Part shown: piece after piece, positions 1-64,000 of the stretch | How the letters are laid out: the number at the start of each line of letters is the position of its first letter | How positions within the stretch are numbered: position 1 is the stretch's first letter | Source: a virus | DNA: 64,000 nucleotides | Virus record (IMG/VR): IMGVR_UViG_3300021405_000009 | Coordinates: 1-64,000 of that record | Direction: 5' to 3' (one strand) | Notes under the pieces: generated by a model | What the model was told of the DNA's origin: nothing | Database searches by the model: none | The model's input: the letters and a program-made list of their open reading frames with translations, nothing else | Made by a program: the position numbers and the translations under genes

Positions 1-1365
1 CGTGGGCGCATTGATCACGAGAGCCTGGGTTTGCAAGCCGCGCAGAGTTTCCTGCTGCTGCTTCAGTTCATCGGCGCGCGCCTGGTCGTTCTGGTTCTTG
101 GCTTCGATGATGCTTTTCTCCAGGGAGTCAATCTCTTTGGTCAGAGTCCCGGCAATCGCAAATGCGGCCTTGGGATTCTTGGCGCTCAACTGTTTCAGCG
201 CATCCTGGGTGGTCGCATTCGGGTCCGTCTTCTTCATTTCATCGAAGGTCTTGTTCCACTCAGTGAGGCCACGGTCCAGGAGCTGAGAATTTTTCTCGTC
301 CTTGCTGGCCCGACCAGCCTCGGCGGAGTCCTTTAGGGCGGCGGCGTCCAACTGCCGAATGCGCGCCGAGGTCTCGCCATTCTTCAGCTTCTCGTTCTCG
401 TTCGCCAGGGTCTGCTGGTGCGCTTTTTCATATTGACCGGTGAGGACAGAGAACTGTTGCACCGGTATCGATTGACCAACGCGTAACTTCTCGGTCGTGC
501 CAGGATAGTAGGTGTCGATCTTCGATTGCTTCAACAAGTCGAGATATTCTTTTGTAAGCGGGACCGAGGCGTCCTTGTCGAACGCGCTATACACGGGAGC
601 GTAGGAAGATGTAGTGTTCCCGGCCTTGTCGGTGGTTAGAATCGTTTTAACGCCGGTCTGTTCCCAGTCCCACGCGGTAGCTTTCGGGTTCGCCTTGATG
701 ATGGCGTCCATCTCCTGTTGCGACTTATTGTCTGCCATCGGCGCAACACCGGCTGCCCGGTAAGGCGAGAACTTGGCGATGCTGTTTTCCGCTTCGCGCT
801 GGTATAAGCCAAACTTTCGGTCTTCACTGAAGGCGTTGATGGTTTGCTGGGTCCTTAACGTCTCCAGGTTCTCGTGGGCGATCGTGGCCCTCCGCATCTC
901 TTGCTCAGTCTGAAAGCCCTGGGCCTCGCGCTGATTCTTCTCGTCCTCTATCTTATTGCGGCGCTGTTGTTCCGTCTGCGCGCGCTGCCGGTCCTGCTGC
1001 TGCTGCGCGTTCTGCTGTGCCGAGGCCGCACCTTTCCCCAGGCCGCCGAGGAAGCCACCGCCGCCCACGCCCGCCAATCCCATCATCGCGCCCATCACCA
1101 TCGAGCGCCCCCACTGTCCTGGGGACTTCGGTTGACTCGGATCTCCACCACCCATGAAGTCACTCATCGCCTTGCCGAGCATGGCGTGCTTGGCGACGGC
1201 GGCTACACGCGGATCTTGTTGCGGCTGCTGCGGGGTAGCCGGTTGTGGTCCCTGAAACTGCGCCATCCGCTGCTGCAGCGGAGCATTGCCCACCTGCCCT
1301 GGGTCCTGTTGAGGTCCGGGCGGAGCCTGCTGCGGTTGCTGCGTCTGCATGGGTAAGTCAGCCAT
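1..1365 (-). CDS. Internal virion-like structural protein, C-terminus cut off by the window edge
   Basis: The frame starts at the ATG at 1365 and stays open for 455 codons to base 1, so the C-terminus is missing. The first 60 residues are Gln/Pro-rich. Residues about 85-115 form a Gly/Ala-rich hydrophobic stretch (MVMGAMMGLAGVGGGGFLGG). A long Gln/Glu/Lys-rich, probably coiled-coil region follows. It is the last virion gene in the minus-strand order, after GNAT and Ala/Gly-rich proteins, where T7-like phages encode DNA-ejection proteins. An ejection-channel role is inferred from composition and position only. Confidence 0.75.
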   Translation of the reverse strand, partial: MADLPMQTQQPQQAPPGPQQDPGQVGNAPLQQRMAQFQGPQPATPQQPQQDPRVAAVAKHAMLGKAMSDFMGGGDPSQPKSPGQWGRSMVMGAMMGLAGVGGGGFLGGLGKGAASAQQNAQQQQDRQRAQTEQQRRNKIEDEKNQREAQGFQTEQEMRRATIAHENLETLRTQQTINAFSEDRKFGLYQREAENSIAKFSPYRAAGVAPMADNKSQQEMDAIIKANPKATAWDWEQTGVKTILTTDKAGNTTSSYAPVYSAFDKDASVPLTKEYLDLLKQSKIDTYYPGTTEKLRVGQSIPVQQFSVLTGQYEKAHQQTLANENEKLKNGETSARIRQLDAAALKDSAEAGRASKDEKNSQLLDRGLTEWNKTFDEMKKTDPNATTQDALKQLSAKNPKAAFAIAGTLTKEIDSLEKSIIEAKNQNDQARADELKQQQETLRGLQTQALVINAPT

Positions 1366-1397
1366 GAAATTCCTTTTGTGCTTTTGTAAGCTAGAAG

Positions 1398-1778
1398 CTA
1401 GGTCGTGAAGTAACTCAGTGGCGTCGTCGAGTCAATCGCCTGGTCAGTGAGCGCCCGGCGCAGAAAGCTGACAACGGTACTTACACCGCCGAGTTCCTTG
1501 ATGCCGTAGACGCCGAGAACGTTTGCCAGTGTGCTGGTGGGTTGCAGGCCAGCGCGTGACTTGCCGGTAATCTTCAGCTCCATGTCAAACAGCGCGGCCT
1601 TGTAACCACTAAGCAGGGAAGCGAACACACGTCGGCCCTGCTCGTCGGTCTCATGCTTGCCCGGCCGCGCGAAGCTGCGAATCAGTAAAGGGTTGCGCAG
1701 CCGGTAAGCTTCGGATTCAGGATTGTGAATGCCATTCGCTTTACCGATAGCATCCACTAAGGCTTCGATCTTGTTCAT
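1398..1778 (-). CDS. Small virion protein with a lysozyme-like 'NPGNLR'-type region
   Basis: 126 residues. Around residue 28 it has RNPLLIRSF, then FASLLSGYKAALFDMELKI near residues 52-70 and a STLANVLGVYG segment. This resembles the 'PGNLR ... F.s...G..A...dl' pattern I recall from phage muralytic-like virion domains. No catalytic residue can be confirmed. It lies 3 bases after the Ala/Gly-rich protein gene and before the internal-virion-like gene. A virion-associated cell-wall role is possible but tentative. Confidence 0.7.
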   Translation of the reverse strand: MNKIEALVDAIGKANGIHNPESEAYRLRNPLLIRSFARPGKHETDEQGRRVFASLLSGYKAALFDMELKITGKSRAGLQPTSTLANVLGVYGIKELGGVSTVVSFLRRALTDQAIDSTTPLSYFTT

Positions 1779-1781
1779 AAG

Positions 1782-2420
1782 TTAGAGTGAGCCCAACAGT
1801 CCGGCAGCTCCACCGCCCATGCCGCCCGTCATCAGGCCCATAGCTCCGCCGCCCACCAGGCCGCCGATCTGCTGCAGGGCCTGCTGATTCTCCTGGTAGT
1901 TAATGCTGGCCGAACTAAAGGCATCTTGCCCGGACGTGTTGGCCGCGCCCGCCAGGCCGGTCGGGTTATAGGTTGAGGCCGCGCCTTGCAGGCCGCCCGC
2001 CGCCGCCAGATAATTCTGCCGCCCTTGTGCGTATCCCGCCTGGGTAATGCCGAGCTGTTCGCTCGATTCCAGGCCCGCAGCGGTGTTCGCGTTCTGCCCT
2101 GCAATCTCCGCCTGGGTTCCGCTGGGCAAGAATTGATTACCGCCGCCAACCGCCGCGACGTTCTCATTGCTGGCTCGGGCAGCCGCAGCATATTGTGAAG
2201 CTGTGCCGCTGGTGGCCTGCGAACGCAGCGCCGAATCCTCGGCCGGACTAAACCCGTACTGGTTAATGCCAGCTTCCAGGATAGGAGCGAAGGACTTCTG
2301 CAGGCTGCTCAGGATGTTGGTTTGCCCTGAAAACATCTGCGAGTAGCCCTGCTGCAGGGTGCCATAGAAGGACGCCTGCTCGGCGGCGAGTTGATTTTGC
2401 TGGGAGCTGGGACCGCACAT
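1782..2420 (-). CDS. Ala/Gly/Gln-rich internal virion-like protein
   Basis: 212 residues, rich in Ala, Gly, Gln and Ser, with predicted helices and a C-terminal Gly-rich hydrophobic tail from about residue 187 (GGLVGGGAMGLMTGG). It starts 2 bases after the GNAT-fold gene. Size and position match the gp14-like membrane-active ejection protein of T7-type phages, but no sequence identity is claimed. Confidence 0.7.
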   Translation of the reverse strand: MCGPSSQQNQLAAEQASFYGTLQQGYSQMFSGQTNILSSLQKSFAPILEAGINQYGFSPAEDSALRSQATSGTASQYAAAARASNENVAAVGGGNQFLPSGTQAEIAGQNANTAAGLESSEQLGITQAGYAQGRQNYLAAAGGLQGAASTYNPTGLAGAANTSGQDAFSSASINYQENQQALQQIGGLVGGGAMGLMTGGMGGGAAGLLGSL

Positions 2421-2422
2421 AG

Positions 2423-2827
2423 TTAGCCTTGAAGATCTAAGAGGTAGTCATTCGTGTCCGCAATGCGGACAAAGCCGAAGTGCTTCTGGCAGAACCGAAT
2501 CAAAGGTTCGGAGACGCTGTCAAAGACGAGGTACTTCATTCCGGTTCCCCGGATGCGCTCGCGCACGGCAGGGAATTCACGGGCCAAAGCCACCGCCGTG
2601 CGTCTCGGTTCCTGCGGAGCGAACTGAATATGTAGACGAACAATCTCGGCGTCGAGTGGCTCGATGCGGAGATACATGACCGGACCGACCTTATCTTCGA
2701 CGGCCAGGTTCAGACTGTCGGACTGGCGGAAGAAAGCTTCCGTCATCCTTCTCGCGGAATGATCTTGATCGTGCGAGATCCAGTCACTAATGATTGGTCG
2801 GTCTTTGTCAGAAAGATGTCGCAGCAT
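2423..2827 (-). CDS. GNAT-fold virion-associated protein, T7 gp13-like position
   Basis: 134 residues. The C-terminal part (MKYLVFDSV, then RFCQKHFGFV near residues 110-120) has the look of the last strands and helix of a GNAT acyltransferase. T7 gp13, the internal virion protein needed for core assembly, belongs to a related fold group and sits at the same place between tail-tube and ejection genes. The canonical acetyl-CoA P-loop (Q/RxxGxG/A) is not evident, so a structural role is more likely than catalysis. Confidence 0.7.
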   Translation of the reverse strand: MLRHLSDKDRPIISDWISHDQDHSARRMTEAFFRQSDSLNLAVEDKVGPVMYLRIEPLDAEIVRLHIQFAPQEPRRTAVALAREFPAVRERIRGTGMKYLVFDSVSEPLIRFCQKHFGFVRIADTNDYLLDLQG

Positions 2828-2832
2828 TCTGA

Positions 2833-3945
2833 CTAAGCGGGGCCTATCGCAAGCCAGGTAAACGGTGAGCCATCAGAACTGATAGTCGAGAAGCTGGTAG
2901 TGCCGAGAGCGTTGAGCTGGGTGGTGCCCGTGCCAGGTCCGGTGCTTAACAGCACGATTGGGGTTCCACTGAAGGCGACGCTAAAGGTAATCGTGGTTGT
3001 GCTGACGCCGGTGCCAAACTGCAGGCGCAGGCCGGTAGCGGGTACCAGCATCGCAGCGGTCTGCCAGTCGGCCGTCGATGAAGAAGTGGCTACCAGAGCC
3101 TGGCCAGTCGTTGGGGTGCCGCTGACCGTAACTCCGCCGATCGAGCTAGGCGTTCCCCAGCCTGCGGTGGTTCCGCTGGTAGCGGTCAGCACTTCGCCAG
3201 CGGTAGGGGTTCCGCTTACGGTAATGCCACCGACCTGGTTCGCGTTGTTGATGCCCGAGCCGCTAGTCTCGATAGCCGCGCCGGTTCCCACCGTCATCAC
3301 AGCGGTCGTGTTGGTGCCCGAAGAGAGCGCCGCGAAACTTCCGACCGCGCTCGATGCCGCGATCCACTTCGTTCCAGTCCCGGTGGAGCTGAGGATCTGG
3401 CCAGCGGTCCCATTCGATCCCAAGCCATCGGTCAAGGTGGCGGCAATCACCAGATCGAGCAACGAGGCGTTCCACGGGGACGCGGCCGTGCCCAGCCTCT
3501 GGCTGGTGTTTCCGATCGCGGGCAGCAGGTTGTCGGCCGTAATGGTCTGATCGCCCGACGGACTTAACAACACCGCCGTGCCCAGCAGGCTGGGGCCGGT
3601 GCCGCTCACCGGTATCCAAGTGCCTACATTGAAGGGCGACGGAGAAGATGGGACGAGATAGTTCTGCTGGTTGAGGCCAGCCTGGGTGCCGTTCGCCCGG
3701 TAGGTGTTGACCAGGTAATACGATCCAGCAGGAGTAAGTTGGTCGTTAGGCCAGACGAAGACCGCACCGGCAATGTTGCCGTTCGCGTCCAGCGGAATGC
3801 GCAGCGGGTATCCGGCCACAATCTCGCCTGGATCGACCGGCTCCTGCGAGTCGTGCGAGAGCTGCATGGTGAGATAGCCGTTAGCTAGCGGGTTGCCTTC
3901 GAAGTCTTGAAACGCTCCGCCTTGGATCTGTGTCTTGCCCGACAT
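2833..3945 (-). CDS. Tail fibre or spike protein
   Basis: 370 residues. The N-terminus (GGAFQDFEGNPLANGYL) is a carbohydrate-regulatory-like strand region often seen at the base of phage fibres. The middle has two Gly/Thr/Ser repeats built on GG(I/V)TVSGTPT-(A/T)G followed by a W at residues about 240-300. The C-terminus (ITFSVAFSGTPIVLLS) looks like the H-type-lectin or gp53-like domain found at fibre tips. It lies directly downstream of the tail nozzle gene. A receptor-binding role is inferred. Confidence 0.75.
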   Translation of the reverse strand: MSGKTQIQGGAFQDFEGNPLANGYLTMQLSHDSQEPVDPGEIVAGYPLRIPLDANGNIAGAVFVWPNDQLTPAGSYYLVNTYRANGTQAGLNQQNYLVPSSPSPFNVGTWIPVSGTGPSLLGTAVLLSPSGDQTITADNLLPAIGNTSQRLGTAASPWNASLLDLVIAATLTDGLGSNGTAGQILSSTGTGTKWIAASSAVGSFAALSSGTNTTAVMTVGTGAAIETSGSGINNANQVGGITVSGTPTAGEVLTATSGTTAGWGTPSSIGGVTVSGTPTTGQALVATSSSTADWQTAAMLVPATGLRLQFGTGVSTTTITFSVAFSGTPIVLLSTGPGTGTTQLNALGTTSFSTISSDGSPFTWLAIGPA

Positions 3946-3958
3946 CGAATGGAAGCTC

Positions 3959-4186
3959 CTACAAAGAAGGGGTGATGATGCGCGACTGCGGGATCATGCC
4001 GTCGCGATAGAACTGCCGCAGCGAGTCCGGGGTAACCACCACGGGCGGCAGAGGGCACCGTAGAAATGGGTTGGGACCAGGGGGAAAGACCGGGGAAGTG
4101 AAAGGCCCAGAGATCGACACGGCTGGCATCACCGGAGAGTAGCCGGTCATGTCACGTGGTGTGGTGGCCTCGGCTAAGGATGGCAA
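3959..4186 (-). CDS. Small Pro-rich protein between nozzle and fibre
   Basis: 75 residues, rich in Pro and Ser, with no recognisable domain. It begins 2 bases after the stop of the long nozzle protein and ends 13 bases before the fibre gene, so it belongs to the virion operon. The C-terminal helix-like segment (TPDSLRQFYRDGMIP) is the only non-disordered part. Function unknown; a linker or chaperone for the tail is possible. Confidence 0.6.
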   Translation of the reverse strand: MPSLAEATTPRDMTGYSPVMPAVSISGPFTSPVFPPGPNPFLRCPLPPVVVTPDSLRQFYRDGMIPQSRIITPSL

Positions 4187-4188
4187 CG

Positions 4189-6993
4189 CTAGTCCTCCTG
4201 CATGAAGCCGCCGAACAGCGTCATCGACAACAGTTCGTTCTGGAAGTTCTCGGCAGGCCAGGCAATTTGAATTTGTAAGTGCCTGCAGAGTGCGGGCTGC
4301 TTTGTCTGAGAGAAATAGAAGCGCTGGTTGTATGTGCTGGTACTCTTCGGAAGTTGCGGAGGGTCGGAAGTAAATAGCAACAGCGATTCGAAGTTGCCAG
4401 AGACTTCATCGATCAGCACGCCGGGCACGGGCTGGCCTCCCAGGGCCAGGGCGTCGGTCGTAAGAAAGCTGAGTTCGGCAATCTGGCCAGGCTGTGCCAG
4501 CACCAGCGAGCCGATGGTGAAGTTGGCGGGGAAGGGTGTGCCATTGTCGGTCCATACCGTTAGGTCGCGTTTAAGAATGGGGCCAGTCGCGGTTGAGCCG
4601 ACCAGTAACTGGTGCAGGCCGGGCGACACTTCCACCGACTGCACCGCGTGTGCGCCGCCTGTAATGGTGGCAAACGGGCTCCAGGTCAAGCCGGACTCGG
4701 GCGCGGCCGTGGGTGTCATGCGGAACCATCCCGTGGAACCATCCGCGACATAGAGCGCGTGGTCCTGCGATCCCGACACGTGCCAGGTTACATAGGCCGT
4801 GGCTGGACTCCAGTTCGATAGTTGGAACTGATCGCCGATCGGAAAGCCGACTTGGCTGATCCCGGAAGATGGATCGAGCGAGATGACCTGCGAGTCTGAC
4901 GTGAATAGATAGATGGTGGTCCCGTTGACCGCCAGCGCGTTGTATGAGAGCAGGCCGATGCCGGTAGCGTAGGGTGAAGAGAATAGCGGGTTGGGAGTGG
5001 TTCCTTGACCAAGGATGATGTAGATATCGGAAATAGTGAAGACGATTGCGCCACCGCTGGTGGGTACGATACGTGAGACGCGCGAGGGGAAGGTGGCGGA
5101 ATTGACCGCAGGAAACGTTACACTGCCGTTACCAACAACCGTGTCAGGCCCACCGCTCCAAAAGACTACATTGTCCACGCTACCAAAGACGCGGCCTAAG
5201 TGGTAAGTCAAGTTGACCAGGCCGGTTGGCGGCGGGTTATTCGCCCCCGCCTGTGGTCCAATTAAGAATAAGTCGAGGTTGGAGTCCGGGTTCTGGTCGA
5301 AGAAAGACCACTGCGCCCCGCCTCCAGGGTTCGGGATACTGGCCAAGAATAGCGGCGTTGCGCCACCATCTGTAGTGCGGAAGATCCAAATCGAATCAAC
5401 TTGAGGGTCGGCTGAACCAACCCCTCCAATTTCAGCCCCGTCCGCGACAGCATTGGTCAGCGGCGTGAGTGGCGACAGAGTACTTACCGAGCCATCCACT
5501 GCGTGGTAGCTATAACCATACTCCCAGCCAGTGAAGGCCAGAGTTAGCCACGGCCCGACATTGGTCCAGGTTAGGCCATTGTCGGTTGTCGTGCCGCTGT
5601 AAGTAACGTTCCACGCTGGTTTGCTGCTTCCGGTTGGCCCGCTGCCAGCTCTGACCTGCTGCAGATTGCCATTCGAATCCACGCAGACATCGCCGTTGAT
5701 ACCACCAGAAATGACCGGAGTCTTGCCCGGTGCCCAGGGCTGCGGGCCGTTAAGAATTGGCCCGGATGAAACCGACCCAAGCCAGTAGCTCTGGGTCCAT
5801 CCGTAACCGCCATCCGAAAGAGAACCATTTCCGCTGACCGTCGGAGGCTCAAACGCCGGGAGTCTGCCGCTGGTTGGGCCACTGCCGACAGCAGTCCACA
5901 CAAAATCATTCGAATCGGAGATCATTGGAGTGGCCACTGCGTAGCTCGCAAAAGGCTGCCAGATAACTAAACTGGCTGCAGTGATGCCATTCCCGTTGAG
6001 CGGATTCTGTGGCGAAAGCGCAGGCGCTTGGGTTGGCGGTGTGACGCCCCAGTTAAAAACCGGCGTTCCATAATTCGTCCACGTGCTCAGGCCGTCGGCA
6101 GTCGTTCCGCCGAGCGATCCAGACCACGCTGGAACCGATGCGCCCGTAGTGGCGGGTGTGCCAACGTCCGTCGTTGTGGCTGTGCCAAAATCCGCAGACG
6201 ATGCGTAGTTCGCGTGGTCGAAGTATGCAGTGACGAGAAACGTGGAGCCACTGGGTACGACAGATAGACTGAATAGGCGGTTGCCGTTCAGGAAGCTTGC
6301 CCCGCTTAGCCCGCTCGGTGTAAAGCTCATCCCCGTAGTTGCCGAGAACGAAGCGCTCAGAAACGTCAACAGGACTGTCTTCCCGGTTACAGCTACGGTA
6401 GTAATCGTCCCTACTTGGTAGGCGCTCAGATATTCCAGGTTGCCGTTCGAGTCGATAACCGTGGTTCCAACGTCGTAAGTCGATGTCGCCACCGCCGTGT
6501 TTGGCACCCATAGTCCGGGTTGCATCCACTTCTTCTGGTCAACGCCGTCGCCGAAGTAGAGCGTGTTACCCACGCTCTGCATGAATGTTTGTCCAGCTCC
6601 GGCGCTCTTCATCCAGATTGCGGTCTTCGTGCTGGGGCCGGTGCCGTTATAGAGAATGGTCGGCGTGTCCACCATCACGGTGATGGTTTCGCTGGAGGCA
6701 GAGAACTGCCGGAACTCGTAGAAGGAATCAACGTCCGTGAAGGTCGAAGAGTTGTAAACCGACAAACCGGGCCGACGCGTGGGCGTCAGCCGGTTCGAGA
6801 TTTCCGTGTTCGAGCCAGCGATCATGGCGTCGCCACGCGCGCCGTAGAACTTCTCTTCGATGCGCGTCGATCCGGCATCGCGCAAGGGGTTGCGTTGCGT
6901 CCACAACCCCTGGAAGAATCGGTTGGTGAAGATGGGCGCGAGATGAACCGGCCTGGTAGTCTGTGCGCCGGAGAGTTGTAGTTGGTTCGCCAT
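4189..6993 (-). CDS. Tail nozzle / tail tubular protein B-like
   Basis: 934 residues. The N-terminus (LAPIFTNRFFQGLWTQRNPL) and the segment around residues 620-740 (LGRVFGSVDNVVFWSGGPD, then FTISDIYIILGQGT) fit the stabilisation / tail-nozzle family that includes P22 gp10 and T7 gp12-like proteins. The middle contains Thr/Gly-rich beta repeats. Its start overlaps the glycosyltransferase stop as TAATG, implying coupled translation. It should form the distal tube of a short tail. Confidence 0.8.
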   Translation of the reverse strand: MANQLQLSGAQTTRPVHLAPIFTNRFFQGLWTQRNPLRDAGSTRIEEKFYGARGDAMIAGSNTEISNRLTPTRRPGLSVYNSSTFTDVDSFYEFRQFSASSETITVMVDTPTILYNGTGPSTKTAIWMKSAGAGQTFMQSVGNTLYFGDGVDQKKWMQPGLWVPNTAVATSTYDVGTTVIDSNGNLEYLSAYQVGTITTVAVTGKTVLLTFLSASFSATTGMSFTPSGLSGASFLNGNRLFSLSVVPSGSTFLVTAYFDHANYASSADFGTATTTDVGTPATTGASVPAWSGSLGGTTADGLSTWTNYGTPVFNWGVTPPTQAPALSPQNPLNGNGITAASLVIWQPFASYAVATPMISDSNDFVWTAVGSGPTSGRLPAFEPPTVSGNGSLSDGGYGWTQSYWLGSVSSGPILNGPQPWAPGKTPVISGGINGDVCVDSNGNLQQVRAGSGPTGSSKPAWNVTYSGTTTDNGLTWTNVGPWLTLAFTGWEYGYSYHAVDGSVSTLSPLTPLTNAVADGAEIGGVGSADPQVDSIWIFRTTDGGATPLFLASIPNPGGGAQWSFFDQNPDSNLDLFLIGPQAGANNPPPTGLVNLTYHLGRVFGSVDNVVFWSGGPDTVVGNGSVTFPAVNSATFPSRVSRIVPTSGGAIVFTISDIYIILGQGTTPNPLFSSPYATGIGLLSYNALAVNGTTIYLFTSDSQVISLDPSSGISQVGFPIGDQFQLSNWSPATAYVTWHVSGSQDHALYVADGSTGWFRMTPTAAPESGLTWSPFATITGGAHAVQSVEVSPGLHQLLVGSTATGPILKRDLTVWTDNGTPFPANFTIGSLVLAQPGQIAELSFLTTDALALGGQPVPGVLIDEVSGNFESLLLFTSDPPQLPKSTSTYNQRFYFSQTKQPALCRHLQIQIAWPAENFQNELLSMTLFGGFMQED

Positions 6994-8042
6994 TACACTT
7001 TCTTAAGGTAGGCCAGCCAGGTTCTAACGCTGGCGTTGTCGTACTGTTCCAGGTTCTCCAGGTTCGCGGCGAGGATTGCCGACTTCTGCGGGGAGTTGGT
7101 CACCTTGTCGAGTACGGCCACCATAGCGGGCGCGTTGGTGGGGTCCGCGAAGCATAGTGGAGACGCCCAGGTTACTTCTGACGACGCCACCAGAGGGACC
7201 TTCGTTGCCACCGCATCGGCGGCGGTGATGTTAAAGGTCTCCGTGAACGACACCGCCATGGAGGCATCCATCGCAGCCATGGTCACGAGAAACTGATCGT
7301 GCGTTTCCCAGCCATGTTCGATGAGGGTGTGAGCGGTTCCGGCGAACAAGGCGCGCAGGTTGCGCAACACGTTCTCGCCATGCTGCTCGCAGCGCGTGCC
7401 ATTGATGTGGAAGTGCAGCACTTTCCTAGTGCGGTCGGCGAACTCGATTGCCGCCAGAGCCTGGATGAGTTGGTTCTTCAGCGGCCGGATCGCTCCGAAG
7501 CAGGCGATGTTGAGAATCCCGTGCTCGGGCTTCTGCTTCTTGGCCTGGTTCAGCGGATACCAGTTGGGCAGGTACGACACCTTGTCGTTCGCCATCCAGT
7601 CGCCAAACCGCTGCGTCACAATGGCGCGCAGGTCAAGCGTTGCCCGCTCAGAGTTGCTGGCCAGCGTGACGTTGTCGTAGTTCAAGTATTCTTTGATCCA
7701 CTCAATGGCCACGCCTTCAACCGCGAGGAACGGGACTTCGCTGTGGATTCGGACTACCCACCGCACAGAGGGATGAAGCTGGGCCAGTATTTCGAACTTG
7801 CTGGGCACAACCCAGAGCGCCTCAATCACGGCGATGTCAGGCTTGAACTCGGTAACCTCGCGGTCGATGTCATTGTTGTCGGTGACCTGCACCAGCTCGG
7901 CGACCATGCCGTGCTGGTTCAGCATCTGGACTACGAAGAGGGCAGAGTTATACAGACCGCCCAAGCAGTCCGAGTAAACACGACCAGGGCCGTACTCGTC
8001 ACAGTAATCGGCCCGCTTCTTGATGATGAATAAAATGCGCAC
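6993..8042 (-). CDS. GT-B glycosyltransferase (GT4-like) inside the tail module
   Basis: 349 residues. The N-terminal Rossmann-like half begins MRILFIIKKRADYC. The C-terminal half has IACFGAIRPLKNQ near residue 180, a typical GT4 strand-loop, and FTETFNITAADAVATKVPLV near residues 262-281, which matches the 'E...A.A.G.P(V/L)' nucleotide-sugar-binding segment. It most likely transfers a sugar from a nucleotide donor; the acceptor is unknown. It sits between the adaptor and nozzle genes and is translationally coupled to the nozzle (TAATG), so virion or host-surface glycosylation is plausible. Confidence 0.75.
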   Translation of the reverse strand: MRILFIIKKRADYCDEYGPGRVYSDCLGGLYNSALFVVQMLNQHGMVAELVQVTDNNDIDREVTEFKPDIAVIEALWVVPSKFEILAQLHPSVRWVVRIHSEVPFLAVEGVAIEWIKEYLNYDNVTLASNSERATLDLRAIVTQRFGDWMANDKVSYLPNWYPLNQAKKQKPEHGILNIACFGAIRPLKNQLIQALAAIEFADRTRKVLHFHINGTRCEQHGENVLRNLRALFAGTAHTLIEHGWETHDQFLVTMAAMDASMAVSFTETFNITAADAVATKVPLVASSEVTWASPLCFADPTNAPAMVAVLDKVTNSPQKSAILAANLENLEQYDNASVRTWLAYLKKV

Positions 8043-8091
8043 AGAGATACCTCGGGAGATGGAAGCGAACCGGGAAAGGAAAGTTGAGAAG

Positions 8092-9147
8092 TTATTGACC
8101 CCAGTAATCGAAGGGCCAAGCAGGCCCGATGGGCATCCCGTACTTGTAGGGACCGCCGCCCATCATGCTTTCGCTGGGATAAAAAGATGTGTCGTCGCGT
8201 TCGCGGTCAGCGCCGCGCAGGGCCATCATGAGCGCCTCTTCCCACTTGGCGTAGGATTCGCCAGCCATCTTTGAGCCCGCGTGCTCGTACAGCATGGCGA
8301 TCATGCCTTGCCGTAGAAGGTAGGCGTACTCGTCGGGGATGGGAGCGATGGTCTGCAGCAGCGAAGTCAGCGTCGGCGGCTTGCGTTGATAGACGGGAAT
8401 AATCAGCCAGGCCAGACCCGAAAAAGCTGGCAGAGGAGCCAGCCGCATGGCGTATCCGTTCGGATTCGCGACCGTCCAAGTAACCGTGCCATCCAGCACA
8501 GTGGTCCCGGCAGATGCACCGATGGGAGCGGAAGGTTTGATAGAACCGCTGATTCCATAAGGCGAGCCGGGTGGCAGTGTAATCGGGCCGGTGGTGAAGC
8601 CTGGGCTATTGATGTTCAGGCCCAGCACGGTTGAATTGATGAACAAGATGTTGCCGTTGCCGTCGATGAACTGCTGGATCGGCGTCATCGGCGTCATCGA
8701 CTGGCCGTAGCCGCAGCCGTAAGAAGTGTTCGCGAACCACTGCCCCATGAAGGCCAGTGAGTTCGGAATATAGGACACGTTGAACGGGATACCTTGATAG
8801 GAAGTCTGTCCCAGGTCCCTCACTGACTCCATGGTAAAGATCGGCTTGGGCGCGAGGTTCCCGTTGTTGGTTGAGTTATTAATGTCGATGCGCCAAGCGC
8901 TTTCAAGCCATCCTAAGTCAGTTACCTGGGTGACATAGTCCTGCTGTAGGGCGACGGTGAGGATCGACGGCACATAGCCACGATTCCACTTCCAGTCCAG
9001 CGACTGCGCGAGAATGCGTTGCATCACGTCGTTGGCGACGTTCATGAACGGCCGCTGAGTCCAGCCACCAGCTCCGAACAGGGGGTTCAGTTCCGGGTAA
9101 GACTTAATGTCATCGGCGATCGATTGCAACGTGAGCGTGCTAGCCAT
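8092..9147 (-). CDS. Head-tail adaptor-like protein, copy 2
   Basis: 351 residues. Residues about 45-95 (LDWKWNR, LQQDYV, LGWLESA) closely parallel FAWRWNR, VQDYE and FGWLEKA in the protein at 9511-10242, so the two are paralogues. The C-terminal part (IPDEYAYLLRQGMIAMLYEH) is a helical segment also shared. This family architecture fits the tail tubular protein A / gp11-like adaptor between portal and tail. The extra 110 residues form a Gly/Pro-rich insertion in the middle. Confidence 0.7.
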   Translation of the reverse strand: MASTLTLQSIADDIKSYPELNPLFGAGGWTQRPFMNVANDVMQRILAQSLDWKWNRGYVPSILTVALQQDYVTQVTDLGWLESAWRIDINNSTNNGNLAPKPIFTMESVRDLGQTSYQGIPFNVSYIPNSLAFMGQWFANTSYGCGYGQSMTPMTPIQQFIDGNGNILFINSTVLGLNINSPGFTTGPITLPPGSPYGISGSIKPSAPIGASAGTTVLDGTVTWTVANPNGYAMRLAPLPAFSGLAWLIIPVYQRKPPTLTSLLQTIAPIPDEYAYLLRQGMIAMLYEHAGSKMAGESYAKWEEALMMALRGADRERDDTSFYPSESMMGGGPYKYGMPIGPAWPFDYWGQ

Positions 9148-9157
9148 GGGCTTCCTT

Positions 9158-9511
9158 TTAGTGGTGAGACAAACTCCAGGCCGCGCCCGCCGCGTTGTCG
9201 GCGATCGAGTATGCTCGCACCGTGATAGCCAATCTGCGGTGGCGTGGGCGGAGCCAATGTACGGCCACGATCTTGACTGCCGCCTGAATGCTGAAGTAAG
9301 CGATCAGCGTTGGCCGGTTCCTGACGAACGGCCTGGCGACTGGATTAAATTCGTGAAACCCGAAGGTTTGGCGGTTGCGGTCAGTGGCGTAAGCGTCGGC
9401 ACCAGTCGCGGCCAGTTGCACCACGTCCAGTAGGAGCGTCGGTTTCTCCGCTGTTTGCGCGGAGATACAAACATGCGCCAGTAGTATCAAGGCGAGGACA
9501 ACGGAGCGCAT
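9158..9511 (-). CDS. Secreted or membrane protein resembling an acidobacterial family
   Basis: 117 residues with an N-terminal signal peptide (MRSVVLALILLAHVCISAQ). It then has a GADAYATDRNRQ ... GFHEFNPVARPFV pattern and a hydrophobic C-terminal half. I recall similar 'DA.(S)T...E.NPLARP' proteins in Acidobacteria, some with DUF5658-like folds. It is squeezed between two adaptor paralogues: its ATG overlaps the stop of the upstream adaptor and it ends 10 bases before the next. A host-derived accessory gene is likely. Confidence 0.65.
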   Translation of the reverse strand: MRSVVLALILLAHVCISAQTAEKPTLLLDVVQLAATGADAYATDRNRQTFGFHEFNPVARPFVRNRPTLIAYFSIQAAVKIVAVHWLRPRHRRLAITVRAYSIADNAAGAAWSLSHH

Positions 9512-10242
9512 TACGATAACCCGCGACCTTGGCGTCCCATCTGGGTGTTTTGCACTCCTGACTGCTGCGTCGTCGCCGAGTTCACCTGGTCGGCCAGGAA
9601 GATGTTGACCTGGCTGTCGGTCAGTGCGCCGTTGGCGGCAATCACCTGGCGCAGGAAGGTAGTCAGCATCGCGCCATAGCGGCTGTCGTTGATGTACTCG
9701 TAAGTCTTCGCCATGAAGCCGGAGTTGTAGAGGTTCGAGAAGTAGTCAGGGATCGGTGCCCAGGTGTCGGCAGTGGTCTTGAACAGCGGGCAGGCAAGCT
9801 GGTAAGTGAGGGTTACGGTGTAGACCTTATCGGGTGGCGGAATCAACCGGAAGGTGATGTTGCCGTTACCGTCGTCGAGCCGCGCTGCAATGCGAGTTGG
9901 CAGGTTCTGCTGAGCCTCTTCGCTGAGGTTTAGTACAACGTCCAGCTCATGCACTGCTGGTGCCGTTCCGGTATTGTCGGTGACGGTCGCCTTCTCCAGC
10001 CAGCCAAACGTTCCCAGACTTTCTTCGTAGTCCTGCACTGCGGCGATCGTCGTGAAGGTAGCGGTCGAGCGGTTCCAGCGCCAGGCAAAGGGCGGTGAGA
10101 GCATGAACTGCCGCACCCAGTCGCCAATGGTGAACGCCGGATCATTCGTCCCGCTGAACGTCAGTGGGGCGTTCCTCACGAAGTTCTGCGCCACGTTAAT
10201 GGTTCGGCCGATCGTGTTCGTAGAGTTCGGGGGATTCGACAT
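9511..10242 (-). CDS. Head-tail adaptor / tail tubular protein A-like, copy 1
   Basis: 243 residues. N-terminal helices (GRTINVAQNFV) are followed by FAWRWNR and VQDYEESLGTFGWLEKA near residues 55-85. A beta-sandwich-like middle (NGNITFRLIPPPDKVYTVTL) precedes a helical C-terminus. This matches the podovirus adaptor family that docks to the portal. It is about the size of T7 gp11. The paralogue at 8092-9147 shares the same core. Confidence 0.75.
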   Translation of the reverse strand: MSNPPNSTNTIGRTINVAQNFVRNAPLTFSGTNDPAFTIGDWVRQFMLSPPFAWRWNRSTATFTTIAAVQDYEESLGTFGWLEKATVTDNTGTAPAVHELDVVLNLSEEAQQNLPTRIAARLDDGNGNITFRLIPPPDKVYTVTLTYQLACPLFKTTADTWAPIPDYFSNLYNSGFMAKTYEYINDSRYGAMLTTFLRQVIAANGALTDSQVNIFLADQVNSATTQQSGVQNTQMGRQGRGLS

Positions 10243-10259
10243 GGCGTCCTAAGCAAGAA

Positions 10260-10293
10260 CGGAGCGAGCAGGCTTTCGTTCCCGCCCGCTCCG
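10260..10293 (-). terminator. Hairpin between the 10.3-kb gene and the adaptor gene
   Basis: Perfect 7-bp arms CGGAGCG / CGCTCCG (10260-10266 and 10287-10293) with further partial pairing inside. There is no U-run on either side, so this may be a partial or factor-dependent terminator, or an mRNA-processing stem. Confidence 0.4.
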
Positions 10294-10316
10294 TCGCTGT
10301 GAATGTGTTGGTTTGG

Positions 10317-10817
10317 TTACCGCGTAGCCATCGCCTTGGTCGGGTCCTTGAAGCTGCGTTGGCCCGCGCGCGACATGCGGTTCGCGCTCTTCTTGCTGAA
10401 CCACTGCGCGTCGGCTTCATCGTTCGACCAGATCTGTTTCTGGCAGTTGGTGCAGATCCCCACGACGACGCCGGTGTCGAGCTGGTGCATCACAAACGAT
10501 TGCAGTTGGCCCTGGAATTCGCTCAAGGCGTTCGAGCCCTGCAGGTGAGCGCAGTGCTTTCTGCTGTATTCAATTTCGGCGTTGATCCGGGTGTGGACCT
10601 CGCGCATCTGCTCGCGCATGACCTTGTCGTTCTGCTCGGTGCGCGGATCGACGTAAGGCTTGCGCGATTCGATAAGGGCGTTGGCGATCACCTTACTTGA
10701 GGCTTCGACGGCCTGGCTGACCGAGGCGCTAATCAGCGCCTGCAGTTCATCCATCCCGATCGAGATCTTGCCGCTCTTTACTTCAGGGGCGGCCTTTGCT
10801 TCGTGAACTTCTGGCAT
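10317..10817 (-). CDS. Phage protein with coiled helix and CxxC motif
   Basis: 166 residues from the ATG at 10817, chosen because AGGAGA lies about 10 bases upstream; a longer frame to 10850 lacks this. Residues 25-90 are helical and charged. A Cys cluster (KHCAHLQG ... ICTNCQKQIW) in the C-terminal third suggests metal binding. It lies between capsid-associated and adaptor genes, which suits a head-completion or packaging helper. Function unknown. Confidence 0.7.
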   Translation of the reverse strand: MPEVHEAKAAPEVKSGKISIGMDELQALISASVSQAVEASSKVIANALIESRKPYVDPRTEQNDKVMREQMREVHTRINAEIEYSRKHCAHLQGSNALSEFQGQLQSFVMHQLDTGVVVGICTNCQKQIWSNDEADAQWFSKKSANRMSRAGQRSFKDPTKAMATR

Positions 10818-10853
10818 GTGTGCTTCTTCTCCTGGGCTAATCCGGCCCACTGG

Positions 10854-11537
10854 TTAGTCTGCTGTTTTGTTGTTACGGTATTCCCAAAGTCGCCGGTACC
10901 ACACGGTCGATGCCGGTCCATCAGCGCGGCCAAACTCACGATCGCTTTGTGCTTCAGTCAGCAAGCCGGTGCGAATCAGCCTGAGTAGCACGGTGCGCCA
11001 GCCGCGTATTCGCTCGCGCACGGGAATGTCGCGCGCGTCGAACTCGTAGATGCTGTACTCCGGCAACGCCCCCGAGGGGCAATAGAACAGGTACTCAAAG
11101 TCGCGGCCGTCGAGCTGGGGCTGGGGGCACGGGTAAGTGCGAAAGATGGCAACACAATTCTCGATGCGGCCGTCGGTGTAGTGAAGGCAAGGCACAAGCT
11201 TTCGTACTCTGCCGAGAAAGTTACCACTCTGCATGGCGCGGCCCACGCGGGCGCGGTCGTCACGGTAGTCATCCTGGTTGGCCCAGCGCTGCCGCCTTAC
11301 GGCCTCAGAATTGTAATTACGCTCGCGCAGGCGCGCCGTGTGCTCCTCGGTGCTGAGCCGAGGAGCGGATGCGCAGGTAGTGCATAGATCCTTACGCCCA
11401 TCTCGATAGCTGCTGTCGCGATTGAAGAAGGCGTAAGGAAGGATGCGGAGACAACCGATACACTCTTTACCCAGGAGTTCGTTACTTTCAACGACCTCCT
11501 GAGAGACAACATTGGCTGGATCGTTTATTTCGTGCAT
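10854..11537 (-). CDS. Putative zinc-finger phage protein
   Basis: 227 residues. The N-terminal region has CIGCLRILPYAFFNRD ... CTTCAS (residues about 26-55), the paired-Cys arrangement of a zinc ribbon like those preceding HNH-type domains. The rest is Arg-rich (RIRGWRTVLLRLIRTGLLT). No HNH motif is visible. It sits 12 bases downstream of a capsid decoration gene. A nucleic-acid-binding role is possible but unproven. Confidence 0.7.
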   Translation of the reverse strand: MHEINDPANVVSQEVVESNELLGKECIGCLRILPYAFFNRDSSYRDGRKDLCTTCASAPRLSTEEHTARLRERNYNSEAVRRQRWANQDDYRDDRARVGRAMQSGNFLGRVRKLVPCLHYTDGRIENCVAIFRTYPCPQPQLDGRDFEYLFYCPSGALPEYSIYEFDARDIPVRERIRGWRTVLLRLIRTGLLTEAQSDREFGRADGPASTVWYRRLWEYRNNKTAD

Positions 11538-11549
11538 GGAGGGAAAGGT

Positions 11550-12227
11550 TTAGAGTTGGGTGATCGAGAATTCACTGACGGCCGCAACCCCGCCGACTCC
11601 GTTACCCCAGGTCGAGGTAGCGCAGAACTGGATGTTCGCTACGGCGGCAGCAGTCGCGGTAGTGGGGTTGGTGGTGGCCGCCCAGGTGTTGTAACTCCGG
11701 GTGGTACCGTTGAAGTCGTACCAGTACTGCCCGATGACTACCTGTGCCAGCGAGTCCCAATGCAACTGCGCTTCGAGGAGAAACCCGAAGGGCGCTACGG
11801 ACGTGGCTTGGGCGGCGGCGCTGACGCTGGTTAAAGCCACACCAGCCTTGGTCGTGCCCAGATATAAGGTCGCCTTGTAGGTGTTGCCCGCGTTCGAGGC
11901 CGGGGTAATGGTGCCTGCGAGCCGCACCAGGAAAGGCTTGTCATTGTCAAAGACGCCGCTGTTATACGGCACCATCGGCGCAGCGGCATATCCCTGCCGC
12001 GCAAACGAGGCGTCGAGTAAGGATGGGTTAATCGTCTGATCGATCGGGCTCTGTGAGCCCAAGATCAGCGACTGCGTCGGGAGAGAAAGCACGGCAATGA
12101 CGGAGGTCGAGGCCGAGTCGTTCCCAATCTTGAATTCCGTTTCAGTAACGGCCGCCAGAGTCTGGGAGAGTATCTGGTTTCGTCCGGTTCCGCCGTAGTA
12201 GGCAGCAATTGCACCTGGTCCTGACAT
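11550..12227 (-). CDS. Capsid decoration-type protein, paralogue B
   Basis: 225 residues, rich in Ala, Thr and Gly and probably all-beta. The C-terminus (STWGNGVGG then VSEFSITQL) and the segment LLEAQLHWDSLA match the protein at 16852-17529 (AKWGNAVGG, VNEFALERL, LESTLLWDLA). A third, more divergent relative is at 37108-37743. All lie in the virion operon. A role on the capsid surface or as a fibre-associated protein is inferred. Confidence 0.75.
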   Translation of the reverse strand: MSGPGAIAAYYGGTGRNQILSQTLAAVTETEFKIGNDSASTSVIAVLSLPTQSLILGSQSPIDQTINPSLLDASFARQGYAAAPMVPYNSGVFDNDKPFLVRLAGTITPASNAGNTYKATLYLGTTKAGVALTSVSAAAQATSVAPFGFLLEAQLHWDSLAQVVIGQYWYDFNGTTRSYNTWAATTNPTTATAAAVANIQFCATSTWGNGVGGVAAVSEFSITQL

Positions 12228-12262
12228 GAATGGTTCCTTTAGTTAACTTGGGTTTTGTGTTT

Positions 12263-12898
12263 CTAGGTAATTTCCTGGCCCCTTGCAGATGACGCCGGGC
12301 GCGGCTTGAAGATTGGTTCTGCGTCGAGCTTTCCATTCTCGATATAGATCGCGGCTACACCGCCTGGTTCAACCAGGGTGTAGTCGTGGTGGCCGCCGAG
12401 CATGGTTCCAACTTCGTGGATAATGCTGGAGTGAGCGACCAGTAATATGGGCTCGCCGATATGTAGTCCGATCCGGATCGCCTCAACGATCAGCGGGCGG
12501 ATGCGGCTTTGAAATTCGTAGAGCGATTCGCCGCCCGGCAAGGGGATGTCCGGATGCTGGACGTGGTAATCGACTAACTTGATGTTCTCGGCATTCTTAG
12601 GCTGTCCACCCAGGTCGCCCACATCCCACGCGCGCAGCCGAGGGTTCTCGGTCAGCATGTTGCGGTCAATGCCTTTGTGGTCGGCGATGATGTGCGCGGT
12701 CTCGCGCGTGCGCTTGCGGTCCGAAAGCACGATGCCAGATACGGCAATCGGCTCCAGATAGTAGGCGAGCTTATGCGCGTCGCGCTTACCCCTGGCGTCG
12801 AGGGGCGCATCGATCGGCCCCCGGTACGCGTCCTTGGCATTCAGGTCCGTGGTACCGTGGCGCGCCAACAGCACGAGCATGTGCTTTTCGCTAGGCAA
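12263..12898 (-). CDS. Histidine phosphatase family protein (phosphoglycerate mutase-like)
   Basis: 211 residues. LLARHGTTDLN puts the RHG nucleophile at residues 13-15. SDRKRTRETA (59-68) carries the second Arg, PGGESLYEF (121-129) the acid, and LLVAHSSI (152-159) the second catalytic His. All core residues of the clade are present, so activity is likely; the substrate is unknown. The gene overlaps the upstream small gene by 8 bases inside the virion operon. It is probably metabolic cargo. Confidence 0.85.
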   Translation of the reverse strand: MPSEKHMLVLLARHGTTDLNAKDAYRGPIDAPLDARGKRDAHKLAYYLEPIAVSGIVLSDRKRTRETAHIIADHKGIDRNMLTENPRLRAWDVGDLGGQPKNAENIKLVDYHVQHPDIPLPGGESLYEFQSRIRPLIVEAIRIGLHIGEPILLVAHSSIIHEVGTMLGGHHDYTLVEPGGVAAIYIENGKLDAEPIFKPRPASSARGQEIT

Positions 12899-13253
12899 CA
12901 GTTTCGTCCTGGGTAAGATTGGCGGTGGTGAAGGAAGCTTTCAATGCGCCGCTAGGCTGTGAGTTAACCTCGTCAAGGGGCGCTTCGATCGCGCTCTCGA
13001 CAACGGACTGCACTTCGTCTTTGGCGTCGCGTCCAGCTTTAACTTCAAGCAACAGTGCGAACAGGTCGGGATGGTTGACTTCGGGGTAGCCCTTGTCGAG
13101 CATCAATTCAATGGCAGCCTTGCGCCATTCGCGCGTGGCTGATTCATTGCGTGCCAGGTCGCGGAGGATGGGGCCGGGGAGATGGCCGAGCTGGTCGTTG
13201 CGCTGGGCAAATAAGCGCCGAGCATTGTCGGCGCGGGCAAGGGATTCATTCAT
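12891..13253 (-). CDS. Conserved-looking phage protein near the capsid gene
   Basis: 120 residues. The N-terminal half (DNARRLFAQRNDQLGHLPG then REWRKAAIELMLDKG) is helical and basic, and residues 57-70 (EVNHPDLFALLLEV) form another helix. The C-terminus is polar and disordered. It follows the small beta protein by 3 bases and overlaps the phosphatase gene by 8. I recognise the style from phage head modules but not a named function. Confidence 0.7.
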   Translation of the reverse strand: MNESLARADNARRLFAQRNDQLGHLPGPILRDLARNESATREWRKAAIELMLDKGYPEVNHPDLFALLLEVKAGRDAKDEVQSVVESAIEAPLDEVNSQPSGALKASFTTANLTQDETVA

Positions 13254-13256
13254 GGT

Positions 13257-13637
13257 TTAGCCGAGCAGGATGAACTCAATATTCGTCGCTAGCGCCGACG
13301 CTGTAACGGATAGGGCTGTGATGCCGCTGGTCGCATTGGTCTCGACATAAACAATGGTCGAGCCAGGCTGCAGAGTGATGATCGTGGCCGTCGAGCCGCC
13401 GTTCGGCGTCCAGGTTACGGTTACCGTCGCGGTGGTGCTCAGGTTCTTGATGTAGAGGAACTGCGTCGGGCTGAGGGGAAGACCGAGCGTAGTCGGACTG
13501 GTGCCGACTGCCAGGCCCTGCGCGTAGTCGAAGATAGTGCCGAGGTACTGAAACACCAGCGCCTTGGTAAGTTGGACGCTGCCCGACAGGTTGTCGGTCA
13601 TCGTGATGTTGCCGTTAAGCGCGCCGGTGATAGGCAT
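13257..13637 (-). CDS. Small beta-rich virion protein
   Basis: 126 residues, Thr/Ser/Leu-rich with alternating hydrophobic strands (FLYIKNLSTTATVTVTW, then STIVYVETNATSGI). The pattern resembles small head or fibre proteins that form a beta-sandwich. It lies between a two-helix membrane protein and a helical protein in the head module. Function unknown; capsid decoration or a head-fibre component is possible. Confidence 0.65.
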   Translation of the reverse strand: MPITGALNGNITMTDNLSGSVQLTKALVFQYLGTIFDYAQGLAVGTSPTTLGLPLSPTQFLYIKNLSTTATVTVTWTPNGGSTATIITLQPGSTIVYVETNATSGITALSVTASALATNIEFILLG

Positions 13638-13660
13638 CTATATATCCTCGTGGTCGATGG

Positions 13661-13876
13661 TTATGAGATGGAAGGCAGGAAGATGCTCAAGAGCCAGAGG
13701 ATAGCCACGACGACAACGATGACGGTGACCACCTTGCGAATGGGTTCGGGCACGCCGAGATAGCCCATCGCCCAGAAAAGCAGGTAGCAGAGCAGGGCGA
13801 AGACGATGCCGATAATAATGAGATGGACCAGGCCGCCTATAGCAATAACAGGGGCGGTGAGCAGGGCAAGAAACAT
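13661..13876 (-). CDS. Two-helix membrane protein, Thivi_2564-like; holin candidate
   Basis: 71 residues. Hydrophobic helices span about 5-39 and 49-69, separated by GYLGVPEPIRK. The second helix (VVTVIVVVVAILWLLSIF) matches the pattern of Thivi_2564-family membrane proteins that I recall in bacteria and phages. It lies between the major capsid gene and a small virion protein gene. It could be a holin, but no endolysin is adjacent. Confidence 0.65.
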   Translation of the reverse strand: MFLALLTAPVIAIGGLVHLIIIGIVFALLCYLLFWAMGYLGVPEPIRKVVTVIVVVVAILWLLSIFLPSIS

Positions 13877-13935
13877 TGAGGGCTCCGAGCAGTACTGTAT
13901 GTGCGGAGATTAGAGACGGTATTCTCCGCAAGGTG

Positions 13936-13963
13936 GCGGGGCGTGCCTATGAACACGCCCCGC
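13936..13963 (-). terminator. Strong hairpin downstream of the major capsid gene
   Basis: A perfect 10-bp stem, GCGGGGCGTG / CACGCCCCGC, with an 8-base loop starts 18 bases past the capsid stop. No U-run follows on the minus strand. The same GCGGGGCGT / ACGCCCCGC stem recurs at 37071-37102 after a decoration gene. It probably gives partial termination or mRNA protection after highly expressed virion genes. Confidence 0.5.
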
Positions 13964-13980
13964 TCCTAGTTAGTCCAGGG

Positions 13981-14967
13981 TTAGCTGGAGCTGGTTTCAG
14001 ACTGCAGGCGACGGATCACCATCGTCGAGCCCGGCCGCAGCGTGTTGGTGTACTTCACGTTGTAGCTGACCCATCCACCGATCTGGCGAGCCGGATCGGA
14101 GACGCTGCCCTGGGCAGGAGCTTCCTGCACCATGAGGCGGTAGTTCTTCTCGCCGCTCTCGGGGTTTTTGCCCAAGAAGACGCTGAACAATGCGTCGTCG
14201 GAGAAGAGGTAGGTGTTGTAGTAGGTGTTCGAGCTGATGGTCACGGACGGGGCCGTGGTGGTCTGCTTGAACCGTACTCCCGCGAACTCGATGACATCCT
14301 CGTTCGGCAGGGGCGCGAGCAACTTCTGCGCCATGGTGTCGTTGCGCTTCAGGATGTCAGTCAAGCCGTTGAACGAGGTATCGTTCAACACATCGTGAAC
14401 CACGAACGGGTGGATGATTCCGCCCCAATATCCGTCCTTAGTCAGGGGACGAGCATTGACGCCAGCGAGCTGCTGCACGGCGGTACGAATGTTCGACGCG
14501 GTCAGGTAGGAGCCGTTCGCCAACTGGATGTTGACGGAGCTGTCTACGCCGGTCGCGGCGTCGGCCGTGAGCTGTACGAGCGAGTTGAGGGTGAGGGCCA
14601 GGCGGTAGTTCAGCTCGGTCGCCAGGTTCTGAAGCAGCGAAGGATCGTCGATCGCTACATCCATTGCCAAGTCGGACGAGTTGATGAAGTCCGCGTACTG
14701 CCCGATCGTCGCCACGATCTTCGTGGACGATTCAGTGATCGGGGACCCAACCGTGCCTTCCGCTGCCTGGTTGATGTTGCCTGCGAGCAGGGAGTAAGTG
14801 AAGAACTGAATCTGGTTGCCTGAGCGAAGAGGAAGCGGTTTCTGCTTCGTCATGCTCATAAAGGGAACCTGAGCCTTGAGGTTGGGAATCGCCTGCCGCT
14901 CGTAGTAGATGGCCACTAAGTTCGGCAACGCGCCCGAGGTCAGAATTGAGGCCGGTGAGAAAGCCAA
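13981..14967 (-). CDS. Major capsid protein, N4-gp56 family-like
   Basis: 328 residues. The pattern fits the N4-gp56-type HK97-fold capsid family: an N-terminal segment about a Tyr/Arg pair (IYYERQAIPNLKAQ), GNQIQFFTYSLL near residues 50-61, an EG..P loop (AAEGTVGSPI), YADFINSSDLAMD, and a C-terminal NVKYTNTLRPGSTMVIR strand. It directly follows the scaffold-like gene and is followed by a strong hairpin. It should form the icosahedral shell. Confidence 0.85.
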   Translation of the reverse strand: MAFSPASILTSGALPNLVAIYYERQAIPNLKAQVPFMSMTKQKPLPLRSGNQIQFFTYSLLAGNINQAAEGTVGSPITESSTKIVATIGQYADFINSSDLAMDVAIDDPSLLQNLATELNYRLALTLNSLVQLTADAATGVDSSVNIQLANGSYLTASNIRTAVQQLAGVNARPLTKDGYWGGIIHPFVVHDVLNDTSFNGLTDILKRNDTMAQKLLAPLPNEDVIEFAGVRFKQTTTAPSVTISSNTYYNTYLFSDDALFSVFLGKNPESGEKNYRLMVQEAPAQGSVSDPARQIGGWVSYNVKYTNTLRPGSTMVIRRLQSETSSS

Positions 14968-15001
14968 TGTGTTACCTCAGTATGTTGCTGGGTTGTTTCT
15001 T

Positions 15002-16180
15002 TTAGCGCCGAGTCTGGCTGGCATAGCGGCGGACGGCGGCAAATTGGGCCGCGATTTCCGCATCGGTCATGCTTTCAAACTCTTCGTCTGAGGGCGGCCG
15101 TGGAGCGCCGGTACGCGGAACGTTCACCGTTTCGCGTTGCCGTAGTCCTAAGCCCGCTCTCTGTCCAACTCGTACATTCGCAATACGCGAACTTGGAGCT
15201 GGGGCGGCAGGCTGTGCCGGGAGTGCCGGTGCAGGAACTGCCTGTGGTTCGGGTTCGTCCTCATCGGACGGGCCAGGCTCTAACTCAAGTAATCCGTCTT
15301 GAGCTAAGTCCTGGAAAGCTTCGTCGAGACTCTCTGGAGTCCAGGCTCCGGCGCGACACACCGCGTCCATCATCTCGTCTTGATTCTTGTCGGTCAGCGT
15401 TTTGCCAAGCTTGTACTTGGCGAGCCAGCCGAGCATAGCCTTGTAGTTGTCGTCGAGCATCAGATACTCCGGATGCTGAGACTTAAAGACTCTGACGGTA
15501 GCTTCGTTGTCTAACTCGCTTTTGGCGAGGCTGCCCTGGTTGGCCAACCCGACCAGTTGATCGATGGTCAGGCCGGTACGCTTCTGGAAGTAGGTATCGA
15601 GAGCCAGGCCCGGATCGTCCTTGAGCTGGTTCTTGATTTCGAAAATTTCGTCGGCCGTCAGCGGGCGCGCTTGCGGTACCGGTTGCGCGGTCTGAGGCGG
15701 CAGCGCGGGGGCGGGGCGCGCGGTCAGTTTGATCTTACGATCGAGGTCGCGGATGTGCCGCGTGGCGTGCATCTTCGCCGCCGCCACATTGCTCCACATC
15801 TCGTCTTTGGTTTTGCCGTAGAAGATCTCGGGGTTTCCGCTGCCGCTGTCTAAGACAGCTCGCCATCCCTTTCCGGTCTTATCAATCGAAAGCGTCGAGC
15901 CATCTTCATACTCGATAACTTCCGGAGCGGGCGGGGCAGCAGGTGCAGGCGGGGGAGCAGGCGGCGCAGGCGGCGCGTCCTCTGCGTCAGGAAGGGCAGG
16001 GCCGAGCTGTTCTTCTTCAGCGATCTCTCCAAGCTGGTCAGCAAAGCTGGCCGGGGAGGGCCTTACGTCGAGAGGGGCGAATAACTCATCCGCGAAGCCA
16101 TCCGGGGGCGGAACCTTATTGGACGGGTCATCAGAGGGAGTAAGGTCTACGGGCGCAAACTGTTCTTCGGTGCTTAGCAT
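15002..16180 (-). CDS. Candidate capsid scaffolding protein
   Basis: 392 residues, acidic and Pro/Ala-rich at both ends. The region about 120-300 is helical (ADEIFEIKNQLKDDPGLALD, HPEYLMLDDNYKAMLGWL). Position immediately upstream of the major capsid gene, high Ala/Glu/Pro content and a basic C-terminal tail (AVRRYASQTRR) are typical of scaffolds. No sequence-level match is claimed. Confidence 0.7.
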   Translation of the reverse strand: MLSTEEQFAPVDLTPSDDPSNKVPPPDGFADELFAPLDVRPSPASFADQLGEIAEEEQLGPALPDAEDAPPAPPAPPPAPAAPPAPEVIEYEDGSTLSIDKTGKGWRAVLDSGSGNPEIFYGKTKDEMWSNVAAAKMHATRHIRDLDRKIKLTARPAPALPPQTAQPVPQARPLTADEIFEIKNQLKDDPGLALDTYFQKRTGLTIDQLVGLANQGSLAKSELDNEATVRVFKSQHPEYLMLDDNYKAMLGWLAKYKLGKTLTDKNQDEMMDAVCRAGAWTPESLDEAFQDLAQDGLLELEPGPSDEDEPEPQAVPAPALPAQPAAPAPSSRIANVRVGQRAGLGLRQRETVNVPRTGAPRPPSDEEFESMTDAEIAAQFAAVRRYASQTRR

Positions 16181-16224
16181 TCAGGCGGTATCCTCAAGCA
16201 ATCCGGCTTGACGGGTGGTTAGGG

Positions 16225-16605
16225 TTAGAGACTTTCTGGGGGTACTGGGCTGGAGCGCTTTAAGCCTTCCTTCACTACTTCAGGAACGCTGGCGCTGGCG
16301 ATGATGAGGTTTTGTGCGTCTTCGACAAAGAGGGCGTAGACGCGGGTGGCGGCATAGGCAATGGCGTGAGCAGCCAGGACCTCATCCTTATTAGCGGGGT
16401 CGGTCGAGAGCAGGCGCTGGGCTTCCTTGGCGGCGTAGCTGCCGAGAATCTCCAGCACGACATCCCAGCCGGGTGAGTTGACAATGTGCGCCAGCTCCCG
16501 GCCTTTCTGCCAAGCATCGATCTGGTACTGTTCTTCCTCGCCCAGGTTGCGACCATTGATGGTCTCTAACTTCTGGGCGAGTTCCTTACTGGGCGCACGA
16601 GGCAA
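16225..16605 (-). CDS. Helical phage protein with TTG start
   Basis: 126 residues from a TTG at 16605, chosen because AAGGAG sits 9 bases upstream, inside the end of the preceding gene; the longer frame to 16827 is out-of-frame overlap with that gene. Almost entirely helical and Ala/Glu-rich (AQKLETINGRNLGEEEQYQI, AAHAIAYAATRVYALFVED). It lies just before the scaffold-like gene. Function unknown; a head-assembly accessory is possible. Confidence 0.7.
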   Translation of the reverse strand: MPRAPSKELAQKLETINGRNLGEEEQYQIDAWQKGRELAHIVNSPGWDVVLEILGSYAAKEAQRLLSTDPANKDEVLAAHAIAYAATRVYALFVEDAQNLIIASASVPEVVKEGLKRSSPVPPESL

Positions 16606-16846
16606 GGTTCTGGTCTCCTTGGCACTGCATCTGCAGGTCACCTTGTAGGCCGCCATAACTCTGACCGTAACTCTGGCCGCTGCCGACCTGTTCGGCGTAG
16701 CCCATCCCAAGTGTGTTGACGCCAACAGCCTGACCCAGCGTGCTGGTGCCGCAGTAGGGCTGATAGTAAGGGGTGTAAGGGTGAGGGTAAGTGTTGTTGG
16801 ATCGCCCGCAATGCGGGCAGTAACCACAGACTGGACAAGCGCTCAT
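16586..16846 (-). CDS. Small Cys- and Tyr/Gly-rich protein
   Basis: 86 residues from the ATG at 16846. The N-terminus has a paired-Cys metal-binding motif, CPVCGYCPHCGR (residues 3-14), followed by a Pro/Tyr stretch and a Gln/Gly/Ser-rich tail. I recall similar short 'CP(V)CG.CP.CGR' proteins in phage head modules. It overlaps the next gene by 20 bases. A zinc-ribbon structure is likely; the role is unknown. Confidence 0.7.
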   Translation of the reverse strand: MSACPVCGYCPHCGRSNNTYPHPYTPYYQPYCGTSTLGQAVGVNTLGMGYAEQVGSGQSYGQSYGGLQGDLQMQCQGDQNLASCAQ

Positions 16847-16851
16847 AGTTC

Positions 16852-17529
16852 TTAGAGCCTTTCGAGTGCGAATTCGTTCACTTGCAACGTGCCACCAACG
16901 GCATTGCCCCACTTCGCGGTGGCGAAGAAGGTGAGACCAGAGAGCGCGGCAACCGCCAGGGGAGCGGCGTTCGCGGTCACCGGTGCCACATAGGTTGAGG
17001 CAGTTCCGAAGTTCCCGAGCGACTGATAGAAGCCGCCAAGCAACCCCGAGGCCAGATCCCATAGCAGGGTACTTTCGAGGCTGAAGTTGTACTGGCCGCC
17101 AGCTACCGTGGCAATCGCGCCGGTCGAGCCGAACACGTTGGCTGCGGTCCCGATGTTGGTCGTGGTCCCGCAGTAGATCTTCACGGTAATGCTGGCCGCA
17201 GCGTTCGCCACAGCCAGTCCGACGCCAGAAATGCGAAGCCGGAAGGGCAGGCCATTAAAGGAGCCGGTGTTGAACTCCGGACGCTGAACGCTGCGACCGA
17301 GAATCGGAGCCTCACCTTGCTGCGAGAGTCCACGGTTCACGTTGATGTCGAGCGGACTTTTCGACCCGACAATCGAGGTCTGGGTTGGCACGCTAAGAAT
17401 CGCGGTCGAGCCCGAGCCCGTGTCAGTGTTGAGCAGGAATGCCGTTTCCGTCACCGTGGCCAGCGTTTGCAGGCCGATGAAGTTGCGGAGAGTCCCGCCC
17501 GTAAATCCGGAGAAGGTGTTGAAGTTCAT
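16852..17529 (-). CDS. Capsid decoration-type protein, paralogue A
   Basis: 225 residues, beta-rich. It aligns end to end with the protein at 11550-12227: LATVTETAFLLN versus LAAVTETEFKIG, SVPTQTSIVGSKSPLD versus SLPTQSLILGSQSPID, and AKWGNAVGG versus STWGNGVGG. It starts 3 bases after a 57-residue membrane protein. Two copies in one head module suggest subunits of a mixed surface lattice or alternative decorations. Confidence 0.75.
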   Translation of the reverse strand: MNFNTFSGFTGGTLRNFIGLQTLATVTETAFLLNTDTGSGSTAILSVPTQTSIVGSKSPLDINVNRGLSQQGEAPILGRSVQRPEFNTGSFNGLPFRLRISGVGLAVANAAASITVKIYCGTTTNIGTAANVFGSTGAIATVAGGQYNFSLESTLLWDLASGLLGGFYQSLGNFGTASTYVAPVTANAAPLAVAALSGLTFFATAKWGNAVGGTLQVNEFALERL

Positions 17530-17532
17530 GGG

Positions 17533-17706
17533 TTATTTGCTCACGGGGTCAGGGGTGTGGTTGTAGAGAGCCAGTGCAGCCTGCGCGGCCGAGATGACTC
17601 CGGCGAAGACCGCTTGGTAATGGGGTGGTACCAGAGTGGATGACAGAACCGCGATCTCTACGACGATCGCGAGGAATTGGAGGATGCCGTGCGTTAACTT
17701 ATTCAT
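17533..17706 (-). CDS. 57-residue membrane protein next to the portal gene; holin candidate
   Basis: ATG at 17706 with AGGAG about 6 bases upstream; stop TAA at 17533-17535, 3 bases before the next start. One clear hydrophobic segment (ILQFLAIVVEIAVL, about 8-24) and a second weaker one (YQAVFAGVISAAQAALALY, about 30-48). Similar short proteins are common in phage head modules. It could be a holin or a virion-associated membrane peptide. Confidence 0.65.
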   Translation of the reverse strand: MNKLTHGILQFLAIVVEIAVLSSTLVPPHYQAVFAGVISAAQAALALYNHTPDPVSK

Positions 17707-17720
17707 GAGTTACTCCTGAG

Positions 17721-19808
17721 TTAGGCGTTCGAGCCGAAGCCAACATTGCCGGGCTCGCCGCCAACCGCTTCGGGTGTTTCGGTGGTTTCCAGGGTGTGCC
17801 GCAACACTTCGCGGCCCGCACGATCCATATTCTCAACGTCAACCAACTCCATCGCGTTCTGGTGTTTCTGTTGGAGCTGCTGACCTTGGGCTTGAATCAT
17901 CTGCCCCTGCCGCGCCTGCGCCTGCGCGCCGGGCTGCATCTGCATGAAGCGCTGTTTCTCCTGGTCGTCCATCTTCACGACCACGTCGTTGAAGTTCTTC
18001 CAGTCGGAGACTTCGAAGAACATGCGCATGATCTCGACCACATCGACGCGATAACCGGCGATGGCGAGCTGCTGAGTGGTTTGTTCGTTGGTCAGGAACT
18101 GCACCAGGATGGGCAGAGCCTGCGACATATTCTTGCGGGCCTGCATCTTCGAGGCCGCCAGGATCGAGAACTTGACGCGCGCATTCAGCAATCGCACCAG
18201 GTCGCCCGAGTCCTTCATGTACTCATGCTCCAGCTCTTCACCCAGGATGTAGCGCAGGGTAGCCACCGGCATGAGGGCGCGGTTGAGTTCGTGCGCCGAA
18301 TAGAGGAAGGGGATAATGACTTGGCCAGCCAACTTCTCAACGAAGTCGCTGGTCCGGTTGCCCGCGCCCGAAGTGAGCGCCGAGATCCCGGCCGCCGAGC
18401 GGGCGGCATTAGAGTGTCCACTGGCACCCGCGATACCCTGCGAGGCCATCTCGTTCGCGCCCGAGACTTGCTCGGCGCGCTGCTGCGACAGGCCCAGGTG
18501 TTGGGCCGCTTCCGGCACAGGCGGCAGACGTTCGAGGACTTTGAAGTCATCCTTATTATCGACCTCGACAATCTTGCCGGGGGCGATGCGGATGGACTGC
18601 GTGGGCACGCTCTTGCCGCGTACCCGAATGAATACGCCGTTCAGGTTCAGCGCGGCGTTGTCCAGCCAGAGGTTGGTCACGCCCTGTTGCAGGCGTTGTT
18701 CTGAGCCGATCGTCTTCGCCAGACCCATCGACCAGAAAGCTTCCGGAACATCCCACCAGCCCAGGCTGAGGAAGGGGATGATGCCGTAAGGATTGTCATC
18801 GTTGCAGATCACGAGCTTCTGCTGCAGCACGACGATGTATTGCTTCTCGTCCCAACGCTCCAGCACTTCGAGCGGCTGGTTGAAGGGGTCAACCGTGGTC
18901 TCTTCGAAGCGCGCTTCAGCGCGCGCGTCCCACAGCGGGTTGCGAACGGAGAGTTCTGAGAGCGCTGACTTAGCTTCTTCCTTGGGCGGGAAGAACAGCA
19001 TGAGCAGTTCTTCGCGGCTGGGGATGTTGAAGCCCGGCCGGTCGCGCATCTTGTCGAGCTGGTTCCAGGTCAGGTACTGCCGGTGGATGACATACTTCGC
19101 TTTGCGAATATCCGGGACGTTGAGTCCTGGGTCCACCAGCACATGGCGCAGGTTGACGATGTGTTCGAAGCTGGGGCGATCGACATACTCTTCGACCGTC
19201 TCCTCTTCTAGGTCTTCGTCATCGTCCGCGATCTGAATGTCGGGCGATCCCTGAATGGGACTGGGAAGTGTGAGTGGTTGGGTCTTGCGCCGGTAGATCT
19301 TGCGCTCGCGCGTGAAGGTCTCCCAGCCCCACTTCCATATTCCGGTGCCGAATAAAATTGTGTTGGTTACGCCGAGGCGTAGCTCTTCGCGGAAGTTGAT
19401 GTCTTCAAGCTGGTAGCCCAGAAGAGCGCCGACTGCGCGCGCCGCCATGGCCGTTGTTCCCGGCCGCTGCTGCACCATGAACGGCGGGTTCTCGTAGAAG
19501 AGCCCATTCAGAACTTGCGGGACAATCGAATTGGTCGCTGTCGCGACAGTGAAGAATGGGACATTGGCTCGCTCGGTCTGCGTACCTTCCCAGTAGCGAG
19601 CCGCGAAAGGCGACTGATATAAGGTTGCTGCGGTCGGCCATTGCATCACCCACTGCTTAGAGCCTTCGTAGTTCTCCGCGCGGATCGCGTCCTGCACCAC
19701 GAGCTGCAGGGCTGAATCGTCCGACCATAGGCCGGTATTCAGAGCGTGCAGCGCGGCTTCCGGGCGGAGTGGCCGCTGTAGATCTACGGCCGGTTTATCG
19801 AGTAACAC
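17721..19808 (-). CDS. Portal protein, podovirus type
   Basis: 695 residues. Segments such as ILFGTGIWKWGWE (about 150-162), NLRHVLVDPGLN, GIIPFLSLGWWDVPEAFWSMG (about 350-370) and QRLQQGVTNLWLDN are characteristic of the large P22-like / head-to-tail connector portals. The C-terminus is Gln-rich. It lies between the terminase block and the decoration and scaffold genes, as expected. It forms the dodecameric DNA entry ring. Confidence 0.85.
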   Translation of the reverse strand: MLLDKPAVDLQRPLRPEAALHALNTGLWSDDSALQLVVQDAIRAENYEGSKQWVMQWPTAATLYQSPFAARYWEGTQTERANVPFFTVATATNSIVPQVLNGLFYENPPFMVQQRPGTTAMAARAVGALLGYQLEDINFREELRLGVTNTILFGTGIWKWGWETFTRERKIYRRKTQPLTLPSPIQGSPDIQIADDDEDLEEETVEEYVDRPSFEHIVNLRHVLVDPGLNVPDIRKAKYVIHRQYLTWNQLDKMRDRPGFNIPSREELLMLFFPPKEEAKSALSELSVRNPLWDARAEARFEETTVDPFNQPLEVLERWDEKQYIVVLQQKLVICNDDNPYGIIPFLSLGWWDVPEAFWSMGLAKTIGSEQRLQQGVTNLWLDNAALNLNGVFIRVRGKSVPTQSIRIAPGKIVEVDNKDDFKVLERLPPVPEAAQHLGLSQQRAEQVSGANEMASQGIAGASGHSNAARSAAGISALTSGAGNRTSDFVEKLAGQVIIPFLYSAHELNRALMPVATLRYILGEELEHEYMKDSGDLVRLLNARVKFSILAASKMQARKNMSQALPILVQFLTNEQTTQQLAIAGYRVDVVEIMRMFFEVSDWKNFNDVVVKMDDQEKQRFMQMQPGAQAQARQGQMIQAQGQQLQQKHQNAMELVDVENMDRAGREVLRHTLETTETPEAVGGEPGNVGFGSNA

Positions 19809-19820
19809 TGGCTGGCGTCC

Positions 19821-20027
19821 TTATGGGGTTGAGCTGTTCTTCTGGTCGTCGCGCTCCGCTTGTCGCCCCTGGGCGTGAGCTGCGGTGAGCAGTTCGTCGA
19901 GGCGGCTATTTAAGCTGAGATGGATCTCGGTGATGGACTTGCGGTTCCGCAGGTTCAAAAACAGAGACAGTAGCGACGCGATGGTCGGCGGGATGGCCGC
20001 GATGATGGCAACCCAGATGGGGATCAC
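19821..20027 (-). CDS. Small single-pass membrane protein; holin candidate
   Basis: 68 residues. One N-terminal hydrophobic helix (WVAIIAAIPPTIASLLSLFL, about 5-24), then a charged helix (LNSRLDELLTAAHAQGRQAE). It abuts the upstream gene with no spacing. This topology, a short hydrophobic helix plus an amphipathic tail, is frequent in phage head modules and in small holins. Function not established. Confidence 0.65.
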   Translation of the reverse strand: MIPIWVAIIAAIPPTIASLLSLFLNLRNRKSITEIHLSLNSRLDELLTAAHAQGRQAERDDQKNSSTP

Positions 20028-20573
20028 TTACGAGCGGCCAGAAGGGATACTGGCCTTGCCTTCAGGAACTTCTTTGACGCGGGTCTGGCTGTAGCCTTTG
20101 GCTTCAATCATCCCAGTTGCGAGGTTCACGCTTTCCGGAATAGAAATCTCGCCGCCCTCTTGATTGGCTTCGCCCTTGTTCACGCGAACCGGGAAGGCTG
20201 AGGCGATCTTTCCAGATCGTCCACCACTCTCCCAACTCGTCGGGCTGCCAGAACCTTTCGGGCCAGGGCCGCCGTCTTCGAGATGGCGCGGGCCACACTG
20301 GTTTTCGCTTTGCGAGGCCAGCATGTCAGTGCCTTCGGCAGTGCCATGAGCGCCGCTCTGGCCGGTAGCGTCATCCACATCGGCGACCGGAAAGTCCGAG
20401 CCCTTGGTCTTATAAGGATCGAACTGCATGGGGGTCATCGGAACGAGGTCGTCTTTACCGCCACCGTCCGAACTCTGGCCGTGGCCTTCCGTCACGCCGC
20501 CCTTGCGCGCGCCGCTGGGACCTTGGTTGACCTTCTCGTTGTTCATATTCTTTGGAGCCTTACTCTGTGCCAT
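20028..20573 (-). CDS. Disordered Gly/Ser-rich phage protein
   Basis: 181 residues, dominated by Gly, Ser, Lys and Asp (KAPKNMNNEKVNQGPSGARK; GGPGPKGSGSPTSW), with no predicted fold except near residues 140-160. It lies between the large terminase and portal genes, 26 bases after the terminase stop. It may be a packaging or head accessory protein. No family recognised. Confidence 0.65.
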   Translation of the reverse strand: MAQSKAPKNMNNEKVNQGPSGARKGGVTEGHGQSSDGGGKDDLVPMTPMQFDPYKTKGSDFPVADVDDATGQSGAHGTAEGTDMLASQSENQCGPRHLEDGGPGPKGSGSPTSWESGGRSGKIASAFPVRVNKGEANQEGGEISIPESVNLATGMIEAKGYSQTRVKEVPEGKASIPSGRS

Positions 20574-20599
20574 TCTTGTGTTCCTTTGTTAATAGATCG

Positions 20600-22606
20600 T
20601 TATCCGCAAATGCCGCTGCCTAAGATCGGGTCCAGGCCAGGGGCTTGTACTTCGGCCGGTGGGCCTGTCTCAGGTCCCGGCGCAACTATGGGGTTGGGTA
20701 AGGCTTGCGTCTGCCACTCTAGCTGCCCGGTTTGGGCGTTGTGCTCCAGCAGAAAGCCGGTGAAGGGTGACGCATAGCCTTCCTCGAACATCAAGTGCCA
20801 GGCGGCGTCGGCGCGCGTGCCCGTGGGCATGTCGCTGGTCCGAATCAAGCTCGCCATCGCAGGCGCGTACTTGGGCTGCCGCGAGATCACGTCCGGAATG
20901 TCGTCGTGATGGTGGCTATGCAGGCAGCGTTCAAATTCGCTGTAGAGCGCATCGAGATGCGGCAGGTAGGCGGCAAACTTCAGGCGATCGTTCATCAACC
21001 AGGGATGCAGGGTTGCCATCCGCATCTTCTTCGAGTCTTTCTGGTTGTCGGGGATCACCCAATCGATCTTGCTGCATACGGCAATGACTTGGGGCTGGCC
21101 GGTCCGTTGAGCCTCGGCGATGATCGCAGGCTCAAGGAACCTCGAACCACCAGCGTCTTCCACGCCAATCACAAATGGCCGCCACTTCATCGCGAAGTCC
21201 ACAACGGCCTTGGCTAGATCGTTATGGAGGAAGCGGCCACGGATAAGATCAGTGATGAAGCACTGGCCTTTATCGTTCCATACGGCGCATGACGCAGTAG
21301 AGTAATCTCGTCCTTTTTTCTTGCTGAACGCGAAGTCCCAGGTTTGAGAGATCGGGCCACGGAATGGCATGTCTTGAAATGCCACCGTGTTCTTGACCAG
21401 CAAGGTTCTCGGGAACGGCGTACTGCTAGCCGGTCGAGGGTTTTGGTTGTATTGTCCCTCGAACGAGAGTTCGTCACGCGCCTGCTCTTGACGCAGGAAC
21501 GAATACGTTAAACTTTCCGGGAAGAGGAGATCGTAATGCTCCTCGGTAAGGGCGGCATAGGTCAGCACTCCCGTTTCGAGCTGACGAACAAAATCTGGCT
21601 TAATCTCCCACGCCCGGCCGATCAGAATCTTCAGGCCGGTGGTAAGGTTCTCGACGCGCTCCCAACAGGGGCCAGTCTCGCGCCGCAGGTCACCGACATT
21701 TTTTTCGATGATCTCGCCGTAGTAGTCTTCGTCGGCATAGCGCGTGCCGATCGCATCGAAGTAGCCGTAAGGCCGCAGCATTTTACGAATGCTGAGGTTG
21801 ATCTGCTTGATGACTTTCTTGCACTGGTCTTCGTTCTCGGAGTTGCGGTTCGAGATCACGTCATCGCCCTTGATGACTTCGAAGTGCAAGCCTGACAGCG
21901 TGGCCGTAATCGAGGCCGACATCACCGTGCGCTCGCGGCGCACTTTGCCCTGGCGTCGCCACACCGGGCAGGTAAACTCCATGCGGGCTTCCGCGCCAAG
22001 TTCTTTTTCGGTGATGCAGAACTCAGGGAAGAACAGGTTCATCAGGCTTTTTTCGTAGAGATGCTCCACGAAGTGGCCTTTGGTCTCATCCACGAACCCG
22101 ACCGCTAAATCGTCGGCAGCCGTCAGAAACAGCACGCGGATGTTGGGGAAGTTCAAGATCCATTGCACGGTGTCATAGACATCGATCGTGCTCTTCATGG
22201 AGCCGCGTGGATACAGCACCATGCGCTCCTTGCAGAACTTATCCTGCTCGGCAACGCTCTTCGAGTCATCCTTCTTTACGAACATATCGCATAGGCGGCG
22301 ATGCACGTGTTCGAGGATGAGGTTATCTTTGAACTGTTTCCCGGCGCTCTCCGGGTTGGTTTCCCAGAGGATGTAGCGCGAGAGGAAGTAGAGATCAGCT
22401 TTTGAGCGGCGGCGCGTCTCGATCGCGAAGTCCTGAGTGAGTAGCCACTTCAGGTACTCTTCGAGTCCCAGGGTCTCGCGCTTGACGCCGAGCGCCAGGC
22501 GCGCCTGCTTCTCGGCAACCGCGAGGTACAACTCATTATCTGGGATCTGTTCTGGGGACCCGTATCGGGCTTTCAGTTCAGCCCACGGCGTCATCTGTTC
22601 CGGCAT
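20600..22606 (-). CDS. terL: Terminase large subunit
   Basis: 668 residues. A deviant Walker A, PRGSMKST, lies at residues 133-140 and a Walker B-like IKGDDV at 245-250. The RNase H-fold nuclease follows, with candidate metal ligands in TWDFAFS (Asp 424), GVEDAGG (Glu 483) and HHDDIPD (566-572). It pumps DNA into the capsid through the portal and cuts it to unit lengths. The portal gene lies two small genes downstream. Confidence 0.9.
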   Translation of the reverse strand: MPEQMTPWAELKARYGSPEQIPDNELYLAVAEKQARLALGVKRETLGLEEYLKWLLTQDFAIETRRRSKADLYFLSRYILWETNPESAGKQFKDNLILEHVHRRLCDMFVKKDDSKSVAEQDKFCKERMVLYPRGSMKSTIDVYDTVQWILNFPNIRVLFLTAADDLAVGFVDETKGHFVEHLYEKSLMNLFFPEFCITEKELGAEARMEFTCPVWRRQGKVRRERTVMSASITATLSGLHFEVIKGDDVISNRNSENEDQCKKVIKQINLSIRKMLRPYGYFDAIGTRYADEDYYGEIIEKNVGDLRRETGPCWERVENLTTGLKILIGRAWEIKPDFVRQLETGVLTYAALTEEHYDLLFPESLTYSFLRQEQARDELSFEGQYNQNPRPASSTPFPRTLLVKNTVAFQDMPFRGPISQTWDFAFSKKKGRDYSTASCAVWNDKGQCFITDLIRGRFLHNDLAKAVVDFAMKWRPFVIGVEDAGGSRFLEPAIIAEAQRTGQPQVIAVCSKIDWVIPDNQKDSKKMRMATLHPWLMNDRLKFAAYLPHLDALYSEFERCLHSHHHDDIPDVISRQPKYAPAMASLIRTSDMPTGTRADAAWHLMFEEGYASPFTGFLLEHNAQTGQLEWQTQALPNPIVAPGPETGPPAEVQAPGLDPILGSGICG

Positions 22607-22609
22607 TCG

Positions 22610-22804
22610 TTATTTCTTTTTCGGCAGGACGCGCTTGAGGCGCGGGTTACTTTTCTTCGCCGCAGGCGATGCCTTGCGGGTGGCGGCGGCCAATACGGCG
22701 GCCGGATTCTTGATGCCTGAGCGTTTGCCGATCTTCGCGGCGGCGGCGGTGAAGCCGGGGTGTGCTTTGGTTTGACCTTTACCCATCTCTGATGCTGCGG
22801 CCAT
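22610..22804 (-). CDS. Small Lys/Ala-rich basic protein
   Basis: 64 residues, about one quarter Lys/Arg. It carries KAHPGFTAAAAKIGKRSGI and ATRKASPAAKKSNPRLK, the style of short basic phage proteins usually found next to terminases. It ends 3 bases before the large terminase start. Nucleic-acid binding is likely from charge; a small-terminase-like helper role is speculative. Confidence 0.7.
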   Translation of the reverse strand: MAAASEMGKGQTKAHPGFTAAAAKIGKRSGIKNPAAVLAAATRKASPAAKKSNPRLKRVLPKKK

Positions 22805-22806
22805 GT

Positions 22807-23265
22807 CTATCCCATTTCCTTTTGTGCTTGAGTAAGTGCGATTGCAATGGCCTGCTTCGGGTTACTAACCTTCGGGCCTTTCTTGCTCCCACTGTGTAGC
22901 GTGCCCGCTTTGAACTCGCCCATGGTCTTCTTGACTTTGCTCTTGGCTCGGGGCGACTTCGGCGCTTTCTTCTTGCCAGCGCCCAGGCTGGCGGCAGCGC
23001 CCTTGGTGAGGATGTGTTCGCCCTTGTGAACCTTCGCCCAACCGGTTCGCTTTACGCGTCCGCCTCGGCGAAAGGTTGCGGGCAGCGCCATGCGCACGCC
23101 AGGGCTGGGGGCATCACGCACCGGCCGCATCGCCGTGCCGAAAGGCTGGTCCGGCTTTTCTGGGCCGACACGCCCGCCTAACACTGGTTTTTGAATCGGG
23201 TTCACCGGAGCGGGTGCGCCGGTCGTAGACTTGAATTGGTTCAAGGCACTCCAGAGGTTCGGCAC
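22807..23265 (-). CDS. Basic phage protein with DUF6496-like C-terminus
   Basis: 152 residues. The middle has RRGGRVKRTGWAKVHKGEHI (about 65-85), a motif common in phage head modules. The C-terminal third (GEFKAGTLHSGSKKG then NPKQAIAIALTQAQKE) resembles DUF6496 small proteins. A Lys/Ala/Pro linker joins them. It is adjacent to the terminase block. Function unknown. Confidence 0.7.
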   Translation of the reverse strand: MPNLWSALNQFKSTTGAPAPVNPIQKPVLGGRVGPEKPDQPFGTAMRPVRDAPSPGVRMALPATFRRGGRVKRTGWAKVHKGEHILTKGAAASLGAGKKKAPKSPRAKSKVKKTMGEFKAGTLHSGSKKGPKVSNPKQAIAIALTQAQKEMG

Positions 23266-23577
23266 TTACATGGCCTGCGGCTGAGGTTGAGCGCCCTGGG
23301 CCTGGGGTTGCATGTTGTCGCCCACGTGTTGCTGCAGCGCGTCCATGTCAGGCACCGCGTGCTCTTCCGGCTCCTGCGGCATACCGCCGCCGCCGCCCTG
23401 CTGGGCAGGCTGGGGCTTGAAGTGATGTTTCACGATGAAGCCGCCGCTCTTGGCATGGCGAATGTGCATCTCGTGAACGGGCTTGCCGCCCTTCTTTGCT
23501 TTCGACTTGGGCTTCGACTTCGACTTCGACTTCTTTTTGCCGCCCATGGCGGAACCTACGCGGTCTTGATTGCGCAT
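23266..23577 (-). CDS. Lys/Ser-rich protein with 'HIRHAKSGGFIVKHH' core
   Basis: 103 residues from the ATG at 23577, which has AAGGA about 9 bases upstream. A Lys/Ser tract (about 13-30) precedes HEMHIRHAKSGGFIVKHHF, a short conserved-looking core seen in acidobacterial phage proteins as far as I recall. A Gln/Pro-rich tail follows. It abuts the next gene. Function unknown. Confidence 0.7.
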   Translation of the reverse strand: MRNQDRVGSAMGGKKKSKSKSKPKSKAKKGGKPVHEMHIRHAKSGGFIVKHHFKPQPAQQGGGGGMPQEPEEHAVPDMDALQQHVGDNMQPQAQGAQPQPQAM

Positions 23578-23599
23578 CTTCGTATCCTTCTATTGAGTG

Positions 23600-23995
23600 T
23601 TAGGTCCCGACGAAAGCGACCGTGATGGGGCCGATGGTTCCCGTGGCCGTGGGCGTCCCACTTAACACACATGAGGTTCCTGTGGAAGTGAGAGCCAACC
23701 AGCTTGGAAGCGTGCCTGCCGAGAGCGTGCAGGTGACTGAGGTCTTCGGTCCAACCGTCAGCAAGGTAACGCTGTAGGGCGTGCCGAGAGAGATGGTGGG
23801 TAGAGGACAGACGGTAAACGCTGGCGATGGTCCAGGCTGGCAACTGGTGGTGCCGACCGTTACGGGCGCGAATCCCCAGACGGCCGCAGAGAACTGGCCG
23901 CTTAGAGTTACTGTGCCAGTGGCTTGCGCAACAGCCTGTCCATGACCGAAGGCAGTGAAGGCGAATAAGGCGATGACGAGCAAATACTTTCTCAT
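23600..23995 (-). CDS. Secreted protein with a putative Ig (He_PIG-type) domain
   Basis: 131 residues from the ATG at 23995, supported by GAGG just upstream; a longer frame overlaps the neighbour. Signal peptide MRKYLLVIALFAFTAFGHG up to about VAQA. The mature part has TLSAGTLPSWLAL and CVLSGTPTATGTIGPITVAF, the signature of He_PIG-like Ig domains. Last member of the exported-protein run. It may bind a surface polymer or partner with the giant protein upstream. Confidence 0.7.
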   Translation of the reverse strand: MRKYLLVIALFAFTAFGHGQAVAQATGTVTLSGQFSAAVWGFAPVTVGTTSCQPGPSPAFTVCPLPTISLGTPYSVTLLTVGPKTSVTCTLSAGTLPSWLALTSTGTSCVLSGTPTATGTIGPITVAFVGT

Positions 23996-24006
23996 GTTAC
24001 CTCTTC

Positions 24007-27000
24007 CTAGTGATCTGCGAACGGGCCTGGGCTTCCGCACGGTGTGGCGCAAACGTATTGGTTGAGAACTTCGGCAGCCAGGGTAGAGGTTGGGTTAAAG
24101 CCAAGATCAGTTCCGTCGGTGGCTTGGTGTGCCGATCCCGCAGCATACAGACTAGCTTTGCTGTTACACGAAGCGTCGGTTGACTTACATAGACGGTACT
24201 GCGTCCAGTCGCTCACAATGATGGGGAAGGATGCGGCACTCATCGCCGCCAGCACGCCCGCGCAGTTTCCCGTCGCTGGGTCGTTGCCGGAACAGAACGA
24301 TGCCGGGACGCCGTAGAGTGTCGCGGGGGTTACTGCGACATACGCCGGAGTGTACTCGGTGTAGCAGGCCGCCATGCCACCGGCGCTCGGAGAGCCGTGG
24401 CCAGGGCAGGTCACAGAGCCGTCCACCGAGGGAAGCAGCGTGTTGTTGAACTGCATCGAGACCGGATCGTACATTCGGGTTGAGGTTCGCGTGCCCGCTC
24501 CGGCCGTGGAACTCAATCCACCATTGATGAGAATGCTGTTGGTGATCGTGAAATTACGCGCCAGTGGGAAGATGTTTGTGCCGCCGTTGGCCGAGTTCGA
24601 TGGATTGTTCTGGCTCAGCGGATCGTCGATCATCGTGATGTGCGAGAAGGCGTAGTAGTTTGGCCAGCCCTGCGCGCTAGATAGCGTGCAACCTGTAACG
24701 CCTGAGCCCGCCCCGCCTACACCCGGATTCGAGTACACGACGGTCAAGCCATTCAGCAGGGTGCCAGTCAGCGCCGGTGGCCCCATGACGTTGTTGCCGA
24801 CGTTGAAGCTTGTGTCGGAGCATCCCGTCACTGTGATCGGATCGCCGACCGCGATGTCGCTTACTCCCAACCCTGAAGCCGCAGTCAGCGTGAGTGTGGT
24901 AACGAACCCGGTTGGGTCGCGTAGTGGAGCTACGGCCCAGGTATTTCCCGGCACCGATGAGCCAATCCGCCAGCCGTATTGCGGAGTCGCGCCCGCGCAG
25001 GAATTTGACGTGAGGTTGCTATTCGGATTTCCCAGGAAGAACACGCTGGCGTTGTAGACCAGCCAGTTCGACCCGAAGAAGATCTCGTTGGGGAGCGATA
25101 CTCCGCCACCATTGCCACCGCCCGCATCAGACCTATCTCCAAGACTGGGACCATTGCAGGAGTTGCGCGCGACGATGTTCGTCACCGTCACGTTGTCAAG
25201 GGTTGTCCAGGTGTTCGTGGAGAGCACGCCGGAAGAAGTCTGCGCGGTCTTATGCGAGAAGTCGGTACCGTTTTGTGCTCCCGCATTGGTCACGTTCTCG
25301 TAGATGTTCCCGTCTTCAAGAACTCGCTCGCCAAACTTGTATTCGTGAGCGTTCTTACGCGTGTAGCCGTTGGTCACACTTGCATTCGGGAAGTAGCCGG
25401 TGCCGATGTTGACCGTGCCACTTGTGCCTGATCCGCCAGTTACACTAAGTCCGTTCGCCGGAAAGTATCCCGTGCCAGCCGTGGTCACCGTTACCGCCGT
25501 GATCGTTCCACCCGCGCCAACCGCTGTAATGGTTCCAGTTCCGCTGCTGCCACCAGTCTGTACCACCGTGATGACATCGTTGACCAGGTATCCGGAGCCG
25601 GTGCCAGCGCTTCCGTTCTTTGAGATCTGCCGAATGATCGGGACGTTCTCCGCCAGCATCCACGAATAAGGATAGGTGTAGCGGTTCGCGCGGTCTTCTT
25701 CGTCCTGGCAGGTCACGAAGTTGGTGAAGCTGATGGCGTTCGAGAACCCGCCGCAAAGCTTGCCGATCGCCTGCCCTTCGACCCAGTTGTGGGTGTACTT
25801 CGTCTGCTGCGCCAGCAAGGCTGAGATGGCGTGACCTTCGCTGCCTGGCCGGATGGCCTTGTCCATATAGACATAGACCACAGAGCAGTAAACGCAACCA
25901 TTGAAGGCAACCAGGCTCGGTAAAGAGTTCGCGCCCGTGGGCGCGCCGGTAGCAATGCACGTGCTCGGGCAGCCGCTCATCGGGGCGTCGGTCCAGTCCC
26001 CGTGCAGATAGCTGTAAGCCAGGTGGATATGCGTCGGCAGTTGGGTTTGAATCGTCTCGGTGTTCTGCCCCATGGCGAAGGGCGCGGACGATCCCACTAA
26101 CCCAGCTTGCGGCCGTAGTTCGGCATTCAGGACTGCGAAGTGATGCGGCCCGACGTTGTTGATGTCCCAGGTCGCGGACTGAATGGCGTTGCAACTGTTG
26201 GCCGTGCATTCGATGGTGTACATCGAAGCGATGTCGTTATAAGCCGACGTGTTGGTCGCGGTACCATTGGCCAGCGTAAACGCGCCCGATGAAACTGCGT
26301 TGATCGTCGTACCCAGTTGGTACGACATGTTGGCCCCAGTGCATCCCAGGTTGCGGATTCCTGGCTGGGTAGCCAAGACAATGTTGTCTTCGACTCCGTG
26401 CGAGCACGCAGTCTGCCCCGGCGTCAGTGGGCTGGTCGAGGTCAGAACGATGAAGTTCGTCGAAGTGTCGCCAGCGGTCTGGGGAAGAGTAATTCCATTT
26501 GCGCCGGTGTACAGCGCCGGAGGAATCGCGATCGTCGTTCCACTACCGTTCGCCGTCCGGCACGACTCCGCATCATTCACCGCCTGCTGCAAACTCGACT
26601 GACTGGCTGCCGTATAAGGGCCGTAATTTGTCGCGCCACAGGTCCACGATCCCCCGGTACTCGATGCCGGGAAGTTGATCGTGTTCGTCGTGGTGCCGTT
26701 GTACTCAGTGTTATTCACCCAAGTCAGCGGCAACTGCGGGGCCTGGAAGGTGGAAGTAACTGCGGTGTTCACCCTCAGCGTCAAGCTGCAGGGTAGATTG
26801 TTGTCCACCGTGAGCGTGCAAGGTGGGCTGGAGAATCCCGCATTCACATAGGGCAGGCTGGCCGTTTGCGTCAGCGTTACAACCGTGCCGTTGGCAAAGC
26901 TCGGAGTGCAGGTCGGCGGGCAAACAATTCCGCCAGGATTGATCGTCGTGGTCCCGGTCCCGGCAGGCGTGACGTTGAGAGTCGGCGTGACGGTCGAGAA

Positions 27001-29760
27001 CCCAAAAGTAAAGTTGCCCGATCCCGCTCCGGTGCCGACCGTGCTGCCTGCGGCAAAGGTCGCGGTGCCAACCGAGCTGTCGGTCCAGCCGCTGGCCATG
27101 CCGATCGCGGTAAGCGTCTGGGGGGTGACCACCGAAACAACGCCTGTATAAAGGATGGCGGGCGCAACGCAGGTTCCGCTTCCATTGGAAGCTGGAGTCG
27201 CTCCGTCCGTCCGGTAGCAGATCGCGAGCGACTGCGCCTGCGAGATGGTTACCGTCTGAGGCGGAAAACCGCCTACAGGAGAGAATGTCGGCGCAGCTCC
27301 CTGCAGGGTGTAGACATAAGTGTTGACAACGCTGTCGGTGTTGATGTTCGTGCCAGCGATAATCTTGAGGGTCGTGTTGACCGCAATCGAAACCGTCGCG
27401 CCGCTGGTAAGCGAAGTGCCGGTCGTGCAGCCCGTGCCCAGCGTGTTGGTCGCTGGCGTCGATCCGTTCGTGGTGTAGCACTGCACCGTCGTACCTGAGT
27501 TCGGGTTAGTGCAGGCGGGAGTCTGGGTAGCCGTATAGGTGCCAGTCCCTGGTGAGCAAGTCGAGGCCGAGGCCGCAGTCGAGCTAACGATGAAAGTCGC
27601 CGTAGCCGCAGTGCTGGTATCGGTGATGGTCAGCGTGCCTGCGATGGTGCCAACTGTGAGCACGGCAGATGCGGTGGTGTTTGAAGTTACAGTCGGAGTA
27701 GCCAGGCTGGCCCCGGTTCCGCCGCTCAATGAGAACAGCGTGCTAGCCGTCTCAGAAAGCCATAGGCAAGGGCCGGTGCAGGTCAGCGCCAAGGTCGGCG
27801 TCGTGCCGCGATTTCCCAGGGTAGGGAAGATGCCGAGCGTTGCCGTCGAGACTGTGATCGTAGTGGTGATCGAGTCTGTAGTGTCGGTAATGGTCAGTGT
27901 GCCGGTGCCAGAGCCGGTCGTGATCTGCAGTGTCTCTGAAGTCGCAGAAGAGTTCGACTTACTGGCCAGCGTAGCTCCGGTCACGCCAGAGATACTGAAA
28001 GCCGTGCTGCCGGTCCACGCCGTGTTAACCCCAGTGCAGAGCACCGCGATGTTATTGGTGTGATGCGAGGGGATGGTCGTGGGCGTACAGGTGAAGCTGG
28101 CGGGGGCTGTGTTGAACTCGTAAGATCCGGAGTCCCACGCTCCGCTGCCGGGGCGGGCATTGATGGTGGTGGACGGATAAGTTGCGATGAAGCCGCCCCA
28201 TGACGAGGACTCGCTCACACCACCGAGACTTGAACACAGGTCATTGGTGATCCCCCCAGTCCCGCAAGTGGAGGTTATATTATTGCCCTTGCCAACCGTG
28301 CTGTCAGTGCCGGATGTTGGCTGCCAGAAATTGGCGATGGTGTACCCGCCAGTCGCGGAGAAAATTTCACCACCATTGTCCGTGGTCGAGCAGACGTTGT
28401 GCGGCGTCACCGCTCCTGTGTTGCAGTTGAAGAAAGAGCTACCGCTGAACACGCCGCTACGGCCAGTGAGTTGGTTGTTCTCAGCGGTGATGGAAGATCC
28501 GCTGGCCCACGTGCTTAGGTGTGCGGTCATCCCGCAAGTGCCATCGGTGGAGTTGTTCAAGAAAGTCACGGTGATGACCGTGAAGCTATTGTTTCCGGTC
28601 GGCTCCAACAGGAAGCAGTTTCCATCCGTGGGAGGCTCGTGCTGGTCATTCACGACGACGTTGTTATAGATGTACATCGTCGGGGCGGCGGGATTCCACA
28701 TCTCGCCTTCATTCACGTTCGCGACGATATTGTTGTAGGCGGTGAATGTGCCGGTACTCTGCGACAGGGTCTCGATCACGTTTCCGTGACGGCCGTATCC
28801 AGGCTCAAAGATGAAGTCGAAGAAGTTGTCGTGGAGTAGAACGATACTGCCAGCTTCACAGCCTTGCGACGTGTGGATGAAGATACTATAGGCGAGAGTC
28901 GCACAATCGTCCATCGCCCAGAATGTCGCTGGGATTGGCGACGGAGTTCCGCTGCCGTTCCAGACCGAGGCTACGCAGCTTGAGACCGTGCAGACCTGGC
29001 TGGCGGTCGAGTCGGTGCCATCAAAGACATCGTAGTAATAAATGTTAGTGGTGCCGCCGCCGCCGTTAACGCCGCGCCAAGTGTCGTCCGAGGCGCTGGT
29101 ACCGGCCGTCCATCCGTGAAAATAGCTTCGCAGTACACCGCCGCTTGTGCCGGAGTTCACATAAGCGCCAGAAGGGTTTCCATTCCAGCAAGCTCCCGTA
29201 AACTCGATTCCATCAACGAAAATGTTCGTTCGACTGGACCAATCGAACAGCTTTAGCGTGTTGTCATCCGCCGCGCTGCAACTGGCCACAAAGGACGTGG
29301 ACAGTGTGTTGTCCATCGATAGGATTGGACGCGCGAACGACCCACCAGAAAACCATGTCGGGTCGATCGTGTAGTAGATCGGATTCGTGCCGTTGCCACT
29401 GGCCGTCGGCGTAATCGTCCCGCCAGTTGCAGGCGTCCCAGTGGTGTAGTGCCAGGTATCGCCGCCGCGAAAGATGAACGCGTCTCCGGCGATCGTGGTG
29501 TGGGTTCCAGTGAAACTGGACATGCCAGGAGCGTGGAGCCAGGAGTGGGTTTCGTCTACGCCGGTGTTTGAATCAAGCCCGCTGGAGCTGATGTAAAAGC
29601 ACTGCAGAATGCCCTGGCTAGCCAGCGTGGAGCTGCCAGAGTTGCCGCCAGTTCCTGGGCTCGACAGGTTGACATAGTTCGATCCGGACGGACAAGTGCC
29701 ACCCCATGCAGACAAGCTGATGGCGAAGAAACAGAAGAAGTAGAGAAGTTTCCTTACCAT
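24007..29760 (-). CDS. Giant exported beta-helix / tail-fibre-like protein
   Basis: 1917 residues. Signal peptide at 1-20 (MVRKLLYFFCFFAISLSAWG). A first parallel-beta-helix region follows (about 140-540; NIFVDGIEF, AYNNIVANVNEGE). Next come Ig-like repeats (about 555-735), two chitobiase/hexosaminidase C-terminal-like repeats (about 740-905; CYTTNGSTPATN, CYRTDGATPASN), and an InlB-B-like repeat. A second beta-helix region extends to the C-terminus and includes a fibre-type GSGYLVNDVITVV ... GTGYFPANG repeat. The start overlaps the upstream gene by 7 bases. An exported adhesin or receptor-binding protein is inferred. Confidence 0.8.
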   Translation of the reverse strand: MVRKLLYFFCFFAISLSAWGGTCPSGSNYVNLSSPGTGGNSGSSTLASQGILQCFYISSSGLDSNTGVDETHSWLHAPGMSSFTGTHTTIAGDAFIFRGGDTWHYTTGTPATGGTITPTASGNGTNPIYYTIDPTWFSGGSFARPILSMDNTLSTSFVASCSAADDNTLKLFDWSSRTNIFVDGIEFTGACWNGNPSGAYVNSGTSGGVLRSYFHGWTAGTSASDDTWRGVNGGGGTTNIYYYDVFDGTDSTASQVCTVSSCVASVWNGSGTPSPIPATFWAMDDCATLAYSIFIHTSQGCEAGSIVLLHDNFFDFIFEPGYGRHGNVIETLSQSTGTFTAYNNIVANVNEGEMWNPAAPTMYIYNNVVVNDQHEPPTDGNCFLLEPTGNNSFTVITVTFLNNSTDGTCGMTAHLSTWASGSSITAENNQLTGRSGVFSGSSFFNCNTGAVTPHNVCSTTDNGGEIFSATGGYTIANFWQPTSGTDSTVGKGNNITSTCGTGGITNDLCSSLGGVSESSSWGGFIATYPSTTINARPGSGAWDSGSYEFNTAPASFTCTPTTIPSHHTNNIAVLCTGVNTAWTGSTAFSISGVTGATLASKSNSSATSETLQITTGSGTGTLTITDTTDSITTTITVSTATLGIFPTLGNRGTTPTLALTCTGPCLWLSETASTLFSLSGGTGASLATPTVTSNTTASAVLTVGTIAGTLTITDTSTAATATFIVSSTAASASTCSPGTGTYTATQTPACTNPNSGTTVQCYTTNGSTPATNTLGTGCTTGTSLTSGATVSIAVNTTLKIIAGTNINTDSVVNTYVYTLQGAAPTFSPVGGFPPQTVTISQAQSLAICYRTDGATPASNGSGTCVAPAILYTGVVSVVTPQTLTAIGMASGWTDSSVGTATFAAGSTVGTGAGSGNFTFGFSTVTPTLNVTPAGTGTTTINPGGIVCPPTCTPSFANGTVVTLTQTASLPYVNAGFSSPPCTLTVDNNLPCSLTLRVNTAVTSTFQAPQLPLTWVNNTEYNGTTTNTINFPASSTGGSWTCGATNYGPYTAASQSSLQQAVNDAESCRTANGSGTTIAIPPALYTGANGITLPQTAGDTSTNFIVLTSTSPLTPGQTACSHGVEDNIVLATQPGIRNLGCTGANMSYQLGTTINAVSSGAFTLANGTATNTSAYNDIASMYTIECTANSCNAIQSATWDINNVGPHHFAVLNAELRPQAGLVGSSAPFAMGQNTETIQTQLPTHIHLAYSYLHGDWTDAPMSGCPSTCIATGAPTGANSLPSLVAFNGCVYCSVVYVYMDKAIRPGSEGHAISALLAQQTKYTHNWVEGQAIGKLCGGFSNAISFTNFVTCQDEEDRANRYTYPYSWMLAENVPIIRQISKNGSAGTGSGYLVNDVITVVQTGGSSGTGTITAVGAGGTITAVTVTTAGTGYFPANGLSVTGGSGTSGTVNIGTGYFPNASVTNGYTRKNAHEYKFGERVLEDGNIYENVTNAGAQNGTDFSHKTAQTSSGVLSTNTWTTLDNVTVTNIVARNSCNGPSLGDRSDAGGGNGGGVSLPNEIFFGSNWLVYNASVFFLGNPNSNLTSNSCAGATPQYGWRIGSSVPGNTWAVAPLRDPTGFVTTLTLTAASGLGVSDIAVGDPITVTGCSDTSFNVGNNVMGPPALTGTLLNGLTVVYSNPGVGGAGSGVTGCTLSSAQGWPNYYAFSHITMIDDPLSQNNPSNSANGGTNIFPLARNFTITNSILINGGLSSTAGAGTRTSTRMYDPVSMQFNNTLLPSVDGSVTCPGHGSPSAGGMAACYTEYTPAYVAVTPATLYGVPASFCSGNDPATGNCAGVLAAMSAASFPIIVSDWTQYRLCKSTDASCNSKASLYAAGSAHQATDGTDLGFNPTSTLAAEVLNQYVCATPCGSPGPFADH

Positions 29761-30338
29761 AGGTTCTTGTGCTCGGTCCAGTTCTTCAGGTAGACGCCGT
29801 GGCGGATCAGCGCGGAGGCTGGGGGCTTAAAGGCAGACATCGCCAATGGCGCGGTTACGCCCGGTTGAAATAAGTCAGAGTGCCCGTGGTAGGGCTTGAA
29901 TAGATCGGGGTGGCCGTAGTAAGTACACTTCACAGGCTCGTGGGTGCAGACCCTTGCGCCGACTCCGAATGAAACACCGTTGCCATCCATCCAGCAGTAG
30001 GACGTGATGTGCCTCTGGGCAACATCGGAGACGACCGCGTAATGGTCACAGCCGACGATGATCTTGCCGTCGATCTTGAGAGCTGCCACCCATCCAGGTG
30101 CGTCGTCCATAGGGCCGCTCATGTAGGGCTTGTAGGGAAGACTTCCCCAGTGAGCTACCTGCTCGAAGCCTTGCGGGTTCGACCTCGACCACTGCACATA
30201 GATCCGTGCGGTCTGGGCGGGGGCCATGGCGAGAAAGAGCCATAGACAGGCCACTAAAGCTGTAGTAAGGTTCCGGGTATGTTTAGAAAACTGTGCGATG
30301 AGTTCTTTCCTCGGCCAGATCTTTTTGATCGCCAACAT
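29754..30338 (-). CDS. Exported protein of unknown function, start uncertain
   Basis: 194 residues if the ATG at 30338 is used; GTG 30254 and ATG 30227 are alternatives and none has a clear ribosome-binding site. LVACLWLFLAMAPAQTA looks like a signal-peptide core ending in AQTA. The mature part (ARIYVQWSRSNPQG, then CDHYAVVSD and CWMDGNGVSFGVGARVC) has paired Cys. The 5' end lies antisense to the methyltransferase gene. It overlaps the giant exported gene by 7 bases. Confidence 0.6.
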   Translation of the reverse strand: MLAIKKIWPRKELIAQFSKHTRNLTTALVACLWLFLAMAPAQTARIYVQWSRSNPQGFEQVAHWGSLPYKPYMSGPMDDAPGWVAALKIDGKIIVGCDHYAVVSDVAQRHITSYCWMDGNGVSFGVGARVCTHEPVKCTYYGHPDLFKPYHGHSDLFQPGVTAPLAMSAFKPPASALIRHGVYLKNWTEHKNLW

Positions 30339-30872
30339 GGCACTAAGACATCTGGTCATTCTTGTCTTCCGTGGACCCGCGTTCTTCATGGCAAACGGGA
30401 CGAGACTTGCCGGTATCAGGGCATCGATCCCGCGCTGTTCTCCGCCGCCGTGAAGGACCTGCCGCGCTGGCCGTTTATTGATCTCGGTTGCGGCCGTGGG
30501 CGCGCTCTGATCCTGGCGCAGGAGGCTGGATTCACTGATCTGGCTGGCGTTGAATTCTCTCCAGCGCTTTGCCGCTGTACTCGCGCGAACCTGGCCAAGA
30601 CCAACACCGACGCCAAGATCATCTGCGGAGACGCGCGCGACTATGCGTTTCCCGCTAACCCGTCCGTGGTCTTCATGTACAACCCGTTCGGTGAGTCCAT
30701 CATGCGAACGGTTTTTGCTAACATGCAGGGGCATCCGCGCATCGTCGTGTATGTCAACCCGAAGCAGGCGCATGTATTTCGTCCATTCCATGTTCTGCGT
30801 TCCGACGAGAACACTGTGATCTTCAGCGATAGCGATAAAGGCGGGGACTTAGAGGGCGGTGGTCTTGGGTAA
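30279..30872 (+). CDS. Class I SAM-dependent methyltransferase, on the opposite strand
   Basis: 197 residues. FDRQHGTKTSG near residue 16, then motif I DLGCGRG (68-74), acidic GVEF (90-93), GDAR (117-120) and MYNPFG (133-138). This is a complete Rossmann methyltransferase core; the substrate is not evident. It is the only plus-strand gene in the left arm and overlaps its minus-strand neighbours at both ends. AAGG precedes the ATG. It is probably an independently expressed cargo gene. Confidence 0.75.
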   Translation: MFRKLCDEFFPRPDLFDRQHGTKTSGHSCLPWTRVLHGKRDETCRYQGIDPALFSAAVKDLPRWPFIDLGCGRGRALILAQEAGFTDLAGVEFSPALCRCTRANLAKTNTDAKIICGDARDYAFPANPSVVFMYNPFGESIMRTVFANMQGHPRIVVYVNPKQAHVFRPFHVLRSDENTVIFSDSDKGGDLEGGGLG

Positions 30873-31604
30873 GACGGTGGTCTTCGGCACTATGGTGGTT
30901 GCTGGCAGGGCCGAACCGGCAAAGAACGATATGGTGTAACCGGTAATCGCCATGCCGGTGGTGATGTTTAATACTGGGGTGTAAGTGGTGGCCGCGCCAA
31001 CCGTCTGGTACTCAACCGCGCCACTCTGGTTACCACCACTGGCTTGCCCGTTGGTTGAGATCGTGTAACCAGTGCCGTTCGTGAAGGTGTTGTTAGTCGC
31101 GCCATTCCCGCCCGATGTAAGCACAAGATCCCCGGTCTGCGTCGTGGTAATTGCAGGCATGGTGCAGGCCGTACAACTGGCGATGGAGTTGTTAAAGGCC
31201 CCGACATCGAAGGCGGCCGATGTTGCCACCCCCGAAAATTCCTGCCCCATACAAACGCAGAAGGTAGTCCCGCCCGTGAAGGTCACAGTCGTTGTCACCG
31301 TTCCCCCCGCGATGTTCGTGGCGTAACAATAGAACACGGCGTTCGCGGCGTGGAGCGTGGTGTAGGTATTCGTGCCGTCCGTGCAGGCAACTGTGACCGC
31401 GCCGCTGCTGCTGTTATATTCCGCGCCAACAATCACCAGTAGGTCGCCTGCCGTCGTAGTACCACAGGACACCGTGAGCGAGGCCACGTTACTGGACTGA
31501 TTGTTCGGCGTGCAGTCTTTGCGGAAGGCGATCGCGGCGTGCGCGGAAGAGGTCGCGGCTAGAAAAGAAATTGCGAGTAGAAGTAGCCAGAGTAATTTCT
31601 TCAC
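30849..31604 (-). CDS. Exported beta-rich protein
   Basis: 251 residues. A strong signal peptide (MKKLLWLLLLAISFLAATSS, cleavage near AHA) precedes a Thr/Gly/Ser-rich beta domain with several Cys (CGTTTAGDLLVIVGAEYN; CMGQEFSGVAT; ASCTACTMPAI). The pattern 'GDLLVIVGA ... F.G' resembles beta-sandwich domains common in phage or secreted proteins. It directly abuts the 1469-residue gene upstream and overlaps the methyltransferase 3' end on the other strand. Confidence 0.7.
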   Translation of the reverse strand: MKKLLWLLLLAISFLAATSSAHAAIAFRKDCTPNNQSSNVASLTVSCGTTTAGDLLVIVGAEYNSSSGAVTVACTDGTNTYTTLHAANAVFYCYATNIAGGTVTTTVTFTGGTTFCVCMGQEFSGVATSAAFDVGAFNNSIASCTACTMPAITTTQTGDLVLTSGGNGATNNTFTNGTGYTISTNGQASGGNQSGAVEYQTVGAATTYTPVLNITTGMAITGYTISFFAGSALPATTIVPKTTVLPKTTAL

Positions 31605-34600
31605 TTACTGGAGCCTCGTTGCGACCGCGCTCAGGGCATAGGTGGCGGTGCCGGTATTGCATTGGGAGAACGTCGTTGCGTACTGGATGACTGTACCGTT
31701 GGTGTCGATGTTGATGTCACCGCTACCCCAGGCGTTAACTGTCGTTGCCCCCCAGAGCATGATGCCGCTGGTAGCGAAGGCCGCGATGCTGGAATTCGTG
31801 ATGATCGGTATCGTCTGCGCTGAGTGAGCCGTCCCATTCGCATCAGTCCAGGTGAGCGAGAAGAGAACGCCCCCGGTAGTGTTCGCGCTGCAGGCGGCCC
31901 CCGACTGGTAGAGAGCGATGTGAACGTGGTAGGTGCCAGCCGTGTTGCACGCCCCAGCCGAGGCCGCGCAAAGGGTTGCCGTTCCAACTGAGGCCACTAA
32001 GGCCGTGGAGCGAATCGCGCCTGGCTGAGCCCGGACCATGGTTCCATAACTGGTGCTGCCGTTGGTGGCAGCCTTCCATTCATGTGAAGTGCTGTCGGGG
32101 TAAAGGTTCGACGTGCCGGAAACGTTCGTTGCCGACGTGCCTTCTGTCGCGCACAAACCGCCAGCGGTGCCGAAGCTGGTGCAGTTGGCTGCGCCCAGCG
32201 TCATCGCGCCCGCCGCCGCCAGGTTGCCGGTGGCTCCGAAGCTGAACTCTTTCGTGGCTCCAGAAGTCGAGAACACGCCGCTGGTGAAAGTGCCGAGAGT
32301 GTAGAAGTCAGCCAGGTCGCCAGCCGCTACCGTCTCGTTGACAATCAAAGGAACCTGCCCGGTGCCGCCCGCGCCCGTGGTGTTGATGCCAAGAGAGCCG
32401 GTGGTCGTGGTGGTCGTGTTCGCGTTGGTGAAGACGTAAGGGTAAGTTAGGTTCGCCGTCTCGACGCCCGCGCGCGTGATCTCATGACCAATGCCGGTCT
32501 CGGTGACTGTGGTCTGCGCGGCCGACCCGGTTAGCAAGCTTTCTGCCAGGGTCACGCCCGCGAGAACTCCGCCAGCACTTAGTGTGGCAGTCGCGTCCGG
32601 AGTCTGCGATGCCTGAGAGCCGCCGCCCGTCATCAGCGCCGTTGAGGTCAAGGCCGCCGCGCTGGTGACGCAAGTCGCGCAAGCAATGGTGCCGGTCGTG
32701 GTAATGGTGCCGCCCGTGATCGGGCCGGTCGTCGCGATGGAGGTTACTCCACCGGCGCTGGCCGTCTGCGGATTTTGCAGTTGCCACTCCGTGCCGTCAT
32801 AGATGGCATCGGCGATCGCCGTGGTCGTAAGATCGTTGGCGACCAGCGCAGCCGTTCCAAGCTTGGTGACGCTCTTGGCCGTCAAGCCGTTGACCGCGAG
32901 GGTCGGACCTGAAGTCGTGTTAGCCGCCAGCGGAAGCCAGCGAACTTCTACGCCCGTGGTAAGAGCTGTCACGGCCGGAGTGAAGGTCGCGGTTTGCGCC
33001 TGCGCCGTGCCGCCGCCCGCCACATAAGCGTTCGGGCTAACGTCTGAAGTACCAATCAACACAGCCGCTGGCGCTGTGGTTGAGGCCGTGTTATTGCCCC
33101 AGAACTGATGAGCTGTGAAGTTACTAACTACGGTCGAGCTGGCGTTCAGAACACAGCCTTCATCGACCGTCTGAAACACAACGTCGAAGCAATGGTTGGC
33201 CGCGTTGGCGTACCAGCCGTCATCGCCGGAGATCCCGGTGAACGCCGTGCCTTCTACTGCAATCCCGCCGCCACCGGTGCCCACAGTCGGGTTCGGAGCG
33301 CTCGCGCCGACAAAGGTGGTGCCAGCTACGCCGACGCTGAATACAGAAGATCCGCCCACCTGCAGGTCAGCCAGTTTGCTTCCCGCGCCAGAGGCGGTGT
33401 TGGTCACGTTCTCGAAGATCCCAGCATCCACCACACCCGAGGTATTCCAGGTCGGAGTGACCTTGAGCGCCGGTACAGTCTGAGTTCCAGTGAGCGAGTC
33501 GGACACAGTCAGCGGAACGGCCGTCGATCCGGCTAGGGTCGCGATCAGTACTTCCTGGTCGCTGGTTCCGGTGGCTGCGGTGGTCTCGCCGAAGGTGAGG
33601 GCAACCTGTGAGTTTGTGGATGTAGCCGAGTTCAGCGCCCAGGTGTTGTTCCCGTTCGCCAGCGTGGTGTTTGAAACCAGCGCCGTCACCGCACTCAATG
33701 CTGGAGTGGTGGACGCGCAGCTTCCGCCGTTGCACTGGTCGGCGTTGACGTGACCGCCGCCGAAGGCTTGAAACACCCCAGCCGTGGTCATCTCCGCGCC
33801 GTTGGAAGTGCCGCCAGCGGTAATCAGGATGGGCAGCGCGGTCGATCCGCTCTTGGTGGAGATCCCTACTTCAATGTCTCCCGTGCCGGTGGCCGCCGTC
33901 CCTTCCGTGAACCCAACGGCGGTCTGCGTATTTGTGGTCGTCGCCGACTGCCAGATTTCGTTGAAGTTCCCGTTGTTGATGGTGGTGTTGACCGTAGACG
34001 CGGTCACCGCGCTGAGCGCGGGTGCGCCGGTTTGCGCCACACAATCGCTCGCTTGCGGAGTGAAAACAAAGTTCGCGGTGTTACAGCCGGTCAAACCTTG
34101 AACTAAGGTTGCCACGTTCGCGGCCGTCGCGGAGATGGGCTGCTTCGACGAGTTCGATCCCAGCACCAGCGCCGAGGACGGCACCGCTCCCAGATTGATC
34201 TCGTCTGCACTAACATGCCCCGTGCCGCTGGCCTTGAATACGCTGGCAGAGGTTAGTACCACGCCATCGGTAAGGTTGCTTCCAGAGTCCGGTACGCCAG
34301 CCGTGAAGATCGAGGTCGAGTTCGATTCGCACTTCTCGATGTCGAGATAGCCCGCGTTCGGGTTGGTCGCGAAAGTGGTATTTAGAGCTACCCAGCCGCA
34401 ATCGCTGATCTGTTTGATCGGTGCGGTCCAGGCCAACGCCGAGGTCGAACCTTCATAACTCGCGGCGTATGGGTTGGTAACATTGTTGACCGGAAAGAGA
34501 AGCGCCAAGGGCGGCTGTGAATACGAGCTGCCACTCTGACCACTCCAGGTCCACTGATCGAAAAATGCAGTCGGAATGCTGACCGTGCCGCTGCCCGTGG

Positions 34601-36014
34601 CCGCCGCAAAGCCGCTGCCGAAGGCTACGCTCGAAGTGCTCGAACAACCGAAGCTGATGGTGCTGTTGTTGTAGCTCAGCCCAGTCGCGCAGTTCGGAAC
34701 CGTCGCAGCCTTAAAGACGCCCGACGAAGCTCCAATCAGAAGTTGGCTGGCAGCGATCGCAGTGGCCGTACCCGCGCCCGCGCCCGGAACTGCGGCGATC
34801 TCGCCCCAGCCCGCGTTGGCCACGTCATCATAGAGATTGCCGTCGCCTGAAACCGCCATGCCAGAGTTGCCCGTCCCGGCTGCCGCTGGTGTGCCGCTGG
34901 CCGCGATCGGAACCGTCGTCATGTAATACGGGCCGGTGAGCGTGAACTTCGACGCCACGATCCCGCCAGACGGCGTGTAAGTCAGGGTCGAACTGTTGTC
35001 CGATAGGTTGGTATCAAACGCGCACAGGCCGGAAGAGTTGGTGTAAAGAAAATTGCCGATGGAGGCCGTGACCCATGTAAGGTTGGTCGCTCCGGAGTTC
35101 ACGCACGGTACCTGCCCGGCCGTTGGGGAGCCATCGTTCACCTGGCTCAAGCTGACTGGGTTCGCGCCCACGAAGGCGTCGGTGGCAACGTCGGCCGAGG
35201 TATCTCCAGGCGTCTGCGTTACCGCCTGCGTGCCGGTGGCCAGGGTCGAGCTGACTGACCATGTGCCGGTGCTAACCTGCGCTACGCCGTTGGACGCGGA
35301 AGTACTGATTCCCGTCCCGCCAATCGCAGTGCCGATCGTGACCAGGCCGCTGTTCGGAATCGAGCCGTTGGTAATGTGCGAGCCATTCACGACAGTAGGA
35401 GCCGTCGCGCTGCCGCCCAGGTCGGTGTTTAGCTCGATCAATCCGAGCGTGCCCACGGCCGCGCTGGCCACGTTGAACTGGACGTTTGAACCCGATGGGT
35501 TGGTGGCTGTAGTGTTCGTGCCACTCTGAAAGTTAATGGGCGACAGAAGCGACGAGCCGCCGTTCACAGTGATAGCCGTGCTGCTGCAAGGGATCGCGCC
35601 CAGGACGCCGCCCGAGGAGAAACCAAAACAAGGCGTCGTCAAGGTGGGGGCGGTGCCAAAGGTGAAGGGCGATCCGCTGATGGTAAGGCCAAGTACAGTC
35701 GCGGCGTTCGAGCCCGAAGTCGTAACCTGCCCGCTCAGCTCTGAGGCTGCAGGCGTGGTGCCGTCGCGCAAGATGCCGGTCCCGGCGCTGGTCGAGTTCA
35801 ACCCGCCGTTGGCGCGCGTGACTGGCGAGGTTAGGTTCACCGTGACCGTGCCGGTCGTACCACCGCCACTTAGCCCCGTGCCCGCCGTAACTCCAGTGAT
35901 CGTGCCACTGCCGCCGCTGCCGCCACCCCGCCCGGTGTAACTCGGGGCCTGGCCAAACAGCATTGCCGCAGATAGCAGCCATAAGGCTGCGAGGAAGCTT
36001 AGTTTCCTGACCAT
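31605..36014 (-). CDS. Exported tail-fibre-like protein, 1469 residues
   Basis: Signal peptide (MVRKLSFLAALWLLSAAMLF, cleavage near GQA), then a Gly hinge and the fibre motif GVTAGTGLSGGGTTGTVTVN. Repeats of PALSAVTA ... NGN ... ATTTN(T/S)QTAV with GTSD(Q/I)EV recur around residues 690-850. A later block (VNGLTAKSVTKLG; IYDGTEWQLQNP) is typical of phage fibres. The start overlaps the upstream gene by 16 bases. A Sec signal on a cytoplasmically assembled tail protein would be odd, so a cell-surface role is possible. Confidence 0.8.
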   Translation of the reverse strand: MVRKLSFLAALWLLSAAMLFGQAPSYTGRGGGSGGSGTITGVTAGTGLSGGGTTGTVTVNLTSPVTRANGGLNSTSAGTGILRDGTTPAASELSGQVTTSGSNAATVLGLTISGSPFTFGTAPTLTTPCFGFSSGGVLGAIPCSSTAITVNGGSSLLSPINFQSGTNTTATNPSGSNVQFNVASAAVGTLGLIELNTDLGGSATAPTVVNGSHITNGSIPNSGLVTIGTAIGGTGISTSASNGVAQVSTGTWSVSSTLATGTQAVTQTPGDTSADVATDAFVGANPVSLSQVNDGSPTAGQVPCVNSGATNLTWVTASIGNFLYTNSSGLCAFDTNLSDNSSTLTYTPSGGIVASKFTLTGPYYMTTVPIAASGTPAAAGTGNSGMAVSGDGNLYDDVANAGWGEIAAVPGAGAGTATAIAASQLLIGASSGVFKAATVPNCATGLSYNNSTISFGCSSTSSVAFGSGFAAATGSGTVSIPTAFFDQWTWSGQSGSSYSQPPLALLFPVNNVTNPYAASYEGSTSALAWTAPIKQISDCGWVALNTTFATNPNAGYLDIEKCESNSTSIFTAGVPDSGSNLTDGVVLTSASVFKASGTGHVSADEINLGAVPSSALVLGSNSSKQPISATAANVATLVQGLTGCNTANFVFTPQASDCVAQTGAPALSAVTASTVNTTINNGNFNEIWQSATTTNTQTAVGFTEGTAATGTGDIEVGISTKSGSTALPILITAGGTSNGAEMTTAGVFQAFGGGHVNADQCNGGSCASTTPALSAVTALVSNTTLANGNNTWALNSATSTNSQVALTFGETTAATGTSDQEVLIATLAGSTAVPLTVSDSLTGTQTVPALKVTPTWNTSGVVDAGIFENVTNTASGAGSKLADLQVGGSSVFSVGVAGTTFVGASAPNPTVGTGGGGIAVEGTAFTGISGDDGWYANAANHCFDVVFQTVDEGCVLNASSTVVSNFTAHQFWGNNTASTTAPAAVLIGTSDVSPNAYVAGGGTAQAQTATFTPAVTALTTGVEVRWLPLAANTTSGPTLAVNGLTAKSVTKLGTAALVANDLTTTAIADAIYDGTEWQLQNPQTASAGGVTSIATTGPITGGTITTTGTIACATCVTSAAALTSTALMTGGGSQASQTPDATATLSAGGVLAGVTLAESLLTGSAAQTTVTETGIGHEITRAGVETANLTYPYVFTNANTTTTTTGSLGINTTGAGGTGQVPLIVNETVAAGDLADFYTLGTFTSGVFSTSGATKEFSFGATGNLAAAGAMTLGAANCTSFGTAGGLCATEGTSATNVSGTSNLYPDSTSHEWKAATNGSTSYGTMVRAQPGAIRSTALVASVGTATLCAASAGACNTAGTYHVHIALYQSGAACSANTTGGVLFSLTWTDANGTAHSAQTIPIITNSSIAAFATSGIMLWGATTVNAWGSGDINIDTNGTVIQYATTFSQCNTGTATYALSAVATRLQ

Positions 36015-36772
36015 GTAACCGTAGCTCCCGTCGTCGAGGCGACGACAAAAATAGCGTTGGAATTACTTACGGCTGGACAGTAGCCCGCTCCAGGAGGTAT
36101 CTCAATGCCGGTCGAGGTAGTAACTCCACTCGGTCCGACAAACACGCTGATCGTGTTGGTACTCAGTCCTTCAATACACAAACCCTTGGCCAGTAAGTTC
36201 GAGGCCAGGGCCGCCGCCGTGCCAGTTACTGCCTGCTGACCGGAAACAATCGTGGTCGGCACCGTCAGCACTACCACCTGCGGACTGGGAAAGTTACTCA
36301 CCGTGACCGCACCGGCAGCCGCTGAGGCCGGGTTGTTCACGAAGCCGAACAGGAAGACAGTCACCGAGCCTGAGCCGGTAACGGTTGGGGTGATCTTGCC
36401 CTGGGTCGCGAAGACCGCCGAGCCGATCGTGTTCGAACCGGCGCTGGTACAGGTCTGAGAAGTCATCAGACTGCCGGTGGTGTAAGCCGTGCCAGCCGCG
36501 TTCAGTCCATCGACCGTCAGCGTACATCCCGACACCGTGCCTTGCGGTACCCAGATCATCTGGTACCAGCCAATGCCCTTGGTGTTGAAGCTCGCAGTCT
36601 GCACTGAGCTGCTGGTGAAGGTGTAGGCCAGGCCAAGCTGGTAAGGCACCGCCACGGGATAGATGATCTGGCTGGGACCACCTGTCTGCGAGAGCGCCGG
36701 GGGCGCGACCACCAGACTCAGTAGACCGACCATGAAAAGGATTACTAATAGGTTGCGCACGAGCTTCTTCAT
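35999..36772 (-). CDS. Exported protein, first of the secreted run
   Basis: 257 residues from the ATG at 36772, which overlaps the upstream stop as TAATG. The signal peptide (MKKLVRNLLVILFMVGLLSL, cleavage near PALSQ) precedes a beta-rich region (IIYPVAVPYQLGLAYTFTSS; GIEIPPGAGYCPAVSNSNAI). The last part resembles short beta domains of virion proteins. Function unknown; the exported tail-fibre-like protein is immediately downstream. Confidence 0.7.
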   Translation of the reverse strand: MKKLVRNLLVILFMVGLLSLVVAPPALSQTGGPSQIIYPVAVPYQLGLAYTFTSSSVQTASFNTKGIGWYQMIWVPQGTVSGCTLTVDGLNAAGTAYTTGSLMTSQTCTSAGSNTIGSAVFATQGKITPTVTGSGSVTVFLFGFVNNPASAAAGAVTVSNFPSPQVVVLTVPTTIVSGQQAVTGTAAALASNLLAKGLCIEGLSTNTISVFVGPSGVTTSTGIEIPPGAGYCPAVSNSNAIFVVASTTGATVTWSGN

Positions 36773-37056
36773 TACTCTTCGTCCTCGTCCTTGCGGCCGA
36801 TCCGCCACACATACTCACAACAGCCCTCGGGATCAACCTTGACTTTCCCGTCAGGCAGGCGCGGCTGCTTCGACTTGGCTTTCATATCTTTTTGGTTACA
36901 GGCTCCCGGCTTCGAGAACCACTTACAGTTCTCGCACTCAAACTCGCCGAGATTCTTCGCCGCCTCATAGCCAGTGCCGGGCTCACCGCGAACGGCGGCC
37001 TGGTTGATGCTCACAAGTTTGCTGTGGCCGGAGCCGAGTTCGTCCTTAGCTGGCAT
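36772..37056 (-). CDS. Small Cys-rich protein, possibly iron-sulfur or zinc binding
   Basis: 94 residues from the ATG at 37056; a TTG at 37089 would lie inside the hairpin at 37071-37102 and is less likely. FECENCKWFSKPGACNQKDM and DPEGCCEYVWR give five Cys in the 'C..C..f....C......g...p.g.C..y' style of small phage metal-binding proteins. It overlaps the first exported-protein gene by 4 bases (TAATG). Confidence 0.7.
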   Translation of the reverse strand: MPAKDELGSGHSKLVSINQAAVRGEPGTGYEAAKNLGEFECENCKWFSKPGACNQKDMKAKSKQPRLPDGKVKVDPEGCCEYVWRIGRKDEDEE

Positions 37057-37070
37057 AGGTGGGCAAAGTT

Positions 37071-37102
37071 GCGGGGCGTCCTCGGTCAAGAGAACGCCCC
37101 GC
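37071..37102 (-). terminator. Hairpin downstream of the 37.1-kb decoration gene
   Basis: Perfect 9-bp arms GCGGGGCGT (37071-37079) and ACGCCCCGC (37094-37102). It begins 5 bases past the stop of the gene at 37108 and separates it from the exported operon. There is no strong U-run. The arms are identical to those at 13936-13963. Confidence 0.5.
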
Positions 37103-37107
37103 TGGGG

Positions 37108-37743
37108 TTACACGCGATCGATGGAGAACTCGGTCAACTGCACCGCGTTCGGGGAAGTCCCGGCCGAGAAGGTGAAGGTGAGTTCGAAGTTCAAGTCAGC
37201 GAACTTCAGCCCCGAGCCGATCGTGCCGCCAGAGAGCACGGCGTTGATCGTGTAGGCGGGAGTGGTGGTGAAGTTCGTCCACGACGTGGAGCAGAAGCCG
37301 CCCAAGCTGCCAGCGGTCGAGTTGAAGAGCAACTGCCACTCGTACATGAAATCGACGGTCGCCACGTTCGAGCTGGCGATGGTCGCGCAGGTGTGGAGCA
37401 AGGTGCAGCCGGTGCCTACAACGCCCGTCGAGGTCACGCTGCCCGCAGCCCCAATCACGCCCACGGCAACGCCGTTGACTTGGTAAAGGATGGGGATAAT
37501 CGTGGCCGCGCCACCAGTCGTGGTCGCCTTACCGCAGGCGCGGATCTTCAGCGGGTGGACATCAGAGTAGCCGGAAGCGATATCCGGAGTGGGCGAAACC
37601 GTCAGGCCAGCGCCTGCAGGAAGCACAGGAGAGGGAAGGCCGGGATAGCCGGAAGCGGGAACAAGAAACACGTTGGCGGTGGTGCCACCGGCCAACTGGG
37701 CGGGCAGGTTGTAGAAGCCGTAAATGGTGTTGACGTTACTCAT
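37108..37743 (-). CDS. Capsid decoration-type protein, divergent paralogue C
   Basis: 211 residues, beta-rich. The C-terminus (LKFADLNFELTFTFSAGTSP then QLTEFSIDRV) and the segment FMYEWQLLFNSTAGSLGG parallel the 11.5- and 16.9-kb proteins (VSEFSITQL; LEAQLHWDSLA). Identity is low but order and length agree. It lies before the exported run and is followed by a strong hairpin, consistent with high expression. Confidence 0.7.
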   Translation of the reverse strand: MSNVNTIYGFYNLPAQLAGGTTANVFLVPASGYPGLPSPVLPAGAGLTVSPTPDIASGYSDVHPLKIRACGKATTTGGAATIIPILYQVNGVAVGVIGAAGSVTSTGVVGTGCTLLHTCATIASSNVATVDFMYEWQLLFNSTAGSLGGFCSTSWTNFTTTPAYTINAVLSGGTIGSGLKFADLNFELTFTFSAGTSPNAVQLTEFSIDRV

Positions 37744-37830
37744 GGAAAGTTTCCTTTAGAAAATTGAAGGTGGGGATGGACTGCGGGTGCCGGGAATACG
37801 TTCGCCTAGCGGCGCACTATCAATCCCGTT

Positions 37831-38130
37831 TCATGCGAAAAGCGTCTGGAGGGCCGCCCTGAGTTTGGCGCGGAAAGTGGGTGGAGGCGGAGGCGGCTCA
37901 ACAATCTTAGCGGTGACGCGGTACACTTCGCGGCCTTCGCCGTTGCAATACAAGTCGGTGAAGTAGCGCTCCACTGCAGGGCCTGCCACGGTCTCGGTCG
38001 AGAAGTAGCGCGCGACCATGTACTGGCCGGTGGCCTCGACTGAGAACAACTCCATGTCTTCGCCGTTCCTGGCCTTGGGGGCTGCGAAGTCCGGGTTTGT
38101 GCTCTTGATTCCGACGAGCTGGATGAGCAT
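37831..38130 (-). CDS. Small phage protein, first gene of the minus-strand arm
   Basis: 99 residues. Beta-strand-rich N-terminal two thirds (YMVARYFSTETVAGPAVERY, EVYRVTAKIV), a Pro linker of seven residues and a basic helix (FRAKLRAALQTLFA). No named family. It is the most upstream minus-strand gene; about 190 bases separate it from the first plus-strand gene, so the divergent promoters should lie between them. Confidence 0.65.
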   Translation of the reverse strand: MLIQLVGIKSTNPDFAAPKARNGEDMELFSVEATGQYMVARYFSTETVAGPAVERYFTDLYCNGEGREVYRVTAKIVEPPPPPPTFRAKLRAALQTLFA

Positions 38131-38181
38131 CTTTACTTAAAATCCTTCTGAAGGCCGCGTCTGTACGCTACCGCACAATTT

Positions 38182-38207
38182 CACTTGACACGGCAGAGTA
38201 CAGTCAA
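38182..38207 (+). promoter_or_regulatory. CACTTGACA motif with inverted TTGAC/GTCAA arms
   Basis: CACTTGACA (38182-38190) is followed 8 bases later by TACAGT. TTGAC (38185-38189) and GTCAA (38203-38207) form an inverted repeat with 13 bases between, a plausible operator. It sits in the divergent region between the two arms. The same 9-mer recurs at 38987, 57228 (minus) and 58311 (minus). Confidence 0.4.
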
Positions 38208-38321
38208 AGTTATCCATGCCGTAGAACCAGCCTGACGGAGTGGATCTGGGCTCCCGCACTCGCTCGGTCATAGAGGTTGGCTCCTCTACAAAAACCCTGG
38301 GGGCGGGAGTCCTTAATTTCG

Positions 38322-38471
38322 ATGAAAGAAAAAAGTGAACGCTTAGATGCACTGCGCGAGATGGAGCGGCACGGGGCATCGAAGCTAGCGATCGCGGCCA
38401 TGCGGGCCGAGATGGAACGCGGGCGAAAATCAGGCCGGGCGGTGGTGAAGAAAAAACCGAGGAAACGGTAG
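38322..38471 (+). CDS. Short charged helical protein
   Basis: 49 residues from ATG 38322, composed of a helix rich in Glu, Arg and Lys (ERLDALREMERHGASKLAIA, then a basic tail KKKPRKR). GGGAG lies about 13 bases upstream, a weak site. It is the first plus-strand gene after the divergence. It could be a DNA-binding or regulatory peptide, but evidence is composition only. Confidence 0.5.
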   Translation: MKEKSERLDALREMERHGASKLAIAAMRAEMERGRKSGRAVVKKKPRKR

Positions 38472-38539
38472 GAGCCCCGCGACTATTACGGGAGCTGTTC
38501 TGACTTTCACAGATTTACATCGCGGACAAGGGATGCGGC

Positions 38540-38565
38540 TGGAATTTGCAGGAGTCGAACCTGCG
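38540..38565 (-). other. tRNA T-arm and 3'-acceptor-like sequence, probably a fragment
   Basis: On the minus strand, GCAGG-TTCGACT-CCTGC forms a perfect T-arm followed by AAATTCCA. A stem ACGCT/AGCGT just 5' could be a variable arm. No matching 5' acceptor (GGAATTT) or good anticodon arm is found, so this is not a complete tRNA. It may be a relic or an attachment-site core. Confidence 0.35.
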
Positions 38566-38633
38566 ACGCTTTTTGAGCGTTTCATCAGGATAACCAGCTC
38601 ACTTCGGCCCGCGAACTTTTTAGGAGGACAGGA

Positions 38634-38882
38634 ATGCCAAACTTGGGAGACAAGGTACGCGATAAGATCACGGGCCACGAGGGTATCGTCATCGCCCGCA
38701 CGGAGTGGCTCTATGGCTGCGTGCGCTATGTCGTTCAGGGCCAGACGCTGCATGAAGGCAAACCCACAGAGCCCCACACTTTCGACGAAGACCAACTCGT
38801 CGTCCTCAAGGCCGATGCTCTCAACGACAGCGAAGAGAAGCCTGCCGGTGGCGATCGCGATTATGTTGCCACGCGGCGCTGA
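38634..38882 (+). CDS. Conserved small phage protein
   Basis: 82 residues with AGGAGG upstream. NLGDKVRDKITGHEGIVIAR, WLYGCVRYVVQ and FDEDQLVVLK match a widespread small phage family that I know only as hypothetical; it looks like a small SH3-like beta barrel. First well-supported gene of the right arm. Confidence 0.8.
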   Translation: MPNLGDKVRDKITGHEGIVIARTEWLYGCVRYVVQGQTLHEGKPTEPHTFDEDQLVVLKADALNDSEEKPAGGDRDYVATRR

Positions 38883-38986
38883 CGACTTTATGGGCGCTAC
38901 GACTGCATGTTCTTTACATCTAGCAGTGGGGAAGAAATCACCAAAGAACCACTGCGGCGTGGAGGCGGCTAGCGCCCGCCAAAAAG

Positions 38987-39009
38987 CACTTGACACGGGC
39001 TACTAGAAT
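38987..39009 (+). promoter_or_regulatory. Putative promoter element CACTTGACA-N8-TAGAAT
   Basis: CACTTGACA (38987-38995), an 8-base spacer and TAGAAT (39004-39009), 21 bases before the ATG of the next gene. The spacer is too short for a -35/-10 pair, so CACTTGACA may be an activator or repressor site overlapping a -10 element. The same arrangement is seen on the minus strand at 57236-57214. Confidence 0.4.
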
Positions 39010-39030
39010 AAAATCCAGGAGAGGATCACG

Positions 39031-39522
39031 ATGCGACATTTTTACTTACGCGACCGAGATACATTGTTTCCTGTAGCCTGTATCGCCACCGAACGACAAA
39101 CCAACGACACCAAAATTGCTTACGCCCTGTCCGTGTTCCATGAGGGCGATGACATGGACATCCGAATAGCCCGGCGCATCGCGCGCGGAAGACTTGAGGA
39201 ATACATCAAGGGTCGGTACGACCAGAAGAACGAGGGCTGGGCCAAGTTCGGCGTCGTGGTGCTGGAAGATCCAAAGTCCAACGCCAAGGTGAAACTGTTG
39301 GCCACCGTTGCGGCCGATCCCGAAGTCCCGAGCGTGGCACGCAAGGCCGCCAAGGAGTGGCTGAAGAACATGACCGGCACACCTGAGCAACAGGCGGTGC
39401 AGCGCAAGCTCGACAAGGAATGCCGCATCATCAACGGCACGCTCCAGGTGCAAGACTGGTGGCGCGCTAAGGCCGTCGCGCTGCAGATGGAGCTGGACGA
39501 ACTAGTGAAGGCCGTGGCTTAA
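39031..39522 (+). CDS. Phage protein of unknown function
   Basis: 163 residues, SD CAGGAGAG upstream. The N-terminus (MRHFYLRDRDTLFPVACIAT; YALSVFHEGDDMDIRIARRI) is a mixed alpha/beta region resembling a family common in early-region phage modules. The C-terminal half is helical and Lys-rich. A separate promoter element lies just upstream, so it may head its own transcript. Confidence 0.75.
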   Translation: MRHFYLRDRDTLFPVACIATERQTNDTKIAYALSVFHEGDDMDIRIARRIARGRLEEYIKGRYDQKNEGWAKFGVVVLEDPKSNAKVKLLATVAADPEVPSVARKAAKEWLKNMTGTPEQQAVQRKLDKECRIINGTLQVQDWWRAKAVALQMELDELVKAVA

Positions 39523-39605
39523 CGGGTGTCGTCACTCGTCCGGGGTGGCGGCTCGAAGGGGGTCGCTACGCCCCGAGTGTGGCGGCCTCCGACGAAAGGG
39601 GACCC

Positions 39606-39890
39606 ATGCTGGTCGTCGAAGTCCCGATGTCAAGTTGGCAACTGCTGCCACCGCGACCGGATGTTTGTCAGGAGTGTGCCACGAATCATCCTGCAGAGCA
39701 TCCGCATAACCAGCAGAGTCTGCATTACCGGTACCATTTCTATCTCAGGACTGGGCGCTGGCCAACCTGGACTGACGCGATGCGGCACTGCAGTCTTGAG
39801 ACGAGGAGCGCTTGGACGGCGGAGCTGGAGAAGCTTGGCGTCCAGGTGCGTGAGGTCTACAGAAATTGGGGGAACCCTGAGCGATGCTGA
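39606..39890 (+). CDS. Conserved small phage protein with CxxC and 'FYxxxGRWPTW' core
   Basis: 94 residues from ATG 39606, preceded by AAAGGGG. VCQECATNHPAEHPHNQQSL, then YHFYLRTGRWPTWTDAMRHC, match a frequent phage family of unknown function in which the Cys/His cluster probably binds metal. It overlaps the next gene by 7 bases. Confidence 0.8.
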   Translation: MLVVEVPMSSWQLLPPRPDVCQECATNHPAEHPHNQQSLHYRYHFYLRTGRWPTWTDAMRHCSLETRSAWTAELEKLGVQVREVYRNWGNPERC

Positions 39891-40093
39891 CTGAAATCGA
39901 AGAAGGCGACAAGGTAGTCCGGATGATCGCTGGGACGATCCCGCATCCGCTCACCGTCACCAAAGTGACTGCGCAGGTGATCGAGTGCGGCCCGTGGATG
40001 TTCGATCGCGCCACCGGTGCTGAGATCGATGAGGATCTCGACTGGGGTCCGCCACCGAGAAGGACTGGCAGCTTTATCAAGGAGCAGGAATGA
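39884..40093 (+). CDS. Conserved small phage protein
   Basis: 69 residues. GDKVVRMIAGTIPHPLTVTK and MFDRATGAEIDEDLDWGPP match a small family I recall from many phages and prophages: a beta barrel followed by a 'F.r.tGaEiDE.lgW' motif. It overlaps both neighbours (7 bases upstream, 4 downstream), so it is translated with them. Function unknown. Confidence 0.8.
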   Translation: MLTEIEEGDKVVRMIAGTIPHPLTVTKVTAQVIECGPWMFDRATGAEIDEDLDWGPPPRRTGSFIKEQE

Positions 40094-40539
40094 AATCGAT
40101 GAAGGCCCGCGTGCTCGCTGCCTGCGACTGCTGCGGCGATCTCGACGTGAGGCACCCGATCACCGGCAAGCGCGAACGGCTGGAGAGTCGTAGCCCTAAG
40201 CTCGCCGCCAACCTCATGGCCAGACTGGCTCGACGTGAGCCGGTCGAAATCAGCGTGACGATCGGCGAGACCGTCGAAGAGTGCGTGCAGGCTCACCTGA
40301 ACTTTGTCGGCCAACTGGCCGCTCAGCTAGGGCAGCGCTTCGTGCCGGAGTACTCTGCGGCTAAGGAACTTGCTCAACAGACCGGGCTCGGATATGTCAA
40401 CCTGAACGAAGGCTACGACCAGTGGCTGCTGAAGACGCTGCAGGCCAACCTGGGCGATATCGAGGGCAAGATTGCCGAAGCACTGGAGGCCGGGGTCATG
40501 CCGATCATCCACTGGGATGTGGATGAGGAGACGAACTGA
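40090..40539 (+). CDS. Phage protein of unknown function
   Basis: 149 residues. The N-terminus has CDCCGD near residues 12-17; the remainder is helical (LAANLMARLARREPVEISVT; NFVGQLAAQLGQRF). The ATG overlaps the upstream stop (ATGA) and the stop overlaps the next start by 1 base. No family recognised. Confidence 0.7.
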   Translation: MKSMKARVLAACDCCGDLDVRHPITGKRERLESRSPKLAANLMARLARREPVEISVTIGETVEECVQAHLNFVGQLAAQLGQRFVPEYSAAKELAQQTGLGYVNLNEGYDQWLLKTLQANLGDIEGKIAEALEAGVMPIIHWDVDEETN

Positions 40540-40796
40540 TGGCCGCGAGCATCCACGATCTCCGGCAGTGGTTCCTCGACGGCGTCGCCACCGGCGCTAC
40601 CCACGTGATTGTCGTGTGCGATACCTACGACTACTCCGACTATCCCGTCTACGTCTACGTCAACGATGACGTGCGCAAGGTGGCGGGAAAGTATCAGCTC
40701 CGCTCAGGCAATATGCAGAAGGTGATGGAGGTCTACAATCTCAGTATGGACATGGAGCAGCAACTGGCGTCGGAAGAGCTGGTGTTCAATTACTGA
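40539..40796 (+). CDS. Small alpha/beta phage protein
   Basis: 85 residues. HDLRQWFLDGVATGATHVIV and VCDTYDYSDYPVYVYVND define a helix followed by two strands, and a C-terminal helix holds NMQKVMEVYNL. I recall similar 'W...G...GATHMIVV.DTFD.EDYPVYV' proteins in phages. Start overlaps the previous stop by one base (TGATG). Function unknown. Confidence 0.8.
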   Translation: MAASIHDLRQWFLDGVATGATHVIVVCDTYDYSDYPVYVYVNDDVRKVAGKYQLRSGNMQKVMEVYNLSMDMEQQLASEELVFNY

Positions 40797-40818
40797 CTAC
40801 CACAAGTGGGCGGAGCGC

Positions 40819-41031
40819 GTGCGAACACTGAACGACGTGTGGGCTTTTGTGCTAGTGACGGCGCTGATCGGGCAATGCGCGGCGCTGATGTTCGGCCGAC
40901 GAACCCTACTCTTTATCGCCTGGGTACCGACCGTGATCCAGACTGTAGGGACGATTTGCTTCCGGGGTTGCCCGCTTAGGAAGCTGGAGAAATGGTTGCG
41001 AAGGCGCGGGAACGGGAGGAGTGATCTATAA
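40819..41031 (+). CDS. Small membrane protein with GTG start
   Basis: 70 residues from a GTG at 40819 without a strong ribosome-binding site. Hydrophobic segments at about 8-24 (WAFVLVTALIGQCAALMF) and 29-47, then a basic tail. Its N-terminus (MRTLNDVWAF) resembles the starts of the proteins at 41384 and 41571. Moderate confidence. Confidence 0.45.
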   Translation: MRTLNDVWAFVLVTALIGQCAALMFGRRTLLFIAWVPTVIQTVGTICFRGCPLRKLEKWLRRRGNGRSDL

Positions 41032-41052
41032 GCGTACCTGTTCGAGTGAGTT

Positions 41053-41226
41053 ATGGATAGCTTCGCCTTCTATCGAGTGACCGGCCCCTTCGTGCAGTTC
41101 GAGGCCCTGCTGGGCGAGATCCAGATCGAGTTGCTCTTTTACAAGCACTACGTCCGAGGACGAATCGTCAACAGGGTGTACCAACCCGCAAACCAGGAAC
41201 GCCGGAGAGTAGCTCATGGAAGTTAA
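41053..41226 (+). CDS. 57-residue protein of unknown function
   Basis: ATG 41053, stop TAA at 41226, overlapping the next gene by 11 bases. The sequence (MDSFAFYRVTGPFVQFEALL, KHYVRGRIVN) is amphipathic with an Arg-rich end. No clear ribosome-binding site. Included because the three small frames from 41053 to 41557 form a compact overlapping set. Confidence 0.4.
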   Translation: MDSFAFYRVTGPFVQFEALLGEIQIELLFYKHYVRGRIVNRVYQPANQERRRVAHGS

Positions 41227-41383
41227 CCGCGCGATCGACAGCATAGCCGACATGAAGCCGCGAGGAGTAATCGCACTCGCGAACGCTGTCGCCTGGACGC
41301 CATGCCAGCACTTCAAGCAGTGTGTTGGCCTCTGCCCAGTCTGCTGGGCGCTCTACCTATTCCGGCCCGAGCCGAGTAAGTGA
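41216..41383 (+). CDS. 55-residue Cys-containing protein
   Basis: ATG 41216 with GGAGAG about 5 bases upstream; stop TGA ends at 41383 directly before the next ATG. C-terminal half holds CQHFKQCVGLCPVCWALYLF, four Cys in 14 residues followed by a hydrophobic end. Could be a small metal-binding or membrane-associated peptide. Confidence 0.5.
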   Translation: MEVNRAIDSIADMKPRGVIALANAVAWTPCQHFKQCVGLCPVCWALYLFRPEPSK

Positions 41384-41557
41384 ATGCGGACCCTGAGCCG
41401 TAGCTTTATCGTGATGCACCTGGCCATCTCGCTGGCCTACACCTACATCGTTACCCGCCTCGGATACATGACCCGGCCCTGGGTCCTCTTTATATTCGGC
41501 GCTTACTGGGCAGGCGTTATAGGTCGGTGGATACAAGATCGCAGGTCCGGCCGGTGA
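41384..41557 (+). CDS. 57-residue two-helix membrane protein
   Basis: ATG 41384 immediately after the upstream TGA. Hydrophobic helices at about 7-23 (SFIVMHLAISLAYTYIV) and 33-49 (WVLFIFGAYWAGVIGRW), then basic QDRRSGR. This is the layout of a small phage membrane protein, perhaps a holin-like or exclusion factor; function not established. Confidence 0.55.
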   Translation: MRTLSRSFIVMHLAISLAYTYIVTRLGYMTRPWVLFIFGAYWAGVIGRWIQDRRSGR

Positions 41558-41570
41558 AGGAGAAAGAAGA

Positions 41571-41774
41571 ATGCGGACCCTGGGCCGCTTACAGGAAGCA
41601 CTCCAAGTGCTGAGCACTAACTTCACCCAGAAGGCTGGAGTCTTCCGGCGCAACGACCCGACCTATATTCCGACTCCGCTCGAATCTGACGCCATCGACT
41701 ACCTGTGCTACGAGTGGGACTATGGCTATGAGGGAGGTTTGGTAAGCGAAGAAAAGGGACCCGGTACCTGCTAG
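41571..41774 (+). CDS. Small phage protein, last gene before the non-coding region
   Basis: 67 residues; GGAGAAAG upstream. Its first bases (ATGCGGACCCTG) are nearly identical to those of the gene at 41384, suggesting a shared leader. The sequence (LQEALQVLSTNFTQKAG; DAIDYLCYEWDYGYEGG) is helix plus an aromatic segment. Function unknown. Confidence 0.55.
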   Translation: MRTLGRLQEALQVLSTNFTQKAGVFRRNDPTYIPTPLESDAIDYLCYEWDYGYEGGLVSEEKGPGTC

Positions 41775-41924
41775 GTGACTCGGGGTACTTGGGGGTAGGC
41801 CAGGGGGTAAGGCCGGGGTATAAGCCTCGACAAAAGCGTAAAGTAGTACTCCGCCAGACGCGAAAAGAACAACACGAGTTCCCACCGAACCCACCACAAA
41901 CGAGCTAAGTGCATGAAAACAAGC

Positions 41925-41954
41925 GCAATCGGCAAATAGCGGCGAGCCGATTGC
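41925..41954 (+). terminator. Terminator-like stem after the first plus-strand gene block
   Basis: Perfect 9-bp arms GCAATCGGC / GCCGATTGC with a 12-base loop, followed by TAAGCTTTTG. The short U-run and position after the block of genes ending at 41774 fit a rho-independent terminator. Confidence 0.55.
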
Positions 41955-42001
41955 TAAGCTTTTGTCTAGGTCAGCGTTGCCGTTGCCGTTCGTTGCCGAC
42001 C

Positions 42002-42019
42002 TGTGTCAGGATTGACACA
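42002..42019. promoter_or_regulatory. Perfect palindrome TGTGTCA-GGAT-TGACACA
   Basis: Seven-base inverted arms with a 4-base centre, typical in size of a dimeric repressor or initiator binding site. It lies between the two groups of direct repeats in the gene-free region. The core TGACA is shared with the CACTTGACA motif elsewhere in the window. Confidence 0.5.
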
Positions 42020-42052
42020 CTGCCAACATGGTGCAGCATCGGCCGCGCCATG

Positions 42053-42100
42053 ACGGCGAACAAACGGCGAACGAAAAACTGCTAGCGAACGAACGGCGAA
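42053..42100 (+). repeat. Iteron-like ACGGCGAA repeats
   Basis: Exact ACGGCGAA at 42053-42060, 42064-42071 and 42093-42100, with the related GCGAACGAAC between. The GTTGCCG triplet at 41976-41998 is a related inverted set. Clustered short direct repeats next to an AT-rich stretch resemble origin iterons. Confidence 0.5.
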
Positions 42101-42109
42101 AGCGAAGCA

Positions 42110-42135
42110 AAAGCGAAACAAACTTTTTTCGCTTT
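42110..42135 (+). terminator. Stem AAAGCGAA / TTCGCTTT in the gene-free region
   Basis: Eight-base arms at 42110-42117 and 42128-42135 with a 10-base loop, followed by GTTTTC on the plus strand. Could be a terminator or part of an origin structure. Confidence 0.35.
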
Positions 42136-42622
42136 GTTTTCAAGTACTTGCCGACTATTTAAAAAATTGTGTTGACAAACTGCGGCAATTCGTGAAATAC
42201 CGATCATGCAAGCCGGGGTTGCAAACGCACCCCGAGATAGCGGCTCTTTGACAACCCAACAGTCCGACAGTTCGGCGTCGGCGCTTAGTTCAGCCCAGCC
42301 CAGATGTGGCACGGCGTGAGCGGAGGGATAGCTTCTAAGCGCGGGCAACGGTGATTCTGTCGGCACGATTACTGGGATACTCCGCGTCGTGAGACGTGAG
42401 CGAGTCCTGACACGGTAATCGTCTGACCCATGGCTCTGAGAAACCTAGCGCATGTGGTCAGTCTAAGCCGGGACCATGGTCAGCGTTCAGCCTAGCGAGG
42501 CAATGCGAGCACGGACACAGCAACGAATAGCTAGAGCGCAGCATGTTATGCCACCATGGCACAGCGAAACCCAATGCTAACTCTTGTGGGGCACGACTAA
42601 TCACCGTGCCCTACTCTTTGAG

Positions 42623-42640
42623 CGCCTAGGTAGCTAGGCG
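42623..42640 (+). promoter_or_regulatory. Stem-loop leader upstream of the 42.7-kb gene
   Basis: Perfect 7-bp stem CGCCTAG-GTAG-CTAGGCG, 59 bases before the start; a second stem TGCGG / CCGCA (42664-42684) lies just before the ribosome-binding region. One of a series of leader stems in 42.6-50.9 kb. Confidence 0.5.
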
Positions 42641-42698
42641 TTGAAAGAGTAACCAAATAGGCTTGCGGATAGCCCTAAGCCGCAGATAGGAATACACC

Positions 42699-43037
42699 AT
42701 GAAAAACCCGAACAACAACGTCGTCACGTCCGCTGTCCCCACACCCGAGGAATACGCCGCTCTGTTGGCCAAGGTCACCGAACTCCAGTCCAAGGTGGAC
42801 CGGAAGAAACGGCAGGACTCTGGCTCAGTCACCCACAACGGATTAAAGCAAGTCGTGTCCGAGAAGGGCGGGGTCAGCGTGTATGGATTAGGGCGCTTCC
42901 CGGTCACGCTATACGCTGAACAGATGCTCAGACTGTTGGATGCTGGCGCGGACATCCGCACGTTCATCGCCGAGAACATGGCCAGCCTGAAGTTCAAGCC
43001 CGCGAAGGATGAGCAAGCTGAAGCGGCTGCCGCCTAA
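42699..43037 (+). CDS. Conserved phage protein with 'GLGRFPVTLY' core
   Basis: 112 residues. The core VSEKGGVSVYGLGRFPVTLY followed by AEQMLRLLDAGADIRTFI is a well-known small phage and prophage pattern (no named function). The N-terminal 40 residues form a charged helix. It is the first gene after the gene-free region, so it may be highly expressed early. Confidence 0.8.
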   Translation: MKNPNNNVVTSAVPTPEEYAALLAKVTELQSKVDRKKRQDSGSVTHNGLKQVVSEKGGVSVYGLGRFPVTLYAEQMLRLLDAGADIRTFIAENMASLKFKPAKDEQAEAAAA

Positions 43038-43055
43038 TCGTTGCCGAGGTCACTA

Positions 43056-43088
43056 GCAAGCCCATGAGCGTAAGGCTGGTGGGCTTGC
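43056..43088 (+). terminator. Stem GCAAGCCCA / TGGGCTTGC after the 42.7-kb gene
   Basis: Nine-base perfect arms with a 15-base loop, 19 bases past the stop. There is no U-run. It could be a partial terminator or a leader stem for the following gene. Confidence 0.4.
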
Positions 43089-43089
43089 C

Positions 43090-43104
43090 TAGCCATCTAG
43101 GCTA
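43090..43104 (+). promoter_or_regulatory. Stem-loop leader TAGCC-ATCTA-GGCTA
   Basis: Five-base perfect stem directly followed by TGGAGG, the ribosome-binding site of the gene at 43117. Member of the leader series. Confidence 0.5.
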
Positions 43105-43116
43105 TGGAGGACTGGT

Positions 43117-43365
43117 ATGTCCAGAGCATTCGATCTATCGCAGGTAGTCCAGTTCGTGCCCACGTCTAATCTTTGCGGCGTGGACGCGATTGTTTGTCAC
43201 CCAGACGATACCATGCGCGTTGCCACTGAGAGCATGTGCGTTAGCTTTGGCGGGAAGGAGAAGGTCGAGTTCATCCTTGCCGCCCTAGAGTACTACCGCA
43301 AGCACGTCATGATCCATGCTGAACCGGGGCAGGTGGGCGGATGGTTGCAGTTGCCAAAGCATTAA
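43117..43365 (+). CDS. Small phage protein of unknown function
   Basis: 82 residues from ATG 43117 with GGAGG 7 bases upstream. Mixed alpha/beta (FDLSQVVQFVPTSNLCGVDA; KEKVEFILAALEYYRKHVM). Two Cys. No family recognised. Preceded by a stem-loop leader. Confidence 0.65.
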   Translation: MSRAFDLSQVVQFVPTSNLCGVDAIVCHPDDTMRVATESMCVSFGGKEKVEFILAALEYYRKHVMIHAEPGQVGGWLQLPKH

Positions 43366-43441
43366 AGCGCATGGCCAACTAGGCTCCGGCCTAGCAATGG
43401 GCTCACCCGAGTCTGTTGCTAGTCCGGATCACGGGCTAATC

Positions 43442-43459
43442 CGCCGCAGGGCGTTAACC
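43442..43459 (+). promoter_or_regulatory. Stem-loop leader CGCC-GCAG-GGCG + TTAACC
   Basis: Short stem at 43442-43453 followed by TTAACCTGGGAG, the ribosome-binding region of the gene at 43473. Shares the stem-TTAA(A)C-GGAG layout with leaders at 44375, 44455, 46313, 47633 and 50866. Confidence 0.55.
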
Positions 43460-43472
43460 TGGGAGTAGAGTT

Positions 43473-43616
43473 ATGCAACGAATTGTCCGCAAACCAAAGT
43501 TCAACCCGCGCAACAGTGACGGTTCATTCAAGTCCATCGACCAGATCATGCGCGCAACCATGACCGTATTAGAATATGGGCGTATGCTTGCCCAGACTCG
43601 GAGGCCAGGGTATTAA
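43473..43616 (+). CDS. 47-residue basic protein
   Basis: ATG 43473 with GGGAG upstream; TAA overlaps the next ATG (TAATG). The N-terminus MQRIVRKPKFNPRNSDGSFK is basic, then a helix (IDQIMRATMTVLEYG). A nucleic-acid-binding peptide is possible. Sits behind a stem-loop leader, which supports its start. Confidence 0.6.
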   Translation: MQRIVRKPKFNPRNSDGSFKSIDQIMRATMTVLEYGRMLAQTRRPGY

Positions 43617-43837
43617 TGCGCAAGCCCAAAGTGCCTGACTATGTGCCCCAGCAGTCCATACGCTGGCTGATGGGGCGAGTGCATGTCGGTACGCCTGATG
43701 CTGAGGTTGAGGCCGATATGCGTAAACGGTGCAGTAAGGCCACCGAAGAACAGGCGGCAGCTTGCGTGGAGTTTGCGCTGGCTTGCCACCATGAGAACCA
43801 AGGGCTGTACAGGTCTGTGATGTCTGGGAGGCTGTGA
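43616..43837 (+). CDS. Small phage protein of unknown function
   Basis: 73 residues, start overlapping the previous stop (TAATG). Helical (QQSIRWLMGRVHVGTPDAEV; EEQAAACVEFALACHHENQ), with basic ends. The pattern 'sp...v...yvG..d..v' resembles small conserved phage proteins but no name is known. Confidence 0.7.
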   Translation: MRKPKVPDYVPQQSIRWLMGRVHVGTPDAEVEADMRKRCSKATEEQAAACVEFALACHHENQGLYRSVMSGRL

Positions 43838-43938
43838 TGTTATCCCAATTCCACGCTGCGCATCCAGTGCTCTACGCCATTGCACTGTGCTGCGTCTACG
43901 TCGAGGCCATGCTTATTTCGATGGCCATGAGGAGGTGA
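43837..43938 (+). CDS. 33-residue hydrophobic peptide
   Basis: ATG 43837 overlaps the upstream TGA (TGATG). One hydrophobic segment (VLYAIALCCVYVEAMLISMA) and a terminal MRR. The AGGAGG of the next gene lies in its last codons. It may be a real small membrane peptide or a coupling frame. Confidence 0.35.
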   Translation: MLSQFHAAHPVLYAIALCCVYVEAMLISMAMRR

Positions 43939-43940
43939 CT

Positions 43941-44390
43941 GTGCCTAACTATGTGGTCAGCGAAGAACACGCCGCGAAGATAGCGGAATGGATTAAAGCG
44001 CGCGGCGGTATCGCCATCTGGGAGTCGATCAGCCTAAACTGTCCGGGCGAGTCGATGACTACGCCTGTCCGCAAAGCGGACGGAACTCCAACCACCAAGC
44101 CAGACTGGAAGCTGGGGAACACTCCAGCGCGGATCATTACCGACATGGCTGAGGTTACTGTGTCGCAGGATGTCGAGGTCAAGCGCTTTCATGTGGCCGT
44201 GCGTTTTGGAGCGCAGGGCCTAGCTCTCAAGGTCACCGATGGCGGCACACGCCGTATTCAGCGTGAGGTTGCCAAGGCAGGCGAGGGAGCGTATTACGTG
44301 TTTGACTATGGCAGCGAGGAGAATGCTGTCATCATGAAGCCAGCGAAGCTGATCCCGCTGACTGAGTGGCTAACCGCCGTGGGGCGTTAA
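43941..44390 (+). CDS. Phage protein of unknown function, GTG start
   Basis: 149 residues from GTG 43941, which has AGGAGGT just upstream; a longer ATG frame from 43887 lacks such a site. SEEHAAKIAEWIKARGGIAI, then WESISLNCPGESMTTP. I recall similar 'AAK...WI..RGGI.VW.S.dLS' phage proteins, apparently conserved hypothetical. The stop overlaps a leader stem. Confidence 0.75.
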   Translation: MPNYVVSEEHAAKIAEWIKARGGIAIWESISLNCPGESMTTPVRKADGTPTTKPDWKLGNTPARIITDMAEVTVSQDVEVKRFHVAVRFGAQGLALKVTDGGTRRIQREVAKAGEGAYYVFDYGSEENAVIMKPAKLIPLTEWLTAVGR

Positions 44391-44393
44391 ACC
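44373..44393 (+). repeat. 21-bp direct repeat, copy 1 (stem-loop leader)
   Basis: Contains CGCC-GTGG-GGCG (44375-44386) then TTAAACC. An identical 21-bp copy lies exactly 80 bases downstream at 44453. The first copy overlaps the stop codon of the upstream gene. Confidence 0.7.
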
Positions 44394-44452
44394 TGGGGGA
44401 TGTACAATGCAGAGCTTTATGGAATGGGTGCATGAATACCTTGCATCCAAAG

Positions 44453-44473
44453 ACCGCCGTGGGGCGTTAAACC
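44453..44473 (+). repeat. 21-bp direct repeat, copy 2 (stem-loop leader)
   Basis: Identical to 44373-44393. It is followed by ATGGGAG and the start of the gene at 44492. The duplication looks recent, since the 59 bases between copies hold only a doubtful frame (ATG at 44407). Confidence 0.7.
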
Positions 44474-44491
44474 ATGGGAGCACACCAGCCA

Positions 44492-44791
44492 ATGCCAATG
44501 ACGCTACAGCAAGCTGCCAAGGAAGCGATCGACTGTCAGAACGCAGCCAACCTGTCCGGAGTATTGGACAGCTTTCACCGGGTAGTGATGGAAGTGATCT
44601 GGCCCGAGGCCCGAAGGCAGGGTAAGGGCACAGACTTCGTGAATACCCACCCCGTTGTCTATCTGTTCCTCGACAAACTCACCAGCCTGAATCACAGGCA
44701 ATGCCTGTGCCACGACAACATGGACAATTACCACGAGGCGTACACTCAGGCGCAAGAGATGGCGGCCGAGATCTACTGCGACGCCAGTTAG
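44492..44791 (+). CDS. Conserved small phage protein
   Basis: 99 residues from ATG 44492, preceded by GGGAG; ATG 44474 is an alternative. AIDCQNAANLSGVLDSFHRV, then GTDFVNTHPVVYLFLDKLTS, match a family I recall in many phages ('A..vQ.a.NLsgvv.sf......g.GTd..N.HPI'). All-helical; function unknown. Follows the duplicated leader. Confidence 0.8.
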   Translation: MPMTLQQAAKEAIDCQNAANLSGVLDSFHRVVMEVIWPEARRQGKGTDFVNTHPVVYLFLDKLTSLNHRQCLCHDNMDNYHEAYTQAQEMAAEIYCDAS

Positions 44792-44810
44792 CCGCGAGCA
44801 TGAGGCGTAG

Positions 44811-44825
44811 GGCACAGCCTATGCC
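44811..44825 (+). promoter_or_regulatory. Weak stem-loop leader GGCA / TGCC
   Basis: Four-base stem with a 7-base loop, 12 bases before the GGAGG-containing start region of the gene at 44845. Weaker than other members of the leader series. Confidence 0.35.
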
Positions 44826-44844
44826 GATTGCTGGAGGCTTAACT

Positions 44845-45213
44845 ATGCGATACGGCAAAACAGTACACGTGTCAAAACTACACGTTGGCGATGTGGTGCG
44901 CCCAGTTCGCGGGCCATCATTCCCAACGGCGTCCAAGGCTGGCGATGCGGATGACTTCCGCGAAGGCTACGATGCCATGGTTGTGGTCTTTGAGGACGAT
45001 AAGTACCTCACGTTCCACAGACCGCACATCGAAGTCTATCAGGACGGCATTCCCAGCGTGAATCACGTCACAGTCGGGGTTGAGATCGTGAACATGGTGC
45101 CCAGAGACCATACGGGGCTGTACTACGAAGTCCTTGCCTACGGCCCGGCTCACGTGGACGACAAGGGCCACCAAGTCAGCCACTGGCAAGTCAGCCACTG
45201 GGAGAAGGTGTAA
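44845..45213 (+). CDS. Phage protein of unknown function
   Basis: 122 residues from ATG 44845 with GGAGG about 8 bases upstream. Beta-rich (VSKLHVGDVVRPVRG; MVVVFEDDKYLTFHRPHIEV), with a short tandem repeat near the C-terminus (VSHWQVSHWEK). The layout resembles small SH3-like domains. No name known. Confidence 0.7.
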   Translation: MRYGKTVHVSKLHVGDVVRPVRGPSFPTASKAGDADDFREGYDAMVVVFEDDKYLTFHRPHIEVYQDGIPSVNHVTVGVEIVNMVPRDHTGLYYEVLAYGPAHVDDKGHQVSHWQVSHWEKV

Positions 45214-45219
45214 GCTACC

Positions 45220-45237
45220 CTAGCCTTGACTGGCTAG
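45220..45237 (+). terminator. Stem CTAGCC-TTGACT-GGCTAG
   Basis: Perfect 6-bp stem 7 bases past the stop at 45213. There is no U-run. Possible weak terminator or processing stem. Confidence 0.4.
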
Positions 45238-45310
45238 GTGGATGCTGGGATAACGGAACTTATGGACCCGTGGGCTGTTATGAGCAGCCTGTCCCAGTGT
45301 CCACTTAGCT

Positions 45311-45327
45311 TGTCCGGTAAGCGGACA
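45311..45327 (+). promoter_or_regulatory. Stem-loop leader TGTCCG-GTAAG-CGGACA
   Basis: Perfect 6-bp stem followed by GGTGAGGAGGAG and the start at 45342. Member of the leader series without the TTAAAC element. Confidence 0.55.
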
Positions 45328-45341
45328 GGTGAGGAGGAGTT

Positions 45342-45542
45342 ATGGCACAGTTCGAGTGTCGTATCATCGAACGCCTAGTTCGCGTCTATCGGGTTGAGGC
45401 CAAAGACGCGGATGAGGCGGATATGTTATTGCAGATCGGAGACAGTCGGTTGTATCAGGTCGATAGCTTTCCGATTGACTCCGAAGACGGCGAAGCATGG
45501 CACGAAGTGGCTGGGGAGTACGGGGAGGCGCAATGCCTGTAG
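45342..45542 (+). CDS. Small phage protein of unknown function
   Basis: 66 residues, GAGGAGGAG upstream. Pattern QFECRIIERLVRVYRVEAKD then DADEADMLLQIGD: a strand-helix-strand like small DpnD/PcfM-type proteins, 'y.V.v.....yeVeA.s.deA'. It overlaps the next gene by 10 bases. Confidence 0.7.
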   Translation: MAQFECRIIERLVRVYRVEAKDADEADMLLQIGDSRLYQVDSFPIDSEDGEAWHEVAGEYGEAQCL

Positions 45543-45781
45543 TGATCGAGCGTGACCACATTGCAGGTGCGCGACTACTGACGCTGAGGTCTGCGTTTGG
45601 ATTAGAGCTGAAAGGCATGTCCAGACGCGGGCGCTCGGTGTACAGCATCGTGAAGCGGGAGTTTGGGCTTCGCGGGAATCAACAGCGGGTATACGACCAG
45701 TTCGATACGCTCGTTACTGAGCGGACAGGAGTGGCGCGTCATGGCGAACCAACTGGACCACGCCCAGCTCTACGCCCTTGA
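45533..45781 (+). CDS. Conserved phage protein with 'GLxxKGMxRRGRS' core
   Basis: 82 residues from ATG 45533, GGAGG just upstream. ARLLTLRSAFGLELKGMSRR and GRSVYSIVKREFGLRGNQQR are the hallmark of a small helical phage family common in early modules; its basic surface suggests nucleic-acid binding. It overlaps neighbours on both sides. Confidence 0.8.
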   Translation: MPVVIERDHIAGARLLTLRSAFGLELKGMSRRGRSVYSIVKREFGLRGNQQRVYDQFDTLVTERTGVARHGEPTGPRPALRP

Positions 45782-46142
45782 AGTGTATGCGCGTGAGCAT
45801 GGGCGCAACTGGAAGTCTAAGCTCAACCTCGACTGGATGACTGGCGGCACTACTGGAACACTCCAGCAGATACGCAATTCATTCGGCCCAACCTGGCTCA
45901 CGCGATTCAATCTCAAGCGCGAGCTGGCGTCAGACTGGTATCGGCGCGTATCCTGCGACCAATGCCAGATGCTGGCCATTAATGGGGTAGCCTGTCACGA
46001 GACAGGTTGCCCAAACATGGGCGCGCGATGGGATCGGGAGAATCAGGTCTGGGTGAAACAGCGCAAATGCTTCGACTGTGGCTATATGGTCGATCTGGAT
46101 GACATGTGCTGCTCTGCGCCCATGGAGGGAGAGGACGAGTAG
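45741..46142 (+). CDS. Cys-rich conserved phage protein
   Basis: 133 residues from ATG 45741, AGGAG upstream. After a helical start (LYALEVYAREHGRNWKSKLN) it has CDQCQMLAINGVACHETGCP, then CFDCGYMVDLDDMCCS. I know this 'C..C....ING...HE.GCPN' arrangement from many phage proteins of unknown function; metal binding is very likely. Confidence 0.8.
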   Translation: MANQLDHAQLYALEVYAREHGRNWKSKLNLDWMTGGTTGTLQQIRNSFGPTWLTRFNLKRELASDWYRRVSCDQCQMLAINGVACHETGCPNMGARWDRENQVWVKQRKCFDCGYMVDLDDMCCSAPMEGEDE

Positions 46143-46249
46143 CAGAAGGGATTGCAGTATTCTTCGGGATGGCCCTTGTCCAGCAAGCACGCCAGTATCC
46201 CCTCGGGCGTAGGGCAAGGCTTCCCGCATTTAGTGGTCCAGATAATCAT
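46082..46249 (-). CDS. Possible opposite-strand 55-residue Cys protein
   Basis: ATG 46249 on the minus strand; no ribosome-binding site. KCGKPCPTPEGILACLLDKG followed by HPEEYCNPFCY has the 'C...C....C.l..GH...yC' look of small zinc-binding proteins. It overlaps the 3' end of the gene ending at 46142 and fills an otherwise empty 200-base gap. Low confidence. Confidence 0.25.
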   Translation of the reverse strand: MIIWTTKCGKPCPTPEGILACLLDKGHPEEYCNPFCYSSSPSMGAEQHMSSRSTI

Positions 46250-46312
46250 GAGAGGACGGGAGTTGAGATAACGCGCGGCATTAAAGCGCGTCGATGCCAA
46301 GGTACTACAGCC

Positions 46313-46332
46313 GGGCCGCAATGCCCCTAAAC
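46313..46332 (+). promoter_or_regulatory. Stem-loop leader GGGC-CGCAAT-GCCC + CTAAAC
   Basis: Four-base stem followed by CTAAACTAGGAGGAG and the start at 46346. Another stem (CGCGC / GCGCG) lies about 40 bases upstream. Member of the leader series. Confidence 0.5.
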
Positions 46333-46345
46333 TAGGAGGAGAGAA

Positions 46346-46558
46346 ATGAAGCGAGCAGGCAAGCCTGAGATCATCAACGCGGCTGCGAATGTTGTGGAAG
46401 CGCAGATCGCCGTTGACCATGCGGAGAAAGCTGGCGACGATGCCAAGCGCTATCGCGATGCACTGGCAAGTTGCGTTTACAGCTTGCGGTGGCTGATAGA
46501 GCGCGACAGGCCGGAGATTACAGCACGCTTCCGCAGTGCCGAGGCCGTAACCAAGTAG
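46346..46558 (+). CDS. Small helical phage protein
   Basis: 70 residues, AGGAGGAG upstream. Entirely helical (NAAANVVEAQIAVDHAEKAG; RYRDALASCVYSLRWLIERD). No named family. Bounded by stem-loop leaders on both sides, so it is probably an independently translated unit. Confidence 0.7.
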   Translation: MKRAGKPEIINAAANVVEAQIAVDHAEKAGDDAKRYRDALASCVYSLRWLIERDRPEITARFRSAEAVTK

Positions 46559-46603
46559 CGCGGCAGTCCTGCCTTACTCGCTAATACAGGAGCTGGGCAG
46601 GGT

Positions 46604-46621
46604 CAGCCGTACTAATGGCTG
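46604..46621 (+). promoter_or_regulatory. Stem-loop leader CAGCC / GGCTG
   Basis: Perfect 5-bp stem with an 8-base loop, followed by GGAAGGAG and the start at 46635. Member of the leader series. Confidence 0.5.
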
Positions 46622-46634
46622 GGAAGGAGTAATC

Positions 46635-47198
46635 ATGTCCGAGTACACGGAGCAAGCGGAGGAATTCATGCGCAAGCATGAGCTAACATTCCGCGTCGTT
46701 CACATCGGCAGCGATTGCCCGACGTTCTGTGAAGATAGGGTCAAGGGAATTGCGATGGACAAGCTCGACGAGTTCCCGCGCAAGTCCCACATTCATGGCC
46801 ATCACTATCTTTGCACGATTAGCGGGAAGGAGCGGAGTGCATTCCAGATTGACTTCTGGAATAGCTATGCCGACGAGTTCCACAACTGGGCACTCAAGCA
46901 TCGCATAGCAGCGATGCCGTGGGCTACAACCATCTCCAGCATGTCCTATAAGCTACAGGACATGATTAAGGCGGAGCTGAAGAAGGGCAAGCAGCGCTCC
47001 GAGCCCACTCCCTACGATGTCCTGGCTTGCATCACAAAAAGCGAGCCGGGTAGCTTTGAAGAGTTTTGCGGAGAGTTCGGCTACGATACCGATTCCCGCA
47101 AAGCCGAACAGGTCTATCTTGCCGTGCAGGCCGAGTGGTCGAAGGTCCGCAGGTTCTTCACGGCGGAAGAGATCACCGAGATGCAGGAGATCTCATGA
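46635..47198 (+). CDS. Conserved phage protein of unknown function
   Basis: 187 residues, GGAAGGAG upstream. The C-terminal half (TPYDVLACITK, then FEEFCGEFGYDTDSRKAEQV) is a strongly patterned region I recall in many phages, 'p..yDvLa...k.dp.tFedFC.eFGYd.dSrka'. The N-terminal half is variable. Stop overlaps the next start (ATGA). Confidence 0.8.
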   Translation: MSEYTEQAEEFMRKHELTFRVVHIGSDCPTFCEDRVKGIAMDKLDEFPRKSHIHGHHYLCTISGKERSAFQIDFWNSYADEFHNWALKHRIAAMPWATTISSMSYKLQDMIKAELKKGKQRSEPTPYDVLACITKSEPGSFEEFCGEFGYDTDSRKAEQVYLAVQAEWSKVRRFFTAEEITEMQEIS

Positions 47199-47392
47199 AG
47201 TTGAAGCTGGTCATCACGATGGACAACGCAGCCTTCGAGCCTAACAACGGCGTAGAGGTTGCTCGCATCTTACGCCAACTCGCCGACCAAGAGGAAGGTA
47301 ACCAACTGTCGCCCGGCGATAAGTGGAAGTTGCGCGACATCAACGGCAACACAGTCGGCGAAGCTGTTATTCGTCAAAGCCGCCGGAGGTAG
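47195..47392 (+). CDS. Conserved small phage protein
   Basis: 65 residues, ATG overlapping the upstream stop. KLVITMDNAAFEPNNGVEVA, then KLRDINGNTVGEAVI, match a very common phage family ('i..dNaAF....EvarILr.la........l.D.NGN.vG.a'). Function unknown. Confidence 0.8.
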   Translation: MKLKLVITMDNAAFEPNNGVEVARILRQLADQEEGNQLSPGDKWKLRDINGNTVGEAVIRQSRRR

Positions 47393-47394
47393 CA

Positions 47395-47622
47395 TTGAAA
47401 ACAGTAACGATCAGCGAGCGGAGTAAGCACAAACTACTCCACATCGAAGCACCGGGCTGCATTGTCAACATCACAGTTGGGCTAACTGACAGTAGCCATC
47501 ACGCTATAACTGCGGTCCACATCAAATGCGATGAGTCAGGCGAAGAATCGAGTCGCTTGCCTGACTTTGGCGACACAACCCATCTCGGCGTCCGCGTGAG
47601 AATGCTGAAGCCGCGACAGTAA
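47395..47622 (+). CDS. Small beta-rich protein with TTG start
   Basis: 75 residues from TTG 47395, with GGAGGT 4 bases upstream and only 2 bases after the previous stop. Beta-rich (LLHIEAPGCIVNITVGLTDS; AITAVHIKCDES). No family recognised. The TTG start is supported only by the ribosome-binding site and spacing. Confidence 0.6.
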   Translation: MKTVTISERSKHKLLHIEAPGCIVNITVGLTDSSHHAITAVHIKCDESGEESSRLPDFGDTTHLGVRVRMLKPRQ

Positions 47623-47632
47623 ACCCACTAAC

Positions 47633-47651
47633 CGTGCATGGCACGTTAAAC
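47633..47651 (+). promoter_or_regulatory. Stem-loop leader CGTGC-ATG-GCACG + TTAAAC
   Basis: Perfect 5-bp stem followed by TTAAACAGGAG, the ribosome-binding region of the gene at 47664. Close match in layout to the leader at 50866. Confidence 0.6.
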
Positions 47652-47663
47652 AGGAGAGCGCCT

Positions 47664-48521
47664 ATGGAGAATGCGAAGCCAAGGTGCCCGTATCTCGCGA
47701 TCAACATCCCCGGTGAGCGTCCCTTTGTGGTCGAACGACGGTTGTACGAATCGGCCACGCGGGGCATTCACATCGTGGACACCACGCTCACCAAAGAGCT
47801 GGTGAAGGATCATGGCGAAATATGGGTGCTGACCGTGAAGCACGACAGCGGCAGGGTGCGCGGAACACTCAAGTTCTACAGCCTGCTGCAAACCAAGTTC
47901 AAGGGTACCTACTGGATATTCAAGCGCGACTTGGCCGATTGGGCCGCGCGCGCGTTCAAAAAGAAGTGCGCCAGTGTGGCTGGTCCGCCAAGCAAACACG
48001 CGAAGCAGATTGCCCGGCTGGAACGTGAGCTGGCAAAGCTGTATGCTCATCAGCCAAAGAATCCACTGCTGCGGGAGCCCAGCGTGTACCACATGGGCCG
48101 CGAGTATACCGAGCGATGGTACGGTGATCGAAGCCAGCGAATGCAGTTGGCTCTAATCGGTGGCTGGGTTCTAAAGGGAGTGATTACGCCTGTTAAGGCG
48201 TATGAGCTTCTGGAAGAGGCTGGCTACAGCGTGCGGCGATTCAGTAAAGTCACGCCCAACACGCGCAGGCACTACGATGTCCACTTCGACGTGGACTATT
48301 GGAAGAAGCTGTACTGTTTTGCGTCGGGGCTGGAGGACAGGCGCAGAACGTTTGTAGATACGCCGTTGCCGCAACAGCTCACCGAGCACCGTGAGCACCT
48401 GATCCAGTTCATCGAGAAGAGACGAGAGATTGTCTCCATCGAGAACCAGATCGCATCGATCAAACTGTTGGCCGAAGCTGTTGTACCAGCGGCTAACGAG
48501 ACTGGGGTGGTGTACGCATGA
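47664..48521 (+). CDS. 285-residue phage protein of unknown function
   Basis: Start ATG 47664 with AGGAGAG upstream. The N-terminal half is beta-rich (RPFVVERRLYESATRGIHIV; IWVLTVKHDSGRVRGTLKFY), followed by a long helical region (HAKQIARLERELAKLYAHQP). The largest gene of the right arm apart from the 56.3-kb gene. No domain recognised. Confidence 0.7.
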   Translation: MENAKPRCPYLAINIPGERPFVVERRLYESATRGIHIVDTTLTKELVKDHGEIWVLTVKHDSGRVRGTLKFYSLLQTKFKGTYWIFKRDLADWAARAFKKKCASVAGPPSKHAKQIARLERELAKLYAHQPKNPLLREPSVYHMGREYTERWYGDRSQRMQLALIGGWVLKGVITPVKAYELLEEAGYSVRRFSKVTPNTRRHYDVHFDVDYWKKLYCFASGLEDRRRTFVDTPLPQQLTEHREHLIQFIEKRREIVSIENQIASIKLLAEAVVPAANETGVVYA

Positions 48522-48763
48522 AGCCGGACAAGGTCAAGATCACAGTGCAGGTACTAAACGGTGCCACGGGCGAAGTACGCGAAGTGGTTGCCAATGTCAC
48601 AGCCGTCAGCGAGCAGCACGCGGTTAACGTGTTGTTTGCTCGGGCGCGGCGTGACGATTACTACTACCGCTTTCTCGCATCGTCCGGCATCATCGGCCCA
48701 CAACATGAGCACGCAAAGGCCGTGGAGCATGAGTCGATGACGTATTGGGCGCTGGAAGGCTAG
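48518..48763 (+). CDS. Small phage protein of unknown function
   Basis: 81 residues; ATG overlaps the upstream stop (ATGA). Strand-strand-helix (KVKITVQVLNGATGEVREVV; SEQHAVNVLFARARRDDYYY). No family recognised. Confidence 0.65.
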   Translation: MKPDKVKITVQVLNGATGEVREVVANVTAVSEQHAVNVLFARARRDDYYYRFLASSGIIGPQHEHAKAVEHESMTYWALEG

Positions 48764-48771
48764 GGGGTTAA

Positions 48772-49224
48772 GTGGAGGATAAAGTCACCACGATCACCGT
48801 CACGCCAAACTACGAGGCGATCTTCGAGCAGTTCAGGCGAGATGCACAGCTTCACCTGAACTCCTTCACCTACAACCAGAAGAAAACTTTCACGCGCAGC
48901 GAGGTCTATGCATTCGTAGCCGCAATGCGTATTGCACTCGGAGCGGCTACCACCATCCCGAACATCGAAGCATTACGCACGGTGTTGGACGATGGCGGGG
49001 AGAAGATGTTCGCCGTGCTGCAGGAGGAGCAAGAGCCAGTCGAGACGGTCTGCGTTGTCTGCAACGAAACCAACCTGCTAGAGCATGGGGAAGACCTGAA
49101 GACTCGCGTCTGCGATGACTGCAAGCGCGTGGGTTCGGTCATGCTCATGTCCGAGTACAACCTGCTCCCTGTGGCAGAGCTGGAGCCATTGCGAAGGAGG
49201 ACGATTGAGCAGAACAAGCGCTGA
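48772..49224 (+). CDS. Protein with a C-terminal zinc-ribbon-like CxxC pair, GTG start
   Basis: 150 residues from GTG 48772; the upstream GGGGTTAA gives only a weak site. The N-terminal half is helical (AIFEQFRRDAQLHLNSFTYN). The second half has CVVCNETNL ... VCDDCKR (about residues 104-128), a likely metal-binding pair. Overlaps the next gene by 20 bases. Confidence 0.65.
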   Translation: MEDKVTTITVTPNYEAIFEQFRRDAQLHLNSFTYNQKKTFTRSEVYAFVAAMRIALGAATTIPNIEALRTVLDDGGEKMFAVLQEEQEPVETVCVVCNETNLLEHGEDLKTRVCDDCKRVGSVMLMSEYNLLPVAELEPLRRRTIEQNKR

Positions 49225-49384
49225 CGTGTACTTAGGCGGTCGCCTAATCGACGGCTACGACTACGCGAATCAGGCATGGGTCGTAGACGGGAAGTATGTG
49301 CGCTGCGGGCATCCGGAGTCGATGGCTTGCGGATGCTATGGGCGCGTTCATGCCGGAGAGGAGACTCGTGCCAGTGCGGGATAG
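49205..49384 (+). CDS. Conserved small phage protein, TTG start
   Basis: 59 residues from TTG 49205, with AAGGAGG 5 bases upstream. NQAWVVDGKYVRCGHPESMA followed by CGCYGRVHAGEE is a hallmark of a short phage family ('v...dGrY.rCGHP..m.CgCYGr.H.Ge'). Cys/His content suggests metal binding. Overlaps both neighbours. Confidence 0.75.
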   Translation: MSRTSADVYLGGRLIDGYDYANQAWVVDGKYVRCGHPESMACGCYGRVHAGEETRASAG

Positions 49385-49583
49385 AAAGTGGTATCTCGTT
49401 GGGTATGGCGGTATCGGATGCGGCCATTACCACAAATCAGCAAGCACAGCACGGCGGTGCTTGCTGCGCTTCCGCGCGTGCGTTAGCGACCGAATGCGGA
49501 GATATTGGGGCGTCTACGCGATGTCGCGCAAAGGCGGCAAGTTGCATCATGTTAGGCTGAAAACTGCATCACGCAAACCTTGA
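49368..49583 (+). CDS. Small basic Cys-containing protein, GTG start likely
   Basis: 71 residues from GTG 49368 (GAGGAG 6 bases upstream); ATG 49350 is an alternative. KWYLVGYGGIGCGHYHKSAS and ARRCLLRFRACVSDRMRRYW are rich in Arg, Cys and aromatic residues. A nucleic-acid-binding role is possible. Overlaps the previous gene by 17 bases. Confidence 0.6.
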   Translation: MPVRDRKWYLVGYGGIGCGHYHKSASTARRCLLRFRACVSDRMRRYWGVYAMSRKGGKLHHVRLKTASRKP

Positions 49584-49596
49584 GCACTCATCCAGC

Positions 49597-49638
49597 GCAC
49601 TGGCCAAGCAGTGCTCTGGAGTGGCTGCTCCACAGCCA
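49597..49638 (+). promoter_or_regulatory. Two adjacent stem-loops in the leader of the 49.65-kb gene
   Basis: GCACTG / CAGTGC (49597-49614) and TGGCTG-CTCCA-CAGCCA (49622-49638), both perfect 6-bp stems, the second followed by GAAAGGAGG. Member of the leader series; the first could also terminate upstream transcripts. Confidence 0.55.
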
Positions 49639-49653
49639 GAAAGGAGGACCTAA

Positions 49654-49824
49654 ATGAAGGCTAGCGATGTAGTCTACAAGCTACAGCGCATGATTAAAGC
49701 TCACGGTGACTTGGCGGTCGAGGTTGAGACCGATCAGGCCATTGTGCCCGCACAAGGGATTCGTCTGATGCGTTCCGATTCGGAGCGCGGGGATACCATC
49801 ATCATCAGGGGAGGCCAACAGTGA
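49654..49824 (+). CDS. 56-residue conserved-looking phage protein
   Basis: ATG 49654 with AAAGGAGG upstream, stop TGA at 49822-49824 overlapping the next GTG. MKASDVVYKLQRMIKAHGDL followed by an Asp/Val-rich strand region resembles a small family common in phages and conjugative elements ('m.v..li..L......d..V..'). Confidence 0.65.
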   Translation: MKASDVVYKLQRMIKAHGDLAVEVETDQAIVPAQGIRLMRSDSERGDTIIIRGGQQ

Positions 49825-50420
49825 AAAAGAAAACTAAGGCGCGTATTAAAGCGCAACCAAAACCTGCCACGGTCACCGTCACGCTGTCATCGAATGACTT
49901 CGGTCAGATGATGGACGGACTACGCGAGCGGCAGACCGCGTGGAGGATCACTGCCGAACACTGGCGCGGCGAGGAAGATCATGCCGAGGCCATGGAGTAC
50001 GGGATACAAGAATGCTCAGGCGAAGACGAGGCCCAGAAGATCGCGGATCATTACCAGAAGCTGATCGCCGATCTGGAAGGGCAGCAGAAATGGCGCGGCG
50101 ACTTCGATCTGCTCGAAAACGTTGCCGCCATCTCCGCCGAACTATGGGGTGGAGATACCAAGCGCAACTTCTACGTCCGCTTCGGCGCGGAGCTGAGCGG
50201 ATTCCCCGGCGTGTGGGCGTATTCCGTTCAAGCGGCGCGCGCTTTCACGAAGGCGGAGGAACGATTCGCGAAGGAGATCGGCAGGAAGCCGGAACACTCC
50301 TACGAATATCTCGACGCGATCCTTCACTTTGCCGAATGGCTGGCCACAGCGGAGACGCTGCCAACCACTGCCGAGCTTGAGGCGAAGGCATGGGGAGCAT
50401 TACTGGCAGCGCGCAACTGA
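49821..50420 (+). CDS. 199-residue phage protein, GTG start
   Basis: GTG 49821 overlaps the upstream TGA (GTGA). Lys-rich N-terminus (KKKTKARIKAQPKPATVTVT), then helical regions (FGQMMDGLRERQTAWRITAE; LLENVAAISAELW). The middle resembles small phage proteins of the 'd...m...L..R...w..T' type that I know without function. Confidence 0.7.
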   Translation: MKKKTKARIKAQPKPATVTVTLSSNDFGQMMDGLRERQTAWRITAEHWRGEEDHAEAMEYGIQECSGEDEAQKIADHYQKLIADLEGQQKWRGDFDLLENVAAISAELWGGDTKRNFYVRFGAELSGFPGVWAYSVQAARAFTKAEERFAKEIGRKPEHSYEYLDAILHFAEWLATAETLPTTAELEAKAWGALLAARN

Positions 50421-50438
50421 AGCCAGAAGGGAGAAGAA

Positions 50439-50861
50439 ATGACGGAGAGCCAGGAACAAACCATTCAGATGCTCAAGTGGTTCCGCGACTGCCACGCCAA
50501 CAACGGCGTACCGCAGAGCTGGTTCTATAAGGGGCCAGCGGACCTGTTGCTGCGCGAGGGCAAATGGTACGACGAGGGCCATGTGATTGACTGGAAGCGC
50601 AGCGTACCGCAAGCATGTTTCCGCAACGCGGCTCTGTACGCCATGCTGCACCGCCTGCCTTACATCGAAGGCTACGCGACCGGCATTATTCCAGTGCATC
50701 ATGCGTGGTGCCTCGACGCCGTGGGCCGCGTGTGCGAGGTCACATGGAAGGAGTTGGGCACCGATTACTTCGGCGTTGCGTTCAAGCCGAATCTGGTCAC
50801 GCGCGGCGCTGTGCTGTTCAATGAACAGGATTGCTCGGTATATACGCGAAAAGTGCGGTAA
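50439..50861 (+). CDS. Phage protein with cysteine/histidine-rich fold, conserved-looking
   Basis: 140 residues, GGGAGAAG upstream. The C-terminal part, PYIEGYATGIIPVHHAWCLD then GRVCEVTW, matches a family I recall in phages ('yvEG.a.....p..HAW..d..G.viD.TW'). The conserved Cys (about 60), His and Trp suggest an enzymatic or structural site; the reaction is unknown. Confidence 0.75.
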   Translation: MTESQEQTIQMLKWFRDCHANNGVPQSWFYKGPADLLLREGKWYDEGHVIDWKRSVPQACFRNAALYAMLHRLPYIEGYATGIIPVHHAWCLDAVGRVCEVTWKELGTDYFGVAFKPNLVTRGAVLFNEQDCSVYTRKVR

Positions 50862-50865
50862 AATC

Positions 50866-50888
50866 CGTCCGTTAACCGGACGTTAAAC
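50866..50888 (+). promoter_or_regulatory. Stem-loop leader CGTCCG-TTAAC-CGGACG + TTAAAC
   Basis: The clearest leader: perfect 6-bp stem (50866-50882), then TTAAACTGGAG before the start at 50900. A TAAAAT lies just upstream, which might serve as a -10 element. Confidence 0.6.
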
Positions 50889-50899
50889 TGGAGAACCGA

Positions 50900-51211
50900 A
50901 TGCCCGTTGAAATCACGTGCGAGTCGCCGAAGGGTGGCGCTGCGAAGCTGGGGAAGGATGTGACTGTGAGCTACGCCGTAGCTTCGGTCGCCGAATACCC
51001 AGCCTCTGAGCTTTTCTACGCCTGGGTCAAACTGCCCAACGGAAAGACTGTATCGCTGTTCGTCAACCGCGAGACTGGGCTGGTCGTGGTGGACGTTGTC
51101 CGCAAAGATGAGCGCGGGGGGAACGAGATCCTGCGCACAACCGTGGACAGGGTAGTCATGCCAACCAAGCGCCAGCTCGACGCAGCGGAGGTTGTGGACC
51201 CTACCTCGTGA
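50900..51211 (+). CDS. Small beta-rich phage protein
   Basis: 103 residues, CTGGAG upstream. Beta-rich (KDVTVSYAVASVAEYPASEL; YAWVKLPNGKTVSLFVNRET; GLVVVDVV). Looks like a single beta domain. Stop overlaps the next GTG. No family recognised. Confidence 0.65.
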   Translation: MPVEITCESPKGGAAKLGKDVTVSYAVASVAEYPASELFYAWVKLPNGKTVSLFVNRETGLVVVDVVRKDERGGNEILRTTVDRVVMPTKRQLDAAEVVDPTS

Positions 51212-51600
51212 CCCTCGCTGAATTCATCGCGGCGCACACTCTGGGGTTCACCTGTGAAAGGGTGAGTCCCAGGCTGTGGCGTTGCCGCATCACGTGCGGG
51301 GTTACCAAAGAGGCGGAGCGCGGGATGAGTTTCTTTCATCTCAGCTCCACCGAGCCCACCTTGGCCGATGCGCTCAGCCGTCTGGCGAAGGTGTCTCACC
51401 AGCACGTGGCCACGAAGCTGCCAACCGGACTGGCTGCCAGTCGGGATAAGGCGTCATTCCAACACTGGTGCGTGCTGTACGATCACGATCCCGAGTCGCG
51501 TAAAGATCGGGCGCACTATCTCACTATCCGGCGACGCGCCGAGCAGCTTAGGTATGTGCTCGGTACTGCCGCGTTCAAACAATTACTGGAGGTCGCGTGA
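51208..51600 (+). CDS. 130-residue phage protein, GTG start
   Basis: GTG 51208 overlaps the upstream TGA (GTGA). The N-terminus (LAEFIAAHTLGFTCERVSPR) resembles small phage proteins with a 'F...h.l.f...p...rp' lead. Mostly helical afterwards (DRAHYLTIRRRAEQLRYVLG). Stop overlaps the next GTG. Function unknown. Confidence 0.65.
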   Translation: MTLAEFIAAHTLGFTCERVSPRLWRCRITCGVTKEAERGMSFFHLSSTEPTLADALSRLAKVSHQHVATKLPTGLAASRDKASFQHWCVLYDHDPESRKDRAHYLTIRRRAEQLRYVLGTAAFKQLLEVA

Positions 51601-51893
51601 CGGCGCTAAAGCGAACCCGAACCTGTAAGCGTTGCAAGCGCGAGATGGATAAGCACCACTACTTCTACTCGCCGACTGACGACGTTTGCATCGAATGCGG
51701 TCCTGATGTCAACTTCCTTAAACAGTCAAAGAGGCTGGCCCGAGAGCACGGTACTGGTGCGCTCGAAGCCAAGTTCCTCGACTACATCCGCCGCGCACGA
51801 TTAGTGCGCGAGGTCATGCGCGGCCTTAGAAGGGAGGCTAAAGACGGATCATCCACACCCAGACAAACGACACGTCGTCCGCCAAGTGCGTAG
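51597..51893 (+). CDS. Zinc-ribbon-like protein, GTG start
   Basis: 98 residues from GTG 51597 (GGAGG upstream). CKRCKREMDKHHYFYSPTDD and VCIECGPD give a CxxC-CxxC pair near residues 10-40, a probable zinc ribbon; the rest is a basic helix. Overlaps the next frame by 8 bases. Confidence 0.65.
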   Translation: MTALKRTRTCKRCKREMDKHHYFYSPTDDVCIECGPDVNFLKQSKRLAREHGTGALEAKFLDYIRRARLVREVMRGLRREAKDGSSTPRQTTRRPPSA

Positions 51894-52062
51894 ATACCTA
51901 CTGGCGGCGAAGATGCGGTTTAGCTCTGACAAACTGCCACAGCCGGGCGGGAAACGAATCCCAAGACGTGGGGCTAGAAGTCTCGTGCATTACAGGGATC
52001 TCATAGCCACATACCAGACGGCCAAGCGGCAGTTGCTGACCGAGAAAGGGGGGAACAGTTGA
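51886..52062 (+). CDS. 58-residue basic protein, GTG start
   Basis: GTG 51886, stop TGA ends at 52062. Strongly basic (MRRYLLAAKMRFSSDKLPQP, KRIPRRGARS). No ribosome-binding site; coupling to the upstream gene by overlap is the main support. Could be DNA-binding or a chance frame. Confidence 0.4.
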   Translation: MRRYLLAAKMRFSSDKLPQPGGKRIPRRGARSLVHYRDLIATYQTAKRQLLTEKGGNS

Positions 52063-52175
52063 GACTACTGAAGATGATCGGTCGCTGGGCGAAGTGGCTC
52101 TATGAGGAGACCTTCAACACTAGCGAAGCCAAGCGCCGCGACTTCGAGCGGCGAAGGAATCAAACCCCGCTGTAG
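52059..52175 (+). CDS. 38-residue basic helical peptide, TTG start
   Basis: TTG 52059 overlaps the upstream TGA (TTGA) and has AGGGGGG 6 bases upstream. The peptide (MRLLKMIGRWAKWLYEETFN then RRDFERRR) is an amphipathic basic helix. It would be the last gene of the plus block. Confidence 0.4.
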   Translation: MRLLKMIGRWAKWLYEETFNTSEAKRRDFERRRNQTPL

Positions 52176-52178
52176 AGT

Positions 52179-52234
52179 GCGATGCGCATCGCGTCCGGTC
52201 CATTTAGAAAAAGTAGTACACAATTTCTTAATGG
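52179..52234. terminator. Convergent terminator region
   Basis: A perfect palindrome, GCGATGCGCATCGC (52179-52192), and an 11-bp stem with one mismatch, CCATTTAGAAA / TTTCTTAATGG (52200-52234), lie between convergent gene blocks. Either strand could be terminated here. Confidence 0.5.
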
Positions 52235-52258
52235 CCTTGGCGCGGTGCGGAGTGCGCT

Positions 52259-52627
52259 TTATGCCCGTGGCGGCAAGTCGTAGTTCGGTCGCGGCTCGGT
52301 GCGCCCTTCGCGCCGATCGTCGGGCGGAATTACATTCACGGGCTCCAGGTTGATTGAGTTGTGGGGCTCGGCGGGCGCGGTCAGCACCATGTCGAGCATC
52401 TCCGATAACTCTCGCGCGTAGCTGCGGACGGCCGGGTTGTTGTGGCCCATCATGCGCCACAGCACGATCTGATCCTGCCCCCGGTAAGCTTCTTCGATGG
52501 CTGCGCGCTGATCCTCGGGCATCCGGGGGCCGCCTACGGGCAGCGCAGCCGGATGAAGGAGCCGGTGAGCACAGGAGACGCTCTGTCGCGACTCGTCGAA
52601 GTAGTCTAAACACGCGGGGCATTTCAT
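52259..52627 (-). CDS. Zinc-finger-like phage protein
   Basis: 122 residues. N-terminus CPACLDYFDESRQSVSCAHR gives a C..C...C..H cluster; the middle is helical (RAAIEEAYRGQDQIVLWRMM; AVRSYARELSEMLDMV). ATG overlaps the upstream stop (ATGA). Part of a short minus-strand block. Function unknown. Confidence 0.65.
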   Translation of the reverse strand: MKCPACLDYFDESRQSVSCAHRLLHPAALPVGGPRMPEDQRAAIEEAYRGQDQIVLWRMMGHNNPAVRSYARELSEMLDMVLTAPAEPHNSINLEPVNVIPPDDRREGRTEPRPNYDLPPRA

Positions 52628-52812
52628 CGGGGTGGAATCTCCGCATTTTCTGCGGAGAATAGGGCCGATAATTCACGCATCACCGACCGTTCCGCTAGCA
52701 GCCCGGCCTGCTCTTCTTCTTCGGTCATGCGCCTGCAGCCTTCGCAAGCTTGATCGAACCAAGGATGAGACGCGGCGTGGTGCCGACCGGTATGGGATGG
52801 GCTATAGGCCAT
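52624..52812 (-). CDS. Small His/Glu-rich phage protein
   Basis: 62 residues; ATG 52812 overlaps the upstream stop (TAATG). HHAASHPWFDQACEGCRRMT is followed by a Glu/Arg-rich helix. Paired Cys and several His suggest metal binding. No family recognised. Confidence 0.6.
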   Translation of the reverse strand: MAYSPSHTGRHHAASHPWFDQACEGCRRMTEEEEQAGLLAERSVMRELSALFSAENAEIPPR

Positions 52813-53177
52813 TAGACGCCCAAGGCATTCGGACCCTCGGGCTTAGGCAAATCCCGTGGCGCTTTCGGCTTAGCTACGCCGAGCACGCGCTTGGTGATCT
52901 CAGCCTGGGCCTTGGCCATGCGGGCGGCGCGAATGCCGCGCTGCTCTTCGAGCTTGGTCTGCTGCTTAATTTCTTCGGCCTTGGTGTCGGCCCGCTCCAG
53001 CTCCATGAGCTGCTCTTTGGCCTTCAGGATTTCTAAGAGCGGAGTGCTGGGGCTTTCGGCGATCCGCAGCAGGACAGCGAATAGCCTGGCGCGTAGCCGG
53101 TTGCCAGGGTTGTTGAGAGTCTTCAAGTTTGTCGATCGGCCGGTGAGTGTGCCACGCGGAGTTAAAGGGGCTGCCAA
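52812..53177 (-). CDS. Helical phage protein, small-terminase-like composition
   Basis: 121 residues if the TTG at 53177 is used; no clear ribosome-binding site. Long charged helices (LRARLFAVLLRIAESPSTPL; MELERADTKAEEIKQQTKLE) resemble packaging or scaffold-type coiled coils, but it is far from the large terminase. Function unknown. Confidence 0.6.
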   Translation of the reverse strand: MAAPLTPRGTLTGRSTNLKTLNNPGNRLRARLFAVLLRIAESPSTPLLEILKAKEQLMELERADTKAEEIKQQTKLEEQRGIRAARMAKAQAEITKRVLGVAKPKAPRDLPKPEGPNALGV

Positions 53178-53320
53178 AATGTGGGCGGGTTTTATATCGT
53201 GCCCGCCCGATCACGCTCAAGTCTAAGTAGCCTCGCCGGTGAGGGCCTACGGTCGGTTCGCCACAGTGTGGGCTGAAGTGTAGGGCATCAGAAGGAATGC
53301 GCGAGAGCGCGGGGCAGAGG

Positions 53321-53665
53321 CTAGGGCTTGGAGTCCTCGGTGTAGTTGTCTTCGGCTACACCATAATTGTCGGAGAGGGGTTTGCTTTGCGGACCAGTTT
53401 CGGGGCCATGTTCTTCGCCTAATGGACACTCGGGCGAGGCCCTGGCCAGCGGCTGTGGAACTACCGTGCTGGGCGTGTTGCTCTGGTCATTGCGCGGGTC
53501 GGTGTCGTGGTAGTCCCAACCATAGCTGTTGCGCTGCGGGTACAGGCCGCGCGTCATGGCCAGCCCTTCGCGTTTGAGTATCTCTTCCCAGTACTCTTGC
53601 GAGTTGGGGTCCAGCGTGCTTAAGTCTTTCTGTGGCTTACGATACCGAGATCCGGCCAAGTACAC
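53321..53665 (-). CDS. Phage protein with 'DPNSxEYWEEILKREGL' motif
   Basis: 114 residues if the GTG at 53665 is used; a TTG at 53659 has better spacing from AGAGG. STLDPNSQEYWEEILKREGL followed by MTRG is a short pattern I recall in phage proteins of unknown role. The rest is Pro/Ser-rich and probably disordered. Heads the minus block; the divergent promoter region is at 53666-53760. Confidence 0.65.
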   Translation of the reverse strand: MYLAGSRYRKPQKDLSTLDPNSQEYWEEILKREGLAMTRGLYPQRNSYGWDYHDTDPRNDQSNTPSTVVPQPLARASPECPLGEEHGPETGPQSKPLSDNYGVAEDNYTEDSKP

Positions 53666-53728
53666 CCTCTATAAGTATAAATTTCCCCGTAAGTCGTTGA
53701 TAATGCGTAGAGGCGACGCTCGGCGGAC

Positions 53729-53761
53729 TTGCAACGCTTGCAAAGATGCATAAGATATTAT
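53729..53761 (+). promoter_or_regulatory. Putative promoter with duplicated CTTGCAA
   Basis: TTGCAA at 53729-53734 and again at 53738-53743 (9-base periodic repeat). A TAAGAT at 53751-53756 lies 16 bases from the first copy, overlapping TATTAT at 53756-53761. It would drive the gene at 53788. TTGCAA also occurs at the promoter of the excisionase-like gene. Confidence 0.45.
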
Positions 53762-53787
53762 ACCATAGACTGAGAGGAGGATACAAG

Positions 53788-54075
53788 TTGGCGACGTTTA
53801 TCGATCAAAACAGCAACGCAGTGAACGTGACACCGGCAAACCAGAAGCGAGGTTTCACTCTTCAGGAGCTTTACTCCATCATCGACTGCAATACCGTGCA
53901 GGCAGTTCAACTGGCTGACGGCCGGACGATGTGGATGGATGAGGACGCCAAGCTTCGCGAAGGGCTCCAGTTCGTCAATCTCAAGGCCACCATACTGCTG
54001 GCTGAAGCTGGCGGCATCCCTGGGGACGAGGTTATCGGTCACGTCCTCATCACCCAACCTGGAGAAGTGAAATGA
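53788..54075 (+). CDS. DUF3846-like protein
   Basis: 95 residues from TTG 53788, which has GAGGAGG 7 bases upstream; an ATG at 53746 lies within the promoter region and is less likely. FTLQELYSIIDCNTVQAVQL, then DGRTMWMDEDAKL and GHVLITQPGE, fit the DUF3846 pattern of small phage proteins. Function unknown. Stop overlaps the next start. Confidence 0.75.
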   Translation: MATFIDQNSNAVNVTPANQKRGFTLQELYSIIDCNTVQAVQLADGRTMWMDEDAKLREGLQFVNLKATILLAEAGGIPGDEVIGHVLITQPGEVK

Positions 54076-54287
54076 AACCCACCAAGGCCGACATCGGCCA
54101 GCAAGTTCGCTACTGGGAGAATGGCTGGCACTTCGCCAAGCTCGTCGAGCTGGGCAGGCGCTGGGCCAAGGTCTCACACCCAACACGCGGGCGCAAGAGT
54201 CCCAAGACCGGACAGCGCCTGCCTTACCGCATCCCCGTATCCAGCGTCCAGAGCCTGGGGACTACAGCCTCCGGCTCTGCGGCTTAA
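54072..54287 (+). CDS. Small basic phage protein
   Basis: 71 residues; ATG overlaps the upstream stop (ATGA). KADIGQQVRYWENGWHFAKL, then a basic RRWAKVSHPTRGRKSPKTGQ, suggest a small SH3-like, nucleic-acid-binding fold. Coupled to the DUF3846-like gene. Function unknown. Confidence 0.7.
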   Translation: MKPTKADIGQQVRYWENGWHFAKLVELGRRWAKVSHPTRGRKSPKTGQRLPYRIPVSSVQSLGTTASGSAA

Positions 54288-54352
54288 ACCCTTTCACCCT
54301 TGACACCGTGCGGCTCCAAGCGCACGCTAATCTCAATGAAACGAGGCGACAC

Positions 54353-54814
54353 ATGGCAACACCCGAGACAAACTCACCCGAGGGAAAGCCAAAGCAAGCC
54401 AAGCAACTCACGGAACGCCAACTAGCTACCATCTTGCACGCCCTGCGCATGTTGCAAGAAAGTGAAAGCCACACCACCAAGGCTTGCACCACAGGCCACT
54501 GTGAACATTTCGCGGACGTGAGCGAGATGGATAACGATGAAATCAACGAACTGTGCGAGTCGCTGAATGTTGACTTCGAGATCAAAGAAGGGGAAGAGGA
54601 CCAAGGCCGTTACACCAATCACTATCTCTGCCCTAACGACAACACGCGCTGGGATGATGACTGGTCCTCGACCTGCAATGACCGCTGCCCTGACTGCGAC
54701 GCCGAGATCGAGCCTTACGCTTCGACCGACAACCGAGACCAGAAGGTTACCATTTACGCTCAGGATGTTTACGACCGAGCTAACTCAGTTGATCCCGAAC
54801 AACCAAAGGGGTAG
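54353..54814 (+). CDS. Acidic phage protein with zinc-like CxxxC...CPxC motif
   Basis: 153 residues from ATG 54353, weak GAGG upstream. The C-terminal half has YLCPNDNTRWDDDWSSTCND then RCPDCDAEIEPY, matching 'y.C..dg..W.D.wsc.cndrCP.C...iep' in phage proteins I recall. The N-terminal half is helical. Probable metal-binding regulator; function unknown. Confidence 0.75.
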   Translation: MATPETNSPEGKPKQAKQLTERQLATILHALRMLQESESHTTKACTTGHCEHFADVSEMDNDEINELCESLNVDFEIKEGEEDQGRYTNHYLCPNDNTRWDDDWSSTCNDRCPDCDAEIEPYASTDNRDQKVTIYAQDVYDRANSVDPEQPKG

Positions 54815-54851
54815 AATCCCACTTATCCTTGAAAGGAGCACCACTCCACTC

Positions 54852-55193
54852 ATGCAAGGTATGCAAAACGTAGTAGCCAGTATCCGCAAAGCAAGAGACG
54901 AACACCATCGCGAATGCCAGCGCCTCGACCAGGCGCTCGTCGCGTTAGGTGTAAACCATTCAATCCACCGGGGCGTTCGCAGGCTGTCCAAAGATGCTCG
55001 CGAACGGATCGCGGCGGCACAACGCGCGCGCTGGGCTAAAATTAAAGGCAAGTCAAAGCTGCCTTCCACGAGCACCGCCAGCAAGTCCAAGTCGGCCGGG
55101 ATTGCGGGCTACTGGGCAAACATGACGCCAGAAGAGCGCAAGGCCGAAGTAAAGCGAAGGCAGAAGTTGGCGGCGAAGAAGAGAGCCGCGTAA
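54852..55193 (+). CDS. Basic helical protein with 'ARERIAAAQRARWAK' motif
   Basis: 113 residues from ATG 54852; AAGGAG is about 13 bases upstream. Repeated basic helices (LSKDARERIAAAQRARWAKI; MTPEERKAEVKRRQKLAAKK) resemble small DNA-binding proteins with tandem 's...r..ia.a.raRWAk' units seen in Acidobacteria and phages. Followed by a strong terminator, so it ends a transcript. Confidence 0.7.
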   Translation: MQGMQNVVASIRKARDEHHRECQRLDQALVALGVNHSIHRGVRRLSKDARERIAAAQRARWAKIKGKSKLPSTSTASKSKSAGIAGYWANMTPEERKAEVKRRQKLAAKKRAA

Positions 55194-55241
55194 CCAGTTC
55201 CCCGGCTGGAGTTCCTCCCCGTCACTTTATCCAGCCGGGAA

Positions 55242-55296
55242 CCCGCACAGGGAAGGGGGAAAGAAGCAGTCTCCCCTGTGCGGGCTTAATTTTTTG
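55242..55296 (+). terminator. Rho-independent terminator
   Basis: Perfect 11-bp stem CCCGCACAGGG / CCCTGTGCGGG (55242-55252, 55274-55284) followed by CTTAATTTTTT. A second strong stem (55201-55239) lies just before it. Best terminator in the window; ends the block that starts near 53.79 kb. Confidence 0.8.
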
Positions 55297-55307
55297 GAGG
55301 GGAAACA

Positions 55308-55634
55308 ATGCAGACGCCAGTCCGAGTCTCCCTGCTTGAGTTCGCACTAAAGCGCAATGAGTGGATCAAGGCTCATTGCCTAACCGATGGCGAGCGCCAG
55401 CTATGCGTGGACTGCAAGACGCCAATCGAGATTACCGGCCCGTACATGTCGATCCACGATGCCCGCTTCGGCAATCATTGCGCCGGGCCAGGCGCAGTCA
55501 TCCGGCTGGCAGTTCCGTTCTGTCCGAAGTGTGAGGCCAGCCCCCAGGAGCGGGGCTGCCTTCATGAGGATCTTAGCCAGTGGCTTAGCGCCAGGCTCGC
55601 GAAATCAACCGCAGACACTGGGATGCTCTGTTAG
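55308..55634 (+). CDS. Cys-rich small protein
   Basis: 108 residues, GGAGGGG upstream. CVDCKTPIEI (about 33-42) and FCPKCEASPQERGCLHEDL (about 76-95) suggest two metal-binding knuckles. It is separated from upstream genes by the strong terminator, so it needs its own promoter. Its stop overlaps the convergent gene by 4 bases. Confidence 0.65.
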   Translation: MQTPVRVSLLEFALKRNEWIKAHCLTDGERQLCVDCKTPIEITGPYMSIHDARFGNHCAGPGAVIRLAVPFCPKCEASPQERGCLHEDLSQWLSARLAKSTADTGMLC

Positions 55635-55849
55635 TCCTTGTTGGATTCCCACACCGCGTCGAACTTCGCTTCGGGGATGAAGTAAACTGCGCGCAATGCG
55701 CCGTCGAAGCGCCGCGCAAAGATCAGCATGGTGGAGCAATCGCACTTGAACGCGAAGTTCTCCCCCTTGCCGCCGCCGATGGCGTAACTCTTCCCGTGGT
55801 AGTCGGTAGAGGTTAACTGCGCCCCGCATAGTGGGCAATGGATGTTCAT
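55631..55849 (-). CDS. Small zinc-ribbon-like protein
   Basis: 72 residues; ATG overlaps the upstream stop (ATGA). CPLCGAQLTSTDYHGKSYAI then FKCDCSTMLIFAR gives four Cys in the classic ribbon spacing. Last gene of a minus-strand block. Function unknown. Confidence 0.7.
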   Translation of the reverse strand: MNIHCPLCGAQLTSTDYHGKSYAIGGGKGENFAFKCDCSTMLIFARRFDGALRAVYFIPEAKFDAVWESNKD

Positions 55850-56112
55850 ACTCCCTCCGGAACGTCATCCACCGGGCCGTCCGTGAATCCCACCACGCCG
55901 TAGCCTTCGAGGATTACGATGTAGGTGTCCCACCCAGTCCTGTCATCGTAGCCGTAGTAAGATTCGATCTTCAGTTTGTCCACGCGCACGCCCCACGGAG
56001 CCAGCAACCCCCGCACATGCGTGAGCAGCGCGGGGTAACTGTAGAGCCGGACCGTGGTGGCCAGCGACTCGTCCAATCCCCCGCGATGCTCACGAAACCT
56101 TGAGAATGACAT
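55846..56112 (-). CDS. Small phage protein of unknown function
   Basis: 88 residues from ATG 56112, which overlaps the upstream gene by 23 bases; a GGAGG lies close upstream. The C-terminal two thirds are beta-rich (WGVRVDKLKIESYYGYDDRT; YIVILEGYGVVGF). No family recognised. Confidence 0.65.
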   Translation of the reverse strand: MSFSRFREHRGGLDESLATTVRLYSYPALLTHVRGLLAPWGVRVDKLKIESYYGYDDRTGWDTYIVILEGYGVVGFTDGPVDDVPEGV

Positions 56113-56314
56113 GCGCCTCCGCGATGTGCTTGCGCACGACTTCAATGTCGGTCGGCAGGGCGTGAACGTCAGAGCCATGCAGGCCGGTCCTACTAAAGCA
56201 GAGGCGGCAAGCGTAATGTCGCTTGCCGCCAAACAGACTGACTCCGAGGGGCTCGCTCCACGGGAAGGCCGGGAACTCCCGCTGTATCCAGTCGTCAAAC
56301 TCCGCCTGCGTCAC
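56090..56314 (-). CDS. Small Cys/His-containing phage protein
   Basis: 74 residues. MTQAEFDDWIQREFPAFPWS, then HYACRLCFSRTGLHGSD ... IAEAH gives a C..C...H...H zinc-finger-like spacing. It follows the 56.3-kb gene by 4 bases. A nucleic-acid-binding role is plausible. Confidence 0.7.
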   Translation of the reverse strand: MTQAEFDDWIQREFPAFPWSEPLGVSLFGGKRHYACRLCFSRTGLHGSDVHALPTDIEVVRKHIAEAHVILKVS

Positions 56315-56318
56315 AAAG

Positions 56319-57206
56319 CTAACTCGCCCTGGCAGAGTCAGAGTCGATCATCTCTGGCAGGTAATACTTATCGTCCACATAAAGCAGGTCAACGCCCTTT
56401 TTCCCGAGCCCCAGGACGGCCTGATAAATTGTGCCCTCGTTGCGGTCGGGATGCGCCTGGCAAAGGGCTGCGACCAGTTGCTTTCGGGTCATGGGGACTT
56501 TCATTATCGCACGGACTTCTCCCGCCCAATAACCGTTCGGCATCACGACCTTCTTGCCGTTCCCGTTAGCGTGTCCGTTGCCGTTCGGCCTGGCGACCGG
56601 GCCGGTGGTGAGTTTCATCACATCGCGCAAGCCGCTGGCCACCTGGTCCCAGCGCGCCTGTTCCTGCTGACAACGCAGAACCTCAGAGGCGTAGTGTTTC
56701 GCTTTAGCCTCGGCGTCTCGTAGAGCGTTTTCGAGAGTACCCCCGACTTCGACAACAGACCTAGGTTCCGCTGCGCGCGTGAGGGTTTCAGCCATATCAG
56801 TGTGCATGGTCACTGTGTTGTTCTCCTTAAGTTGTTGCAGATAGTCGGAGACAGCTCGCTCTCCGCCGTTGGTTCGTAAGACGTTGATGGTGCGGATAAC
56901 TTCGGGACTGTACTGGAAACAAATTCCAGCCTTGTGCTTTCGACGCTTAGGTAGGATGGGAACGACGAAGCGCATATTCAAACCCTCCACCGTCGATAAC
57001 CGGGGCGCGCCTTCGATAAAATCGCGAGGCCGACTCAGGTGAAACATCTTTGGCTGGGGTCGATTTAAGGCAGGATCAAGTGCGGCTCGCGCACGGCCAC
57101 TATGGGGCCGCGAGGTTCTCACTCTGGTGGGACATGGGCTCCCAATCACATCGCGAGCTTTTTCTCTCAACAGTTGGCTGGCGTTGAAAGTTTTCTTCTT
57201 ACTCAT
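56319..57206 (-). CDS. 295-residue phage protein with a possible internal start
   Basis: ATG 57206 lies 7 bases after a TACAAT element, so the message may be leaderless. The first 110 residues are basic (FVVPILPKRRKHKAGICFQY). An AAGGAG and an in-frame GTG occur about 130 codons in (just before MHTDMAETLTRAAE), which could start a shorter product. The C-terminus (GEVRAIMKVPMTRKQLVAAL) is winged-helix-like. Possibly DNA-binding; not recognised. Confidence 0.65.
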   Translation of the reverse strand: MSKKKTFNASQLLREKARDVIGSPCPTRVRTSRPHSGRARAALDPALNRPQPKMFHLSRPRDFIEGAPRLSTVEGLNMRFVVPILPKRRKHKAGICFQYSPEVIRTINVLRTNGGERAVSDYLQQLKENNTVTMHTDMAETLTRAAEPRSVVEVGGTLENALRDAEAKAKHYASEVLRCQQEQARWDQVASGLRDVMKLTTGPVARPNGNGHANGNGKKVVMPNGYWAGEVRAIMKVPMTRKQLVAALCQAHPDRNEGTIYQAVLGLGKKGVDLLYVDDKYYLPEMIDSDSARAS

Positions 57207-57213
57207 TGAGACA

Positions 57214-57236
57214 ATTGTAATAGGGCTTGTCAAGTG
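57214..57236 (-). promoter_or_regulatory. Putative promoter CACTTGACA-N8-TACAAT
   Basis: On the minus strand CACTTGACA (57236-57228), then 8 bases, then TACAAT (57219-57214), 7 bases before the ATG at 57206. Same layout as at 38987-39009. Confidence 0.45.
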
Positions 57237-57253
57237 AAAACCGACAAGCCCCC

Positions 57254-57892
57254 TCACCGGGACAACTTACGCCTAACCAAGCCCGCGATGGCCAGCAAAC
57301 CGGTCCCCATCGTGACCAGGGTCCCCGGCTCTGGCGTCACCGTCCCAAGGAAGCGCTCGCTATTCATGTTAATCTGGCCCACGCCCGTGGTACCGCATAG
57401 ATCGCCACTGCCATAGAACCCTGAGTTCACGCCGCACACCCCCAGGCTGTCCAGGTTCAAAGATTCACTAAAGCTTCCAGAGACGAGATAGACGGCGAAC
57501 GCCTGCGTGTGACCAGGCAGCCGGACAAATTCCTCGCCGGTAAACGTGCCCGAGAAAATCCCGGTGCTCGGGTTGTATATCGTGCTGGTCATGGTGAACA
57601 CCGGCTGGCCGAAGGCGGACTTGTAGCCCATGGAGTAAGCTTCAGGGCCGAACGGCGCGTTCAGGAAAATGTGGTTGGCGCTCAGGTTGGCGCTGCCGCC
57701 AGCGAATGCCGCCCCAATGCCAACGCCCTGACCGCCCGGCCCAATCGAGCCTTCCAGTTCGACAAAGGTGCCAGAGCTTAACGTGATGGAAGTGATGGGA
57801 CTGGGCAGGTCGCGCATCGAAGAGCCGACCATCTTCTGTGGAGTTACCGCCAGCGTCAAGAAAAGCAAAGCCAGAACAGAGTAGGTTCTCAT
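57254..57892 (-). CDS. PEP-CTERM sorting-signal protein
   Basis: 212 residues from ATG 57892 (a longer frame to 57925 lacks a ribosome-binding site; GGGGG lies 9 bases before the chosen ATG). Signal peptide (MRTYSVLALLFLTLAVTP) and a C-terminal VTPEPGTLVTMGTGLLAIAGL followed by VRRKLSR: a PEP motif, hydrophobic helix and basic tail, the PEP-CTERM signal processed by exosortase. The mature region is beta-rich. A surface protein of the host envelope, unusual on a phage. Confidence 0.8.
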   Translation of the reverse strand: MRTYSVLALLFLTLAVTPQKMVGSSMRDLPSPITSITLSSGTFVELEGSIGPGGQGVGIGAAFAGGSANLSANHIFLNAPFGPEAYSMGYKSAFGQPVFTMTSTIYNPSTGIFSGTFTGEEFVRLPGHTQAFAVYLVSGSFSESLNLDSLGVCGVNSGFYGSGDLCGTTGVGQINMNSERFLGTVTPEPGTLVTMGTGLLAIAGLVRRKLSR

Positions 57893-57920
57893 GTTGAGTT
57901 TCCCCCGGCAGCTCTTATAC

Positions 57921-57958
57921 CACAAAAACCAGGCCCGGAAGGGAGCTTCCGAGCCTGG
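57921..57958 (-). terminator. Rho-independent terminator on the minus strand
   Basis: Stem CCAGGC-C-CGGAAG / CTTCCG-A-GCCTGG (13 positions with one C/A mismatch), loop GGAG, followed on the minus strand by TTTTTGTG. It lies downstream of the gene at 57991 and upstream of the PEP-CTERM gene, which therefore needs its own promoter or read-through. Confidence 0.75.
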
Positions 57959-57990
57959 AGCGAAGAAGTAAAGCCGCCAACTCTTCCCCT

Positions 57991-58254
57991 CTAGTTGCGG
58001 TTACGCCCCGCGTTAGAGTTCTCATTGTCCTCGCCTTCGAGGTCGATCTTGGTGCAGGTGTAGGGCAGGTTGGTTCCGGGGCTCAGCGTGACCGCTTCGA
58101 TCGACCCCACCGGAGTCCAGGACTTGATCGAATGGCCCTCGGCAGCCACCACAATCGCGGACTGTCCGCCGCGCTGCACCAGGAAGGTTCCGTGCTCGCC
58201 CCGCAGGGTCAAAGCAACGTCGTAGGTTTGGACGGGCTGGTTGAACTTCATCAT
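57991..58254 (-). CDS. Small beta-rich phage protein
   Basis: 87 residues from ATG 58254, AGAGGAAAT upstream. Beta pattern (YDVALTLRGEHGTFLVQRGG; SAIVVAAEGHSIKSW) and an Asn/Glu/Asp-rich tail. Followed by a strong terminator, so it is expressed separately from the PEP-CTERM gene. Function unknown. Confidence 0.7.
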   Translation of the reverse strand: MMKFNQPVQTYDVALTLRGEHGTFLVQRGGQSAIVVAAEGHSIKSWTPVGSIEAVTLSPGTNLPYTCTKIDLEGEDNENSNAGRNRN

Positions 58255-58310
58255 ATTTCCTCTTTTCCGGCTCCCCTACATTCGCGATCTTCCCGCTTCA
58301 CTGCCTGTGA

Positions 58311-58324
58311 TGTCAAGTGATAAT
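58311..58324 (+). promoter_or_regulatory. Reverse CACTTGACA motif overlapping a -10-like GATAAT
   Basis: TGTCAAGTG (58311-58319; CACTTGACA on the minus strand) runs into GATAAT (58319-58324), 9 bases before the ATG at 58334. A TTCACT lies 16 bases upstream of GATAAT, a plausible -35. No ribosome-binding site follows, so a leaderless message is likely. Confidence 0.4.
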
Positions 58325-58333
58325 ATTCCGTGC

Positions 58334-58753
58334 ATGAACGAAGAAAATCGTCCCAACTTAAATGCGGTCGGATTGCTCACTGACATCCTGCAGGCCATCG
58401 ACAAGCGGCGGCGCGGCAAGGCTGGCGGCGCGCCCATGGCAGAGCTGATGGGCCTGGTGTCGGAGGACGTGAAGAAATTCGTGGAGCTGATCGACTCGCT
58501 GCTGGATGACCGCTTCGGCGACTCGCACGACATCGTCATCCGCAATCCGGCCGACAGTGAGATGTTGTTTATGGTCGCAGCCACCAACAAATTCTTCGAG
58601 GATGCGATGAACAGCATAGTCGCTCCCGCTACGCGAGCCTGGACTGATTACAAAGTCCAGAAGGTGGAGCAGATCATCGTGAAGCCCGGCGACATCGAAG
58701 AGAATGAAGCGCGCTTCACCGTGGTGTTGCACGCCAAGCGGAGGAACACGTGA
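58334..58753 (+). CDS. Phage protein of unknown function, possible leaderless gene
   Basis: 139 residues from ATG 58334. Helical N-terminus (LNAVGLLTDILQAIDKRRRG), then DSEMLFMVAATNKFFEDAMN and a beta end (EARFTVVLHAKRR). No ribosome-binding site but a -10-like element 9 bases upstream. First gene of the last plus block; stop overlaps the next GTG. Confidence 0.65.
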   Translation: MNEENRPNLNAVGLLTDILQAIDKRRRGKAGGAPMAELMGLVSEDVKKFVELIDSLLDDRFGDSHDIVIRNPADSEMLFMVAATNKFFEDAMNSIVAPATRAWTDYKVQKVEQIIVKPGDIEENEARFTVVLHAKRRNT

Positions 58754-59022
58754 ACAAAGAAGCAGTCGCGGCCTCCTGGTTGAAATTGCTTAAGTCTTGG
58801 CAGGCGCTGGCGTTGATGTCAGCCGAGCACATCGCAAACTGCGATATCTGCATCGCGGCGGGATTGTTTCTAGGCAGCTATTGCAGCGTCGGCAACGCGG
58901 CATGGGCGGAACTAAAGGCGATGGAACTGCGCGTCACTGCCATCCTGCCAGAGTTGCGCGCGGCCGGGATTGACGTGGACCAGGCGATCCAACTCATCGC
59001 AGACGGAGCAGCGATAAAATGA
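58750..59022 (+). CDS. Helical phage protein, GTG start
   Basis: 90 residues from GTG 58750, which overlaps the upstream stop. Strongly helical (ASWLKLLKSWQALALMSAEH; LRVTAILPELRAAGIDVDQA) with two Cys. No family recognised. Confidence 0.65.
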   Translation: MNKEAVAASWLKLLKSWQALALMSAEHIANCDICIAAGLFLGSYCSVGNAAWAELKAMELRVTAILPELRAAGIDVDQAIQLIADGAAIK

Positions 59023-59306
59023 CGCCCACACGGAAGGACGTGTTTAATCAGTTCTTGGAGCTGAACGAACTACAGCGCAACGCATTCTTCGCGCAGCTCA
59101 TGATGTGGACCGATCTCAATCTGCCAGACGGCACATTCATGGTCATCACGAAGGACCAGTACCGGCGCGCCACCCAGGGCGTCATGATCCCGGAAATTCC
59201 AGAGCTGTACGAAGTAGCGAAGCAGGTGATGCACTCCTTCGGTCTGACCTACACGCATCCTGTAACCGGCAAGAAATTCCCGCCGCCAAGGAAGAGGAAA
59301 AAATAA
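59019..59306 (+). CDS. Helical phage protein
   Basis: 95 residues; ATG overlaps the upstream stop (ATGA). Helix-rich (VFNQFLELNELQRNAFFAQL; IPELYEVAKQVMHSFGLTYT) with a basic C-terminal tail (PPPRKRKK). Stop overlaps the next ATG (TAATG). Function unknown. Confidence 0.65.
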   Translation: MTPTRKDVFNQFLELNELQRNAFFAQLMMWTDLNLPDGTFMVITKDQYRRATQGVMIPEIPELYEVAKQVMHSFGLTYTHPVTGKKFPPPRKRKK

Positions 59307-59677
59307 TGAGACACGGTGTAGTAGCTGCAGCTCTCCTGTTAGCCCCCATCCTGCTGGGCGTGCCCCTGCAACCTGGCGATCTGGTGGACGGCAAGGTTGA
59401 ACTGATCCCCGTCGAAGACGCGAAGACGTTCCAGCTCGCCATCCGTGTGGCCAAGGGCGTGGACGCGGATCAGGCCGTCGTCACCATCCACTACAAGGCC
59501 GACGTGCCACAGCTCGGCGAACTGTGGCTGACCAAGACTTCCGTCGTGGACGTTATTCCCGACGTGGCCGTCATGGCCGATGGCGTTCCGGTCCCGCGCG
59601 AGAGAGTGCAGCGCATCGAAGTGACGCTGGTGAAGAACGTGGAGTCGCACACCTTCCAGATGGCGGAGAAGAAGTGA
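59306..59677 (+). CDS. Membrane-anchored or secreted beta protein
   Basis: 123 residues from ATG 59306. N-terminal hydrophobic segment (GVVAAALLLAPILLGVPL) acts as signal or anchor, followed by a beta domain (KVELIPVEDAKTFQLAIRVA; QAVVTIHYKADVPQLGELWL). No family recognised. Coupled on both sides (TAATG, TGATG). Confidence 0.65.
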   Translation: MRHGVVAAALLLAPILLGVPLQPGDLVDGKVELIPVEDAKTFQLAIRVAKGVDADQAVVTIHYKADVPQLGELWLTKTSVVDVIPDVAVMADGVPVPRERVQRIEVTLVKNVESHTFQMAEKK

Positions 59678-59790
59678 TGCTCGGCCCGCAGTTCTGGAAG
59701 GGCTTTTTCTTCGGCGCGATCTGGGGCCTGGTCGTTGGCGGATTCCTAACCTGGTTCTGGTTGATGCTGAAGCACGGCAGGCGGCTATGA
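59677..59790 (+). CDS. 37-residue membrane peptide
   Basis: ATG 59677 overlaps the upstream stop (TGATG). One hydrophobic helix (FFFGAIWGLVVGGFLTWFWL) and a basic end (KHGRRL). It is followed by an overlapping ATGA start. Short but with clear coupling on both sides. Function unknown. Confidence 0.55.
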   Translation: MLGPQFWKGFFFGAIWGLVVGGFLTWFWLMLKHGRRL

Positions 59791-60041
59791 AACCAGAAGG
59801 AGAAATAGGGCGCGAGCTGAAGGCGTCGGAACTCAAGCCGGGCACAGTCGTGATCGTCGCGCCTTCATGTCATCCACGCGCAATGCTGAGTGTGTGGGTG
59901 AAGGCCGTGGATTCGAAGCTGGTCGTGTTCTACGCTGGGGAACTGAATCTGCACATTATCAACTTCGTCCAACCGGATGGCTCGATTCAGGATGACCATG
60001 GAACGGTCGTCCGGGTGTACGAGTACCTGGGGCAAGCATGA
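59787..60041 (+). CDS. Small phage protein of unknown function
   Basis: 84 residues, ATGA overlap upstream. Beta-rich (LKPGTVVIVAPSCHPRAMLS; SKLVVFYAGELNLHIINFVQ), like a small SH3-type barrel. No family recognised. Confidence 0.65.
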   Translation: MKPEGEIGRELKASELKPGTVVIVAPSCHPRAMLSVWVKAVDSKLVVFYAGELNLHIINFVQPDGSIQDDHGTVVRVYEYLGQA

Positions 60042-60370
60042 CAGAGGAGATACACAAACTGCGCGACATGGCACCAGAAGATGCGCAACGCGAGTTCCGT
60101 GGACTGATCGTCCACCTCGGCATCGTAACCGAGCAGCAGGCGGCGGCCGTGACCTTCACGCGCGTCAATCCCGCCGATCATCCGGAGATCCCGCGTTGCA
60201 CCTGTGAAAGCTGCAAGAATGACACGTCGTTCATGGCGTTCGGTATCGACCAGGAAAAGCTGTCGCCGATTCAATTTAAGCTCATCGTGGCGACCTACAA
60301 CAAATACGCCGGACCATTTATTCCAGCATCCGCTGATCCTTCCGAGTGGACAAGGAAGAAGCCGCAATGA
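60038..60370 (+). CDS. Phage protein with a Cys/His cluster
   Basis: 110 residues, ATGA overlap upstream. The middle has RCTCESCKNDTSF (about residues 53-65), then a helix (SPIQFKLIVATYNKYAGPFI). Possible small metal site. Function unknown. Confidence 0.65.
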   Translation: MTEEIHKLRDMAPEDAQREFRGLIVHLGIVTEQQAAAVTFTRVNPADHPEIPRCTCESCKNDTSFMAFGIDQEKLSPIQFKLIVATYNKYAGPFIPASADPSEWTRKKPQ

Positions 60371-60747
60371 AGAATGTATTCATCGAAGTAACCAACGGCC
60401 CGCAGAACTGGGGCAAGTTCATGGTCGCCCAGTTCGACGACGAGTGGCGGCGTGGCTCGAAGATCAGCGAGTCCCGCTCACTGCTCCGCACCATCGGCTG
60501 GGGCGCTAACGACATCGTTGTCTTCGATCTGCAGACGCTCGAAGGCGCAGCATTCTCTCCACATGGCGGACACGGCAACGCGCACTGCGACCTGGAGAAG
60601 CATAAGGTCTGGGTATGTCCAATGTTCGAACCGTTCCTGGCCTGGCTGTACAAGCAAGACCTCAGCGACCTCGACAAACTGCCGAACCACGTCGATCTGC
60701 CGGACGCGCCGTTCGCGATGCACGGCTACCGCCGCGAGGGAAAATGA
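60367..60747 (+). CDS. Phage protein of unknown function
   Basis: 126 residues, ATGA overlap upstream. VFIEVTNGPQNWGKFMVAQF followed by WGANDIVVFDLQTLEGAAFS resembles a small phage family with 'NWGKF......e.e' and a 'v.DL.T.eGa.f' motif I recall. The C-terminus (KVWVCPMFEPFLAWLYKQDL) is helical. Not named. Confidence 0.7.
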   Translation: MKNVFIEVTNGPQNWGKFMVAQFDDEWRRGSKISESRSLLRTIGWGANDIVVFDLQTLEGAAFSPHGGHGNAHCDLEKHKVWVCPMFEPFLAWLYKQDLSDLDKLPNHVDLPDAPFAMHGYRREGK

Positions 60748-60941
60748 CGATCAAGCTTACTCCAGAGCAGCGCGAGCGCGTGATCGCAGAACTGCAATCG
60801 CGGACGAAGCCTGTCGCGGAGATGACCGACGAAGAGATTATGGGAATGATCCAGCGCGGCCAGGGCCTGATGATCGAGTGTGATCCAGAGTACGCGGCCA
60901 AGTACGCGCCAAAAGAGAGGAAAAAGAAGGGCGCAGCATGA
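60744..60941 (+). CDS. Small charged phage protein
   Basis: 65 residues, ATGA overlap upstream. Helical (LTPEQRERVIAELQSRTKPV; TDEEIMGMIQRGQG) with a basic tail (PKERKKKGAA). No family recognised. Confidence 0.6.
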   Translation: MTIKLTPEQRERVIAELQSRTKPVAEMTDEEIMGMIQRGQGLMIECDPEYAAKYAPKERKKKGAA

Positions 60942-61513
60942 AAACCATGAACTGGCAAGACAAGTTCCGCATTTACACCCTCCTGCTGCTGATGGTGCTC
61001 GGAATCGTCCCCAGCCTCCAATGGCACCAGGTGATCAAGCAGCGCGCGAAGCTGAATGCCGACATCAAGGCGTTCAATGCCGACGTTAACGCGAAGCTGG
61101 CACAGATCAAAGAGCTGCAGAAACATACCGTCGAGCTGCAGAAACAGACCGGCCAACTCAGCGGATGTCTGGCGGGTCCGAAGCCAGAGATCGGCGGCCC
61201 ACACTGTCACGCGGTCACCGTGAAGAAAACCAATGGAGGTTGCGCCCAGCACGACGGCGCGTTCTCCTGTCACTACGACTTCCTGCAGCCTCAGACCTGG
61301 GGTCGCTGCCTCATGGAGGTTGACAACAGTCTCGACTGCGAGAAGGGTGGCGTGTTGTCCCACTACGAAGACGGCGCGGCAATTCCAGCCTGGAACCTTG
61401 AAGCCAAGAGTTGCCCGTTGTTGAAGGACCAGATCGCCAAGTTCGGCCAGGACCCGACGATGACGATGCCAGTGACGATCGAGATGCCGCACAAGGAAGC
61501 GCCGAAGACATGA
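60938..61513 (+). CDS. Membrane-anchored coiled-coil protein with Cys-rich domain
   Basis: 191 residues, ATGA overlap upstream. N-terminal hydrophobic segment (IYTLLLLMVLGIVPSLQW), then a coiled coil (about 32-70; LAQIKELQKHTVELQKQTGQ) and a domain with six Cys (about 78-170). The layout is anchor, coiled coil, outside domain. It recalls an inner-membrane spanin or an envelope factor, but the Cys-rich end is unlike spanins. Confidence 0.65.
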   Translation: MKTMNWQDKFRIYTLLLLMVLGIVPSLQWHQVIKQRAKLNADIKAFNADVNAKLAQIKELQKHTVELQKQTGQLSGCLAGPKPEIGGPHCHAVTVKKTNGGCAQHDGAFSCHYDFLQPQTWGRCLMEVDNSLDCEKGGVLSHYEDGAAIPAWNLEAKSCPLLKDQIAKFGQDPTMTMPVTIEMPHKEAPKT

Positions 61514-61851
61514 GCGAAGACGGTCTCGTAAAAGTATTCGGCGGCGAGCATCCCGACCTGGAGAGCATCCCGGTTCCGGTGGGGGAGTTGTGCTTCCATT
61601 GTGAGGAAGTGATTGCCGAAGGCGAGCGCGGGTTCAGCAGCATGTACATGGGCGAGCAAGGTTCACGCCGTATTTATTTCCATCGCGACTGTTTCCTGCG
61701 CGGCATCACCGGCAGCGTGGCCCACATTCAGCACAAGTGCTCCTGCTATGTGCCGGGCGCAGAAGAAGGCGATCCTCCGGGGATGACGAGGCGGGAAGCG
61801 GCGCAGGCAGCGGTGCTGGAGTGGGAGTTCTTCCAGAAGCGGGTACAGTGA
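61510..61851 (+). CDS. Conserved Cys/His-rich phage protein
   Basis: 113 residues, ATGA overlap upstream. CFHCEEVIAEGERGFSSMYM, FHRDCFLRGITGSVAHIQHK and CSCYVPGAEEGDPPGMTRRE match a common phage family of unknown function ('h..C..r...GsvaHq...CsC.g....DPpg.s.R.AA'). Probable zinc site. Precedes the interrupted gene. Confidence 0.8.
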   Translation: MSEDGLVKVFGGEHPDLESIPVPVGELCFHCEEVIAEGERGFSSMYMGEQGSRRIYFHRDCFLRGITGSVAHIQHKCSCYVPGAEEGDPPGMTRREAAQAAVLEWEFFQKRVQ

Positions 61852-61853
61852 CT

Positions 61854-62084
61854 ATGCTGCGAGCTGAGATCATGCTGCTGACCTTCGGGCGCGCGCGCAT
61901 CGTCATCACCGATGACCACTCGGTCTATAACGCCTGGTGATACGACACTCCCGAGGCGGCGGTCGCCGCTTTAGCGAAGTGGGACCGGAGCGTGCAGCCT
62001 GAGCCCGAAGGCTGGATGCGTAATCCCCAGACGGGACGGCGGCGGCCCGGTGGAGATCCCGCGAAGGAGTATGTGGACTGGTGA
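61854..62084 (+). CDS. Small phage protein interrupted by in-frame TGA; pseudogene or UGA recoding
   Basis: Codon 29 (61938-61940) is TGA. The frame then continues 47 codons with clear coding character: AW-[TGA]-YDTPEAAVAALAKW, then NPQTGRRRPGGDPAKEYVDW. I recall phage relatives ending this way with Cys between W and Y, so the TGA may replace a Cys codon. A hairpin with a GGTC loop lies 20 bases downstream (61956-61969). Start ATG 61854 or GTG 61848. It could be a nonsense mutation, sequencing error or selenocysteine site. Confidence 0.6.
61956..61969 (+). promoter_or_regulatory. SECIS-like hairpin downstream of the in-frame TGA
   Basis: Stem GCGGC / GCCGC with loop GGTC (61961-61964), extendable by three weak or wobble pairs. 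The loop lies 20 bases after the TGA. Bacterial SECIS elements need a stem with a G near the loop start at about this distance. It may be fortuitous in GC-rich DNA. Confidence 0.3.
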
Positions 62085-62085
62085 A

Positions 62086-62313
62086 ATGATTAGCGGCCAG
62101 AAAGTTCGCTTCACCATGGGCAGTCAAACGCTGGACGCTGTGGTCGAGTTCGGTTCCGGCAATGGGCGGGCCTTATTCCTTCGCTTCAACGGAGCGGCAC
62201 GCACGAACGACGGCGGGTTGTACATTGGGACGATGGCAGTCCTGCGCGACGAAAACGATCGGTGGATAGATTTACGCGGCGAGGAGATCGCGCTCGAATG
62301 GCTCTCGGAATAG
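62086..62313 (+). CDS. Small beta-rich phage protein
   Basis: 75 residues from ATG 62086. KVRFTMGSQTLDAVVEFGSG, NGRALFLRFNGAARTNDGGL and YIGTMAVLRDENDRWIDL follow a pattern I recall in phages ('g.v.l.S.NGrSLml.Fd.......g.mpvl.d...f.dl'). Function unknown. Overlaps the next gene by 16 bases. Confidence 0.7.
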   Translation: MISGQKVRFTMGSQTLDAVVEFGSGNGRALFLRFNGAARTNDGGLYIGTMAVLRDENDRWIDLRGEEIALEWLSE

Positions 62314-62510
62314 AAACCTGGGTGATCTACTGGAGCCCGCGAGACGTTCCGGGCTACTGGGTAATGCGGCGCTGGGATGGGTTGGTGCCAGATCGCATCG
62401 GCTCCATCCATAACACGCTCGAAAGCGCGCGAGCAATGATCCCGGAACATTGCGTCAAGCTGCACCGATCTCCCAATGACGATCCCGCGATCTACGAGGT
62501 ATGGTTATAG
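62298..62510 (+). CDS. Conserved small phage protein
   Basis: 70 residues from ATG 62298, inside the end of the previous gene. WVIYWSPRDVPGYWVMRRWD, then IGSIHNTLESARAMIPEHCV and DPAIYEVWL match a common phage family ('yvIY..PrDyP..fvvR.W......L......ar..ip.gl..l.r...DdP.I.EvW'). Function unknown. Confidence 0.8.
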   Translation: MALGIETWVIYWSPRDVPGYWVMRRWDGLVPDRIGSIHNTLESARAMIPEHCVKLHRSPNDDPAIYEVWL

Positions 62511-62512
62511 CC

Positions 62513-62779
62513 ATGGGGCGACCGAGGAAACGCTTCTGCCCTTACGGGCACGACAAAGATGCTCCGGGCGGGTCTGCCTGGAGCCGGGCCAAAACCTACA
62601 AAGGCGTTTACATTGCGAAGCGGGTCTGCGCGGAATGTAAGCGGCGGTGGGACCGGGAACACAAGAGAACGAGAAGTGCTGCCAAGATGTCGATTTACCA
62701 GAGCCGATATCGAGCCAAGAAACGGGCGCAGATGGTCAGCAATGTCCTCCATCTGGACTGTGCAAACCCTGATGAGTAG
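62513..62779 (+). CDS. Small basic Cys-containing protein, HNH-associated style
   Basis: 88 residues from ATG 62513 (GAGGT about 12 bases upstream; ATG 62501 is an alternative). MGRPRKRFCPYGHDKDAPGG ... CAECKRRWDREHKR resembles the zinc-binding lead of small HNH-like phage proteins, but no catalytic HNH core is visible. The C-terminus is basic. DNA binding is likely. Confidence 0.65.
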   Translation: MGRPRKRFCPYGHDKDAPGGSAWSRAKTYKGVYIAKRVCAECKRRWDREHKRTRSAAKMSIYQSRYRAKKRAQMVSNVLHLDCANPDE

Positions 62780-63062
62780 AGAGCAGTACAACGATTCCTG
62801 CCCCGGCTGCCGACCCGTCTTGATCGACACGACAACGGGACAGGTTTTTGCCGACGATTCACCGACGATGCAGGCGGTGAAGCGCGCGTGGAACGGAACG
62901 ACCGTGGAGGAGCGGCAGGCATGGCACCGCGTCACCTGTCTGAACTCGCGGCGCATCTACGACCTGAATGTCGTCGCACGGTTCAGTGAGAGGATCAAGG
63001 AAGAGCTGGAGAAACTACCCAGAGGAGGTATGGATGACGGAACAAGTAAAGACATGGGTTGA
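62772..63062 (+). CDS. Conserved small phage protein
   Basis: 96 residues from ATG 62772, overlapping the upstream gene by 8 bases. SCPGCRPVLIDTTTGQVFAD, then SPTMQAVKRAWNGTTVEERQ and WHRVTCLNSR match a common phage family of unknown function. Cys spacing suggests a metal site. Confidence 0.75.
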   Translation: MSREQYNDSCPGCRPVLIDTTTGQVFADDSPTMQAVKRAWNGTTVEERQAWHRVTCLNSRRIYDLNVVARFSERIKEELEKLPRGGMDDGTSKDMG

Positions 63063-63447
63063 GGCGCTATTGGCAGAAGTGCAGGAGTTCGATTTCAAGA
63101 TGTTCCCGCCGACCGGCAAGATCAAAAAAGGCGAGACCGTTCTGGGTAGCTGCCCGGAGAACGCCAAGCCGCTTTTCTCCCTGGCGCAGTATTACTTGCG
63201 CGAGTGCCAGCGCATAAAGCTGGAAGCGGAGTACCAGCCCGGTGGAATGTCTAAGGACGATCAGGTCCGGTTCAAGCAGATGGACCAGAAAAACGACGCG
63301 CTGATGGAGTTGTTCTGGGGCATGGTCTACGACGGGTTGGGTATCTGGGGCACCAGGGGTATTGGCGTAAGGGAGGAATGGAAGATCATCGAGACCAAGG
63401 CAGACAACCCACTCCAAATGCTCGCCGGTATCCTGGGGACGGGGTAA
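63034..63447 (+). CDS. Helical phage protein
   Basis: 137 residues from ATG 63034 with AGAGGAGG upstream; it overlaps the previous gene by 29 bases in another frame. Helical (VKTWVEALLAEVQEFDFKMF; FSLAQYYLRECQRIKLEAEY). No family recognised. Last gene before the integration module. Confidence 0.65.
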   Translation: MTEQVKTWVEALLAEVQEFDFKMFPPTGKIKKGETVLGSCPENAKPLFSLAQYYLRECQRIKLEAEYQPGGMSKDDQVRFKQMDQKNDALMELFWGMVYDGLGIWGTRGIGVREEWKIIETKADNPLQMLAGILGTG

Positions 63448-63450
63448 ACA

Positions 63451-63480
63451 TTGCAACCGATGCAAGCGATGTGGTAGAAT
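63451..63480 (+). promoter_or_regulatory. Putative promoter of the excisionase-like gene
   Basis: TTGCAA (63451-63456), an 18-base spacer and TAGAAT (63475-63480), 9 bases before the ATG at 63490. With no ribosome-binding site after it, a leaderless message is likely. Confidence 0.55.
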
Positions 63481-63489
63481 GTTTACATC

Positions 63490-63705
63490 ATGGTTCCCGA
63501 AACCGAACGCCCCTACAGCATCCAGGACCTCTGCGTCCTGCACAATCTCAGCCCGGCGACGATCGTGAAGTTATACGAGAACGAGCCCGAAGTGGAGAAC
63601 ACGCAGGCGGCACTTCCGCCACGAGGGAAGTGCCGCCGTTACCGCACGCTCAACGTCCCCAGGCACGTGTACCTGCGAGTGCGGGCAAAAATGCGCAGCC
63701 GTTAA
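63490..63705 (+). CDS. Excisionase-like / small HTH protein beside the integrase
   Basis: 71 residues from ATG 63490. SIQDLCVLHNLSPATIVKLY is a helix-turn-helix-like segment, then RRYRTLNVPRHVYLRVRAKM, a wing- or arm-like basic end. Small HTH proteins of this type convergent with integrases often act as recombination directionality factors. The stop overlaps the integrase stop by 4 bases. Function inferred from context. Confidence 0.6.
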   Translation: MVPETERPYSIQDLCVLHNLSPATIVKLYENEPEVENTQAALPPRGKCRRYRTLNVPRHVYLRVRAKMRSR

Positions 63706-64000
63706 TCCCAGCAGCGGACGGGGAGTTTACCGAAGCGCTCTTCCGCCCGCTTGCTGGCCGTCGTCTTATAATGCTTCTCGACCACAGCCACGGTGTCACC
63801 CAACGCATCGGCCACATCGGTCAGCGTCCAGCCCTGTCCCAGCCAGAAGTCCACGGCCGTATCGCGAAAGCGATGCGAGAGGTTGCCCTTGATGTAGAGC
63901 CCGGCGTCCTCCATGAGAGTTTGCAGGTCGCGCTGCCACAACCCCGTCGCCGACTCGGCCAGGCTCGTGCCGTTCCAGAAGACATAGCGCGGGTTGCTGT
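63702..64000 (-). CDS. int: Tyrosine recombinase / phage integrase, N-terminus beyond the window
   Basis: The frame is open from 64000 to the stop at 63702; about 98 C-terminal residues are visible. The catalytic-domain signature HRFRDTAVDFWLGQG gives the conserved H-x-x-R, followed by LTDVADALGDTVAVVEKHYK with the Tyr nucleophile in KHY. This enzyme joins attP to the host attB. It is convergent with the excisionase-like gene, a typical integration module. The upstream part, with the first catalytic Arg, is off the window. Confidence 0.85.
   Translation of the reverse strand, partial: SNPRYVFWNGTSLAESATGLWQRDLQTLMEDAGLYIKGNLSHRFRDTAVDFWLGQGWTLTDVADALGDTVAVVEKHYKTTASKRAEERFGKLPVRCWD

Follow-up and report, generated by a model that had tools for sequence, protein, structure and literature searches.

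The stretch analysed here, referred to as the window, comprises 64,000 nucleotides (positions 1 to 64,000) of the virus record IMGVR_UViG_3300021405_000009, belonging to the 98-kb genome of a soil phage. Within its structural operon, immediately 5′ of the terminase large subunit gene (TerL), lies a block of six minus-strand genes, all of them confirmed in the list of open reading frames and named here by their start positions, two of which code for giant proteins of 1469 and 1917 residues (Table 1). The operon runs on one strand into the TerL, portal and major head genes with gaps of –16 to 51 bp, those between the block and TerL being 0–22 bp, and the only exception is a 510-bp insertion gap; the ATG of the 257-aa gene overlaps the stop codon of the gene upstream. 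The initial annotation had described the six genes as consecutive, which has to be corrected, since the run is interrupted by a plus-strand methyltransferase gene that separates the 31604 gene from the 30338 gene, overlapping the start of the second. This insertion is missing between the cognate genes of a second phage, L007. Elsewhere, the window phage encodes an integrase (phrog_1, E 1.4e-13) and a separate PEP-CTERM protein with a signal peptide.

Table 1. Features of the block and of the surrounding operon (SP, signal peptide; a vertical bar marks the cleavage site; Cys, cysteines of the mature protein)
Feature	Coordinates	Strand	Remarks
94-aa gene	36772..37056	-	5′ border of the variable block; conserved in L005 and L006
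257-aa protein, probably exported	35999..36772	-	SP ...PPALS|QTGG; SP score 6.9; 4 Cys
1469-aa fibre-like giant	31605..36014	-	SP MVRKLSFLAALWLLSAAMLFG; SP score 4.7; 22 Cys
251-aa protein, probably exported, GTG start	30849..31604	-	SP ...SSAHA|AIAF; SP score 9.0; 8 Cys
Class I SAM methyltransferase, antisense insertion in the block	30279..30872	+	PF13649 E 7e-9
194-aa ORF, start uncertain, within the insertion	29754..30338	-	Possible late SP LFLAMAPA|QTA; SP score 2.7, below the rule
1917-aa giant	24007..29760	-	SP MVRKLLYFFCFFAISLSAWG|GTC; SP score 5.4; 52 Cys
131-aa Ig-like protein, probably exported	23600..23995	-	SP score 8.9; 4 Cys; He_PIG at its cut-off, E 5.5e-5
103-aa gene	23266..23577	-	3′ border of the block; conserved in L005 and L006
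Terminase large subunit, same operon, downstream of the block	20600..22606	-	phrog_38 E 9.8e-48
Portal / head-tail connector	17721..19808	-	phrog_332 E 1.5e-25, phrog_1216 E 5e-15
Major head protein	13981..14967	-	phrog_1357 E 3.2e-20
370-aa fibre-type protein, no SP, 0% Cys	2833..3945	-	62.5% identity with the N-terminus of an L006 protein that lacks an SP

Signal peptides of the block proteins

Signal peptides were assessed by a rule written for this analysis, distinct from SignalP, that looks for a positive n-region, an uncharged hydrophobic core and a signal-peptidase-type cleavage site, with residue weights that were assigned rather than fitted. The rule was passed by five of the six block genes (36772, 36014, 31604, 29760 and 23995) versus 8 of 142 genes called elsewhere in the 98-kb genome by a simple script (Fisher p 1.3e-5), and by all four block proteins of at least 250 aa versus none of 20 in the rest of the genome. 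These five are the genes for which clear signal peptides had been proposed. The sixth, 30338, had been credited with a plausible one: a candidate is visible behind a long n-region, but its score places it below the rule. When the N-termini of the six were shuffled, 0.1 to 5.5% passed. It had also been remarked that both giants begin with MVRKL, a start that is not conserved, their L007 counterparts beginning with MNLNRK and MKTLLF. What is retained is the signal peptide itself, which precedes a diverged sequence in the 1469-aa protein and in its 1537-aa counterpart from L007.

The cytoplasm is the usual place of assembly for tailed virions. This, together with the scores of the giants (4.7 and 5.4, below the 6.9–9.0 of the small passing proteins), would fit hydrophobic N-termini that serve as tail-anchoring or trimer-nucleating segments, or internal starts that yield cytoplasmic fibres. 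However, none of 317 internal 50-mers of called genes mimicked a signal peptide under the rule, a signal peptide was found on all six proteins of the cognate L007 block, and the cysteine counts described below are even in 30 of 30 proteins, in six of them only after cleavage, all of which makes a non-functional signal improbable. The block proteins are thus likely exported via Sec, as the initial annotation had held.

Cysteine parity

Export is independently supported by the cysteines, because their number in the mature proteins is even, in some cases only once the signal peptide has been removed. The six window proteins contain 4, 22, 8, 4 (from the candidate site), 52 and 4 mature cysteines; the 30338 protein would have 5 with its candidate signal peptide included, and the total of the 1917-aa protein is likewise odd if the signal peptide is counted. 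The number was even in all of 30 signal-peptide proteins that we chose as fibre-like, large or located in such blocks, with total cysteine counts but not mature parity known beforehand (23 sequence clusters, which keep the 1917-aa protein and its L007 homologue separate; p 2.4e-7), and 6 of the 30 were odd with the signal peptide kept. The chosen set includes four proteins outside the rule, namely those of L028 (2.9), L034 and L035 (net n-region charge 0) and Tunturi_1 gp13; in the parity script the L028 ORF began one codon too late, which leaves its cysteine count unchanged.

An unselected list, which overlaps the chosen set, contains 30 distinct ORFs with a signal peptide and a length of 200 aa or more; of the 28 with at least one mature cysteine, 22 had an even number. 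Parity was weak at 200–299 aa (8 of 13 even); at 300 aa and above, where the near-duplicates L086 and L089 are both counted, 14 of 15 were even versus 60 of 139 controls, defined as ORFs of at least 300 aa without a signal peptide and with at least four cysteines. The sole odd case, L068 (426 aa, 3 cysteines), is located downstream of TerL. Moreover, cysteines made up 2.35% of the signal-peptide set versus 0.39% of 18 hand-picked fibre or tail proteins lacking signal peptides. The block proteins therefore appear, as judged from their sequences, built for disulfide bonding outside the cytoplasm. Among the 18 comparison proteins is a cysteine-poor L006 protein without a signal peptide that had once been suspected to be a relative of the 251-aa protein, a candidate that was dropped when profile comparison did not support it.

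Recurrence of the block in related phages

Looking for the same gene order in relatives, as had been proposed, gave a divided picture. The cognate block of six in L007, a phage whose detected homology to the window phage is confined to this cassette, carries four of the block genes at 57–86% identity. Residues 287–1469 of the 1469-aa protein share 79% identity with the 1537-aa protein of L007, with 20 of 20 aligned cysteines common to both, and the 131-aa protein has a 73% identical homologue there; relatives of the 251-aa protein, both with a signal peptide, occur in L007 (86%) and L096 (76–78%). The 257-aa protein found no match among 8 related records in a search run without a positive control. 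In L005 and L006, on the other hand, the genes that bound the block are conserved with only ~1.25 kb between them, and such signal-peptide genes are absent.

On a wider scale, 58 related loci were examined for signal-peptide ORFs of 300 aa or more located 5′ of TerL; the rule recognised them in 8 loci and inspection by eye in 3 more, at TerL identities from 59 down to 27%. These 58 were drawn from 80 loci, the 22 omitted having mostly little upstream sequence, and comprise some redundancy, L042 and L047 being identical in this region, L086 and L089 near-identical and L088 a variant. The data thus support a swappable module just 5′ of the terminase, present in otherwise unrelated phages. Modules of the CHB_HEX/Fn3-associated and Ig-like kinds, which the block proteins also contain, are common in bacterial secreted proteins and would be in keeping with host secreted genes captured without any phage role; the repeated appearance of such genes 5′ of TerL across divergent relatives and the four genes shared at such identity with an otherwise unrelated phage render this origin highly improbable.

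Some of the like blocks encode enzymes, such as the alpha-galactosidase-type protein of L086 (Melibiase_2, E 2e-9) and the trypsin-like signal-peptide proteins that four relatives encode 3–8 kb 5′ of TerL. Such enzymes would suit proteins that are exported and never become part of the virion, being periplasmic or cell-surface proteins of the infected cell freed at lysis as soluble depolymerases, or receptor-masking or superinfection-blocking factors, and the signal peptides and the cysteine pairing fit this reading equally well. We regard this as possible but rather unlikely: a tailspike-type N-terminal domain lies behind the signal peptide of the 455-aa member of the L007 block, and 11 analogous proteins of Cellulophaga phages are annotated as virion proteins from mass spectrometry (see below). 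The tailspike-type domain is homologous to the N-terminal domain of podovirus tailspikes from Xanthomonas phage PBR31 (E 1e-6) and Shewanella phage X14 (E 4e-4), which differ in starting directly with that domain, without a signal peptide; its homologues were matched in 21 records, 4 of which were examined for signal peptides.

Resemblances of the giant and small proteins

The giants had been called fibre-like on account of their repeats and motifs. Their gene position, composition and modules common to other phage proteins are in line with this description, while a PHROG search at E 0.1 returned nothing for either of them, and neither that search nor Pfam revealed a recognisable virion-docking domain or, in the case of Pfam, a fibre match. 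The only Pfam match was an Fn3-associated, chitobiase-C-like module in the 1917-aa protein (Fn3_assoc, E 0.0016, below the cut-off), which reached the cut-off in the L007 homologue and also occurs in Tunturi_1 gp17 (47% over 85 aa). The 1469-aa protein has a C-terminal module common to signal-peptide proteins of other phages. At E 1e-3, neither giant matched anything in a collection of 50,697 phage records.

The N-terminal part of the 1917-aa protein has what we take to be a beta-helix-like pattern, and Tunturi_1 gp17 gave a sub-threshold match to Beta_helix; an AlphaFold2 model of residues 21–600 had a mean pLDDT of 27.6 and was not used, and a sequence search of solved structures found nothing for this protein. 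For the 1469-aa protein the same kind of search gave two fimbrial matches at E 0.04–0.06, which were taken as chance. The 251-aa protein was modelled, at low confidence (mean pLDDT 55.1), as an all-beta fold behind an N-terminal helix, with a best match in the PDB no better than E 0.048.

Comparable genes in cultured phages

The initial annotation knew of no described phage system with this layout, a statement that does not hold, because the layout occurs in cultured phages and the signal peptides have been mentioned in print, in a one-sentence remark by Bartlau et al. 2021 that the lyase-domain proteins of Cellulophaga phages Ingeline and Nekkels are 'also carrying signaling peptides' (PMC8776804). 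Among the matches listed in a search of titles and abstract beginnings, signal-peptide fibres or spikes were not treated as a class.

Runs of structural proteins with signal peptides, including pectate-lyase spikes, are found in Cellulophaga phages phi19:1, phi10:1, phi18:3, Ingeline and Nekkels, where three or four consecutive signal-peptide proteins adjoin other structural genes. For phi19:1 gp101–104, phi18:3 gp85–87 and phi10:1 gp91–94, 11 signal-peptide proteins in all, GenBank notes report experimental MS/MS proteomics, the source being Holmfeldt et al. 2013 as given in those notes and in a passage of PMC11946311. Their signal peptides were recognised by the rule in 8 cases and by eye in phi19:1 gp104 (4.3), phi10:1 gp92 (4.4) and phi18:3 gp85 (3.6). 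MS/MS-annotated proteins without a signal peptide lie in the same stretches (phi19:1 gp97 and gp98, phi10:1 gp90; this check omits phi19:1 gp96 and phi10:1 gp88, which the stretch truncates), and none of six such proteins checked in phi14:2, a lyase-type tail protein among them, has one. These phages differ from the window phage in their Bacteroidota hosts and in showing no cysteine parity, the mature number being odd in 4 of the 11 (phi19:1 gp101 with 1 and gp104 with 11; phi18:3 gp86 with 1 and gp87 with 3). Their proteins are treated here as analogues rather than homologues of the window proteins, and it is by this analogy that the block proteins may be virion-associated. The MS/MS notes are silent on signal-peptide removal, and exported proteins may be purified along with particles.

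An integrase search of genome contigs matched one Acidobacteriaceae MAG at 52%, and a TerL search of the same kind of contigs gave no match. The cultured phages Tunturi_1 and Tunturi_4 (Tunturiibacter, Acidobacteriota) carry large cysteine-rich signal-peptide proteins among their structural genes: gp12, gp13 (3.4, under the rule), gp14 'tail spike' and gp17 'virion structural' in the former, gp113 'tail protein' and gp114 'virion structural' in the latter, these annotations being predictions. The Tunturi_1 block differs in position, being placed farther on among the structural genes rather than immediately 5′ of TerL. The main text of the Tunturi paper contains none of the terms 'signal peptide', 'mass spectrometry' and 'SDS-PAGE', and recombinase/integrase genes are named in that paper for Tunturi 3–5 only (PMC11924767). 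The nearest cultured TerL relative found, Tunturi_3, has fibres without signal peptides, and none of its 31 checked structural-module genes passed the rule. Speaking likewise against the role proposed below, the window phage also has a fibre-type protein of this kind, the 370-aa one, whose N-terminus resembles, by eye, Tunturi_3 gp15 (annotated as a tail fiber).

These comparisons also bear on lysogen adhesins, another of the roles that had been offered. Adhesins or exclusion factors expressed from a prophage would suit the integrase and the PEP-CTERM protein of this genome, and they have a precedent in Lom of phage lambda, a signal-peptide protein whose gene is flanked by those of the tail spike and the tail fibre and which is described in a passage of PMC12309495 as an outer-membrane beta-barrel expressed in lysogens, thus different from giant fibre-like proteins. 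Lysogenic conversion is nevertheless very unlikely, because the block forms one operon with TerL, with no excess of sigma-70-like promoters in its region, and because a like block occurs in Tunturi_1, outside the isolates for which integrases or recombinases are named.

Proposed role and implications

Among the three options of the initial annotation, externally attached fibres are the best supported, by the Cellulophaga MS/MS annotations and by the L007 tailspike-type domain behind a signal peptide. It is probable, if well short of certain, that the block encodes accessory adhesion proteins, Sec-exported and disulfide-bonded fibres or spikes that would join virions outside the cytoplasm. The fibre- or spike-like giants and their small partners would be made along with the structural genes, exported by the host Sec pathway and then trimmed by signal peptidase, and would fold with disulfide bonds in the periplasm; released at lysis, they would dock onto cytoplasmically assembled virions, which would thereby gain surface-binding or polysaccharide-acting parts, and the block would act as a swappable host-range module. 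Of these steps, the late timing, the docking and the binding of a receptor or polysaccharide are what we infer.

In textbook tailed phages the whole assembly takes place in the cytoplasm. We consider it as likely as not that certain tailed phages infecting Acidobacteriota, and in a different form others infecting Bacteroidota, finish building their adhesion apparatus outside it: swappable disulfide-bonded fibres or spikes would pass through Sec, be kept in the periplasm and be loaded onto virions at lysis. If so, virions would gain adhesins at or after lysis, and host-range parts could match host secreted proteins in size and cysteine richness; were the Sec route used in a broad set of environmental phages, these parts would draw on the host secreted repertoire and its disulfide chemistry. 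Signal peptides would then have to be allowed for in annotation pipelines, receptor-binding-protein predictors and phage engineering. The question can be tested now, since cultured phages with the layout exist, such as Tunturi_1 and Cellulophaga phages phi10:1 and phi19:1.

The signal-peptide block in the structural operon

The six minus-strand open reading frames (ORFs) reported in the initial annotation were all present, and five of them passed a home-made signal-peptide rule (positive n-region, uncharged hydrophobic core and cleavage site, with unfitted residue weights); the sixth (30338), for which a signal peptide had also been thought plausible, failed it and has a long n-region followed by a candidate. 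Of the other 142 called genes of the genome, 8 passed the rule, versus 5/6 in the block, and none of 317 internal 50-mers did. The genes were not strictly consecutive as described, since a plus-strand class I methyltransferase gene breaks the run; it also shows a match to a portion of the PADLOC model 'mad2' (E 4e-10). This insertion, placed between the genes starting at 31604 and 29760, also contains the 30338 ORF. The cognate block of phage G004 (locus L007) lacks it, and there the counterparts of the two flanking genes overlap at TAATG. Insertion apart, gene spacing from 37056 to TerL ranges from –16 to 22 bp, which by sequence places the block in the structural operon; we infer that it is expressed late.

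As judged by comparison with related loci, the block is a swappable module. L005 and L006, whose TerL proteins are 82% and 77% identical to that of the window, retain both bounding genes (94 and 103 aa), and by the rule no signal-peptide gene lies in the ~1.25 kb between them. Six signal-peptide genes stand side by side in L007, four of them 57–86% identical to those of the window, and a tblastn comparison (E 1e-3) of the 61 kb of G004 with the other genes called in the window genome revealed no homology. Moreover, L096, on a different contig, carries the 251-aa gene at 78% identity behind another signal-peptide gene. No precedent for such a cassette in otherwise unrelated phages was seen in the literature searched.

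Of 80 TerL-related loci found, 58 were examined. By the rule, eight of these have, 5′ of TerL, an ORF of 300 aa or more with a signal peptide, L042/L047 and L086/L089 being duplicates or near-duplicates, and three others (L028, L034, L035) have one as judged by eye, with TerL identities for the 8 + 3 loci from 59% to 27%. None was found in the other 47 within the sequence covered. Trypsin-like proteases with signal peptides were observed 3–8 kb 5′ of TerL in four relatives. In G004, another signal-peptide protein, with 8 mature cysteines, adjoins a gene that, from its size and position, we would guess to encode the major capsid protein.

Features of the window and of related loci
Feature	Location	Strand	Remarks
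Class I methyltransferase	window 30279-30872	+	Antisense insert in structural operon; absent from L007 block
Histidine phosphatase	window 12263-12898	-	Inside structural operon; PF00300 E 5e-28
Glycosyltransferase-like protein	window 6993-8042	-	Inside structural operon
PEP-CTERM protein	window 57254-57892	-	Signal peptide
Signal-peptide ORFs 5′ of TerL (by rule; 300 aa or more)	L036, L041, L042, L045, L047, L086, L088, L089		
Trypsin-like signal-peptide proteases	L023:570-1244, L026:397-1128, L040:5195-5959, L092:6058-6798		
Alpha-galactosidase-type protein	L086:1812-3896		Signal peptide; Melibiase_2 E 2e-9
Tailspike-type protein, 455 aa	L007:1697-3064		Signal peptide
Signal-peptide protein of G004	L099:8425-9405	-	8 mature Cys
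PP2C-type phosphatase	L002:12623-13393 (genome 76623-77393)		PF00481 E 1.3e-15

Nature of the encoded proteins

The L007 homologue of the 1917-aa protein presented Fn3_assoc and CHB_HEX_C_1 domains above cut-off, a module also found, together with a sub-threshold Beta_helix, in gp17 of the cultured Tunturiibacter phage Tunturi_1. Segments of the 1469-aa protein are also present in L045 and L008, in proteins with a signal peptide, and in L041, in a protein without one; the 131-aa protein is putatively an Ig domain. Signal-peptide proteins of other relatives carry a concanavalin-type lectin domain (L034) or, shortly 5′ of TerL, an alpha-galactosidase-type domain (L086). Residues 29–117 of the 455-aa L007 member correspond to the N-terminal domain of tailspikes from Xanthomonas, Vibrio and Shewanella phages and an uncultured podovirus (L103–L106), which lack a signal peptide; the four examined, of 21 matching records, all start directly with this domain. 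On this sequence evidence, the L007 signal peptide therefore precedes a tailspike-type protein.

Cysteine parity and probable export

An even cysteine count is typical of proteins folded in an oxidising compartment. Thirty signal-peptide proteins were chosen from the window phage, its relatives, L007, L008, L096, Tunturi_1 and Tunturi_4; the number of cysteines after the predicted cleavage site was even in all 30, and six would be odd if the signal peptide were kept; reduced to 23 sequence clusters, the probability by chance is 2.4e-7. In an unselected list overlapping this set, 14 of 15 signal-peptide ORFs with 300 aa or more were even, as were only 8/13 shorter ones (200–299 aa). Control ORFs from the same loci (at least 300 aa and 4 Cys, no signal peptide) were even in 60/139. 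Mean cysteine content was 2.35%, versus 0.39% in 18 hand-picked fibre and tail proteins without signal peptide. Furthermore, the 1469-aa protein and its 1537-aa L007 counterpart share 20/20 aligned cysteines, and the 1917-aa and 1936-aa pair shares 17, of 22 and 28. Parity, content and sharing of cysteines argue for working signal peptides that are cleaved off and for disulfides in the mature proteins; export is thus very probable. No precedent for the parity result was seen in the literature searched.

Possible association with virions

The initial annotation knew of no described system with this layout, which is already present in deposited genomes. Like the window block, Tunturi_1 (gp12, 13, 14, 17) and Tunturi_4 (gp113, 114), both cultured acidobacterial phages, encode signal-peptide proteins; unlike it, the structural module of Tunturi_3 had none by the rule among 31 genes checked. 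In Cellulophaga phages (Bacteroidota hosts), 11 proteins with signal-peptide N-termini, eight of them by the rule and three by eye, occur in consecutive runs: phi19:1 gp101–104, phi18:3 gp85–87 and phi10:1 gp91–94. These lack the cysteine parity (4/11 odd). All 11 bear the GenBank note 'annotation based on experimental MS/MS proteomics analysis'. A later paper (PMC11946311) credits the structural proteomes of phi18:4 and phi18:1, other phages of the same collection, to Holmfeldt et al. 2013, citing this work for MS of purified phi18:4 particles. The lyase-type gp97 of phi14:2, homologous to phi19:1 gp102, has no signal peptide and is likewise MS/MS-annotated, so a module of this type gets into virions whether or not a signal peptide precedes it. 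For Ingeline and Nekkels, the signal peptides of such proteins are mentioned in one sentence of PMC8776804. Among the titles and abstract beginnings searched, none treats signal-peptide fibres or spikes as a class or discusses their route to virions.

In the proposed mechanism, the block would be expressed together with the structural genes, and its products would be exported via Sec, cleaved, oxidatively folded in the periplasm and released at lysis, then docking to virions. Supported by analogy with other phages and by one tailspike-type N-terminal domain, docking is moderately favoured over the chief rival, in which they would act as free proteins or on the infected cell. Lysogenic conversion, which would correspond to the lysogen surface adhesins raised as one initial option, agrees less well with the operon position.

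Phage and host

TerL, portal/connector and major head protein were recognised by PHROGs, and by these matches the window is from a tailed phage. It spans bases 1–64000 of a 98,239-base IMG/VR virus record whose two ends share 148 bp (98% identity), so the genome map probably closes. The host is likely acidobacterial, because the nearest cultured TerL relative found (29.8% over 81%) is that of Tunturi_3, a podovirus of the acidobacterium Tunturiibacter psychrotolerans, and a relative of the phage integrase (phrog_1) at 52% was found in an Acidobacteriaceae MAG. A brief minus-strand gene run in a region of mostly plus-strand genes encodes a signal-peptide protein whose C-terminal PEP-CTERM motif exceeds the Pfam cut-off; this is a candidate phage-encoded exosortase-type sorted protein that may act in lysogenic conversion. 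The phage also encodes a PP2C-type phosphatase, with a 33% relative in L008.
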